Assembly (NCBI GenBank): GCA_020055645.1
Contig: CM034549.1
Coordinates: 17,381,930-17,445,929, forward strand
Length of the DNA stretch: 64,000 bases
Direction of reading: 5' to 3'
Origin: Tomocerus qinae
Taxonomy: Eukaryota > Arthropoda > Collembola > Entomobryomorpha > Tomoceridae
This document shows positions 1 through 64,000 of the stretch, in pieces; position 1 is the stretch's first letter, and each line of letters begins with the position of its first letter. The translations under genes and the position numbers were made by a program. The notes beneath the pieces were generated by a model. It searched no databases and was not told the origin of the DNA. It saw only the letters and a list, made by a program, of their open reading frames with translations.

Positions 1-1554
<1,554 letters not shown>

Positions 1555-1823
1555 GCCTAGTATGAGATTAAGTTATTAGTTACCAAAAACCTATAATTAA
1601 ACCCGATGCCAGTCAGGACCTTAACTTAACTGCAAAATAAAACCAAGTGCAAATGTAAAGTGTTGATTAACATTTGGCATTATGAAGATTAATTCTCAAG
1701 GTTGACAAAACGGCATAAATATCTGCTTATTGTAGCTGTAGATATAGTAAATACGTAGTTAAATACGACAAAAGGCATAAAAGGTGCTTTATTTCAGAGA
1801 GTGAGATTCTTCCTTAGAAAAAG

Positions 1824-3665
1824 TCAAAACCGATCTTGTAAGATAAGTTCTTGAGATTTCGGTATCTGTGTGAACGTGCCGACAGGTTCTGTAGAAAGCT
1901 CTGAAAGTGAAGACGCAAGAGAGACTGAAAACCGTTGGAATATACTTGCTGTAAATAAAAACAGTTGATCTCGGGAAAGTTTTTCTCCAAGACATGACCG
2001 TCTCCCCGTTCCAAATGCTAAAAATGCATCATTCGGTTGAAATGTCCCGTCTGAAGATATAAATCTTGCTGGTCGAAAGTTTTCAGGATCTCCCCAAGCA
2101 GATTTGTCGAAATGGGCATCGTACAAGTTGGGAACAATTATTGTACCAGAGGGAATCATAAAATCTCCCAATCGAGCTGTCTGAGTAGTTTTATGAAAAA
2201 TTGATAGAGGTACAAATGATGAAAATCGTAAACATTCACAAATTACTGCTTTGGTGTAGATCATTTTAGGTCTGTCAACCAATGTTGGGAGTCTAGATTT
2301 CCCAATGACTGTTTCAATCTCTTTATGGAGTTCCGTTTGAATCTCAGGGTAGTTTGCCATATGCAGAAAAATCCAGGTTAGGGCAATACTAGTTTTCTCT
2401 GATCCAGCAATTAGTATATCCATAAGAGTAAACAAACTGGATTTCACTGAAAATAGATATAAAACAAATTAATCACAATTTCTAAAATTCCTTCAAGAAG
2501 CGTTAAAGACTTCCTTACTTCCTTTTTCTCGATAAAAACTCGAATCGGGATCGCTCGTGTTTTTTATTTCATCGAGGTAAATATCCAGGAAATCACGATG
2601 GAGGCCAGTTTCAAAAGTATTCTTATGTACTTCGACATGATTTTTAAGGAAGGATAAAATCTTTCCAGTACTTTCAATGATTTTCAAATGATTGCTACTT
2701 TTGGTTGTCATCCAAGGTAAGAACACTTCCATCAGAGTAATTGCATTTTTCTCTTTAATGATTCTAAAATAGAAAGCTTCATTTATTTCTGGGTTATTAA
2801 AAGTAAAATATAAATTAAGAGATGACTTACAAATTCAATTCTTTACTGATAGTATGAAATTCTGAATCATCATGTGGAAATCTTTCCCCAGTTATTATAG
2901 AACAAAGGACATTTATGACAGCTGCATTGACACTAATTCGTGTTGAGATGGGTTGGTCAGTATGTTTAATTAGATAATCGATAAGTTCTACAATTTCTTT
3001 ATGAATAATCGTTTCTATTGACTTTGTTCCATGACCAAATTCCATTAACCTGTTCATTGCTAAATGACGCTGCTCGCTCCATTCCTGACCTTCGGTGAAA
3101 ATTAATCCTGCGAAAATAAAATCTATCTTTACGTGTGTTTCTAATGATAATAGTTGTTAACTACATGTCACACCTTTAATTTCTCCTCCATGCGTGTCAA
3201 GACAATATTGTAATTGCGGACGTCCTGAAAATGAATTGTCATTCATGACTTCCCTGATCAATTTGTAGTCGTTGATAATGATACACCTGGAAAAAATGCA
3301 AGGGATCCACCTATTAATAACTGCACGAGAGATATTGCATAAATGTATATTCAAGAATGTAGTCACTCAACCTATGCATTCCAAATTTAACGGAGAATAC
3401 AGATCCAAAGGTAGTTTTCCATGCAACGAATGTCTTGTGAGGAAATCTTCCTAAGAATGGCAAATGGCCAATAATTGGCAAGCTCCATGGACCTTTCCCG
3501 GAATAATCAACAAAAAAAGTGAATACATATGTAGGTACTTAAGGTATTGTATTATTGATTATTGCACTAACCTTTTGGATAATTATTGATCACGTGAATG
3601 TAGGAGTAAATGAAGCGAAGTAAAGTACACAATCCAAGAAAACAAACTATCGTTCCTATTTCCAT
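1824..3665 (-). CDS. Cytochrome P450, CYP2 clan-like, complete
   Basis: Microsomal haem monooxygenase. Six exons on the minus strand: 3665-3572, 3492-3372, 3286-3174, 3107-2831, 2763-2519, 2446-1824; they sum to 1473 nt, 490 aa. The N-terminus is a hydrophobic anchor (MEIGTIVCFLGLCTLLRFIY) followed by the proline hinge PKGPWSLPIIGHLPFLG. Later landmarks are the helix C WSEQR block in exon 4, the I-helix AGSEKTS in exon 6, the K-helix ExxR (ECLR), the PxRF-type FRPARF and the haem ligand loop FGTGRRSCLG with its Cys. All signature residues are present, so it should be functional. The hinge and helix C style (WSEQRHLAM..LMEFGHG) resemble CYP2-clan members of arthropods (CYP15/18/305-like); subfamily and substrate cannot be told from sequence by eye. 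Plus-strand TTTATT at 1788-1793 gives the expected AATAAA signal 30 bp beyond the stop. Tail-to-tail with the GH9 gene. Confidence 0.95.
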
Positions 3666-5033
3666 TGCAGATTGTATAAGAGTTATTCAGAAATCGAAAT
3701 ATTCTTCTTTTCTTGCTGCAGTATTGTAATTCTCTTTCGTCTTATTTCATTTTCAGATGTTGAAAAAGACTTTTAGATTGCTTTTCCAATAGAAATAAGC
3801 TTGAATAACGTTTTAGCTAGATGTTATCGGATGGAATGCATGTAGCAGACTGTGGTGGGATAAGGTATTGATTATATTAAAGAAAATTTATTTCCTCGAC
3901 TTTGTTTTCCCTGACTGTAATTTCGTTTCTCGTTTACAACCACGTGTATATCAATTTCACTGTGTAGAAACTTGTGTAGTTCCAGTGGCACAGTCTTACG
4001 TAATATAATCTAGTACCTGAAGCATGTTGAGATTATAAAACAAAAGCTACTACCACGGAGTACACCACAGGAAGGTAACTCTGTCAGTAGCTCATACAAT
4101 ATGCAAGTTGTGAATAGTAAAACAAGTAGTTTACATGCAGAATTCTGCTTTTTCTTTCACCAGAGACTTTCCCTGTACAAATAATGACCTACATCCACTC
4201 GAGAAACTAATAAAGGGAGTTTCAAGAAGTATTAGCAAAGAAAAGTCCGCTTTTATTTTCCTTCTATGTTAACGAATTATATAAAGTATATAGCGTAGCA
4301 TTATGGCTTTTCCTAATGATCCTTTCAGGTAGGGAGTCCGTATAACTCCCGGGTATCAACCTGGAAATCTCTTGTAGACCACACTCGTACATAATAGAAC
4401 CGTGACATTTATTACATGCATGGAGCAGGAACTAAATGTGAATGCAGATTAATTGCGTAACAAGATACTTTTAAGAAAGAATTTTACGTAAGCCACACTC
4501 AAGGAACCAATTACATTCTAGTTAGTATGTAATTCTTATATATAGCATAATACTATGTTACCTATACCTGAGACGTCAACACAAGGGGAACCAAATGCCA
4601 AAACGAAAGAAATGAGATCATTAATCATAATACGCAATATATCTAAGTTATTATTAACCTGACCTTTTATTCTGAGACAAACATTTCGTTTGTGTGTGTA
4701 TTATATAATACCCGAAATTATAGCATGCTACAATTTACACTATTATTTAACTCTACGTCATCACTATTCATTCTTTCTCTTGTGCTAAAATTTACTGGAT
4801 ACTTTATCAACAGGTAGACTGTGGCTTGCAATTTCGTTATGTAAATCCATATACAATTTATGCTTTATGATGCTCAATAATTAATAATTGCTAACGATTG
4901 ACATAATATTCTTTAATAGTTATTAGATATTTTGTATTTCCCAACTGGTAATAAATGGGTGAATATGATAGTATTAAGTAAGTTTTATTGTGTAATATTT
5001 CTTATTGATTACATTTTTATTTGCTAATAAAAA
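3666..5033. other. Intergenic, no gene seen
   Basis: About 1.4 kb of AT-rich sequence between the P450 start and the end of the first reductase copy. It must contain the P450 promoter. I see no coding exon, tRNA or clear repeat. The tandem duplication described below appears to start near 4950, just before the reductase stop; the plus-strand TTTATT at 4984-4989 is the reductase's poly(A) signal and is matched in the second copy at 9188-9193. Confidence 0.6.
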
Positions 5034-6804
<1,771 letters not shown>

Positions 6805-8227
6805 TTTGAATAAGAATTTCAGTGAAAAATTGATTGAAAACAGGAATAGTTATTTCTTGGTCCGAGTAGAACAATTACCGAAAGTGAAGACCTTGCCGGT
6901 TGAGAAGTAATCATATATATTGCATGAGATTGCTAAATTGCCTAGCTATCTTGAGTGTTGTTCTTTTTCCCAGATATACAATGTAATCACGTCATTTAAC
7001 GTTGCCTGCCTCTCTAACAGATATTGTTAGATTATTCAAAGCACTTTAAAAGCTTTAAATTGTATTATGCATATGTATACCATATAAAACGTAAATGTAC
7101 TGTTTTCTGCATGTTTGTATATTAATATCATATGGACTTCGATCTGTCAATGAAGTTTCTGCAAACAATACAAAGTTGTTGCAATGCAAAGTCACCTTTT
7201 CAGGCATATTTACACATTATATAACTACATAGAAAGTATGTGATGTTTATAAACTAACAAATCATGAGACTTAAATTAATCACCAAAGCTGTGATTGTGA
7301 TTCGCTCTTTATATTACTACAAAAACATGTTGGGAACACTTTTACGTAAGCACTCATGAAATAATGAATTGTCATGTACCTATTAGCTGATATTACATAT
7401 CCGTAGTATACATAGAACTTAAATCATTATCACCGCATCGTTTATATTCTATGGTTGTCTTTTCTATCTGTAATTTTCTTCGTGTAAATATTTCTCCTAT
7501 CTGTAGATGTATATCCACTCGTCCTATCTTTTCCTATATAAGAATACCGATAGCTTCAAATGACCATGGAATGTATTATAAATGCATATTGCAAGCGAAT
7601 AGGAAAGTCCAGACTCCAGACGTCCAGATTCCGGTCTACAATGTATATACATAAAGTATGTCCCTAGTATAAGTATATTTTTCCTGCTTCATATAATAAT
7701 GATCCAGAATCTTTTATGGCCTTGAACAGCCTGGTTTATTTATCGTGTGATTCTCATTCAAAGTACTTGGACTCATCTCTCATTCCCTTTGTACAGTCCA
7801 ACTTCAGACTTATGCATGACCAATCTAAGTACAACAAATGAAAGTAGAATTCTTTTTATTATTTTAGAGATGCATTTTCGTCCTTAAACGTCATCATGAC
7901 TTTGACAGAAAAGACACAAACCATTTATTTCATGTAATCACCGCATTCAAATGTTGAATATGTTTCAATTTTGAAAAATTATAGGGAATAATAAACCACT
8001 TAACCTATAGTATAAGAATAGGCAATAATTGAAAATTGTAATTATTTTTAATATTCACTGTTGACCTCACGAAAAGAAATTCTCATTACTGTAAAAAATA
8101 CTTTTGACAGTCAGTGCTTAATATTTATCCCAATAAAAATTTACTAGGCCTATTCGCATCCATAAATACAATTTTCTTGTCTCATTTACAATAATTTCAC
8201 ATATTTACAGTGCCTTATAGGCAAGTT
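6805..8227. other. Upstream flank of copy A, duplicated at 11074-12453
   Basis: Non-coding sequence upstream of reductase copy A. It matches the stretch upstream of copy B nearly block by block (for example GTAGAATAACG before the first exon, and the segment around 7440-7720 against 11705-11920), with small indels. Short open frames here are not conserved as protein between copies, so I call none. The reductase promoter should be at its left end on the minus strand. Confidence 0.6.
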
Positions 8228-9115
8228 CTACACTTTAATTTTGCTAATCGGCGTGTCCAGAATCATTTGGTTTGCTTCCATTTCTTTCCAGTACCTTTTT
8301 CTATCCATGCATATTCTCAGAGTGAAAAAGTAAACTACTTCCATCAAGCTGAGCAGACTGAATCCAAGACAAAACCCTGCAAAGAAAATCAGGCACTGCT
8401 TTCCTTATATTCAAGATGAACTTCGAAATAGTAAATATTTTGTAAGTTTACCCATGACTCCTCCTAAATTGGCTGCAAAAAGACGAAAATTGTATAAAGG
8501 AGAGTACCGTATAAGAGCACATTATTAAAAGTGAATATTTGACACTGGGCGTAAGAAGTTAGGACATCCCAAATTTGAAGACACATAGTTTAGTTTGTGC
8601 TTAATATCATTCTTGGGCAAATGGTTTTTTTTTGTTTAGCAGATATTCGGTTGGAACCACAGTCTCTTATTACGTGTAGTTAAATACCAAAATTAACTTT
8701 CATGTAGTTTTCTTTAAAAAACGCATTGGGCGGACGAACTTAAAGAGCCCAAAATCTCAGGGTAATTAGAACAACCGTTAAATGAGTCTCAAAAATAATG
8801 TGGTTTCATGACAAAGCGTGGACTAGTCATAAGAGTAAAAAATAACCTTAAGAATCAGTATAATAACATGATTCGGTTCTAACAGTTGCTAGTTAATCTG
8901 ATCTAATAGGGCTCTTAAATTATTCTGGCTAACTGTTTTGTAAGATGATATCAAGAGACAAGACTCACAAAAGAAAATCGTCACATTTGGGAGCTACGAG
9001 GCATAGATATACAGAACATTTGAGACGGGTAGATTGGTCGTCGCTACCGAAGTAATGACTGGGTTACTATTGCTAGCCCATCTTTTCTCTAGTAGCATAT
9101 TATGTACTGTTCTTG
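8228..9115 (-). pseudogene. Decayed DEG/ENaC channel copy (relic)
   Basis: Remnant of a duplicate of the intact channel at 12454-18027. Still recognisable are the last exon (8228-8377, ending with stop TAG; encodes FCLGFSLLSLMEVVYFFTLR and the tail ending SKIKV) and the 21-bp exon next to it (GGVMG segment, about 8456-8480). After that all middle exons are missing. A block at about 8780-9115 matches intron plus exon fragments around 16210-16415 and 16745-16860 of the intact gene; two non-adjacent pieces are fused near 9010-9020, marking another deletion. No start codon, no TM1 exon and no extracellular cysteine-rich domain remain, so no channel can be made. The open 3' exon is probably just slow to decay. 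Confidence 0.88.
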
Positions 9116-9236
9116 ATTGAAAGTATAATAGTAGCCCAAAAGATAATGAATGGGTGCATGAATGAATGGTCAGGTTTGTATATAAGTTTTATTATGTAAT
9201 ATTTGTTTTGTTACTGATTACATATTTATTTGATAA

Positions 9237-11073
<1,837 letters not shown>

Positions 11074-12453
11074 TTTGAATAAGAATTTCAGTGAAAAATT
11101 GATTGAAAACAGGAATAGTTATCTCTTCGTCCAATTACCGAAAGTGAAGACCTTTCCGGTTGGGAAGTATAAGATTGCATGAGATTGCTAAAATTGCCTA
11201 GCTATCTTGAGTATTGTTCTTTTTCCCAAACACACAATGTAATCATGTCATTTAACGTTGCCTGCCTTTCTAACAGATATTGTTAGGTTATTCAAAGCCC
11301 TTTAAAAAGTGATGTTTAAATAATATTATATTTATATATCATATAAAATGTAAATGTACTGTTTATTGTTTGTTTATTAATATTATATGGACTTCAATCT
11401 TTCAGCGAAGTCTCTGCAAACAATGCAAAGTCTATAACAGTCACCTTTTCAGCCTTATTTACACATTGTATAACTATATAGACAATTTGAAAGTATGTGA
11501 TGTTTATAAACTAGCAAACCATGAGACTTAACATAATCACCAAAGCTGAGATGTTGATTCGCTCTTTATATTACTACTTTACTACAAAACATGTTGGGAA
11601 CACTTTTACGTAAGCATTAATGAAATAACGAATTGTCATTTACCCATTAGCTGATATTACATACCCGTAGTATACATAGGACTTAAATCATTATCACAGC
11701 ATCGTTTATGTTCTATGGTTGTCTTTAGTCTTTTGTATCTGTTATTTTCCTATATAAGAATACCGATAGCTTCCAATGACCATATATATAATTCAAGTCA
11801 AGACGTCCAGATTCCAATCTACAATGTATATACATACATAAAGTATGTCCCTAGTTCAATACAAGTATATTTTTTTCCTGCTTCGTATGATAATGATCCA
11901 GAATCTTTTATGGCCTTGAACAGCCTGGTTCATTTATCGTGTGATTCTCATTCAAAGTACTTATATAGACTCATCTCTTTATTCCCTTTCTACAGTCCAA
12001 CTTTAGACTTCTGCATGACCAATCCAAGTACAACAAATGCAATTAGAATTATGTTTACTATTTTAGATGCATTTTTGTCTTTCACCATCATCATGACTTT
12101 GACAGAAAAGACAACACATTTTCAAACCATTTCATGCAATCATCGAATTCAAATATTAGGTATGGTCCAATTTTGAAGAACAATAGGAATAAGAGAAGCA
12201 CTCTAATGATAATCAAGTTGATCAACCTATCTATAATTATTTATGAAATGAAAATAAATGAATTGTCATTATTTTTAATATTCACCGTTGACCTCACGAA
12301 ATGAAATTCTCATTACTGTAAAAAATAGTTTTGACAGTCAGTGCTTAACAATTATCTCAAGAAAAATTTACTCAACCAATTCGCATCCATAAATACAATT
12401 TTCTTTCCTCATTTACAATAATTTCTCATATTTGCAGTGCCTTATAGATAGTT
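11074..12453. other. Upstream flank of copy B, non-coding
   Basis: Spacer between the intact channel gene's stop and the start of reductase copy B (both minus strand). It is the counterpart of 6805-8227. A 153-codon open frame (11715-12176, plus strand) is not open in the other copy and shows no family features, so I do not call it a gene. Promoter elements for copy B should lie just above 11073. Confidence 0.6.
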
Positions 12454-15400
12454 CTACACTTTAATCTTGCTAATCGGTGTGTCTAGTACCATTTGGTTTG
12501 CTTCCATTTCTTTCCAGTACCTTTTTCTATCCATGCATATCCTCAGAGTGAAAAAGTAAACAACTTCTATCAAGCTGAGCAGACTGAATCCAAGACAAAG
12601 ACCTGCAAAGAAAATCAGGCAAAATTTTCCTTCGATTCAAGATGAAGTTCATAATAGTAAATATTGAATACTATGCAAGTTTACCCATGACTCCTCCTAA
12701 ATTGGCTGCAATAAGAACAAAAATTGTATAAATTTAGTGCAATAATTGATTCTACCTGTATGATTAAGTTCTCTTGCAATATCATAACTTACACACGAAG
12801 TCTTCCCATGTAAACAACTCGTCTCTTTTGTACTGCATAATGGATGGTTCACGAAAGTAGACTCGAAGTAAGCTAATGCTTCCGCTAAACAAAAGCAATT
12901 GCGTAAATTATTTCCGTTCTTCGTTTATCGTATTATTGGTCAATAGTCATTAACTACAGAAAATGTTTAGGAAATGGAAACATAGAGCTAGCACATTTCA
13001 TAACGAGTTAATTAGCTTCATTAATGTTAAATGTCAGATTAAACTTGATAAAACACGTGCGATTTCTACTGTGCTGTTGATTTGATAAAATAGAAGGAAA
13101 TAATACCTAACATATTTGATGTCATTGAGAAATGAGTATCCATCTTTGATAGCCTAGAAAAAAATACAAAATTTATTTGCATGTTTTGTTTTCTTTAGCT
13201 TTATATAACATTGTTTTTACCTCTCGGAGACTCTTGGTCATATTTGGAAAAGGCTGATTGGGAAAGTCTGCCGCTGTCACCACAATATTGTAGAATGTTT
13301 CATTGCATGCTAAAAAAGTTGACATAAATAGTGATTTGGACAAATAGCATCATAAAACAAGGCAATTAGACAAAGTTGCTGTAGCTATAGTGATTTGAGT
13401 ATCAGGTTACCTCTTCAGAATGTTTGAAAAATGAAAATTCACTTTTTTCATTTGTGGATCTAAATTGGACGATTTAGATCCACAGCCAAATCAGCTCTCA
13501 GTTTTGACTTATGAATACTATGACCCAAAGGTTGGTTGCCATTGGGTACATACAGCTATATAGCTTTGAGTGCAGATTTGGCTGTGGATCTAAATCGTCC
13601 AATTTAGATCCACAAATGAAAAAAGTGAATTTTCATTTCTCAAACATCCTGAAGAGGTAACCTGATACACAAATACACTGCATACTAGCTAATACTACAG
13701 GAACTTTGGCAATTAGATCTTAATCTTGTAGAAGGAGTTCTTGATTACACACCTGGGAGACAATACTCAGTGCACCCTTTCGTTTGCTGCCTGTCCTCCT
13801 TTGATTTGAAATTGAACATAGTTTTCTCCCCTAATATTTGCATACAAATACAAGCAAAGCTATAAAACTGTTAGAATAAATGCAAAAGTGTTATAATACA
13901 GAATTAGGAAAAAGGCATGAGTACTACTATATGCATTAGGTCTGCCTACTTTTCACCAATGTAGAACTATTAATACTAATTACGCAATACGATAATAGAA
14001 ATACGCTATAAATACATCACATAACATACAGAGTTGGTTACAATGTACATAAACGTATTTGCACATGAAAATGCGTGGATGTAGCAAAGGTAGCCATGGG
14101 TGGACTTGGCGTTTGTGTGTAGAAATAAGTGTAAAGGTTTAATCTAAATAGAACATTAAGTACACGCTGGACAGTCATTTTTAACGATAACTACAGTAGC
14201 CAAGTGTAGGTTCCTTAGCTGGTTGTGTTGATATTGTTTATGGTATCTTGTTACAGGGATGTACTTTTTATGTATGTGGTAATCATTATAAATTCACCTG
14301 ATTGCTTCTGATGACTTTTACCGCTCATCCTTTTCTGAATTTCATCTGGTACAAAGAGTCAAAGTATAGATGTATTTATTAAGTGTGAGTGTATAATTGA
14401 TGGTATTCTTCAACTTTTGTGTTTGCTACCTATTCTATAAAATTACATTAAGTAGGGGATTCATAAGCAAAAATAAATAAAACCGGCTCTAATAGGGATT
14501 TATGTCACAATGTATTTAAATTAAGTTTTCTTTTACAGTATCTAGTTACTGATTGATTGGACCATTGAAGAAAGTATCTTAATGTGGTAGATATATTACC
14601 GCATGCATGAACTTTCAGCTTATAATTATACTTAATCGTGTATAAAATCTAACTATACCATATGCATATTAAGAAAACTAGTCTTAACATGCTATATTAT
14701 TATTTACTTTACCGATGTACTTGGAAGCGCATTTTATCATATCATTCATCTTGCAGATCGTGTAGTTCCCTATAAAAATGCAACAAAAATTTACAACGAT
14801 TATTCTCCTTGTAAGTTACGACAGGTATTATTACAAATTACCAGGATTATAGTATGGAACGCATTCGCATCGATCCTGGACAAACTCGGTTTCGCATTCA
14901 ACAACACAAGCAGATCGACTGTAGTTTTTGTGAAAACGCAATTTAAATTCATCGGAGAAATAACACCCACGATTTTCGGGTTGAAATACTCTTAATGCTT
15001 CGGCACTATAAGTATCTACTGCAGTTACTCCAACTAACATTTTCAAAATTTTTGACATACAGTTTATGAAAAGCAAGGATAATCCAGAGTTCAAATATTT
15101 TAAATACCCTGAGTCTCCATTCCTGGACCCACTAGAAACCCTCGCTCTCCTACTGCAGGGAACTCGTCAACTCCATGCACATAAACCTGTACAAGATTTT
15201 AAGAATATTTAAAATTGTTTTACAAATAAATCTTCCAGTTTATATAGGATATGTTTTTGTGGTAGGTACCCGTAATCCTTTAAATGAGTCTGTGGGCACA
15301 GTGTCACAACGTAAAGTATCCGTCATCAGTGTAAGTCCTCGACTTCTTCCAGCACCCTATGCATGAAAACTATTTTTAGAAAAAGTAATTGCATAAAAGC

Positions 15401-18027
15401 GTTAGCAAAAGAATGACAAGTGCCATTTTTACCGGAGCCCTTCGAAGTTCGGGAACTTGACCTTCACTGGAATTTCCTGCGTCGTTTATTGCAGGTATTT
15501 CGAAAGCAGGTGTTTCTGTGCTGGTATTTCTAGCTGGACGAACCTGGCAAGATTCCGGATCTGCTCTGCATTTACTCAGATGCTTACATATCCCCGGAAA
15601 TAATTCATCTCCATACACACTGTTAGCCGAAAATTTTACAACAATTTTTGAATGTGCTATTTAATAATTTTGTATTTAACAAATACCGTTTGCATGTGTC
15701 AGTATCTTCAGTTATTAGAGTAGTGTTCGTATTTTTATTCTCCGTGTCTATGAGATGTCGGTCTACATAGCTGTGAACCGCTTTCTGCAATATTTCATAC
15801 TCTGCTTCCTGCTCCATTACTTCTCTGTTTGTAATCCTATGAAATATCATTTCAATTTATTCACATTGTCGTAGCGTCAGATTTTTTCTGTAGCCAAAAA
15901 AATAATATTGGTTTATACAATTTTTTATAAATTGCACTACCTGTCTTCTTTCCTTGTACTCTTAGCTTGTATCGAATTGAAAGTACAACAATATCCAGTA
16001 TCTGTTAAAACCATCTTGAACAGTTTGCTACAAGGCTTTTCTAATTTACTATTCCATTGGCAGCGCCTAAAATTCAGAATAAATGCATTGGAATCAACAA
16101 AATACCAACTTACAATGAAATACCTACAGAGAAAATATATCTCAATTTAGATTGAATAGAAGAACTACTGGGAGGTACAATAAAACAACATGAAATCGAA
16201 TTCTTGATTTTTGGTTTCAAAGCATAGACTAGACTTAAGAGTAAAAAACAGCCTCAAGAATCAGTATAACCATGTATAACACGATCGGTTTTAACATTTG
16301 ATCTGACCCAATGGGACATTGTAAAAATATTATGGTTAACTGTCTCGTATGATGATACTGAAACAAGACTCACAAAAGATAATCGTCACATTTGGGAGCT
16401 ACGAGGCGTAGATATCTTAATGCCATCGTTGGTTCCACTTGATTCTTCGAATTTAGAATATTATCATTGTTCTCCGCTTTTGAATCCACTATTGTGCTGA
16501 TTATTGCTCGCATTTGAGAAAACGTTTTGCTGCAAAAATTACATAAAAATTAGAGCTAAGTAATAGCATAAAACTACATGAAACTACAAGTAAGAAAAGT
16601 AAGGATTTGCATAACAAAAGGCGTATTTGTGTAGGCATAGTATAAATAGCTACACGAGCCCGTAACGAAGTACTATGAAGTAAACATACTTGTATCTGCA
16701 TCCTTGGATGATGAGTTTTTCATTCACAGCTTTGTTGACTGTACAAATAGTGACTGCTGGAAATAGAACATTTGAGACGGGTAGATTGGTCGTCGCTACC
16801 GAAGTAATGACTGGGTTGCTGGCCCATCTTTGCCAAATTTTGCTCATCATGTACTTTACAGTCCAAATGTACAAAAAGTATTATAAATTGTAATTGTATC
16901 TAAATAATTAATGATAAAATTTAGACATTTAGATAATAAGGTACTACTTACAGCCGCCCCAGAGATTCCAAAGACACAGCAGCATATCCAGAAAATCCTT
17001 TTTCGCGAAATAATAGAAAACATAAAGAGAAAATTGGCAAAATTTTATGGCCCGTGAGGGGATCGAACCCGCGACCTTCGCGTTATTAGCACGACGCTCT
17101 AACCAACTGAGCTAACGGGCCATTGTTACATTACTTTAACCCTAAACTGATGATTTTTCAGTAGTTGGTCTTACAGATCAAGTGGGTATATCTGAACAAG
17201 GTCTAATGTGTCATATACACTCACATAAAATATACGAGTCATGAAATGAATGATGATTTGAGTGTAGATAGGAGTAATAAAAGACTTTAGATAATATGAA
17301 AACTGTATATGTATTACTGTAAGTGTATGTGCATAATGATAATAAACCTAAATGAAACACATTTCCCAAAGGCTTGAATTGTATTACTCGGGAATGAGAT
17401 AAAAGTCGAGCATTGTGTGAGTATTTGGAATAGGAAGTATTTGCAGGGGCAGTTGAATGAACAAATGAGAATCTATCTGGTGAACATGTCAGTATTGTCG
17501 AAGGATTTTCAATTAGAAACAAATCTTCGTACCTTCACATTATGCGCATAATAAGTTTTTAAGAAGATTTCATGTCTTTCGGACTTGGAGGGGCCCTCAG
17601 GACTTAAGACAAGTATTATACTATGGCTGTTGATACTCAGTCAGTACCTGTCTATATTTGTATATCAATTAATCGAATTGGTACATTATTTAAGGACCGG
17701 AGTGGAGATTACTTACCTTTCACATAAGGATCTTTTTCTTTCTGTGATGTATCTGAATCCATGAAGAGAAGTGCTTTGGCAGTACTCACTGAATTGATTT
17801 CCATAAGTGGGATACTGAAGTTCAATCTTAACTGGTTCTATGAATGAATTTCCGTAGCCGATAATAGATCCCCTAAATTTGGATTTTCTGAATTTGAATT
17901 TTCCACTGAACCTAGCAGGTCTCCAAATTGAGTTAGGTAACCCAGTATTTGAGTTGTAATTATTATTAGTAGCAGACCAAGGGTCTTCTGTAACTTTTTT
18001 CGCCCAAGAGAAGTTTCCCGTCATCAT
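12454..18027 (-). CDS. DEG/ENaC (pickpocket-like) sodium channel subunit
   Basis: Amiloride-sensitive sodium channel family subunit, two-TM plasma membrane protein. Seventeen exons: 18027-17717, 16997-16952, 16853-16690, 16529-16374, 16066-15941, 15836-15687, 15619-15433, 15356-15270, 15186-15108, 15033-14842, 14769-14713, 13830-13753, 13309-13221, 13153-13107, 12884-12793, 12705-12685, 12602-12454; 2031 nt, 676 aa. Landmarks: N-terminal gating His-Gly (residues 89-90, STSLHGFRYI), TM1 RIFWICCCVFGISG, post-TM1 FPAVTIC, extracellular GYCCTFN, EFPAVGERGFLVGPGMET, CVPYYNPGNYTIC, and pre-TM2/TM2 GGVMGLCLGFSLLSLIEVVYFF with the G-x-S selectivity filter. One exon is only 21 bp. Intron 1 contains a tRNA gene and the 13310-13752 intron a foldback element. 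Ligand or stimulus cannot be predicted. The acceptor of exon 3 (16853) has a weak pyrimidine tract and is the least certain border. Confidence 0.92.
13399..13668. mobile_element. 270-bp foldback / MITE-like inverted repeat
   Basis: Two near-perfect inverted arms of about 94 bp (13399-13492 and 13575-13668) separated by an 82-bp spacer. The outer ends read GTATCAGGTTACC... and ...GGTAACCTGATAC. Each arm also contains a 30-bp internal near-palindrome built on GTGGATCTAAAT. It sits wholly inside the channel intron 13310-13752. No coding capacity, so it would be a non-autonomous DNA element; I could not find an unambiguous target-site duplication. Confidence 0.75.
17048..17121 (-). tRNA. tRNA-Ile (anticodon AAU)
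   Basis: A 74-nt cloverleaf on the minus strand: acceptor GGCCCGT/ACGGGCC with discriminator A, D arm GCTC..GAGC, anticodon loop CTAATAA (anticodon AAT, read as IAU), and T loop TTCGATC. Box A (TAGCTCAGTTGG) and box B (GGTTCGATCC) promoters are present, and a TTTT terminator lies just downstream (plus-strand AAAA near 17039-17042). One C-U mismatch is seen in the T stem, so slight decay is possible. It lies inside intron 1 of the channel gene, same strand. Confidence 0.93.
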
Positions 18028-19695
18028 GTTAATTCAACTAACATTTTTTGAATTTTAATTCTAGTTCTTGGCAATATCTACATAGATGTTCACGATGAGA
18101 GTTTCTAGTTCTCTTTAACCCAAAGTAAATATGGGAAAGAGTAAGTATTAAAAATTGGAGTAGACAACAAATGTACAAGCACGGATTCCGGAAACCTCGC
18201 CGGAAATTGGATCATTAAATTGATCGGAATCATAAGTAATAGAGTTGTCAGTCTACATGTTATCTTCTAGTTGGTACAATCTATAGTTATGATTGCGTGG
18301 TGATGTATACTTGACAAAAATAAGAAAACATAAGGTCACATGTCATCGATGCTTGTAAACTTGACATTTGTTACTTTACTGCATAATTAAATGAAAATAT
18401 TGTACACGTATTAGTACAATTACGATTACACAGCATATTTTTGGCCTTTTTTCAGAATGCAAATGCATTAAAATGCAGAATTTATTCAGGTACCTAATTT
18501 AACTCATTTATGCTGTATTGAATTAACAGTATGGTTAATGGACATTTAATTTCAGTGTGCAAAGTATCATTAATGGTGACTACGAAGTATAAACATTTTG
18601 CCAAAGATAAGAAAATAATTTCCTACCCAATTTTTATAAGTCTGCAGATGTATTGTCCAATCTAAGACAAAATATTTCCATGAGTGGGTATTAATGGGCT
18701 TGGTAAGCACTTCTAGAAAGGAAAACTTAGACATTTTATGCTGCTATCTATTATACTGCCGATTTGGGTCAATTCTTTCGATGTCACCAGAAGTAGAACA
18801 AAGGTGCACTTTCTGCTCTAATCTACTTTCCAATACTCAGTTTGATCATGGTCACTCTATAGGTATAAGACATACCACTATAAGAACCGAACAGTATATT
18901 GATCTACTATTATGTTTGTTCTTTGGGCTAAGGATTTTCAGACTCCATAACGTTTATGGAATGAATAGTTTAACAATTATGTTGTTTGAATATAAAATAT
19001 CTTTAGAGCCTTAAAACCCCTTGATATACATATATGTTAGTTACGTTAGATGTTACAGATCTATGAGTTACATTTTTTACACACACTATCTTTGTATGGA
19101 CTTCCATTTCCGTTTTTGTATCATTTGTAATACTGCATTGGATTTCCAACAGCTTGCTTACTTATTTCCAAGAATGATTTATTGCATTAAATAATAATGG
19201 CAAGTTGAGTGAAGCTAACAAATTACCAAGAAATTACGACTCACTATTGCACGAACTACACTATTACTGTTGCACTTGCGTTGCAACAATGAATGTAAGT
19301 AAATGCAGAATTCGCCTTTTACGTTCATTTGTATTCTGCTTTGAGGGTTTGATATATTTCTTGCATAAATATTCTGCTTCATTGAGCCTCGTGCACTACC
19401 AGGGCTCATTTCCTGAAAGACATTGCTAACAATAATTCCTGCTGCATTATGTAAAACATACGCCGGGTATCGTTCTGAATGTCTGAATTAAAATATTTGT
19501 ATCCATATTTCGAGTAGATCCAATAGGAACAACATATATCATTTATTATAAAAGAGATTTTCAGTACAGATAAGCACCAAAGCAGTGATAGACCAACCCT
19601 AACCACACCTACCACAGAGATAATAGAATATTGAGGCAGAAAAGTAAAAGCTACTTAATAAAATGGCTAAATATAATTTAGAGTAAAGAATTGAT
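18028..19695. other. Intergenic, no gene seen
   Basis: Spacer between the channel start and the alkaline phosphatase stop. It should hold the channel promoter. A 106-codon open frame at 18694-19014 and others shorter have no recognisable motif, no splice partners and ordinary AT-rich composition, so none is called. Confidence 0.55.
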
Positions 19696-21959
19696 TCAAG
19701 GTGGACTTTCAGATGAATTATCACAATAAGGATTGTGCATCCCCTTTCCTAAACAAGCAGCATAGCCCATTACATGAGGAATATAATTTTGCTGTTGAAC
19801 TCCAGTAAGTAAATGCGAGAAAGGTCCCCGAGAATAAATCAATACATCGTCTCCTCCGTGAGTTTCTGACTCTAAATGAAGACCTGTCATTTGCCGATAA
19901 TCAGGACTTACTAAAAATAGAAAAAGACACGTGCAAATTTAATTTAGTACTTACGAATATAGCATATATGTATCTTTTAGAAGCATTAAGTTCTGATGTC
20001 AATCTAGTATTTGGCGTACGGACAAATATACTTACTGAGATTGTCGTTACTCATGTCATATCTGTAACCATTTTCGTCTGGTGTCTTAAAGCCTGAAATA
20101 AATCAATTAGGAGAGTTAATGAAATGGGAAACTATAAAGAAAATCAATTAGAAAGATTAAAAACTCCACCTGGACCATTAGCATAACTAAGAGTACTGTA
20201 AGGCAATTCATCATCATCGGAATATCCAGCAAATCCAAGAATAGGATTTCCTCTTCGAGGATAACCACTAATTGTCATTGTATGAGAATGATCTGCAGTG
20301 ACCACAGTAAGTGTATCAGAGTCAGATGTTAATTTGCTTGCTGTTTCAACAGCCAAGTCTAATGCCAGAGTTTCCACAAGAGCCTTCTGTGCTTTCGTTG
20401 CATGATGAGCATGATCAATCCTGCCCCCTAAACACAATCATTCTTTTAGTACTTGGTCAAAATATATTTTTCTCCCTACAGAAGATTTCTACCTTCAACA
20501 AACAAAAAGAACCCTTTAGGATTTTTGCTCAAGATGTCAATAGCCACTTTTGTCATTTCTGCAATAGTTGGTTCCAAATTCGGATCCGCGTCTGTCAGGA
20601 AGTCCATGTGATCGTAGCTGAAAAGACCTTTAGGACAATGTACCAGAAGAAAATGTCAGTAATCTAAATTAAGCACAATACTCTCTCTGATCTTCTAAAG
20701 TAATTACCAAGTAAATAATCTGTCTGAACTGGATCTACTTCAAGTAACGTATCTTTGTTCCACACATATTTCGATGCTTCTTTGGGCTTCAGCTTTTGCC
20801 ACATCTTGATAAGATTCTTTCCGTCACGTCTTCTGCCAGGCTGTTTCGTTTCTATATCATTAACACTCGTAGGGGTAAATTCCCGTCTACCACCTCCAAG
20901 AATAACCTTTTATAATAAACATCGCATGCAACATAAAATATTTTTAGCATGCATTTCTATATAGAATACTGTAAATAATGTACATAGATATTATAAAAGC
21001 ATAAACAAGTACATTAATTTTTCGTCCAACATCTCCAAGAATTAGTTGTTCCGCAATATCGTCACAAAAATTAGAATCTATTTCAGAATCTTTCATTTTC
21101 TTGTCACTCTCCCAAGTTCTATCTGCAATATGGCTGTAGGTACCTGCTGGACTTGCATGAGTTACTCTAGTTGTGGTAACTATCCCAGTAGATTTCCCTG
21201 CTGCCTATCCATGTCCAAATAAAACCGGATTAGAGTATCGACAAAGTTGAAAATCTTATCACTCTTGTGCGGTTGATTCAATAAAAATTAACATTACATC
21301 ATTTTTAAAAAGCTAGGATCTAATAATATTTCTTCTACTATTAAATAAGTTGTAATAAATTTTCTAAACGGCAATTTGTTGGATCAAATATAAATTCAAG
21401 AAATTAGTCTAAATTGAAAATGAAAATTACCTGCGCCCAAGCAAGTATACTTTTGGCATGATTGGTGATATTCATTTGAGCACGACAATCTCTATAGCGT
21501 ACATTCGGAGTTAATCCAATTGTTTGGATATTTCCTTTTGTTCCACTTAAATAGGCAGTGGCTGAACAGGCAGAGTCGGCAACTTGACCGTCTACACAAA
21601 AGGTCTGTATAAATCATAATTAGTGTTTTGCAAAGTGAATTGGGTTTAGCTAAGATAGTTATTCATACTTTAGAGACAGCAACATGCGGAAATGTTTCAA
21701 AATGTAATTCAGCTTCCTCTCCTCCATAAATAGATCCTTCAAGTTGTCCTTTGAATATTCTAGCAGCAGTCACTGTGGCTGAGCTCATTCCATCGCCCAG
21801 GAACATTATTACATTCTTTGCTGCTTTCTCTATCTTGTCAACAACCCCCAACTGCTTCCTTAGACTGCTTTGGCCTTCCTTGTACCAATATCTTGGGTCT
21901 GAGGTAACTATCATGATCACGCAATAAAAGACACAAAAACTAATAACCGATCCAATCAT
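19696..21959 (-). CDS. Alkaline phosphatase, secreted
   Basis: Zinc/magnesium phosphomonoesterase of the secretory pathway. Eight exons: 21959-21669, 21604-21431, 21204-21013, 20906-20708, 20627-20493, 20427-20170, 20092-20036, 19910-19696; 1521 nt, 506 aa. An N-terminal signal peptide (MIGSVISFCVFYCVIMIVTS) precedes YWYKEGQ. Metal and catalytic motifs are present: NVIMFLGDGMSSATV, VADSACSATAYLSG (active-site Ser), GIVTTTRVTHASPAGTY, VILGGGRR, FFLFVEGGRIDHAHH, TADHSH and THGGDDV. The chain ends in SSESPP without the hydrophobic tail that signals GPI anchoring in most animal ALPs, so this form may be soluble or use an alternative last exon. Its start lies only 46 bp below the stop of a small secreted-protein gene on the same strand. 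Confidence 0.95.
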
Positions 21960-22005
21960 ATCAGAAAATCAAATTAGACTTCGGCAAGAGCACCTTTAAT
22001 TGAAT

Positions 22006-22368
22006 TTATAATGGAAACGGCACTAATCGTGTAATATCACCTTGTGATTTTGTATTTGGACCAGCCCGATATTTTGGATTTGGCCTTGCTATTGGCAAGT
22101 GCATGATTTCATCAAAATCTCCTGCAAGAACAATATTATGCTTTTCATTTTCTGTTTTCTGTTTCCTAATACTTTTATATAGAAGTTGGGTACAAATTGA
22201 TATCATGTAAAATGCAATATGTAATTAAATCTAACCTTGATAACTGTTTTTATGCTGTCTAATGGCATATTTTGCAGGATTGGCCTTGACATTGTTTATT
22301 TCTAAACCAATTTGTAAGATAATCACTAGATTGATAGCGAAAATTCTGTATTTGCTTAGAAAATACAT
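22006..22368 (-). CDS. Small secreted protein, 82 aa, unknown
   Basis: Two exons, 22368-22236 and 22121-22006, joined in frame across a GT-AG intron of 114 bp; 82 aa. Residues 1-29 form a signal peptide (hydrophobic core FAINLVIILQIGL, then NNVKANPAKY). The mature part is short and rich in Pro, Asn and basic residues (RPNPKYRAGPNTKSQ) and ends LVPFPL. There is no cysteine and no dibasic cleavage pattern I recognise, so calling it a neuropeptide or an antimicrobial peptide would be a guess. The next gene on the same strand, alkaline phosphatase, starts 46 bp later. Consistent splice sites plus a signal peptide make it more than a chance frame, but no family is known to me. Confidence 0.62.
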
Positions 22369-23784
22369 TTTGCCTTTTAATGGCACAAATCAACCCGTAA
22401 ATTGGCAAATAATAAATTAATTATAGTAAGAGTATTAGAATTTGACTTCAATTTCCATGCTAAACTCACTTTGATTGAACTCTTAAGATGTAATACTTGC
22501 AGTAAAAATGGAGAAACTACACTAGAACCTAACAAGTGTAAATACTGATTAAAGAACAGTCATTATTAGTTACGTAATTAATTATTCCGGCTGGGCATAG
22601 GGCATGAAAGCAATAAAATTCATTGTTATACAACCATACTTCGTAAATATTCATGTTTGCTTCCATACATCCATAAATTCGAATACTCTCGACAAAAGTA
22701 TACATCTCTAGAAAGACATCTAAATGTTAATATTAACATGGTCCAATTCCTTGCCTTCATACAAAATATTGGCCTATTTAGTGTACTCAAAGTACTGCTA
22801 TATAGCATAGATACGAATTTAGATGAAAATTTCTAACAAAGCCACCAGTACAAAATTTCATGAAATAAAAGTACTAGACGACAAAACGGTCTTTTCTCAC
22901 TCATAATTTTTTACACCACTAATTAATATCGCCTCCGATCCGAAGAATCTAGAGTTAAAAATGTTTGCCTGCTTTACAGATACCTTGTATTGTATATTCA
23001 TAACATTTGCGAGCTTGAGGTTAATAAACTCAATTAGTAATCTGCTGCAAAAGGTATTCATTACACTACAAAAATATTAACGCAAGTGTATTGTGAGCAT
23101 TGATGCAGAAATAAGTTTATAAACACAAGAAAACGTAAAGCAATATTTTGTACTCCGATAACGTATTGAAAATTCCTTCTGTTACATACAAATATAAGAT
23201 AACTATTATATCTACATTAAGTCAAAACAGGACAGTTTTATTTTATACATAAAAATAATGTCCATAACATATTAAAAAGATTTGCAACTACAGGAAGAAA
23301 TAACCAAATACATTATGATAACCCAAGACCCTCAAGCCTATGGTATGCATTCACTATGTAATTCCCAAATCATAACTTATCTAAAATGATCTTTCCATTT
23401 ATACAGAATAAAAACGATGTGCATTCTGTCTGGGTTATGTCGTCATGCAGTGAGATTGAGAATCCAAGGGAACTTGATGATGAGAGAGAATATTGTAACA
23501 AGTGCTATAAAGTATTTATAAGTTTAAGTTTGTCATTCATATGAGAATTGGTTGAAGTTATCAAAGATCATAAGGAAGATTACCAGCACCAACAGCATGA
23601 AAACATGAATCAAGGACCACTAAATCCAGAGCAAAAGTTTCACTTGAAACTCGAGTCTTCCTAACTTTGTAGCAAAACAACATTCAAGCTTATTCTGCAG
23701 ATCAGATTGAATAAAATTAAACCTTGGTCGCGGTAGGATAAAATTGCCGGACGAGAACCGGGGAATAAAACTACGACTAGTAGT
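22369..23784. other. Intergenic, no gene seen
   Basis: Divergent promoter region between the small secreted-protein gene (minus) and the NATD1-like gene (plus). AT-rich, no tRNA, no repeat or coding exon supported. Confidence 0.55.
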
Positions 23785-24863
23785 ATGAATTCTCTAAGAC
23801 ACATTTCATTTTTTGCAAACAAAATTTTAGCGAACAAACCACTTTTCCCATTAGCATTAGCAATGGCAAACGAATTCTCTACATCGTCCTTAAATGTTGA
23901 GCATGATGTCAACGAAAGCCGATTCTTCGTAAAACTTGGCACGGGTAAGAAAACAATTTTTCCTGAAAGCTAAACGATAACATTTCCACTGCCAGGCCAG
24001 GATTGTCTTTAAAGACTATAATAATATAATGTAATGTAAGGAGAAAAATCATGTTTACTTTTATCTATATTCTTTTTCCAAATTAGGAACTCTTAAAAAG
24101 TAATCTGTACTTCTATATACCTTAAAAATCACCCTCACTGACCATTTATTTTGGTGACATTATATTAGATTATTTTAGTAGCTTCTAGCTTATTGCACTA
24201 ATTTTTTGCATAGGTAAATAAAATAGATATGAGAAGTCTTAAAATTGTGTTTTTGTCATATTTTACAACCTTTTTCACTTAAAATGTGTTATACCAGAAC
24301 AAGGGCAATTTTTTGTTCTGATGCTGGCTATATTTAGTTATTTTTGTCTTGTCATGTATAAATTGATTAGCATACCATTTAATGTTGTATTTTTTACTTC
24401 AATTGTGTTACGAACATCGGCCTTTTGTTACTCTTATTTTACAGAAACAGCATTCTTATCATACACAGAAGATCCTCCAGGGGTTTTCGATTTAGAACAC
24501 ACATGGGTCCCAACGACTCTAAGAGGAAAAGGAATAGCTGAGAAATTGGCTCAGGTTAGATTACATTTTCAACCAAAGTATCTATATAATATTAATTCCT
24601 TCCTTCTCCATATTTTGATTATTAAAAGTGTGAGCTCAATAAAGTCAAAGTACACTGCTTTCTTATATCTAAGTACCATTTAGTAAGCTACGATGTTAAG
24701 AATATAAGAATATTAATATGAGTCTGATTTTTGGTACATATAGGAGGCATTTGACTACATAGCCAAAAACAATAAGAAAATGATCTTGACGTGCACATAC
24801 CTAGTCCATTTTGAGAAGAAAATGGCAAACCCAGAGTACAAGCAATATATAATCTCACGATGA
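23785..24863 (+). CDS. NATD1-like GNAT acetyltransferase-fold protein
   Basis: Small one-domain protein of the Gcn5-related N-acetyltransferase-like family typified by human NATD1. Exons 23785-23944, 24445-24554, 24744-24863; 390 nt, 129 aa. The core is FLSYTEDPPGVFDLEHTWVP, then the acetyl-CoA-binding loop TTLRGKGIAEKLAQ (R-G-x-G-x-A) and the end with TCTYLVHFEKK..NPEYKQY, matching NATD1 order. Residues 1-34 (MNSLRHISFFANKILANKP..) are basic and hydroxylated without acidic residues, like a mitochondrial presequence; other members lack it or vary there. Substrate is unknown for this family. AATAAA at 25043-25048 overlaps the 3' end of the convergent gene. Confidence 0.9.
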
Positions 24864-25080
24864 ATTTAATTTACAAACAAACACAAACCGGCAATACACT
24901 TTTTGCACAAACAATAAATTCAAGCCAGTTTAAGCAAATTTTATAATACCAAATTATTTTATTATGTATCCCAAGACTTATACCATTTTACGAAACTCAT
25001 ACTGTTATGTAACAAATCTTTTTGAATTGAAATGTATTATCAAATAAAATTTTAGTGAATTAATTTTGGTTTTCAACTTT

Positions 25081-26593
25081 TCACAAAAGTTTCATGCCAC
25101 GTTCTACCATGGCGTGAGGCTGTCCCATTACTTCCGTATCAAATGGATGGCCTAGGTAATCATCAAATCCGATCATTTCGTCGCGACCTGTGTCCAGACA
25201 AAAATATGTAAAAACATCTTTACTCTACATAAACATAATCTTTTAAACATAAAGTGGGACATGCGCATGGAATTCTTTCACCATTCTTGTTTGAACATAA
25301 AAATATCTATAGTTTTTTAAGAAAAGTATATCATTGTATGACAAACACATAAGATCCATAGAAGTAAGTAATTCTTCAAATAATATTTAATTACCAGTAA
25401 GAACATTAAGCGACGCATTGTGACGAGGTAAAAATGGTAAGTGGCCATTTTTTGAAACAATTTTTCTTTCCATTTGAAGACGTAAAGGAGCATGCATCCC
25501 TTGGACCTTTCTTGCCATTGTTAATTCCAACTGCTCTTGATTAATGCGAAACTAGACAAAAACACAAAATGTTGTACTTAAAACAAAATAAGTTGCGACT
25601 TTATTCGATATTGCAAAAGTAGTGTATAATATTATTGTTATCTCACCACTTTCTCAGACTGCTCTAAGGGATGAGTCGCCACCAACTTCTTGCCCTTAGA
25701 TTTGGCTGCAAGGCTAATCAAAACCCACAAATAATACCAAATAATATATTAATTTTTACATCACAAAACAATAAATTTTTACATCATATCATAATAACTG
25801 TTTTAAGTGTTTTAATTTACATGCTAGCTTTAAATATACTACTAATTGCTTTACTAATATTGCCACTTTCAAAATGCTATTTCGGAGTTTCGGATCGGAG
25901 TACTGACTATTGACTGACACTTATGGAATGCAGAATTGAAAAATCGTACACCAATCATCAAGCACACCCTTTTTTCAGCTCCAATCCAACTACCCAATTA
26001 AAAATATAAATCCATAATACTTTACTTTAATACCTTAATTTAAACTACTAATATTAGTGTATTTGCATTGCACTACCAGTTAAGACTTACGTATAATTAC
26101 CACACTATTACATAAGTTGCTTTTAAGATGCTGGTTTCCCGTATTTTGGAAATCTTGGCATATTGATATTGAATAGCTCTCAAACTCAGAATTAAAGACA
26201 ATATTAATAATACAAGCTCATGACTAATGGACCTAATGTTCAAGTGACCTCAACTCTGTCATTTTGGTTGCCTCATCACCCTAATTGCAGGCAAATGGGA
26301 TGGGGACGCTTTTACAAAAGGTCTAGTTGCTGTACTAAGTACTAATTGACCATTTGTTGTTTGTAGGTCCTAAAGACTCGTATATATCACACATTAATAT
26401 TACACAGCACATAAAAATGTGACATTTATTAATATCTAACCTACTATACACTAACGTAACATTAACCTAAACCACATTTCTTGGCCATTTTGAGAACAAA
26501 ATTATTGTAAATAATGAATAAAGGCATAAGAAATGGAAATTGATTTTGGGCTTACCCATCAATCATGGGGTCCACTAGATCGTATTTATTCAT
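25081..26593 (-). CDS. POMP: Proteasome maturation protein (POMP)
   Basis: Chaperone of 20S proteasome assembly that is itself degraded when the proteasome matures; nucleus, cytosol and ER surface. Four exons: 26593-26556, 25713-25647, 25551-25395, 25187-25081; 369 nt, 122 aa against 141 in human. The joined frame shows LVATHPLEQSE, MARKVQGMHAPLRLQMER, LPFLPRHNASLNVLTGRDE, IGFDDYLGHPFDTEVMGQPH, the family's conserved run. The N-terminus is shorter than usual. The first exon (MNKYDLVDPMIDG) fits by phase and by the D-x-M-x-x-G pattern, but is the least certain part because intron 1 is 842 bp. Poly(A) signal AATAAA on the minus strand at 24963-24958 makes its 3' UTR overlap that of the NATD1-like gene. 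Confidence 0.92.
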
Positions 26594-27662
26594 TTTTCTG
26601 AACGACAATTTAATTCTTCACTGCAACTGTGTCCTTTTGTTTGCTGGTTTCGATTTCAAAAGTTAGTGGATAGAATACAGAATACTCTGAATATTGTCAA
26701 CAAATTATGATTAAAAAACCGTTATTGATTAAATACATTTCACAATATACAAAAAGTTTCAAAAACTATCACTTCAAATAATTCAAAATTTCTTGGAAGA
26801 TTTTGTTTCTTACCTGTTATCTGTGTAGGATGAATCGCATAAACGTCAGAAACAGAACTGTTTGTTGTACATGGAAAGGATGATACTGAAATTCCGCCGA
26901 CTCATTTAGTAGATCCTTTTTGCTTGCTTGTGAAAGGGATATTTGATAAATGGCACTCTTTGGCGAGGGCACAATTTATCCATTCATAGTGCAACCGAAA
27001 CGAGACTTGTAGACTTAAGCCGTCTTTTGCATTTTGCAATCTGTAGGAAAATGTGCAAATGCAAGATAAGATATTAGATACGGTTTGTGTAGAGATCGAG
27101 ATTATCGTCTTTTTATCTTTTATTGCTAATTGCCATTAACAACAACAAAGGTGCCTGATAGAGCTTTCAATTCCCTAACATTATTTAGGGAAGGGCTGGG
27201 CAATGTATTTTGTTCAAATTCTTCCCGACCCATTGAATTAAATAGACCAAATTATATTGACATTAGTCTCAACAATTTTGGAAATGGAAGGGTGGTCCAT
27301 CCATTTCATTTTTCAATGATTGTCAAAATTAGGGAGTTATCATTTTATATGGTCTTGACCGTTACAATCGCTGCTTAGCGGAAGTATCCATCAGCAAGGT
27401 CAACTCAAATCCCAGAACTAAGTTTATCATTATCGGCAAATTCTTTGGACTTGGACATTCAGCATTTGGAGGAAAGACAAGTGCTTTAAGTGGAAACTTA
27501 AACATTAAACGTAAGCAGATAAGATGATAAAGATAAATATTACTTTTTAGAATTTAATGATGGAGAATAAATGGCTTTATGATTCGTTCATGAATAGGCT
27601 TTAAATTGTTTCTACAGGTCGCAATTTATTAGAAGTTACGTTATTCCATTTCATTAGTAACA
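26594..27662. other. Divergent promoter region POMP / PKA
   Basis: About 1.1 kb between the starts of POMP (minus) and PKA (plus). No coding exon supported; a short 82-codon frame at 27130-27378 has no features. Any 5' UTR exons of PKA would lie here. Confidence 0.55.
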
Positions 27663-28812
27663 ATGGGAAGCGCAAATGCAAAGGCTGCAGAATCTCCTGA
27701 AGGGATCAAACAATTTCTTGACAAAGCAAAAGAAGAGTTTGAGGAAAAATGGAAAGCTCCCATAGCAGGCAATGCAACTTATGATGACTTTGATCGTATG
27801 AAGACGCTTGGAACTGGGTCGTTTGGACGTGTTATGCTTGTACAGCATAAAACAACGAAAGAATACTATGCTATGAAAATATTAGACAAACAGAAAATTG
27901 TAAAACTGAAACAAGTAGAGCATACTCTGAACGAAAAGAAGATCTTGAATTCCATCAATTTCCCTTTTTTGGTTACTTTAAAATACCATTTCAAAGACAC
28001 TACCAACTTGTACATGCTTATGGAGTATATAAATGGAGGAGAAATGTTTTCTCATCTCCGTAAGCTTGGTCGGTTTAGCGAACCCCATACAAGATTTTAT
28101 GCAGCACAAATTGTAATGACGTTTGAATATCTCCACTACCTGGATTTAATCTATCGAGATTTGAAACCGGAAAACTTACTAATTGACTGTTTTGGCTACG
28201 TCAAAATGACAGACTTTGGTTTCGCAAAACGAGTGAAAGGAAGAACATGGACTCTTTGTGGAACCCCGGAGTATCTTGCTCCAGAAATTATTCTGTCAAA
28301 GGGGTACAATAAAGCTGTTGATTGGTGGGCCCTTGGAGTTTTGATCTTTGAAATGGCTGCTGGTTATCCACCTTTCTTTGCTGATCAACCCATTCAAATT
28401 TACGAAAAAATTGTTTCTGGTAAAGTTCGGTTCCCGTCTCATTTTGGAAATGACATTAAGGATCTACTAAGAAACCTTTTGCAGGCAAGTGCATATACAT
28501 TTTATTTTTTTTCAGTGGAATTCTACAATGGAAATAAGCAAGCAGTGTAACTGGGATACTATATTTATTTTTTCATTTTAGGTGGACTTGACAAAAAGGT
28601 ATGGTAATTTAAAGAATGGAGTAGAAGACATCAAAAGCCACAAGTGGTTTGCACCAACGGACTGGATTAGTTTATACTTTCGAAAAGTTGAAGCACCATT
28701 TGCTCCTAAATGCAAAGGACCAGGAGATGCTAGTAATTTTGATGACTACGAAGAAGAGCCTCTGAGAATTGCCTCTACTGAACGTTGTGCCAAAGAATTT
28801 GCCGATTTCTAA
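27663..28812 (+). CDS. cAMP-dependent protein kinase catalytic subunit
   Basis: AGC-family Ser/Thr kinase, PKA-C. Exons 27663-28484 and 28582-28812, 350 aa, the standard length. It has an N-terminal MG (myristoylation), [12 protein letters not shown] glycine loop, catalytic [17 protein letters not shown], activation loop [15 protein letters not shown] with the PDK1-target Thr, and the C-terminal FADF hydrophobic motif. The single intron starts with GC, not GT (CAG|GCAAGT), which is a known minor class. Two points are odd. There is one intron where most animal PKA-C genes have several, which suggests retroposition followed by intron gain or massive intron loss. And the tail reads LRIASTERC where the canonical IRVSINEKC carries the Ser338 autophosphorylation site, so that Ser is shifted or replaced by Ala. 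The kinase core looks fully active. Confidence 0.96.
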
Positions 28813-31794
28813 ATTCACGGTACTCTCATTTCAATCACTCTACCATTTTTCAAAATTAAATGTGTTAGTATAGCACCAATAACATTTCCTGAATCGAAGC
28901 TGTGTCGTATTCTGTATACCTGACTGAAGTAAAATTTCGTACGTACTATTTTTAAGTAAAAAATTATGACTATTTTCAAAAGTGCTCACCAATTCCATCT
29001 CATTTTTTTGCATTCAATTAGAATCGTGGTTTATAATCCAAGTACAATGACATTATTTTACCTAGATTTCATTTTTCAAATCTAGACACTGTTTGCGCTA
29101 TTCTTCTAGTAAAAAGGCTCAATTTAATATTACGCATTACGCAATTTGGAAATTGTAACATTGTCATGAGTCTACATTGAGTCTTGTAAAATCTGCATTT
29201 AACAGTCTCAATTCTAATATATAACCACAGACTGAGATAACGCAATAAATTTACCTACCTATCTATCTATATATCTATCTATGTCTGGTAGGAGAGATTA
29301 GGGAACCTGCACATATTACGTAACGCAAAACTCACTCCCCCGTGTCTAACGCCAGTGCTGACTGTAACACTTTTGATTGCCTTCTCCTCCCATCAATTGC
29401 ACACATAATATATGCATGTTCCTTAAAAGCAAAATGCGCAAGCCCAATTCCTCTAAACCACCGAAATAAGTCGTTTCATATTATTATTACATCAAAACAA
29501 TAATATAAATTTGCATAAGAAGGCTGAATGGTGAGTGGTGATTGAATGGAAATGATTAGCGAAAGGGGACATTGAAATTTCGTAATGATCGTAATGTGCG
29601 TATTGCGTATTAAATAGCATTTTAAAACTTCTAATCCCAATATAGGTTTCCCACAATTGGTGACCGGTAAAATTAACATGAATACGTATTGAAATGACTC
29701 CAATACCTGTGTGTGTTATCCAGGAACTGTGGGAAACGTCTATTGACTGTTGGTTCTGCTATATGGACAAACTTATTTAACATTTTTAGTAGAGTTGGAA
29801 TTAATTTTTTACTACCCTCTTGATTCCTTTGTGCCAGTTGCTACACCTTTTTGTATAATTAAATATCTGTACTGGGAGCCATTATTTATTCTTTAAAAAT
29901 ATTTATTGGTAAGCTGTACTTATGGGATTCTTATTTTTCTGATTTTAAAAGGGAGCTTTTTGATGACTTTGTGGATTTTTTTCAAAAATGTATATTTCAA
30001 CTGTTTCCTGTAATTGATGCTACGATCTACAGTTATTATTTTGGTTTAGGAAATTCCTTTTTATCAGGAAGTTACGGCTGCAGCAAATTTTTCCAACCAT
30101 TGTAGAAAATAAAAGTATATTAATTTAAATATACTTTGTAATTACAATGTTAACACAATTAACTATACGGGATCTGTACGAAATTGTTTTACAAATTACT
30201 ATGTTCCGTAGCCTGCCGAATTTCTCTTGAGTGCAAGGCTTGCGTCTTAGCTGGGTTCACTATTAATATATAAGACTAGAAGCGGTAAACGAGCCTGTTA
30301 GTTGGATAATTGCGGATCAGAGACACAGACCAGAAAGTGTGAAGTTGGGGACATAATAATGAAACAAAACATACAGTAGAACCCTATAACTTGCACTCCA
30401 CTTATCATGTTGATTGGTGTGTTTATATTTCCTGGCGCATAGAACGGTCACTTTCTGGTCTGTGGCGCTACAGTCACTTGTTTTGCTTGTATTGTATGTT
30501 GGACAAGGCCAGAAGCAGAAGGCAGAGGCTTTGGTTGGTACTAATAAATAAATATCAGTATTCAGCTGACGAATTAATACACCTTTATTGTATTTATTAA
30601 AATTATTATTGAGTTCCATGGAAAAGGCGATTGTATACGCATTTGTACGCCTAAAATAAGTACTTTTAATTTATTCAATGATATTGGTGTTTTAACAAGT
30701 GGCAGCGAAGAATAATAGTATGAAACAAAGCAGCACTCCAGAAATAAGGAGTAGAGTTTTGGAATTTAGAAAGCATGTAAATTAGGACTTGATAAATGAA
30801 CGATAACGTCCAATATCCTCTGGAAACATCTGGAAAGATTGGCTTTTGTGGTAACTCCATAATTCCAACGAAATGGAGACCCATAAAACTGGCCCATTAT
30901 ATAATCGTTTAATAGTCTTATATTTTATAGTCTTTTATAACTTCACACTTTTATGACTGGGTTTTCTTTTTGCTCTAGTTATTTAATAAAATTGACCAAG
31001 CCCGTTAATATTTTTAACATTTCTGTCCTTTAGTATCCTCATCCATCCATACAATAGAAAATCAGCTAGCACTTAATACCCTTTTTCCCAATTACATACG
31101 GTAAAATTAAATAATTAATTTTTATACATATACACAATCATGCCACAATTCAGTGGGAAAGGTGGAGGAACTGGGTACAAGTCAATTCCACAGAAAGTTG
31201 AGGGGTTTCCAAAGTTTCCATGGTGGGAAACAGGTAGTCCCAATGCAAGCCCCAATGGTACATGGAAACTATGTAAAAAAATACTAGAAAAAAACGTAAT
31301 GCTAGGTTCTTTGCCTTATTGCAGTGGTTCATAGTGATAATCACAGAAAATTATACTTTAGTTGGCCAATTTATTCTGAAAAGAAGAGGAAGGGAAAATG
31401 AGGGGAAAGACCCCAGACTATTGCAGTACGGGTTTGTCAGCATTTTACCTCAATAATAAATGATCACTATTTTTTTAAATAGTTTAAATTTAAAGGTAGT
31501 TTATAAATCATTTATGCGCACAACGTACATTCTAATATCGAATCATCATTTCATTTAAACGTTCAGTTCATAAACACTTTTTTGTGCATTTGTCAATTCT
31601 TAGTAATTGTAGCGTTTGAAGGCCTAATCTAAGTTTCTAGCAATTCACACAGTATTACTATCTACACGTAATTTTAATTTGTTATTGACATTATCAACAT
31701 TTAATTATTCTTGTGTACTTATGTAGAAATATTATTAGGTTATGTATGGTGACACTAAATTGTAGTACGTATTATTTATTCAATTTTTCATAAT
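28813..31794. other. Gene-poor stretch with microsatellite and inverted repeat
   Basis: Nearly 3 kb with no gene I can support. It contains a (TATC)n microsatellite near 29258-29282 and a perfect 16-bp inverted repeat (30324-30339 versus 30449-30464, CACAGACCAGAAAGTG). Frames at 31140-31334 and 29476-29703 carry no motif. Confidence 0.55.
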
Positions 31795-32773
31795 CTATGT
31801 GTCCATATCTTCGATATAATCTGAATCGTTAGGATCATCATGTTCAGGGTCGTCTGAAAAAGGTTTCTCTTCCTCCGCTTGGTCTTCACTAGCATTGAAA
31901 ATATCTTCTTCGCACACTTCGTCATACGCATTGGGATTGATTTCTTCCTCAATGACAGGTTGGGATTCTTCACTTTTCTCATCTGAAAGTTGGTCAAAAT
32001 AGTATTAACTGTAAATAGAACGTTGCGTACGTGTATTATAGATACGAACTCGGGAATTATTTAATCGCTATTAAAAATTAGACCAGAAGTAAATTCAGAG
32101 ACATCATTTGCAATTCCTGTCCTAGGAACTTTGCTTGGTGTCGCATTCGATGATTCTCTATCGGAGTTCGGTCGAGAATTTACTATCTCATCTCCGCGTT
32201 GTGACTTTCCATCTGTTTTAGTACCTCCAGTAGTAAGTCCCGCATCTAAAGGTAGTTAAAGTCAATTGAGATACATCGAACGAATACCCATTTAAAATAG
32301 CGAAAAGAAAATGTATCTGAACCACTAAAAGGCTCCAATGACGTGTTCAGGTCATTCTGGTCATCCAAGTCCAAATCTTCGAAATTCTGATCGTCGATGT
32401 CATTTACATTGTCATTCTGATCCACACTCACCTCATTTACATTGATATTCCGACCATTCTCTACAACATTTACATTGTCATTCTGATCCAGACTCATCTC
32501 ATTTACATTGATATTCCAACCATTCTGTACAACATTTACATCACCATTCTGATTCATCACCACTCCATTTACAATGACATTCCGACATTTACCACCATAT
32601 TTACACCATTCTGACCATTCACTAGAATAAAATCTACATTTTCAACATAAATGTGACTATCCCTAGTTTCGTCTGCAAATTCATCGTCTCTCTCAATGTC
32701 TGAGTCTTCAAAGATACTCTCAATATCTGATAATTCTTCAACCTCATCTTCAGATAATTGGTCCTCTTCACTT
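31795..32773 (-). pseudogene. Acidic repeat-containing host gene, 3' part (interrupted)
   Basis: Downstream part of a host gene cut by the LTR retrotransposon at 32774-41841. The first exon resumes at 32769 directly in the frame left at 41842 once one copy of the ACTT target duplication is removed, reading EEDQLSEDEVEELSDIES, strongly acidic. It then passes through about three 66-bp repeats (22 aa; DQNDNVNVVENGRNINVNE type) to a donor after 32323. Exon 2 is 32245-32084 and the last exon 31982-31795, ending DYIEDMDT. Inside the first repeat, near 32585, one base is missing relative to the other repeats and shifts the frame to a stop at once, so the gene seems broken twice, unless that is a sequencing error. 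I do not recognise the family; an acidic start like this is seen in many nuclear and transposase-derived proteins. Confidence 0.6.
32395..32610 (-). repeat. 66-bp coding tandem repeat, 3-4 units
   Basis: Direct repeats such as GATCAGAATGACAATGTAAATG alternating with GGAATATCAATGTAAATGAG, period 66 bp (22 codons). Units closest to 32400-32530 are most alike; the outermost near 32585 has lost one base. They encode an Asn/Val-rich segment of the interrupted acidic gene. Confidence 0.75.
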
Positions 32774-33247
32774 TGAAAGGATGGTCTATCCAGTTATGCT
32801 CAATAAGGTAGTGACGACTACTCTTAATGAGTGTTACAAGGTTCAAGTGTGATTACCGGATATGCGGAAGAAGGTGGGATACGAATAATAACTGAGATGA
32901 ATTGTATTGTGATTGAATGTGACCGAAATACTTAGAAATGTGAAATGTCAGTGGGAGAACAACGCAAGTGGAGTTGGTAGCAAACACGGAAGGAAAGTTT
33001 ATTTAGCAAGTAAATTGTGAGACCAATAAAGTGTAATGTGAATCAATGATAAATATACTTTGGAATAAGAGAATGATACTGAGAATGATAATAGAATGAT
33101 ACAAGTCAATAGATGTATGTTCAGGTTCCAGTCCAGAGAGCAACTGGCTGTTGGCGGACGTGGTTCCTTAGATTATACGTTGTCTTAGGTGAGGTGGTGC
33201 GGTGGGGTAAGAGGGTGACTGAGAAGGGGTCGAAGTACACTCTTACA
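32774..33247 (-). repeat. 3' LTR
   Basis: 474 bp, matching 41368-41841 with no difference that I could see. On the minus strand it begins TGTAAGAGTG and ends CATCCTTTCA. It overlaps the end of the zinc-knuckle ORF (stop at 33185). Confidence 0.95.
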
Positions 33248-33556
33248 ACCTCCCTCGCTCTGAACGTTGGGTACGCTGCTGGTCTTCTGCTTAAGATGGT
33301 CCATAACTTTCGCGAAAGCCTTGTCTATCCGTGCATTTTGCTGTCTGTTGTTCCTCTTTTTGTTCTGCTTGTCTCGAACATTTCCAAACTGTCTGCGGTA
33401 TTGTCTTGTGGCTTGATTGTTCCTTGGGTTGGTACAGGATTTAGCGTAGTGGCCTACTTCTTGGCACCTTCTGCACTTCTTGTCCTTATAAGGGTTGTCA
33501 GCAAACTCGTTCGATTCGACATCAAGCTCAAACGTCGTCGTCTGAATGATCTTCAT
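33185..33556 (-). CDS. Basic zinc-knuckle ORF of the retrotransposon
   Basis: A 123-aa frame beginning at an ATG inside the last 29 nt of the exonuclease ORF, in the +1 frame relative to it. It contains one CCHC knuckle, CRRCQEVGHYAKSC (C-x2-C-x4-H-x4-C), followed by a very basic Arg/Asn/Gln-rich stretch (RRQFGNVRDKQNKKRNNRQQ). It runs across the polypurine tract and 62 nt into the 3' LTR before stopping. Overlap with the upstream frame suggests either termination-reinitiation or a +1 shift that would append an RNA-binding tail to the exonuclease. A second nucleocapsid-like knuckle besides the one in gag is unusual. Being open through constrained sequence (PPT) argues it is translated, but chance cannot be excluded. 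Confidence 0.6.
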   Translation of the reverse strand: MKIIQTTTFELDVESNEFADNPYKDKKCRRCQEVGHYAKSCTNPRNNQATRQYRRQFGNVRDKQNKKRNNRQQNARIDKAFAKVMDHLKQKTSSVPNVQSEGGCKSVLRPLLSHPLTPPHHLT

Positions 33557-34934
33557 CAAAAAGTTTCGGGACGGGAGAAATTGGAGTTAGCTGCTCAGCT
33601 CCGGTGGTACTGGTAAGAAGTTCATAGTACTCGGTCGTCATTTCTTCTTCTTCAGGATTCAAAATTTGGATGATCTGAGAGAGATGAGGAATGATAGCTG
33701 TGGAGTACTTATAATTGGTTGGAGATGTTAATTCCCTCAGGTCAGGCTTCTTTTTGGCAATTCTGGAGAGCTCGTAAGTCGATATAATAGTAGTCTCCGC
33801 TTCGTCTAGTAATTTTGCTGTGTTTCTCCTCCAGTAAAACAGTTCAGTGAATAAAGATTGGTCATCAGCTGTTAGAGTCTTATAGTAAGTAGAATCAAGA
33901 TGAGATTTACGTACTGGAAATGAATAGCATACTCTAGTTAAAGAAATAGATTTATCGATAGGAATGAAAGTATCAAAACCCGGTACGATGTTCTGATAAT
34001 CTGCAATAATCCTCGGAAGTAGTTTCTCCCAAATTTTTAGAATTAAGCCGCTATCGTGCACAGCATATTCCATTTGTCTGGGATGGAGTGGTCTTATCGT
34101 CCAGTCCGAAAGTTGTGGAAGTTTATCTGGAGTGGGATGATTTGGAAACGCCCATTGGTATAGTTTCTGGAATCCAATCAGTTGAGTATGACCTGTAAAG
34201 TGTTGGTAAACGAATTGCAAGTCAATAAGTCCGACGATAAATATATCGAAGTCCCGTTGTAGGTGGCGAATGTCGTTTCCGGCTCCGTGTGTGATTTTGA
34301 TAATATGAGGATTCTCAAGAAGAGTCTTTAAATCAGTCTTAATAAATTCTTGCATGCCAATAGGAAATGGATCGATGACGTAAGTTTTGCCCGGCGTAGA
34401 TATCTGTATCGTAGAAATCATACCCAAGTAGGAGTGGTCTTGATGCTCTTCAACGTCAATCGCAAAGTTGTTGAGTCTTTGGAGGTGTGTCATCATTATT
34501 TTGGCTCGCTTAGTGGTGTCGACAAATTCTGCCTCTTTTGTAGCTTCATCCTGTAAGTTCATGATGTCCACTGTAGGTTCCCATAATATGATTTTTGTAT
34601 TGTTGGGATTGGTGGAGTAATGATAAGCTGCCTCGTGATTTAGCATAATCCGGTGTTGTAAGAAGTCCGGGTTGGTAGATTGAGGTTTGACCTTTGAAAC
34701 GCCAAAGTACTTGTCCGCGACTCTCTTCTTTTCCCAGTATGAAGTCTTGTCGTTGGTAGAAACGTTTACATCAGTCTCTTCATTGTCACCATGTCGTCTC
34801 GCGGGTGTCTCTGTCCGGTTGTCGGAGTGGCGGGTAGGAGTACGTGTATCGCTGTACCAAGCTTTCTCGACTCGGTAGCACGCTTTACGACGCTGTTGTC
34901 CTAGGAACTGATGAGTATCTACTTGACGATACAT
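33528..34934 (-). CDS. DEDDy 3'-5' exonuclease + HRDC (EXOSC10/RNase D-like), in retrotransposon
   Basis: A 468-aa ORF between pol and the 3' LTR. Residues about 150-310 form an RNase D/Rrp6-type exonuclease: exo I FAIDVEEH (Asp160, Glu162), exo II HGAGNDIRHLQRDF (Asp221), LIDLQFVYQHF, DWTIRPL, and exo III EYAVHDSG (Tyr290, Asp294). All five DEDDy residues are present with spacing close to EXOSC10. Residues about 351-425 (LFTELFYWRRNTAKLLDE... LSRIAKKKP) look like the HRDC domain that follows the exonuclease in EXOSC10. The N-terminal 70 residues are basic, and the tail is acidic (DEDHSDDDV). In the family the activity is 3'-5' hydrolysis of RNA ends with two metals. In the element its role is unknown: trimming of element RNA or primer tRNA, or countering host RNA decay or silencing, are guesses. 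No intron remains, as expected for cargo passed through RNA. Confidence 0.88.
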   Translation of the reverse strand: MYRQVDTHQFLGQQRRKACYRVEKAWYSDTRTPTRHSDNRTETPARRHGDNEETDVNVSTNDKTSYWEKKRVADKYFGVSKVKPQSTNPDFLQHRIMLNHEAAYHYSTNPNNTKIILWEPTVDIMNLQDEATKEAEFVDTTKRAKIMMTHLQRLNNFAIDVEEHQDHSYLGMISTIQISTPGKTYVIDPFPIGMQEFIKTDLKTLLENPHIIKITHGAGNDIRHLQRDFDIFIVGLIDLQFVYQHFTGHTQLIGFQKLYQWAFPNHPTPDKLPQLSDWTIRPLHPRQMEYAVHDSGLILKIWEKLLPRIIADYQNIVPGFDTFIPIDKSISLTRVCYSFPVRKSHLDSTYYKTLTADDQSLFTELFYWRRNTAKLLDEAETTIISTYELSRIAKKKPDLRELTSPTNYKYSTAIIPHLSQIIQILNPEEEEMTTEYYELLTSTTGAEQLTPISPVPKLFDEDHSDDDV

Positions 34935-35049
34935 CTGTAATTATCATAGAATGTAATGGTAGATAATAACTTATTAAAAGTGTCTTGTGCTTGCTTTGTG
35001 CTTATCTTATCTATTTTGAATTATCATTAAAAGATTTAAGTATTTTAAA

Positions 35050-35408
35050 TTTTGTGGCCATCTGCAGGGAAGGATAGGATAAAAATTTTGTGGCCATCTG
35101 CAGGGAAATATACTATGTTAATTTTTATGGCCATCTGCAGAGAAGGATAGGATAAACATTTTGTGGCCATCTGCAAAGAAATATACAAATTTTAATTTTG
35201 TGGCCATCTGCAGTAAAAGATAGGATATACGTTTTGTGGCCATCTGCATGAAAATATACAAATTTAAATTTTGTGGCCATCTGCAGTAAAAGATAGGATA
35301 TACGTTTTGTGGCCATCTGCATGAAAATATACAAATTTAAATTTTGTGGCCATCTGCAGTAAAAGATAGGATATATGTTTTGTGGCCATCTGCAGTAAAA
35401 GATAGGAC
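35050..35408 (-). repeat. 36-bp tandem repeat array between pol and exonuclease ORF
   Basis: Ten copies of a unit with the invariant core GGCCATCTGCA (plus-strand reading) at a period of about 36 bp. Two unit types alternate: one followed by GTAAAAGATAGGATATACG, the other by TGAAAATATACAAATTTAAA. It occupies most of the 614 bp between the pol stop and the exonuclease start, so it may be regulatory (promoter, insulator or RNA element). Confidence 0.9.
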
Positions 35409-35548
35409 TGAAAAAAAATTATAGAATAAAGAATTAGAATTACTGTGTATGTATAGAATTTAGCTGTAAAGTAAAATTTTATCAGTTAAACTTTGTGTTG
35501 CTATATATATATAGAACTTATAACTATAACTTATATTAACTTATATTA

Positions 35549-38500
35549 CTACTTCTTAAAGAAACGAGTGTATTGACCAGGGATACGAGGTTTTCGCCTA
35601 GGTCTGTCATTATATTGGAGGTTAGGATTTTTCCGGTTGGAAGTTTTGGGAAGCAAGGGATTTCCGGAAAATTTAGGTTTGGAGTTTTTACTATAGGGAC
35701 GTCTATGGTATGGCTTAATATCAGAAACATGTCTTTTACCAATATTACACTTATTACGCTCATCATATAAATCGTAAGTTACTGGAGTTAGCTGTGCCTT
35801 AATCTTATATGGCCCTATCCATGTGGGTGCTAGCTTAGCTGAAAAATTTGAAGCTGCATCTGATAATACATGGTTTCGAACTAAAACTTCCTGGTCTATT
35901 AGATATATAACATTCCTATGGTGTTTATCGTAATAATGCTTATATGATATCTGTGCTTCAGTAATATTGTCTCTAACATAATTTATAATATCTACTAAGT
36001 GATTAGGAAGCTGGCTTATCTGCTCCCTCGCTCTATCGAAGTCTATATCTTCAGAATCCATTAAATTTCTATCAAACGGTAGTGCAATTTCTCTACCTAA
36101 GTTCAATAAAGCTGGACTAACTTTCGTACTGTCATGAATAGCTGACCGCAGTGCTAAACCAAAAAATTGCAAATATTCATCCCACGATGATTGCTGTCCG
36201 TCTATGAAACTTTTAATCATTGCTTTTAAAGTTTTATTTACCCTTTCTACTTGATTAGGTTGAGGATGATATACGCTAGTGAATCTATGTTCAATATTCC
36301 ATTCCTTGCATAATTCCTTCAACTTTTTAGAAATAAATTGAGAACCATTATCTGACACCAAAATTTTGGGAGAACCGAAGTGGCAAAAGATCCATTCTAA
36401 CCAATACTTCACTTGGCCTGCTGTAGCTGTCCGCATCGGTATGACTTCTACCCATTTAGATAACTGATCCTGTACAACTAAAAGATATTTATTATTTCTG
36501 CCCGACTTACTCGTTGGCAGTGGTCCCATGAAATCTACATATAAAGTATGAAAAATATATGGAGCTATATCATTAAAACCCATAAGACCTGCTTTCAGTT
36601 GAGTCTCACTCTTAATCTTCTGACATGTATCACAAGATTTGATATATGCCTTTACGTCTTTTTCTAACGTTGGCCAATAAACTCTTGACTTCAACATCTG
36701 CAACGTTTTCTTCATTCCTCTATGTCCAGATTCCGGTGAGTCGTGAAACATATACATTACTTGATGTCTCAGGCTATTTGGAATAACTGGAATTAATTTA
36801 TTCTTACATTGCATCTTCACTTTGTCTTTGATACTGGCATTGCTGTCGTAGTACTCCGAAGCATGTCCTGTATCCTTTTCTTCTTTCTTGGTACCTTTGC
36901 ATGCCTCTGCATACGTAATTGGAACCATTTCATCTTCTTCACGAGTCAACTCCTGCTTTCTCACAGTGTTGCTCCTCTTAATTTCTTCTTTTGGTAACAT
37001 CAAACTTATTCTTTTGTATAACATACCTTTTTGATAGCAAAATTCTGAGTTTTCCGTGATCAGTGGCTTCCTCATAATTGCTCTCAATATCTTCTGACAC
37101 TCCTCGTCGTTGCGCTGCTCTTGTCTAATTTTAGTGCCCGAGGGTCCTCTAAACATTAGTCCGAAACAAGGAATAAACATAACTTCTGGATCGTCCATGA
37201 AGTCAGACTCTTTACCCGTTGGTGGAACTGGAGCTCTTGATAACGCGTCCGCTATCTCGTTCTCTGTTCCTGGTACATGTTTTATCTTGTCAAGGTAGGG
37301 TTGTAAGCGCATTGCCCATCTTCCAAGTTTGGAATCGTTGTCCTTATTCTCGTGCAGGTGCGTAAGTGCCTTGTTATCTGTAATGATGTGAAAATCTTCT
37401 CCCCAAATATAGTCGTAAAATTTTTCTGTTGCCCACATAATTGCTAATAGTTCTCGTTCACACGCATGTAAATTTCTTTCAGATTGCTTTAATGATTTAC
37501 TAGCATAGTGAATGATCTTACGTTTACCGTCAATTATCTGCATTAGTACTGCTCCGAGTCCAATTTTTGAAGCATCGCAGTGTATAATAATAGGGAAGTC
37601 GTAGTCTATACTGCTCAATAGGGCTTGCTCACACATCAGATTCTTCAAGTGCTGAAATGCCGTTTCTTGAGTCTTTCCCCAATACCATGTTGTAGTTTTT
37701 CTTAACAATGAGTTGAGTGGTTCTGCTATATCTGCATAATGAGGAATAAAAGCTTGGCAGTAACCTACTTTACCGAGAAATCTTCTTAGGTCGGATACGG
37801 TTCTAGGCCGTGGGAAGTCTTTGATTGCCCTGATCTTCTCAGGATCTATACTTATGCCGTTGGAACTTACGACGTGGCCCAGGAATACGATTGAAGTTCT
37901 CGCGAATTCACTCTTCTCTCTGTTGATGGATATGTTTGCATCCTTGAGTCTCTGTAATACGATGTCTACATGTTTGATGTGTTCCTCTAAAGTTTGAGAA
38001 AAAATTATGATGTCATCTACAAAAACGAATACAAAATTTCCAATTAAGCCTTCGAGTACTTTATTCATTAATTCTACGAAAGTTTTTGGTGCATTCTTCA
38101 ATCCAAAAGGCATGACTAAAAATTCGTAGTGTTGTCCGTCTACAGTAAAAGCTGTCTTTTCTACACTTCGCTCGTCCATTGGAGTTTGCCAAAATCCGGA
38201 TTCGCAATCGATTTTCGAATACCATCTAGCTGTAGGAAGTACTTTAAGTATGTGCTGGCCGTTATGCATCGGTGTCCTATTGTCTCTAGTTTTCTTGTTT
38301 AATTTCTTGTAGCTAATTGCCATACGTAGTTTTCCATTACGCTTACTTGCCATTACTACATTTGCATTATATGGAGATTGTGATGGTCGAATTAAGCCTC
38401 TTTTCAATAAGTCTTTAGTTTGCTTACGTATTTCTTCAGCCATCTTTCTGCCAGGTTGTCTATACGGAGTGTATACTGGTTCGTCAGGTGCATCGATGAA

Positions 38501-39100
38501 GTGTTTGACGAGTGTAGTTTTTCCTAAGATTCTGTGATGTCCTGATATGGTTGGGTATTTGTCTAGTAAATCTTCGAACATCTTTTGGATATCTTGATCT
38601 GTTTTTACTTTAATTTCTTCGCATTTAAGTGGGAATAAATATTTACCAGTTTTGTTGCCAATGATTGCATATTGTCGCTTATCTTTGTCGTCATCAAACC
38701 AGAATGCGTTTCCCTTCAGATGGAAGATCATGTCGGTGGTACTAATGATGTCTTTTCCTATAAGAACTGGAACTGGTAATTTTTCTAGTACGTAAAAATC
38801 ATGGATTAATTTCTTATGACCAATTAAAATTTCTAACTTGATTTTGCCAATTGGTTTTACGATGGCATTATTTGCGCATGTAAGTGGAATAGGTCTGCAG
38901 GGTTCAATACGCTTTGCTAATTTGGCTGCAAAAGATTTTCTAACTACTGAGTAATCTGATCCGGCATCTAAATATGAAGGTGAAATAGTTGCGGATTCAT
39001 TAAAAAATATTGATATACTTGATGATAATTTGTTATTTTTAGAATTGGACTTTTTAAGGGGAAGGCAGAAGTCAGGAAAGTTGTCTTCCCCTATTGCTCG
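35549..39100 (-). CDS. pol: Retrotransposon pol: protease, RT, RNase H, integrase
   Basis: About 1183 codons in the -1 frame relative to gag, entered at the slippery site 39106-39100. The first 120 codons, with no ATG of their own, carry the aspartic protease (YLDAGSDYSVV, then VPVLIGKDII). The first in-frame ATG of the long stretch is at 38731. After it come the reverse transcriptase (YSKIDCESGFWQ, MPFGLKNAPKTF, and FVDD as catalytic box), RNase H (IIHCDASKIGLGAVL, ERELLAIMWA, ITDNKAL, EIADALSR), and the integrase with its HHCC finger (SGHRGMKK...CDTCQK), DDE residues (YVDFMGPLP, VSDNGSQF, HPQPNQVERVNKTL), and a C-terminal GPY/F motif (WIGPYKI). No internal stop. All catalytic residues I know to look for are in place, so the polyprotein should be active. 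Usual Ty3/Gypsy domain order. Confidence 0.96.
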   Translation of the reverse strand, partial: RAIGEDNFPDFCLPLKKSNSKNNKLSSSISIFFNESATISPSYLDAGSDYSVVRKSFAAKLAKRIEPCRPIPLTCANNAIVKPIGKIKLEILIGHKKLIHDFYVLEKLPVPVLIGKDIISTTDMIFHLKGNAFWFDDDKDKRQYAIIGNKTGKYLFPLKCEEIKVKTDQDIQKMFEDLLDKYPTISGHHRILGKTTLVKHFIDAPDEPVYTPYRQPGRKMAEEIRKQTKDLLKRGLIRPSQSPYNANVVMASKRNGKLRMAISYKKLNKKTRDNRTPMHNGQHILKVLPTARWYSKIDCESGFWQTPMDERSVEKTAFTVDGQHYEFLVMPFGLKNAPKTFVELMNKVLEGLIGNFVFVFVDDIIIFSQTLEEHIKHVDIVLQRLKDANISINREKSEFARTSIVFLGHVVSSNGISIDPEKIRAIKDFPRPRTVSDLRRFLGKVGYCQAFIPHYADIAEPLNSLLRKTTTWYWGKTQETAFQHLKNLMCEQALLSSIDYDFPIIIHCDASKIGLGAVLMQIIDGKRKIIHYASKSLKQSERNLHACERELLAIMWATEKFYDYIWGEDFHIITDNKALTHLHENKDNDSKLGRWAMRLQPYLDKIKHVPGTENEIADALSRAPVPPTGKESDFMDDPEVMFIPCFGLMFRGPSGTKIRQEQRNDEECQKILRAIMRKPLITENSEFCYQKGMLYKRISLMLPKEEIKRSNTVRKQELTREEDEMVPITYAEACKGTKKEEKDTGHASEYYDSNASIKDKVKMQCKNKLIPVIPNSLRHQVMYMFHDSPESGHRGMKKTLQMLKSRVYWPTLEKDVKAYIKSCDTCQKIKSETQLKAGLMGFNDIAPYIFHTLYVDFMGPLPTSKSGRNNKYLLVVQDQLSKWVEVIPMRTATAGQVKYWLEWIFCHFGSPKILVSDNGSQFISKKLKELCKEWNIEHRFTSVYHPQPNQVERVNKTLKAMIKSFIDGQQSSWDEYLQFFGLALRSAIHDSTKVSPALLNLGREIALPFDRNLMDSEDIDFDRAREQISQLPNHLVDIINYVRDNITEAQISYKHYYDKHHRNVIYLIDQEVLVRNHVLSDAASNFSAKLAPTWIGPYKIKAQLTPVTYDLYDERNKCNIGKRHVSDIKPYHRRPYSKNSKPKFSGNPLLPKTSNRKNPNLQYNDRPRRKPRIPGQYTRFFKK

Positions 39101-40599
39101 TTTAAATTTTCTTCGGATTGTTGAGTTTCTTCGGTTTGTTCGTCAACCCATTCTTCTTGCTCTTGAAGTAGCATGACTCTATTATCTGTACATTGATAGG
39201 ATCTGTGTCTAGGATCTCCGCATTTGTAGCATCCACTATTTGCTTGCTGAGGTCGTCCTCGCCTTCCTCTTGAACTTTGTCCTCTTTGACCTCTAGGATT
39301 TTCATCTCGCCTTTGGTTTGGCTGTCTGTCCTGTTGGTTGGTTTGCTGGTTCCGATCAAAGGAATTTGTTTGCTGAGGTTGTCCTTGCTGTTCATTTGCA
39401 TTATCAGTTATTGGACCTTGGGGATTATCGTAACTTCTATAGAAACTTCTACCTCTATAGTTACCTCTACCTCTATAGTTCCCTCTACCTCTACGTTGAT
39501 TAGAATTGTTATATGAATTGTTACCGTCCGGATGCCTTACTTGCACGCCAGGCATCGCCGCCACGGTAGTTTGAATACCTTGATTAGCATCTTGAGCTCT
39601 CAAATCCTCAACGACCATCTTTGCCCTTGAAAGTAGATTGTCCACGGTGTAGTATGTAAGTTCTCCAATGGCAATCTTGATTCTTGGAAGCATCGCATTT
39701 CTGCATCGTCTAACGCTTTCAGCCTCAGGTTCATCAGGAAATACTTGCCTTGCCAGTCTGACCATCTCCCAGACGAACTTTTCTACATTATCTTTCTCGC
39801 CTTGAACTTTGGTAATTAGGTGTTGAGTACGCTTATTTCTTTCTAGCCATGTATCGAATTTATTGATAAAAGCTTCTCTAAAATCTTCCCATACCCAATG
39901 TGGTTGAACAACGTAGTCGTACCAGGCCTTTGTCTCCTTAGTGATAACGGTTGACATCATGTAAATCCAGCTGTCTCGAGTATAATGTTGACTTCTGAAA
40001 TAAGCTTCGACATCGACTAAATAATTAGCTGCCGTCTGTGTATTAGGATTATACTTTGGAATTGGAATATTAGAATTAGCTATTGGAAATGGTAATTGCC
40101 TTGGTGCCTGTTGGTTCATAACCGGTTGTTGAACTGCTTGTTCATACCTTGGTTGGTGTCTAAGTAAATCTATAAGCTGGGCTATCTGTGCTTGTTGCTG
40201 TTGAATTATGTTAAGTGTTAGATTAGGATATTCTTGCCTGTTATGTCTTTCATTATCTGGTCTTAACCTCTCTCTCTGATTGGCTGCTGCTCGTGGCGCC
40301 TGTCTAGGACTTACTTCGTTTCGATTTTCCGCGTGCTCATTGTTCATCAATGGCGGAATTCGAGGATTTTCTTCGTCTCTAGCTGCTCCAATCACTTCGT
40401 TGATTACATTCTGTACATGATTTCCTTGCTCCTCCATCTCGAAGAACAACGGAAAGAGTTGGCCCTCTCTGGATACTGGATCTGACTGTCGTCGATTACC
40501 CCCACCTCTTCTTCTTCGATTCTGCTCAATCAACCTTTGTTGATTTTCGATGTGGTCAGGGTTGTTTCTACGATGATATCTCTCTTCTCGACTTGACAT
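39091..40599 (-). CDS. gag: Retrotransposon gag
   Basis: 502-aa structural protein. The N-terminus is Arg/Asn-rich; residues about 200-340 resemble the retrotransposon gag capsid domain (AWYDYVV..WEDFREAFINKF..ERNKR, then VEKFVWEMVRLARQ). A run of Arg-Gly repeats (RGRGNYRGRGNYRGR) and Gln-rich spacer follow, and the nucleocapsid knuckle CYKCGDPRHRSYQC (C-x2-C-x4-H-x4-C) is at about 457-470. It ends 15 nt after a TTTAAAC heptamer, so a fraction of ribosomes should shift -1 into pol. Confidence 0.93.
   Translation of the reverse strand: MSSREERYHRRNNPDHIENQQRLIEQNRRRRGGGNRRQSDPVSREGQLFPLFFEMEEQGNHVQNVINEVIGAARDEENPRIPPLMNNEHAENRNEVSPRQAPRAAANQRERLRPDNERHNRQEYPNLTLNIIQQQQAQIAQLIDLLRHQPRYEQAVQQPVMNQQAPRQLPFPIANSNIPIPKYNPNTQTAANYLVDVEAYFRSQHYTRDSWIYMMSTVITKETKAWYDYVVQPHWVWEDFREAFINKFDTWLERNKRTQHLITKVQGEKDNVEKFVWEMVRLARQVFPDEPEAESVRRCRNAMLPRIKIAIGELTYYTVDNLLSRAKMVVEDLRAQDANQGIQTTVAAMPGVQVRHPDGNNSYNNSNQRRGRGNYRGRGNYRGRSFYRSYDNPQGPITDNANEQQGQPQQTNSFDRNQQTNQQDRQPNQRRDENPRGQRGQSSRGRRGRPQQANSGCYKCGDPRHRSYQCTDNRVMLLQEQEEWVDEQTEETQQSEENLNEQ
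39100..39106 (-). promoter_or_regulatory. -1 ribosomal frameshift heptamer TTTAAAC
   Basis: On the minus strand, gag reads GAA AAT TTA AAC GAG CAA TAG. T-TTA-AAC is the classical X-XXY-YYZ slippery site, placed in the right phase, 9 nt before the gag stop; slipping back one base enters the pol frame (CGA GCA ATA GGG..). An overlapping A-AAT-TTA also fits the rule. A stimulatory stem-loop or pseudoknot was not checked. Confidence 0.8.
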
Positions 40600-40614
40600 T
40601 AATTAAGTTATACC

Positions 40615-40908
40615 TCAATAACCCAATTCGGACGGAAGTCTGTTATCTATATGAATGACTGAAAAATTAATTAGTGACTTTTGTAATTCTCTATTCAATG
40701 AAATTCTGATGTTCTCGACCAATGTTGTACACTGAAAAGTTGTAAATAAATGAGTTATTCTTATAGTTAGGCTACTTCCTACTTGATTAACTTCAATAGG
40801 AAAATTCCCACTAGACTGCTTGACTAACTCGATTACCGTTTCCTTTTCTAGAATCTGTACTCTTGGCAAAGTATTAACTAAATTTAATTGAATTACGACT
40901 TCTTTCAT
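40615..40908 (-). CDS. Small leader ORF of the retrotransposon, unknown
   Basis: 97-aa ORF (starts MKEVVIQLNLVNTLPRVQ, ends HIDNRLPSELGY) located between the leader repeats and gag, ending only 15 nt before the gag ATG. It has no cysteine, no TM segment and no motif I recognise. It may be an accessory protein, an upstream ORF that tunes gag translation, or chance. Confidence 0.4.
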   Translation of the reverse strand: MKEVVIQLNLVNTLPRVQILEKETVIELVKQSSGNFPIEVNQVGSSLTIRITHLFTTFQCTTLVENIRISLNRELQKSLINFSVIHIDNRLPSELGY

Positions 40909-40973
40909 TGAAAATATTTAGGAAATAGGAATTTAAAAGGATCGTATATTTGGTTACTCTTACACTCGTATCT

Positions 40974-41180
40974 CAGGATCACGCTTTCAACACGTTCTGC
41001 ACTGAAATATTTAATTAATCTTTTATATATCAGGATCACGCTTTCAACACGTTCTGCTCTGAAATATTTAATTACTCTTATATTTCAGGATCACGCTATC
41101 AACACGTTCTGCACTGAAATACTTAATTACTCTTATATTTCAGGATCACGCTATCAACACGTTCTGCACTGAAATATTTA
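40974..41180 (-). repeat. 57-bp direct repeats in the element leader, 4 units
   Basis: Four copies of CAGGATCACGCT(T/A)TCAACACGTTCTGC(A/T)CTGAAATA followed by an AT spacer, period about 55-60 bp. They lie in the 5' untranslated leader between the 5' LTR and the first ORF, where packaging signals, enhancers or insulators are found in other Gypsy-class elements. Confidence 0.88.
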
Positions 41181-41347
41181 ATTTTTATACCTGTGAGTAC
41201 CCAAATATAGATTTTAAAAGCTTTACTTACTTTCTGGTTCGTGTGCTCCAGTTTACTCCAAGAATTTTTTTACTTTAAAATAATCACAATTGGTAATCAA
41301 AATTGAATGGTTTGCACACCTGTTCTATCGCAAAACGGTGAAACAAA

Positions 41348-41365
41348 ACCGGGTTGGAGGCACCA
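41348..41365 (-). other. Primer-binding site of the retrotransposon
   Basis: Minus-strand TGGTGCCTCCAACCCGG, starting two bases after the 5' LTR end. The initial TGG pairs with the CCA of a tRNA 3' end. I cannot assign the tRNA with confidence. Confidence 0.75.
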
Positions 41366-41367
41366 GT

Positions 41368-41841
41368 TGAAAGGATGGTCTATCCAGTTATGCTCAATAA
41401 GGTAGTGACGACTACTCTTAATGAGTGTTACAAGGTTCAAGTGTGATTACCGGATATGCGGAAGAAGGTGGGATACGAATAATAACTGAGATGAATTGTA
41501 TTGTGATTGAATGTGACCGAAATACTTAGAAATGTGAAATGTCAGTGGGAGAACAACGCAAGTGGAGTTGGTAGCAAACACGGAAGGAAAGTTTATTTAG
41601 CAAGTAAATTGTGAGACCAATAAAGTGTAATGTGAATCAATGATAAATATACTTTGGAATAAGAGAATGATACTGAGAATGATAATAGAATGATACAAGT
41701 CAATAGATGTATGTTCAGGTTCCAGTCCAGAGAGCAACTGGCTGTTGGCGGACGTGGTTCCTTAGATTATACGTTGTCTTAGGTGAGGTGGTGCGGTGGG
41801 GTAAGAGGGTGACTGAGAAGGGGTCGAAGTACACTCTTACA
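41368..41841 (-). repeat. 5' LTR
   Basis: 474 bp with the same sequence as 32774-33247. It carries the element's promoter. Flanked outside by the ACTT target duplication (41842-41845). Confidence 0.95.
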
Positions 41842-41877
41842 ACTTGAAGTATCGAACTCGTCATCGTTGCTTGACAT
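41842..41877 (-). pseudogene. Acidic host gene, 5' coding fragment (interrupted)
   Basis: Start codon at 41877-41875 followed by MSSNDDEFDTSS, then the retrotransposon. The frame continues without a break at 32769 on the far side if one ACTT is dropped. See the entry at 31795-32773 for the rest of the gene. Confidence 0.62.
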
Positions 41878-42610
41878 TTTATGCACCGTACGTTGGGAAT
41901 TCTATCTTTGTGATTGAAAACAGCGGATTTGGTGGATTTTCGCCTGAAGAAGACTATTTTTGAGGAAATGTTACTAATTTGGCTATTATGGTAGTTTACT
42001 TTCTCAGGTGAGGAGATTTGGAATTCCACACGGGGGAATTTAAAATCGAATTTGGAACGTAAACAACCATTCTGTAATGAGTAATGACCATTGCATCACT
42101 GCACCCCCAAAAATTCCATGGTAGCAATCAAGGATGTAGCAATAATACTCAACCCGTGGCAGATCCCCATGGAAAAATGAAAAAATGAAAAGTGGGTGGG
42201 AAAGCTCGCCAATTGACGTCATTGGCGAGTGTGTATTTAAATTGAGATCCCCAAGTGGGGGAAATTAGGGATCGGCTGTAGTCATGTAAATTTTCCACAC
42301 ATTTTCACTTGTTCCGAACCCCCAATAAATCGAATAATCTGCCATTCCTTTTCTATAATATTATATTCTATATTCCTTGATAATACTCATACCCTAATCA
42401 AGACTCTCTTGACGAATGATGTCACGTCACGTCCCAAACATCATTTTGCCAAATTCCGAAGTCTTTTCACCTGAGAAAATAAAATATGCAGTTTTTATGT
42501 AAACACATTGGTTAGTCCTGTGATGAATTTGTTTTTATGGAAAAGTTTGCTTGTTCATGTACTTACCGTTGACTAACTTCACTCAGAATACGTTGATACT
42601 CAATTTCGCC
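41878..42610. promoter_or_regulatory. Divergent promoter with CRE/CCAAT palindrome
   Basis: Region between the starts of the interrupted acidic gene (minus) and the three-TM gene (plus). At 42205-42229 lies CTCGCCAAT-TGACGTCA-TTGGCGAG: a consensus CRE/ATF octamer flanked by inverted CGCCAAT arms (CCAAT box on each strand). A TATTTAAA follows at about 42233. The arrangement suggests a shared bidirectional core promoter; no coding exon is supported here. Confidence 0.5.
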
Positions 42611-43216
42611 ATGAACAACATCTTAAAAGGAATTGTAAGAAAGTTACTGTTACTGCCGAATATTTATACTTAGTTCACAGTTAAATTATTTTCCTTGGAT
42701 GGAATGTCATTAGTATTTTTTTCTTGATATTTCAACTTGGGTAAAAGCATATAATAATATCTAATGTAGTCGTTCGTATTTTATTAGCTACGAGAAGCAG
42801 GGAGTGTGGTTTTAGGTATCGCAATACCAGTGTTCGTGGCACAATGGATTATAGATTGGATATTTGGTCCGTGGCAAGGCCACTTTGTCTTCGTCTATTT
42901 CATGTTTTGTTTGCTACTGTCACTCGATTATACAATCCCTGATCTTCACCCATTGTTAGCAAAATTTGTAAGCGACTAAAACTACAACCTGAAGAAAAAA
43001 ATATTTTTTAAACTGACTCACTCACTATAATGGGTTTATGACCGTCTCTTATATGCAACGTAAGAATCCTCTAATAATTACGTTTTGCAGGTCCAATTAT
43101 CTGCGGATATTCTAGTTGCAATCGTTTTCGCCTTGCTGTTTTTCTTGTTTGAGAAGATCAGCTCAAATAAAACTTCTATGGATCATAATCTATGTCCGTT
43201 ATTTCAGCTTGCGTGA
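42611..43216 (+). CDS. Small three-TM membrane protein, unknown
   Basis: Three exons, 42611-42634, 42788-42967 and 43091-43216, all phase-0 GT-AG introns; 109 aa. It starts MNNILKGILREAGSVVLG. Three hydrophobic segments follow: about 13-33 (GSVVLGIAIPVFVAQWIIDW), 39-56 (HFVFVYFMFCLLLSLDY) and 72-92 (ILVAIVFALLFFLFEK). The polar tail is short and contains one Cys. The tiny first exon and three matching phases make this a credible gene although no exon is a long frame. I do not recognise the family. Confidence 0.6.
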
Positions 43217-43711
43217 TGTCCGGGATATTGTTTACCTTGTACCCTTCAAGCGTACTGTCGAAATACTAGTGTATTTGATTTCGACATGGGTAAACTGGGC
43301 ATTGAGTGATTTAGATTAAACTTCCTTTATTCTGTATAGTTAAATCCATGTTAAATCCAAATTGTACCAAAAACTTTCTGACAAAATAAAATCTACCACA
43401 AACTGCAAGAACATGAAACTGCATACAATGTGTATGTGTGGATACTGCCATTGCACAATGGTTACTCCACGGAGTCACAACTTGACCTTAGTACAATCTG
43501 AGTACAACCTATAGGGTCAACTTTTTTGTATTGAAATAGCAATGTAGCTATTGGTAACTTACCACTGTCGCCCACCAGGGTCACATTTTGGATTCTGTTT
43601 CACTGGCCAGCCATTATGGAAACTGCCATAAAAGCATTTCTACAATATTGTTATCGTGTTCCCACTTTCTACAATATATCGCTCAATTTTTAAAGATAAG
43701 AATAAAAAGTA

Positions 43712-44674
43712 ATGGAAGATTTTCATTCTTCATCGAGTACAAGTTTCTCGTCTCAGTCTTCAGTTTTTGATCCTTTCCCAGGAAGTTCTACTTCCACAAA
43801 TCTTCATGGATTTGCTGACCCTAAACGGCATCCTGATAGATTGACAGCTGCTGATGATGGAGTTCGCTGTGTAGTTGTTCCTAAAGAAGTTATCATTTGT
43901 TATGGGCCTTATATGGTACAGGGAATTCTTGATTATCGAACGGAAAGAATACAAGGACTTCAACGTAAAAATATTCCTCTTGATTGATTGAATGCTTTTA
44001 TTTCAGTGACCACTATTAACAGTAACAATTAAGCCCCGTTATTTCCTTTTCACAGTCACTCTAAAACTATAATAGTAGTAGTAAGTAGTAATAAGGCATG
44101 CTTCGGAAGCATATTTATTTTCCATGAAATAATGTATATTCATTTTTACTAAAATGTGGCCAAAATATCTATTTAAAATGTATTCATGTATCTAGATGCA
44201 TTTTATAAACTTGGAGTACACACGTATTTGAAGAAGGCTCATCACATTAACCTGCTTAAGATCTGGTACATGGATTCTGTGATCTTCTCGTGCAAGATGA
44301 CGGATTTAAGCCATGGAGGAGATGGAAGTTTGGACGGTAAAGTCAAACAAGCCATCAAAGTATTTTCAATCGTTTTCCACAAAGCTGCCCAGGAATTGCG
44401 AGTGCGTCATGAACTTCAAAAGGCTAAGGAGGAAGATATTTGTAACTTGTGCATTTGTGCCCAAAGAAAAGTAACCGATGAAACAGCTCATGACCACAAC
44501 GACGGTAAAACAGCGGATCCTAAAGACAACGATGGAAATCACGGGGTGATAGCGGCAGAAGATCGGAATAACGATAATGACGTGAAGTCAATTTCCTCCG
44601 GACATTCAGCTATTTTTTCCAAATCTGACAGTTCCACTGCCTCCACTGGATTGCTCATCACGGCTCCGAAATAG
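43712..44674 (+). CDS. Orphan 243-aa protein, unknown
   Basis: Two exons, 43712-43964 and 44196-44674, joined across a GT-AG intron in phase 1; 243 aa. It starts MEDFHSSSSTSFSSQSSVFD (Ser-rich), then a possibly folded part from about residue 45 to 165 (VVVPKEVIICYGPYMVQGIL, DYRTERIQGLQ, YMDSVIFSCKMTD, KQAIKVFSIVFHKAAQELRVR), then CNLCICAQR (two CxxC-like cysteines), and a low-complexity Asp/Asn/Ser tail. No signal peptide or TM segment is evident. The exon junction is supported only by splice consensus and phase. No known family comes to mind. Confidence 0.55.
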
Positions 44675-45489
44675 TTTCTTAATGTACATGTAGCAAACAC
44701 ATTCATTTACATTTTTAGCACACTAAAAACATCTTGAAATTTTTAAGTATCAAACTTACCCATTTTGTCAAATGTAGTGCTAATAGCACTAGTTATAGTT
44801 GTGACCATAACCAAAACATTTAAAATATTTATGAATAAAATATATCACTGTAAAAAAGTATCGATCAAAGAAAAATTATGAGGTCAAAAGATACACGAAA
44901 TGCGCACTGGAAGTTCCTTATAGGACCCTTTGTAGCGTAACAAGCATAAAATACGATACTATTTTCTAACAAATAGTCTTATAAAATCTCAAGGAGCTCA
45001 AAATCTGAAACAAAGACTTTGGAAGTTAGATTGTACATTCCGAAATATAATATTGCATTTTCAGATATTAGTACCCCATTAAAATAGTACGTAGTACGTA
45101 TGTATGCATGCATGTACTAAGTTCAATGCAACTGAAAAATGTATGCATAGTATGCAGCAGCATAATGAAGCGTGAGCGTGAGGTAGGATAGGATTTAGAA
45201 GAGTTATATGATGCCATGTCATAATATGCTATTCGTTTTGTCCAGCGAAGTTTCCGGGCAACACATTCACAACACAACTTTTGTGCGTACTATACGTCCT
45301 CTTTGGCTAATGGGTATTCTGTGCCGCAAGTCATTACAGTGAGTGGTTCACATTTCAAATTCGATGAAATATTATGTACATTGTAAATTCTTGGGAAGAT
45401 ATTATGTCCGATTGTGACAAGGCATTACTAGTGTAAATTAAAATAGTGATTTTACATATACATTTTGGCATTTCCAATTTTAATGCAAA
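44675..45489. other. Spacer before BBS1
   Basis: AT-rich, contains the BBS1 promoter and perhaps an upstream non-coding or short coding exon, since other BBS1 proteins have about 10-20 residues before the WLDA motif. Confidence 0.5.
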
Positions 45490-47815
45490 ATGATGTGGCT
45501 GGATGCATTCTCGGACACACAAGCTACGCTATATACATTCCCCAGTTGTATTTCAACTGCCGATTTAGCTGGGGATGGGGATTACCGATTAATTATTGCT
45601 GACTTGGGCACTGGTTTCATTCCTTCAAAATTGAAGGTAGGAATTAGTACATATTTATTCCACAATCTCTATGTAGATATCACAATTTTACACAAAATTC
45701 TCTGTACCGAATTTACATTCTATTTTGAATAAATAAATATTGCTTTGTTATCAGATTTATAAAGGTACCGGTCTCCAATCAGAAGTATCTTTGCAAGAGA
45801 TGCCAACTGCTGTTGCACCAATGTTTATTGACAATGACACTCCTAGAATGCCAGGTATTAAAAGTTCAACAGGTTAATTTTGTAAATGGTTCATTTAAAG
45901 TTCAACAATCTGAATTTTTTAAGTGATAACTGTGGCTTCGTCGGAGTACATTTACGTCTACAAAAACCTACGTCCTTTCTTTCGGGCCGTGTTACCATCT
46001 TTACCTGTAAACGCCATGGAACGTGATATCTGGGGACAAGTATGTCAGTATTACAATAGTTTGCTGTATGTTCTTTAAGGTTTATGAAATGTTATTTTAA
46101 ATTCCAATTTTCTTGTTTAGTACGAGTCGGTGGATACTTTAGTAGAGCTGTTGCAAAATTTACAAAGTTCCGTTGGAATTTCTGCATTGACCCTAAAATC
46201 CCAGCAATTATTGTCTTTACCAGAGCATGAAAGAGAATCATTCATAGAAGTACATAAAGCCACTATCCTCCAAAGGAAGAATATCGTCACTTGCTTGAGT
46301 ACATTAAGGAAATCCTACAACGATGAGGACGCATTAGCTTGTCTTGTAATAGGAACTGAAAACTGTGATATATTAGTACTGCATCCGGAAACGTTTACAC
46401 CAATCGATGAGGCATATTATTACTATATATACTATGTCATAAACTATTTCTGAGATCTCTAATGTACTTGTTTAAATGATCTACAGGCAAAATTAACGTT
46501 AGTCGATGTCCCAGTGTTTTTATCAACGGCTGGGCTATTTGATATCGATTACACTTTAACCTGCACCACCCGAAATGGACAATTACTAATAGGACGCCGG
46601 GGTTGGGTTGCACCACTTTTGAATCTTTCAAAGCCTCCCGTTGGAGTGGTTTGTCTTGAAACGAGTATCATCGTCGCTTTGATGGATTCTACTATTAGTT
46701 GTTTTAGCGATAAAGGACACAGGCATTGGAATACATCTACAGATGCACCAGTTACATGTATCCAACGTGTTCAACTTAAACAAAGGAATCTTGAGTTAGT
46801 TGCTGTTGGATTGCAAAATGGATCTGTGTGTATGTACACTACTGCTGGAGAAATTGTAGACAAGGTCAATTTTACAGAATCCATTTCCGCAGTATATTAT
46901 GGTCAGTATGGAAGGGAATCAAACAGTCTGGTAGTAATCACGCAAGGTTTGTAAACACCTTTAAACTAGTAAAATTATTTTGAAAATTGCTCCTGGAATT
47001 TTAAAAATGTTAATTAAAATATAAATTACAAATATTTTTAATTGCATTCGTAGGAGGCAGTCTTCACGTAAAAATTTTGAAAAGAAGTGCAGATTTTACC
47101 CCTCAACTTGAAGGTCGAGATGGCTCAGCTGCTCCAAAACTTTCCATACCAAAGAAAACTAAACTTTTTGTGGATCAGACAATGAGAGAAAGAGAAAATT
47201 CTGTCGGTAAGCTTCCATTTTAAGATAAGCATTTAATTCTAGTTGAATTATACCATCTTTATTGAATTTTACAGGTATGCATAGAGCATTTCAACGTGAT
47301 GCATTCAAAATGAAATTGGACACAGCTCGAAATCTTGTGCAAGTAATAAATACAAAGCAAACTCCTATGCAAGATTCAGTTAAGCTCTCCGCAGAGGTAT
47401 TAGGACTGGGTCCAACATTTTCCATACGAATTGGTATTCAGAATATTGGTGGTGGTGGGTCTAGTGGATCGGGGATAACCGATTTGGGACTATTTTTCCA
47501 CTGGGATGATAAATTCTACGATGTCTCTCCACCGTTTATTCATGTAAGAATTACATTGCAATTGCAAACGTTTACAATTCATGCATCGAGTGGAAATATA
47601 AATAATTATGATGCATATGCTAATTTCCTTTAAATATGTTTTAGGTACCCCTGTTGGTTCCTGGAGTTGAAATTAAATTTCAAACTCGTGTTGAAAGCAT
47701 TAACAGTAATGGAATAGCAGATACGATAAGAGTTGTAGTTCTAAGAAAGAAGCTTGGAATTCCTATTCTAGTAGCCATTATAAATATGCCCCCTAGTGAA
47801 GTTGCAATGTTTTAG
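45490..47815 (+). CDS. BBS1: Bardet-Biedl syndrome 1 protein (BBSome subunit)
   Basis: Subunit of the BBSome, the coat complex that moves membrane cargo in cilia through its contact with ARL6. Exons 45490-45636, 45755-45854, 45924-46039, 46121-46411, 46487-46946, 47054-47206, 47275-47543, 47645-47815; 1707 nt, 568 aa against 593 in human. Family blocks in order: MWLDAFSDTQATLYTF, ADLAGDGDYRLIIADLG, EYIYVYKNLRPFF, YNDEDALACLVIGTEN, VPVFLSTAGLFDIDY, the propeller, YGQYGRESNSLVVITQGG, TKLFVDQTMRERE, MHRAFQRD, VLGLGPTFSIRI, and the end INMPPSE. The border after FTPIDE (46411) needs a GC donor (GCATAT). The alternative GT donor at 46436 would add eight residues absent in other BBS1 proteins. AATAAA at 48086-48091. 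Presence implies ciliated sensory neurons, normal for arthropods. Confidence 0.94.
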
Positions 47816-49090
47816 TTTTAATTACTTCTGTTATCTGTATTATCAGCATAGAGCATTCACTTATTTACTATGTCTTTGGGTACCCGTTTAATCCAGAGAT
47901 AATGATTTTCTTATGCAATATGTAGATTCAGAGATAGAGTTTTCTGCATACGTGTGAAATGTACTTAATTAAGTAGTAAGATGTTCAATGAAGCAGTGTT
48001 AATGACTTTGCTTATACGTTAATTAATACTGATAGTAAACATCCAAACAAAAATTAAGCACGATTTTACATAAAGATCTGTTTCCAATAAAAACGTGTGT
48101 AATATCCTAGAATGAATTTCTGTGAATTTCCTAATTGTTTTCATTGCACGAAGTATGTATTATAATAGGTATTTATCTCTCATTTCATACATTATAATTT
48201 CATCATAATTATGATGATAGCGTTGTTGGTAATGAAGATAATTTTTAATAGCGTTAGCTAAATACATTTAAGATGCATGGCTCATATGGCACCATTTAAT
48301 GGTTCGATACATGATTAATTTTAGGATAGGGTTTGAATTCCCTGGAAATAATAATGGCAAGGTACATTGCCAATGGGTTAAATATTTACATGTACTTACG
48401 TGTATAGTGTACCTGTAGGTTGTAGGACTGAATCTTTAAAAATGCTTTTTACCATTTTTAGTGTTATTTGAGTACAAATAAATATTCTTTACATAATATT
48501 ACTCCAGTTTTGAATCTGAATCATAAAGAAAATTTAATCGTGTACCAATTTGTGATCTACTTAGCATAAAACATGTCAAAAATGTTTAAGTAACCGTAAA
48601 CACAATTTAAAGTCTTGTGAATGAACAATTGTCTTAGATATTACTTAACACAAGCTATCCTAGTAGATGTACTGTTTACTATCATTTAGAGTACCCCATA
48701 AACATTCTATCAACTGAATAATGTTATTAATTGCACCTTGTGCATTGCATAATAATTAGTCATTTTGTCCTCGACATTGTATGTAGTTTTCGTTGAATAA
48801 TGGATTTCCCAAGATATCATTCACTTGAATTTACCTGTTATAACAAGTCTGACACGGTTATTACGATTATTTTTGTGGAACATTACTGAATGAAAGTTAC
48901 CTGTGATTGACTAAATGTTAAGTAATCAGTATTTACTCTTAAAACTTATTTAACTATCTGTCTCCTTTTCTTTTCCTTTCTTTACTGATTTGGACAGGAG
49001 TTGAGAAAGATCATCATTTACACAAATCAGATCATAGTAGCATCTGCTCAAAAGATATTTTCTAACTCTACTTTTTTCACCGAGCCAAAT
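47816..49090. other. Spacer between BBS1 and sugar porter
   Basis: BBS1 3' UTR up to the AATAAA at 48086-48091, then AT-rich promoter sequence of the transporter gene. No coding exon supported. Confidence 0.55.
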
Positions 49091-51337
49091 ATGGAAACAA
49101 GACAGATAGGAGAGTTTATCATCGTTGAAAAGATACCCGGTAGCGAAAATGAAAAAGACAAACCTTGTGTTGAGAAGCCTTTCAAACCAAAACAACTGCC
49201 TCAGTATTATGCAGCAATAGTAGGTAAAATCTTGGCGAAAAGAGCCATAAACATTTTGTTATTGAAACTAAAACATTATAACACGCTCTAATTCTTTCTG
49301 TTTACTTTTCTCGACATCATTAGCCAACTTTGGAGGTTTTACAATGGGCACTGCGTTTTTGTGGACCGCGACCGCAATCCCCGATATGCGAAATGGTGGA
49401 GAACTTGGCAAATTATCAAGATTTCAAGAAAATTGGATCACATCAATGTTATATGTAAACACTCCCAGCATTTCAAGTACTAATTAGAATTAGAGCACAC
49501 ATTTCTAATAATTTTTATAATTGTCGAACATTTTTTCTTTTACAGTTTAGTGCCCTATTAGCCTGTCCTATAGGTGGTTTCTGCCTAGAGAAATTTGGAA
49601 GGAGAACAAGCCTTTTGATTATTACATTGCCATTTGTATGTGGTTGGGCTTCTATTGCCTTCGCTCAAAATATTTATTTCGTTTACCTCGGCAGATTTAT
49701 CACAGGCATACACTCATTACTTATTTACTCAATATCATATTCAACTTGTAAATTCCTCCTATGAAAGATTTTCTATTCATACAGGCATATGTGCAGCTTG
49801 CTATGGAATGTTTGCTCCTGTTTACATCGCAGAATCTGTCGAAATTCATATACGAGGAATGCTTACATGTTTCTTTGAATTGATGATTTGTCTCGGCACT
49901 CTCTATGTGTAAGATTATCTCATGATGATCAATATTCTAAGATAATACGCCTTTCATTATGAATTATTAATTTCTTAGATATATCATTGGCACTTACACA
50001 TCTTGGAAAATGCAAGCTATTGCATGTGGAATATTACCCATTCTGCATCACATTTTCTTAATGACTCTTCCTGAATCTCCAAGATATTTACTCGAAATAA
50101 GTAAACCTGTCCAAGCCCTAAAAGCATTACAATGGTATAGAGGTGCTACTTCGTCTGAACAAGTTGAAAATGAATTTTCTCAGGTTAAATAACTTCTGTT
50201 ACGATTCATATGGAATATTTTGTCTGATAAATGATGTCTAATTGTCTTCAATAATATATAGATGCAAAGCAGTGTGGAAAAAAGTAAACTGGAGAAAAAG
50301 GGATGGAGATGTTTAACTGATAAAGGAGCTCTTTATTCAGTGTTTATAGGATTGGGGCTTATGACATTCCTCCAGTTATCCTTTATCAATCCAATACTCA
50401 CTTACGCAGTTGACATTTTTCAAACTGCTGGATCCTACGACAAATATATGTCAACTATAGTAATCGGAGCTATACAATCAGTATGTTATCATTTCTACTA
50501 TTCCTAAAGTGTATGTACTATAATTTGCCATATACTCGTGTGAAATAAGATAATAAAATATTTTTCTTCTATTTAGGTTGTTAACATAGTCCCATTTTTT
50601 CTTGTTGACAGGTGAGAAAATAGTAGTAATCATTACTTTAATTCAAAAAATTCCCATTCAGCCCAATTTGGTCGAATTGAGTCCAATTAGGTCGAATTCA
50701 GTCCAATTAGATCGAATTCAGTCCAATTCGGTTGAATTCAGTGCACTTCAATTAAAACCAAATCGACCAAACCTAATCATATGTTAACTGATAATAAATT
50801 TGTGTTTCCCTTTTTTAAAGATATGGCCGCCGAGTTTTGCTATTGCTGTCTTTTGCTCTGACAGCCCTGTCTCTGGTTGCGCTGGGACTTTATTTTCACT
50901 TGAAGTGTGTTAATGAAGAGTTCACATTATTGTACTTGAGTTGGTTGCCTATTGCAAGTCTCGTCGCATATGTAGTGTCATGTTCAATTGGATTAGCCCC
51001 ACTACCCTGGGTCGTGGTCGGAGAAACTGTTCCTCCCAATGCTAAAGGTAAAACTTTTATTAACTTTAAAATTACATAGTAATTCATAGCATTAATTCTT
51101 AAATTGAAAAACACATTTCATCATTTAGGAATCGCATCGGGGATCATCAGTATTTGGTCTCGTTTGGTGGCAATTGCTGGGATTTATTTTTTCGTTGATA
51201 TATTGGACTTTTTCGGGGACGATGGAGGATACTGGTTCATCGCCTGTATTTGTGGGGTTGCGTTTCTCTTTGTTTATTTCTTTGTTCCGGAAACGAAAGG
51301 AAAATCCTTAGACGAAATACAAGCTCGTCTAAAGTAA
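49091..51337 (+). CDS. Tret1/GLUT-like sugar porter (MFS)
   Basis: Twelve-TM sugar transporter of the major facilitator superfamily, plasma membrane; closest in style to arthropod facilitated trehalose transporters. Exons 49091-49223, 49324-49454, 49546-49705, 49785-49908, 49979-50183, 50262-50480, 50577-50611, 50821-51047, 51129-51337; 1443 nt, 480 aa. Signatures: YYAAIVANFGGFTMGTAFLW (TM1), LEKFGRRTS (loop 2-3), GRFITGICAACYGMFAPVYIAE, LPESPRYLLE after TM6, VDRYGRR (loop 8-9) and FVPETKGKSLDEI at the end. The intron after 49705 appears to use a GC donor (ACAG|GCATAC); because ACAGGCATA occurs at both ends the exact border is ambiguous, though the protein is not. Exon 7 is only 35 bp. Sugar preference (trehalose, glucose) cannot be settled from sequence. 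Confidence 0.93.
50655..50750 (+). repeat. Intronic minisatellite
   Basis: Four to five imperfect copies of about 20 bp, (A/G)GTCCAATTAGGTCGAATTC type, within the transporter intron 50612-50820. Confidence 0.7.
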
Positions 51338-53301
51338 CATCGCTACCAGAAAATAGCTACACAATTAACCCACGCATGTTATCAAACAAAACCCAATGGA
51401 AACATTAACGCTCACATTAATTTCCTTCCTGTTAACTAACGCTTAAAATAATGTTTCTTATAGTTTAAGAATACGTGTGTTTAACGTGTACACATGATAC
51501 AGTAAATATAATCACGTTTTATTTATATATGGAGACTCAGCAATGAGGTTACCGAAACAAACCTTTTTATTTTGGTTAGTCTGGTGTATTGACTTTTTAA
51601 ACTAAATCCCGATTTTTGGTACATAATAAATAGATAGAATTAATCGAAATTTTTCATTCTTGAGTTTCCTGATTTATATTATTACTAATACTTAATAGAT
51701 TGTAGACACAAAGTCATGATGGAATGATTTTCATTATCTACCACAGTACAATATTTCAAGCGAATAGGTATAATACAATCGTAATTTTTATGAATTTATC
51801 ATTCATATAAATATGACCATCAATATAATAGCCAAGCCTATACGGTTAAGATAAATATATATAATTCTTCATGAACCAGAATACTATTATGTAACCAGTG
51901 CATTGGTCTCTGTTTTACACACCCAGGAAATAGCTAAAGGGAAAGTAGAGCATTTTTTCTTGGGAGAGTTGTAATAAATAAATACAAAGTAAACATGCCA
52001 GAAAGTTTATCTACATCTTAGTAAACACGCGTGTGTGTGGTACCGAGTTTTCGTTAGTCTTTGGTTCCAAGTGATTACAGAAAGTATCTTCAACAAATAA
52101 AAACTGGATTAGGACATATTCACCCATTCATTTTCAATAAATCTGTCTGCGAGCAAGAGCCAGACTTAAACTACGGGGTATAATGGCGAATGTTACTAAT
52201 GATGTCACTTCAATTTAAAACGACAGGGATTAATTACACCGTGACAATTATGGGATAATTAACGCAACGGATTGTCAGCGACGCAAGTTTCAGTATTCCT
52301 TCAATGTATTACAACGAATATTACTCATTCCAACTATATACCTCTTAATGATGCTTTCGTATACATAAAGATAAAACAGCGTAATGGATTTTAAAGAAAA
52401 ATCTCTGCATGGTCCACAGAAACAATTTTAGTGAGTTCATTGCTTTAAATCATTGAAATACTCTACTAAATAATATACTTGAGATTTTCTATGTAAAATG
52501 GTCCACAGACAGTGTTAGCAAATAACAATGTTAGTGATTTCAAACATTGAATACTCTACTAAATATTATAGTTGAGATTTTCTTTGTAGTAAAAGCATAG
52601 AGAAAAAGATTGTATAATGGCATTTGCATATACTATGTAATAATGATCTGCTCTTTTACATACTACACGGTAGACACTTGCAAAACCTTGAAATATTGAT
52701 GTATTAAATAGATGTAATAATATGCATGCACTACGTGGAGTTGAGGGAGTTACTAAAGTAGGTATTGACTGATGAGGATCATATTATCATCATTTTTATT
52801 GAGTGAAGTTCTGTAGAGCATACTTGTAAATAAAGTGATAAGCCAAATGGAGTGTTAGATTAGGTTTACTTAGTTTTACGATACCACTTCTGTCTGGTTG
52901 GAGAAATAGGTTGTTGAACACGTAACGTCAAGCCCACATAATAAACTCTTTCGTCGGGCTCTGCTCTACAGTCTAAACTACGTCTTCTCGGTGAAGGTTA
53001 TTCAAGTTGAAGGTGAATTCCGCGAATTCAAAGCAGCTATTGCCGGTTAAAGACTAATTGAAGTTCGGAAACATAACAATTGTTACGTACCAAATAATCA
53101 AAATCGGTAATTTGCTAATTTTAATATTCCTGTATTAAAAAGCCTCTAGGATAAAACAAAATGGTCTGTAAATAATTTAGTATACTAATAATTAGATCCG
53201 TTTTCTCCTTCTTTTTCTATAATGCCTATACAAAACTTAAAATTAGTGTTTAACCACCAATATTGCAAGTCCGAATGTATTATATTCGATCTTTAGATAT
53301 A
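51338..53301. other. Intergenic with a duplicated 90-bp segment
   Basis: About 2 kb without a gene. Two direct imperfect copies of a 90-bp segment (ATGGTCCACAGA...ACTCTACTAAATA...GAGATTTTCT) occur at about 52409-52590. The right end holds the promoter of the aldo-keto reductase; a G/C-richer patch at 52920-53040 could be a 5' UTR exon. Confidence 0.55.
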
Positions 53302-54641
53302 ATGGCCAAGGTAGCAAATGCAGTACCAAAATTGAAACTCAACAATGGACTTGAAATTCCAACTTTTGGGTTAGGCACCTGGAAGGTTAGTACTTACCTT
53401 TACACCAGCATTTAAATCTCATCTTTCAGATCATTCATAAAGAAATGTTTTAAATTCTATTCTAGTCAAAACCTGGTGAAGTGACTCAAGCTGTTAAAGA
53501 TGCTATTGACATTGGCTACAGACATATTGATGGAGCCCGAGCTTATCAAAACGAAGCTGAAGTTGGAGCTGCCTTAAAAGCCAAATTCGAAGAGGGTGTC
53601 GTAAAACGAGAAGATTTATTCGTTGTTAGCAAGGTGTGTAGAATTATGTCAATTGTCATTTTAAGTACATAATAAATTCAATTTATTAGCAAGTCTTTAC
53701 AAATGCTATTTGGTTTTATAGCTTTGGAATACATTCCATCGCCCAGATTTGGTGATTCCAGCTGTGAAGAAATCCCTGGAGGATTTCGGGCTGGAATATT
53801 TAGACTTGTACCTAATTCACTGGCCATTTGGGTACAAAGAAGATGGAGAACTTTTCCCCAGAGGTGAAAATAATGAAATTCTGTACAGCGATGTTGATTT
53901 CGTTGACACGTGGAAGGCTTTGGAAGAGGCTGTTCAACAGGGCTTAGTTAAATCAATTGGACTCTCCAACTTCAACAGTGAGCAATTGGAACGCATACTT
54001 AAAACATGCACCATCAAACCAACTGTCAATCAAGTACGTACGTCATTCATCTAATCATTCTATAATCCGTGGACAAAGTTCAAGTGTCGATTTTGACCAA
54101 ATAATTTTATATCATTTATTCTGCAGTAATTCTAAAGACCGATTTTCATTTTTGACTAGATTGAAATTCACCCGTACCTGAACCAACAGAAATTGATTGA
54201 TTTCTGCAAGTCTAAAGATATAGTTGTGACAGGATACAGTCCCCTTGGGTCTGCTGATAGGCCTTGGGCTAAACCAGAAGACCCCAAATTATTGGAAGAC
54301 CCTAAGCTTGTTGAATTAGGAAAAAAGTACAACAAATCTTCGGCTCAAATTGTATTACGTTGGGCGGTAAGTAATTTCAAAGTACGAATTTGGCACAATT
54401 TCAAGATGATAAAATTGATGATTGCTAATTAATTTATAATGATCATTAGGTCCAAAGAAATGTGGTTACTATTCCGAAAACAGTTAGCAAGACGCGTCTG
54501 TTGGAAAACATTTCCATTTTCGACTTCGTTCTTTCGGATGAAGATATGGCGTACATTAATTCTTTCGATTGCAACGGCAGAAACTGTCACGTTGAATGGG
54601 TGAAGGATCATAAGTACTGGCCTTTTAACATTGAGTTTTAA
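53302..54641 (+). CDS. Aldo-keto reductase, AKR1-type
   Basis: NADPH-dependent (alpha/beta)8-barrel carbonyl reductase, cytosolic. Exons 53302-53385, 53466-53633, 53722-54033, 54160-54366, 54450-54641, all introns in phase 0; 963 nt, 320 aa, standard length. Motifs: [37 protein letters not shown] with the catalytic Asp and Tyr, VVSKLWNTFH with the catalytic Lys, [11 protein letters not shown] with the catalytic His, [16 protein letters not shown], and [29 protein letters not shown] for the cofactor phosphate. The catalytic tetrad is complete. DGARAY replaces the commoner DTAxxY, a mild variant. AATAAA at 54668-54673. Substrates in arthropods range from sugars to retinoids or juvenoid precursors; not assignable here. 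Confidence 0.95.
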
Positions 54642-56286
54642 ATCACATCTATCAACTACATTTTCCAAATAAATAACATTGTCATTATAAAAGGGCGATA
54701 CTTCTCTGCTTTTACTTTTACTACCTACTTAAAGAATTACTGTTCAAGAGGAAGAAAACAAAGAAATGCAATTTGAACTTGACTTGTTAAAAATGTGTCT
54801 TACTTGTTTACTACTTGGTTGGTTGGTTGGGGGTTTAAAATCATTTTAATACTATTGACAGTTTGTGGTTTCGGTGAATTTTTATCGTATACTTTACTTA
54901 TACTTTTTGCATCCTGTCATCTATATATTAACAATTGTTACCAATGTTTGTTCCTGAACCAAAAGTCATATTATGCTTTTTAACATTTGTAGTCTTCATT
55001 TAGCTATGTAAATCAAAGATACTGCCAAATAATAAAATGTTAATATTGGTATATAAGTGTGACCTTGTTATTGAACAGCATTAACATTCAGAAGTATTCA
55101 GGGCGTGTCTTAGAAAGAAAATGAGTGTTGATGGTTAAAGTGATTAGAGCTGAGACATTGATTTTGTACAAAAATAAACTTTAATTGGGTTTAATTTATA
55201 GTATGGTAATAGGAAGGATTGACACGTTTTAATAGGTATCCGAATTAGATCTGATTAGAATTTAGAAATGTAGTGTTAAGGAAAAGGATAAAATTGATGT
55301 TTTTTTACAATTTGAAAGTGTACCTACGTAAAACCCTGTAAAATCTAAATTTAGAAAAGAGACACTTTTCTGCTTGTAGATAAATGAGAAAAGGAGACAC
55401 TTTGCAAAGCTTCTTAAGAAAACTATTCATTGTCACTTTGGTTGGAGCCAAGAAAAAATGTTGGGGACAGACTAGTACACAAGTAATGCAGTACTGTCAT
55501 CCTTGTTTGGGAGCTATACTTCGTTGCAGACAGAACATGTTAATTTGCACCTATTGCAACGGAAACCTGTAAGAAACTGATAGGAGAAGCTGAGCTAAGT
55601 TATCCGTGAATATATAGGTTACTAAAACAGCAACGCTTTTGAAGATTACGCTGCAGCATCCTCGATATTATGTTAACTCGTGTTTCTATTACATTCAGAC
55701 AAAAACGTAAAACGGCGCATGTTATTATGACGGTTTGGTATTTTTAGATATAGCATGTATAATTGAGCATAGGAATTAATTTTAGCTTTCAGAGGGACGA
55801 GGACAACTATGACAAGGCCTTTTCTGCCTCTACTTACATAATACTACCTAGGTTCCTTGTCTGCTATGTTATTGTGCACTATCTTCCTTGATTTTACACT
55901 CCGACACAGTTACAATACACAATCGAAATGAATTCGGTACTAAATGCTCAAAGATTTCTGTCTACCAGAATCCCATGGCATGTTTATCTTATTTGCATTT
56001 CTGCATCCTTGCGGTTTCAACTCCTATCCACTCCGATTGCTTTGATTTCTCTTCTCTCTGTGTGAAAATTAGCAGATTCTCTGCTAACTAATTACTCCAT
56101 TGGGATTGCTCCTGCTAGAAACTGTAAGTAAGATTGATCGTTTTTCATTACCTTTTCCATTTTTCATTTCACTAACATAACTATTGTATATTATCCTAGA
56201 TGGACATAATTTTACTAACAATTTTCAAAGTTTAATTTGCAATTTTAACATTTTCACAGAAAGAAAATTAGTACAAAGGAGCAAAA
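54642..56286. other. Intergenic / 5' UTR region
   Basis: Contains the promoter of the next gene. Just before the ATG, TTTTCACAG at about 56252-56260 looks like a splice acceptor, so that gene probably has a non-coding first exon upstream. Short open frames (for example 55384-55572, Cys-rich) have no support. Confidence 0.5.
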
Positions 56287-59200
56287 ATGTTTAAATCGTC
56301 GATATGGCTGATGGGATTGTTGCTCTTTCTAATTACACACTCAAGACTTGCTTCACCAAGTGCCATTTTAGAGTACAGATCAACAGTTGTTCCAGATATA
56401 GAAGAAATTAAAGTGTTAGAACAATCTAGGGAATTTACATCACAGGAAATACCACCTGCACAAACTCCTAATCCAACAGCTCCCATTGAAGAAGAATCAG
56501 AACCTGCTTTAGTCGGAGAGTATTATGATGCCCCAGAAGATGTTTTAACTGATCCAGATTATATCGTCGATAGTAGTAAACCGCACTCTGGAGAAGTTGC
56601 TGAAGATGATGGTGACCATTTACATGAACATGAAATTGTATCTTTGGAAAATTCAAAACTTTTAGCTGCACTTCTGCAAGATTCACATACTACTCAAGAA
56701 ACTTTGCGAAACAGTGTATCAGCGGAGACAGTTTTAGATGCACCTGCACAAATTGACACTACTGATCCATCCGAACAATCTAAAACAATACCAGAAGAAA
56801 ATGAAGAATCGACCGTTGCAGTAGAAGAAAATGAAGAATCGACAGTTGCAGTAGAAGTAAATGAAGAATCAACCGTTGCAGTAGAAGAAAGTGAACCGAC
56901 CATTGCAGTAGAAGAAAGTGAACCGACAATTGCAGTAGAAGAAAATGAACCGACCATTGCAGTAGAAGAAAATGAACCGACTATTGCTGTAGAAGAAAAT
57001 GAACCGACCATTACAGTTGAAGAAAATGAACCGACCGTCGCAATTGAAGAAAATGAACCGACCATTGCAGTTGAAGAAAATGAACCGATTATTGCAGTAG
57101 AAGAAAATGAACCGATTATTGCAGTAGAAGAAAATGAACCGACCGTTATAGTAGAAGAAAATGAACCGACCATTATAGTAGAAGAAAATGAACCGACCAT
57201 TATAGTAGAAGAAAATGGACCGATTATTGTAGCAGTACAAGAAAATGAGGAATCGATTAATGTAGAAGAGCAAAATGAAAAAGTGATTAATGTAGTAGAG
57301 CAAAATGAAGAACAGATTAATGCAGAAGAAAATGAAGGACCGGTTAATGCTATAGAAGAAAATGAAGACCCCAACCCAGAAATAAACGAAAATGACGAAC
57401 CAAAAGTAGAAATCGAAGATGAAAAACCGAATGCAGAAATAGATGAAACCGAAGAACCCATAATTGTTGCAGTTGAAGAGAATGCAGAACCAATTGCAGT
57501 GGTAGTAGCAACGGAAGAGCCTAATGTAATTCCTGGAGATGCTGAGGAAATAGATTCAGCAACAGAAGCCCCCGAAGACCATAATACAGTCGCAGAAGTT
57601 TTATATAATCAAGAAGATTCAGACGAGCACACAGAAGCATCCTTAGAAGAACCCGATTCAACCGAAAAAGCTCTTGAAAAAGAAGTCAATGATATTGTTG
57701 CAGCGATGGCTGCAAAAAATGAATTGGCAAAAGCTGAAGGAACAGATGCCCCCTTAGAAGTCACTGACCTTGAAGATGCCAACGATGAAAATCTTGTTCC
57801 TGTCTCACTTCCTGAAGAATCTAATTCTAAAGATGAGTTGGTAGAAAATGAGCTGAAAAACGAAGATGACAAAGAAAATCCCATGGAAAATTCGGAATCC
57901 AATTATGAAGCCCCCGCGGAAACCTTTGCATCAAAAATATTAGCAATGCTTTCAACAAAAGCAGCTCCAGTGGAACTTAGTCCAACAGGGGAGGTCGTAG
58001 AAAATGATGAAACTGAAACAATTTTGGCAGTTAACCCAACGACATCAGAAGTTCTATTACCTGAACCCGGTTCTGATGAATCAGAAAATATTGCCGACGG
58101 ATCAGGCACACTATCCAAAGTATTTAACAAAGTACGGCTGATGTCAAAAGTGTTATTGGCATTCTCTACACAAGCGACTCCTGAAGAACTTAATCCAACA
58201 GAGGTTGAATTAGAAAATGGTGAGACAGAAACAATTTTGGAAAGTGATCCAACAGCAATGGGCATTCTAACAGAAGAACCAGCATCTGAAACAGATGACG
58301 CCGGTGCTTTATCAAAGGTATTTAACAAAGTACGGTTGATGTCAAAGGTACTATTAGCATTTTCTACCCAAACGACTCCAGAAGAAAATAATCAAACGAA
58401 TACAGTTGCAAAAGTCGATTCAGAATTAATGTCAGTGATAATCCCTACAGAAGCAACCTTAGAAGAATCTACGGATGACACAAGTACTTTGTCAGGGGTA
58501 TTTAACAAGGTACGACTGGTGAAAAAGTTCTTGTCAATATTTTCAACACAAGCGACCCCAGAAGTAAACGATGCTGCAGGAGATGCGGAGGAAAATAACC
58601 CGACAGAAATGCCCTTAATAATCTTAGATGTTAGTGGATCTTCTTTGGGAGCAGAGCCCTCAGAAATTCCATTACAGGCGTCTAGTTCAGAAAATGATTT
58701 GGATGCCGAAGAAATTCCTTCAGAACCAGCAGAGCCAACCCTGTCAGTATTGACAATTTTACCAGATATAGAATCTACTGAAAGTATCACAGGAGGGGAA
58801 GATGATGTAGCAGGGCCATTAGAATCTTCTGAAAATGTTATCTCGAGTTTAGAAGAGAACAAAGGTGAAAACACAATGTCAGAGCGTGACGCTGGGGAAA
58901 GTCCTGTAATATTTGAAGCAGACGAGGATAACAAATCTGATGGAAAAGGCGATGAAGATGAGCATCGCATTCAGTTCATGGAGAGTAAAATGACAATAAC
59001 CTTTGTTAACGACGGAGATGATTATGCCAATGATGCCATGGAAGGTGCTGTCAATGTTATTATTATACCTGATAACGAGAGCGATGAAACTACTCCGGCT
59101 CCAGAAGCAGGTGAAATTGTTCCAGAAGCAGATGACGACGATGACACTACTCCAAGTCCAGATGCAAACGAAGACGATGATGATGACACGACAGTAGCCC

Positions 59201-59643
59201 CAACGGAAGCGAAATCTTCAGAGAGTAGTTCATCTTCAAGTGAGTCGAAAGAAGATTCGAGTAAATCTTCATCTAGTGAGTCGGATGAAGAAACTGTTAA
59301 ACTTGAACTACCAATGCCAACAGATTCGGCTGAAACTGGATCAACTACTGCACCCGAAGTGAATTCTGACGAATCGGATGAAGATGTAAACACAACCGCT
59401 GCATCAAAGGCAGAGACTGATGACGCAGAAACGGTGGATGATGGGGAATCCGAAGAAAAGAGTGACTCTGAAAAAATTCTCAATGCTGTAGTAGACGATC
59501 TAATCAAGGCTGTGGCCGGAAAACCAGAAACTGTTGACAGTCCTGCTGCCAGCGCAGCTACTATTATTAATTTTGATCGCACTACAATTGTCATTGGCGG
59601 TGTACTAATGTGTCTTTCACTGATGAGCTTTCAGGAATTTTAA
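56287..59643 (+). CDS. Secreted acidic repeat protein, mucin-like, possibly GPI-anchored
   Basis: Single coding exon, 1118 aa. Residues 1-27 form a signal peptide (MFKSSIWLMGLLLFLITHSR). About residues 165-360 are some twenty imperfect nine-residue repeats of the form V-E-E-N-E-P-T-I-A. At about 550-760 there are four longer repeats (60-70 aa), each with an amphipathic, basic-hydrophobic segment (GVFNKVRLMSKVLLAFSTQ type) followed by ATPEE. The C-terminal third is Asp/Glu/Ser-rich, with runs such as SSESSSSSSESKEDSSKSSS. The last 20 residues are hydrophobic (TTIVIGGVLMCLSLMSF) and end without a cytoplasmic tail, as in GPI-anchor signals or a C-terminal TM anchor. No cysteine-rich domain. Such proteins occur in cuticle, gut matrix or mineral-binding layers; the role here is unknown. 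Start chosen as first ATG, good context AAAAATG. Confidence 0.85.
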   Translation: MFKSSIWLMGLLLFLITHSRLASPSAILEYRSTVVPDIEEIKVLEQSREFTSQEIPPAQTPNPTAPIEEESEPALVGEYYDAPEDVLTDPDYIVDSSKPHSGEVAEDDGDHLHEHEIVSLENSKLLAALLQDSHTTQETLRNSVSAETVLDAPAQIDTTDPSEQSKTIPEENEESTVAVEENEESTVAVEVNEESTVAVEESEPTIAVEESEPTIAVEENEPTIAVEENEPTIAVEENEPTITVEENEPTVAIEENEPTIAVEENEPIIAVEENEPIIAVEENEPTVIVEENEPTIIVEENEPTIIVEENGPIIVAVQENEESINVEEQNEKVINVVEQNEEQINAEENEGPVNAIEENEDPNPEINENDEPKVEIEDEKPNAEIDETEEPIIVAVEENAEPIAVVVATEEPNVIPGDAEEIDSATEAPEDHNTVAEVLYNQEDSDEHTEASLEEPDSTEKALEKEVNDIVAAMAAKNELAKAEGTDAPLEVTDLEDANDENLVPVSLPEESNSKDELVENELKNEDDKENPMENSESNYEAPAETFASKILAMLSTKAAPVELSPTGEVVENDETETILAVNPTTSEVLLPEPGSDESENIADGSGTLSKVFNKVRLMSKVLLAFSTQATPEELNPTEVELENGETETILESDPTAMGILTEEPASETDDAGALSKVFNKVRLMSKVLLAFSTQTTPEENNQTNTVAKVDSELMSVIIPTEATLEESTDDTSTLSGVFNKVRLVKKFLSIFSTQATPEVNDAAGDAEENNPTEMPLIILDVSGSSLGAEPSEIPLQASSSENDLDAEEIPSEPAEPTLSVLTILPDIESTESITGGEDDVAGPLESSENVISSLEENKGENTMSERDAGESPVIFEADEDNKSDGKGDEDEHRIQFMESKMTITFVNDGDDYANDAMEGAVNVIIIPDNESDETTPAPEAGEIVPEADDDDDTTPSPDANEDDDDDTTVAPTEAKSSESSSSSSESKEDSSKSSSSESDEETVKLELPMPTDSAETGSTTAPEVNSDESDEDVNTTAASKAETDDAETVDDGESEEKSDSEKILNAVVDDLIKAVAGKPETVDSPAASAATIINFDRTTIVIGGVLMCLSLMSFQEF
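56800..57345 (+). repeat. 27-bp coding minisatellite (VEENEPTIA)
   Basis: About twenty units of GTAGAAGAAAATGAACCGACCATTGCA type, period 27 bp, within the acidic protein. Central units are nearly identical, outer ones degenerate, as expected from unequal exchange or slippage; copy number is probably polymorphic. Confidence 0.92.
57920..58580 (+). repeat. Long coding repeats with amphipathic block, 4 units
   Basis: Four copies of a 180-220-bp unit. Three share TATTTAACAAAGTACG and all share a stretch encoding S-K-V-L-x-x-F-S-T-x-A-T-P-E; the first is the most diverged. Confidence 0.8.
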
Positions 59644-62600
59644 ATAGTTGCAGAGTCGCTAGATATGCAAAGTATTTGCAAAGTAAACATTCTTGATTGT
59701 TTTTACACACCCTTTGGGACAAATTAATAAGGTAACATGCTATAAAGGCCCTTTTGACTTTCCCCTAATGTTATTGTTCCAGGAAAACAAATATTATGAA
59801 GAAAAATAGAAAATCGATATAAATCTTGAATTTAGGGAGGAATTCATTCAACTTAGGCCTATCAATAATAGTACATGACAAATGACCAGGGATGTTAACT
59901 TTGCAAATTCTTAAAGGAAGTTATTTTCCATACGAAAGTTTTGTTAACCTTTTGAGTGCTAATGTAGATTGTATAAAGATTCTGTGTTATTTCTTTTTTA
60001 AATAGAAATAGAACCCGATTTGCATTAAATGCATTTATATTCGTAAAAAAACCCTGTGATAGTTTCATACATAGACAAATGAAATATATTCCTGTGTAAA
60101 TACTTTTATTATTGTTATTATGCATTGCAATTTAGTGTCATGTCATATGTAAAATGGTAAAGCAAAAAAAGAAGCTATTCCTTCGTTTCTGATTTATCGC
60201 AAAAACAATGTATGTAAATTAAATTGTAACAAAGAGGGTAACCTCGTTATAGAATATTTCCCTTGAAAAATTCACTTATTTTAGTGGTCATGTGTGATAA
60301 ATATATTGTTAACGTTGTGATATATGTATAAGATTTTCATTTAAAAAACGATGGAATTTGTTTTGTGTTTTCAATAGATTATTATACAATCTTGTACAAG
60401 ATTTTGTTGAATAATATGATCCTTCTATATGTTTAATTTTGATTTTGTTTATAAGATAGTGTCACGCATGACTAATTTTGACCTTAATTTATATCGCTTA
60501 GTATTTGTCTTTTCCATATGTCGGACAGATGACAAAGACTATTGGCTGAAAATAAAATCTTCTGACATGTAATTTTATATCCACTGACACACCTACTGAA
60601 TTTAATATAATTCAATTAATATAAACCTATATAAAACAATTAGCGGCACTATAGTAAATATTTTAGCATTTTTAGAACATTTGCTGAATATGCATCTGTA
60701 TCTAACCCCACCAATTCAGAATTCCAGTCATTGGTATAGGGGCCATATAGTAGACAACCTTGAACAATATTTTTAACCAATACAATTGGCTTTTAATAGG
60801 TATCGGCTCACGATTTGTTTCAAACAAGATTGGTGGACATTAACAAAGGTGTAAAATTATAAAGTATAATTGGAAACCCATTTCTGGTGATGACACATTT
60901 ATGTCAGTAACATTTTTCTCCACATAGTCGGACAAGATAAAAGTCATGTCTTGTCCTATACCGAATGACATTTGGTTGCAATTATTTAAATTGTTAGTAA
61001 ATTAACTAACATAACTAGATGCAGAATAGTTCCATAAGCAATTTTACCAAAAAATAGTTGTTTGTAAATCTTGTCTTATGTACAAAATAATTTTCTCCAC
61101 CCATACATCACAGTTGAATCCATATAGCAGTAACAAATTACATCCCACGTTCCACATTGCAACTTTTTATTTAGTAAAATGGTAGTAAATGAATAAATCG
61201 TAGTGAATTACTTGTCAATCGAGTTCATTTTCAGAATAGTCTGAGAAATGTAGAATAAACTTCAGTAGCACAGTTTGACCAAGTGGTTATTCCCTACCAA
61301 TAATTGCCCATTAAATAAATAAACAATCGGATGCAATTCAAGAATTTCCAAGTGATTTAATGAAGAGCAAACCAAAAGTCTCCTTCTGCAAACCTCAACA
61401 TTGCTAACCCACATTGTATTTAGTATAACCATGGACCACAGATCTCAACGATCAATTAATGAAACCTAAAAAATGTATAGGCACTGTAACTGCCTCCGTC
61501 TGTATTTGGGTAAAGCACATAGATTGGTGTGTATTCTGATGAGATAAACGATTTGCAACTGAAAACAGGCCAAACCAGGGTACTAATATGGTTATTTGAT
61601 AGTTTTTTGTCGGTACAGCTTTATAGAACTATTCCCATGAAAAAAGGTGATTGTGAGGACAATAAGAAGGAAATGTAAACAAACATGTAAACAATATAAA
61701 AGAGGCGGATGATTGAATTAATAGGATAAGAGGCATGTAATAATATCACTTATTTCATGGGGCAGTATACTCTGTAATTTAAAATGCACCGTTCTATGTA
61801 TATGAGGATTGTGTAGAAACTCCCAACTTATTAGAATTGAAACATAGGGATGGATGATAATATCAATTTAGAGTTCTCATAGAGAATATTCCCTGTGTAT
61901 GTACTTCTCATCCATATCTGTATCTATACTGTGTAAATGTATTCACCAACACAAATTAATTTTCAAATGGATGCATGCAAAATAAAATTCATCCTGACTA
62001 AGATAGGAAATCTTGTAATGCAGTGTGAATTGTACTAATAATAATAAACATTCTGTTTCAACGTGTCTTTTCTGACAATCTGAAAGTATAATTATTGCGT
62101 TATCTCTTCCATTTAAGTTGTATTTATGTATGGAATGTCAGAATAAAAGAATAGTAAACAAATTACATAAGTCTCAGCTTTCTACTATTCAAGAAGCTAT
62201 TTAATTGTAAGTTTACACAATTACAGGTTTCCATTCTATGCAAGGAGATAATAATGCAGGAGTAGCTCTCTTCCCATTCATCATGCATCTCTTCTCTGCA
62301 TAGGATTTTAAGCAGGACGTCCCACACTACTATTACCGGATGAACTCATCTACTATACACATGAATACATTTCTAAGTAAGTAGGTAAGCTACTAACATT
62401 ATATAATGATGCCATTACGTACATTTGTATAAATAGCTTTAAGTTTCCCGTAGGTAGTAGAATATACGTTTGCAATTTACAACAAGTACTTGCGAAAATG
62501 TATATTTCTGGTTGTCAATAGAATTGCAATTATTTAAATGCTGCGTTGGCTATTCTACTATGCAGAGTTGTATGAATAATGAAAGAGTTTAGGGACAAGT

Positions 62601-64000
62601 GGCAATGAATAGTTAACGTGTGTACCTTGTATGTACGGGAGAGTGTGGGCAGATTATAAAACTCACGCAGTAATGACAGGATATAATATATTTAGAGATT
62701 ATACAATGAGATCGTTGTAGTCTGAGTATCTACTTGCCTACCTGAATTGTGACTCCTTAAATAGCCTGTCTAGGTATTCTCCCTCGTAAAACTTTTTTGA
62801 AGGTATCCTTTCCTCGTTGCCTTGCTTTTAGCCTGTTACCTTCTAATTGGAATGTTTATTTGGCATTATGTAGTTGTGATACTTTGAGAGTTGAAATACT
62901 CCCTTGTTCTCATGCAACACGATGACCAGACCACATAAAAAATAAGGATGACATATGGGGAGCAGCAGCTTGCAAAAATGCATACACTTCTCTATTGACG
63001 TGTGTATTTAAATTTTAATGCACTCAATGTATACGCATTTGCTCTTTACTACAATTTACCTACATTTTGTGGGAGCACAGTGAATATACAATGTAGGTAG
63101 TTACCATAAGCCATATACACGGGTATAACCTCTAAAATATGACCTACATTTGATAACTGTCACGCCACAGTCCTATGCTAAATCTTACTTCATCATCAAA
63201 CGCTACCGTATTCATTATCAAAAATATGAAAGCAGATTGTTAGAACCTCAGGACATGGAAATCCATAGTACATTTTTGATTTCGTGATTGACAATAGATT
63301 AAGATAATTAAAATCGTGCCTACGCATTGTTTATGCTTTATTATTATGTTTCTACCATTATTTTACACATTTTAAACTATAAATATTCCATTTATTTCAT
63401 TTATACCTTTTCTAGCTTTACTTCTAAATTGCAATTATAGATGACGATGCTTTGAAAGTATAGTAAACAAAAACAATTCATGTCAGTTGGGCATATGAAA
63501 TTAAAAATGCATCTGGAAAATCCCAATCGCATCAGATTTGTGAAATGAATGGAAAATTCAAAGGTTGAAATAGTTGTAATTCCAGAATTACAAGTCATAT
63601 TCCGTTTTAGTAACGTTGATGCGTGCGTTGACGACTCAACTTACTGATATGCATATTTGATTTAAAGAGTAGTAACTCCTTTATTTGCAAATTGATAGAT
63701 ATAACTAGATTTATTAATGTAAATTGTATATAGTGTATATGATCTGAAAGTTTGGATAAATCGTGTAGGTAAAGATAAGATTGGATTGATGGGAGTGTCT
63801 TGAAATTTTTGCACTTAGATCTCGGCGCATAAAGAAGCTTAGAAGTCATCTCAAGGTAATAAATGCTATAATTATCAGTAGGTTAGTTACTACTTCATGT
63901 TTCAGATGTGGAATGGGGGGCATGTCAAGATTAAATCTACAACGAGACAAGGTCTAATGCTACGTTACCCAGCAATGAACCTACCATTTTTCAGATGCCT
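59644..64000. other. Gene-free AT-rich stretch
   Basis: 4.4 kb after the acidic protein. It contains that gene's 3' UTR (several AATAAA-like sites) and otherwise no exon, tRNA, terminal repeats or satellite that I can support. Short frames at 63401-63849 (minus) lack any feature. Confidence 0.55.

Follow-up and report, generated by a model that had tools for sequence, protein, structure and literature searches.

The window, i.e., the whole 64-kb stretch of DNA that was analysed, contained a 9,068-bp LTR element on the minus strand, which ran from 41841 to 32774. The features of the element in the order of its transcription are given below.

41842..41845: target-site duplication AAGT, upstream copy
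41368..41841, minus strand: 5′ LTR, TG...CA, 474 bp, identical to the 3′ LTR
41349..41365, minus strand: putative primer binding site, starting with TGG 2 nt past the 5′ LTR
39091..40599, minus strand: gag with zinc knuckle CYKCGDPRHRSYQC, 502 codons
35549..39142, minus strand: pol open frame, 1197 codons, with RT, RNase H and integrase (Pfam)
35046..35407, minus strand: tandem array between pol and ORF3, about 10 units of 36–37 nt, with YTGCAGATGGCCACAAAA
33528..34934, minus strand: ORF3, Rrp6-type DEDDy exonuclease and HRDC-like region, 468 codons
34008..34529, minus strand: exonuclease domain of ORF3 (D160, E162, D221, Y290, D294)
33741..33860, minus strand: HRDC-like region, under the Pfam cut-off, spanned by the fold match to Rrp6
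33185..33559, minus strand: zinc-knuckle and basic tail of ORF3, a separate frame in the window copy, extending into the LTR
33428..33481, minus strand: CCHC zinc knuckle (Pfam PF00098, E 2.8e-05)
33248..33261, minus strand: purine-rich tract adjoining the 3′ LTR
32774..33247, minus strand: 3′ LTR, 474 bp, identical to the 5′ LTR
32770..32773: target-site duplication AAGT, downstream copy

This layout agreed with the original prediction, which had described a Ty3/Gypsy element with a third ORF between pol and the 3′ LTR. The LTRs had been read as identical, and the 474 bp pair was confirmed together with its AAGT duplication. Both the TG...CA LTRs with a short target duplication and the pol domain order RT, RNase H and integrase (Pfam), which characterize Ty3/Gypsy elements, were present. 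The closest database matches of the window pol were pols with the same domain order (57% over 95%), and the named matches lower in the list included Ty3-G and Gypsy. The gag frame matched Pfam Retrotrans_gag with E 0.0033 and 18.1 bits, which is below the cut-off of 24.1; pol overlapped gag by 52 nt in a different frame, and the protease-like stretch in the pol frame was weak. The Rfam search of window positions 30000–43000 gave nothing at gathering level.

Several other features were observed in the window. A small acidic open frame (MSSNDDEFDTSSEEDQL...) lay around the insertion (32470–32773 and 41842–41930) when the flanks were joined. Because the joined flanks give one open frame, the element interrupted this frame, which may be the start of a piggyBac-like transposase. 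Four repeats were read by eye in the leader between the 5′ LTR and gag (about 40950–41180). A long direct repeat with copies about 4.2 kb apart and 87–98% alike was found at 5032–12665 and is probably a tandem duplication, and an acidic repetitive frame of 1118 codons with a 27-bp repeat and without a Pfam match was found at 56287–59643.

The 468-codon frame of ORF3 was present as predicted, and Asp160, Glu162, Asp221, Tyr290 and Asp294, i.e., the DEDD residues and the Tyr of DEDDy, were all located where they had been placed. The profile search that had been proposed for the exonuclease domain found Pfam DNA_pol_A_exo1 with E 3.9e-26 and 92.3 bits (cut-off 23.6), and a chance ORF was ruled out by this match. 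For the HRDC-like domain that had also been claimed, the HRDC profile scored 18.7 bits, below its cut-off of 23.8, and the fold match to Rrp6 covered the region. Among 27 aligned rows, three of them cellular, 19 had an HRDC match at E 0.01. Structure alignments between ORF3 and EXOSC10/Rrp6 gave 20–25% identity, and ORF3 differs from these proteins in often having a terminal CCHC knuckle. WRN was among the weaker PDB matches, and Nibbler/Mut-7, Egalitarian and Exd1, which have the DEDDy fold and belong to small-RNA and RNA-transport pathways, matched ORF3 less well than Rrp6 did. A single-sequence structure prediction (pLDDT 35.3) was of no use. A plain RNase D or a DNA exonuclease was less fitting because the sequence and fold were nearest to Rrp6, in keeping with the predicted Rrp6-type exonuclease. 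According to its sequence and predicted fold, the ORF3 product is an Rrp6-type 3′–5′ exonuclease with all catalytic residues. The protein would very probably be an active RNA 3′–5′ exonuclease that the knuckle keeps bound to RNA or inside the nucleocapsid; a mere RNA-binding shell is disfavoured since the active site is conserved.

ORF3 had been described as intact, which was true of the nuclease and HRDC part and only partly true of the whole, because the zinc-knuckle tail was out of frame in the window copy. The exonuclease frame was continuous into the CCHC zinc knuckle in L029, a copy with 96% identity, as well as in other families. In the clade of the window, the CCHC was in the exonuclease frame in 10 of the 14 rows, and the knuckle match lay in another frame or piece in the other four (window, L021, L030 and L036); the tail of L030 was out of frame like that of the window copy. 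Because the frame was continuous in those 10 rows, it was not favoured that the knuckle is normally reached by a programmed frameshift. The CCHC was found in 7/8 rows of a second clade (L043, L045–L051) and in 0/11 rows of a third (L009–L018 and L026), where L010 was incomplete; the inspected rows of the third clade, L010 aside, had a CxxC motif and then a basic tail at their end. In two of the three clades, ORF3 thus has an acidic linker as well as a CCHC zinc knuckle at the C-terminus and a basic tail. Since the tails of the window copy and L030 are out of frame and one clade (11 rows) is without the CCHC, the knuckle cannot be needed in all cases.

The distribution of the exonuclease was explored in the 334 Mb host assembly. 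The PF01612 profile search gave 106 matches, tabulated as 101 rows after five second pieces of the same places were omitted, and 56 of these rows were held by frames of at least 400 codons. Together with a protein search (91 matches), 103 distinct exonuclease places were found, host genes included. An insect has fewer than 10 such exonuclease genes. The genes of the host were animal-like in appearance: its EXOSC10 was split by introns and 63% identical to the human protein over 131 columns, and two separate host genes (L037 and L038) were Nibbler-like, a label that was assigned here and not by search. Since each pol search scored 43–45 of more than 1,100 first-look candidates, the following pol-locus counts are not genome-wide fractions: an exonuclease was on the same strand at 41 of the 43 loci scored in the first search, from a 7 nt overlap to 2.2 kb downstream of pol; at 47/50 loci of the lineage when a search with a 40% pol was added and seven other-lineage loci were set aside; and within 4 kb downstream at none of the 45 loci found for another Gypsy lineage (pol P0113, 38% to the window pol over 41% of its length). 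The three loci of the lineage at which no downstream exonuclease was detected were C1:25088662, C1:51228575 and C1:97147053.

The LTR of the window family had 12 matches in the genome, which formed six pairs and no solo LTR. Three pairs belonged to the window element, C3:40381758-40390604 and C1:43643705-43652611. The others belonged to a deleted copy with gag and the later part of ORF3 (C1:75864810-75868580), to a copy in which only 42 ORF3 residues were matched (C3:99567-106628) and to a relative with an LTR identity of 73% (C1:56790137-56794938). The proposed search for further copies was thereby answered in two ways: relatives carry the ORF, but one of the six family copies (C3:99567) retains 42 residues only and the three pol loci named above have none. 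Of 20 loci of ten kb taken from other places, two contained an LTR pair (L020 and L016; 99.2–99.7% alike), with the exonuclease frame 0–135 bp before the 3′ LTR; the frame end of L020 coincided with the LTR start. The remaining 18 ten-kb loci had no internal LTR pair, their 5′ end often being outside the stretch. Solo exonuclease frames were also observed, namely L019 (C1:123764496), L022 (C4:1234820) and L027 (C4:33456161), without a window gag or pol match within their 10 kb, and L039, L040 and L044, each read over a short stretch, the last without some catalytic residues. These six solo frames are candidate domesticated genes. The same 181-residue exonuclease match occurred at four places (L028, C1:114091334, C3:10898901 and C4:3403105), and in L028 the exonuclease was split among three frames, with a CCHC knuckle after it.

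The exonuclease tree (46 rows) and a pol tree built from the integrase portion (47 rows, including 21 database pols) had 25 rows in common, including two elements with pol and exonuclease fetched as separate loci. The rows L001–L008 (whose places were also covered by longer loci), L010, L028, L032 and L042 were omitted before the trees, and L037, L038 and L043 were additionally omitted from the tree with cellular proteins. The two trees shared 18 of 22 splits, or 8 of 10 with one row per family, versus means of 0.19 and 0.27 and a maximum of 3 with relabelled tips. They disagreed in two joins between near-identical copies and in two others that lay deeper within a single clade. Families that co-inherited ORF3 with pol shared about 26–50% of exonuclease residues, and P0003, a JGI contig of 8,959 bases with 57% pol identity, was inside the clade of the window in the pol tree. 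ORF3 is a long-standing third gene of this Ty3/Gypsy lineage, inherited with pol. A one-off capture was ruled out by the 103 exonuclease places, the 47/50 pol loci and the concordant trees. The phylogeny that had been proposed against EXOSC10 and RNase D was answered in part: the 37 genome exonuclease rows (EXOSC10 aside) were split from EXOSC10/RRP6/RNase D with a support of 93/94 (not starred), and no grouping of ORF3 with cellular EXOSC10/RRP6 was seen in this tree. Since all 37 rows were on one side of the branch, one origin of the ORF3 exonucleases from an Rrp6-like stem is likely. Searches with the ORF3 exonuclease found no relatives in viral_contigs and genome_contigs, and P0003 had no match in viral_contigs. 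With the pol profile, viral_contigs yielded nothing and genome_contigs a single uninformative locus (L054, at 32% identity, whose record has the title of a bacterial MAG). Protein searches with ORF3, whose reach is relatives sharing short words, gave two and four matches, none shown as a retroelement and none with a rotifer name.

The five catalytic residues were intact in 37 of the 38 genome rows fetched from the 103 places (two Nibbler-like rows set aside), and the exception was the short stretch L044. The dN/dS values (Nei–Gojobori) were less than 1 in all 18 measurable pairs of 22 chosen ones (four had saturated dS), with a range of 0.077–0.558 and a median of 0.18; the pairs share rows and are not independent. 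The two highest values were those of L020–L025, which had few differences, and L029–L030, where the L030 tail is out of frame. For pol, the values were 0.067–0.277 (five computable of eight pairs tried). The dN/dS check that had been suggested across copies hence fell well below 1, and the conserved active site together with these values bore out the claim that ORF3 was kept by selection. As estimated from the codon comparisons, the ORF3 protein is under purifying selection; faster change can also be read as weaker constraint. Because ORF3 is also present, under selection, in close relatives within this genome, it appears to be a functional component of the element.

The ATG of the window ORF3 came directly after TTACAG, and a similar CAG or TAG preceded the ATG in L029–L031, L033 and L034. 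Under a strict acceptor rule (a YAG within 16 nt, preceded by 8 or more pyrimidines out of 12), 7/17 representative ORF3 starts passed versus 139/1818 ATGs from these loci (p 1.5e-4, the rows being related), and 10/17 failed, the window start included. A donor-like AAGTAAGT was found in the leader. Retroviral env is expressed from a spliced subgenomic mRNA. Since ORF3 starts tend to follow a sequence like a 3′ splice site, ORF3 is probably translated from a spliced subgenomic mRNA as well. Tandem arrays with units of about 28–37 nt were observed between pol and ORF3 in the window, L029–L031, L033, L034, L020, L021, L025, L009, L012 and L013; the unit in L033/L034 was 82 nt with two cores. The units differed between families and had a common core like GGCCAC, AGACCAT, TTACCAC or TGACCAC. 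Arrays were present in 14/23 pol–ORF3 regions (2 of the 14 minor) versus 6/71 control blocks, and they are perhaps protein-binding or RNA-export arrays.

The original prediction had found no described family with such a nuclease. This first-case claim falls, because the bdelloid rotifer LTR elements Juno and Vesta, and also the Athena elements, carry a DEDDy ORF3, acquired at least twice in Juno and Vesta (Rodriguez, Kenefick and Arkhipova 2017, PMC5408684). The bdelloid finding is repeated in reviews. PMC6338049, PMC5718144 and PMC6431247 concern DEDDy or DnaQ-like exonuclease ORFs in retroelements, of rotifers where the host is named, and PMC8421150 concerns a mosquito host exonuclease. Like the elements here, Juno and Vesta have an RNase D/Rrp6-like DEDDy ORF3 between pol and the 3′ LTR and TG...CA LTRs, and a Cys-His-Cys motif is noted for the Vesta2 and Vesta5 ORFs (PMC5408684). 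Their pols have a dUTPase between protease and RT, whereas the 1197-codon window pol frame had no Pfam match to dUTPase at E 0.1; their motif is given as DEED (PMC5408684), whereas that of the window ORF3 is DEDD; and the knuckle is fused to the exonuclease in many families here. The dN/dS of about 0.18 here is a further point of difference from the bdelloid case, the DEDDy ORF3 itself being already known. Errantiviruses (Gypsy elements carrying env) and other LTR elements with extra ORFs likewise have a third ORF after pol, probably spliced, but ORF3 matches a nuclease fold and not an envelope glycoprotein.

The best overall explanation, with a probability of about 0.7, is a long-standing Rrp6-type ORF3 that would be spliced and would act as an RNA exonuclease. 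The ORF3 mRNA would be spliced, subgenomic and env-like; the nuclease would chew RNA from 3′ to 5′, with the knuckle, where present, anchoring it to RNA; and, with a probability well below that of the explanation as a whole, it may act in trans on RNA 3′ ends, blunting the control that the host exerts through small RNAs or decay. There are viral DEDD exonucleases that remove immune RNAs. By this analogy, an action against these host pathways is the role preferred, albeit tentatively and as less likely than not. Almost as likely is that ORF3 serves the element's own replication by trimming genomic or subgenomic RNA at the 3′ end or by removing or processing the tRNA primer in the particle. Rrp6-type enzymes trim the 3′ ends of structured RNA, which counts for a replicative role, and to our knowledge LTR replication does not need a defined RNA 3′ end, which counts against it. 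The gag-like zinc knuckle could bring ORF3 into the particle, and RNA 3′-end processing is proposed by the bdelloid authors (PMC5408684), but the other Gypsy lineage, with 45 pol loci in the same genome, exists without ORF3.

The broken tail in two copies of the window family (window and L030) and the loss of most of the frame in another are what could be expected of a host gene captured once without function for the element; the intact catalytic residues in 37/38 rows, the dN/dS below 1 in 18/18 pairs and the co-inheritance with pol across divergent families make such a passenger very improbable and strongly disfavoured. Proofreading or trimming of reverse transcripts, as by DnaQ-like or WRN exonucleases, is improbable too: DNA exonucleases exist among DEDDy enzymes and WRN was matched weakly, but ORF3 is nearest in sequence and fold to Rrp6 with HRDC, an RNA enzyme, and not to WRN. 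ORF3 might also degrade the RNAs of competing or sister elements or limit its own element, as many families of the lineage coexist in a single genome (103 exonuclease places including host genes); elements that limit themselves should lose out to others, however, a point made by the bdelloid authors (PMC5408684), and little probability is given to this role. A wider form of the preferred reading, in which an old, vertically inherited lineage would defeat small-RNA silencing with an env-position Rrp6-type nuclease and zinc knuckle, and the host would several times have retained solo copies, one or more of them catalytically dead, as its own genes, is unlikely in its entirety.

What LTR elements use their extra enzymatic ORFs for is unproven in most cases, and the rotifer authors leave the use of such an ORF open (PMC5408684). 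In this springtail, the nuclease gene spans a broad lineage, follows the pol tree and is under purifying selection. Because a lineage-wide ORF3 follows pol and shows purifying selection, the need of a retroelement for an RNA exonuclease becomes testable by ordinary biochemistry. If it is true that ORF3 acts on host small RNAs, animal retroelements would have in it, as far as is known, a countermeasure to silencing of a new kind.
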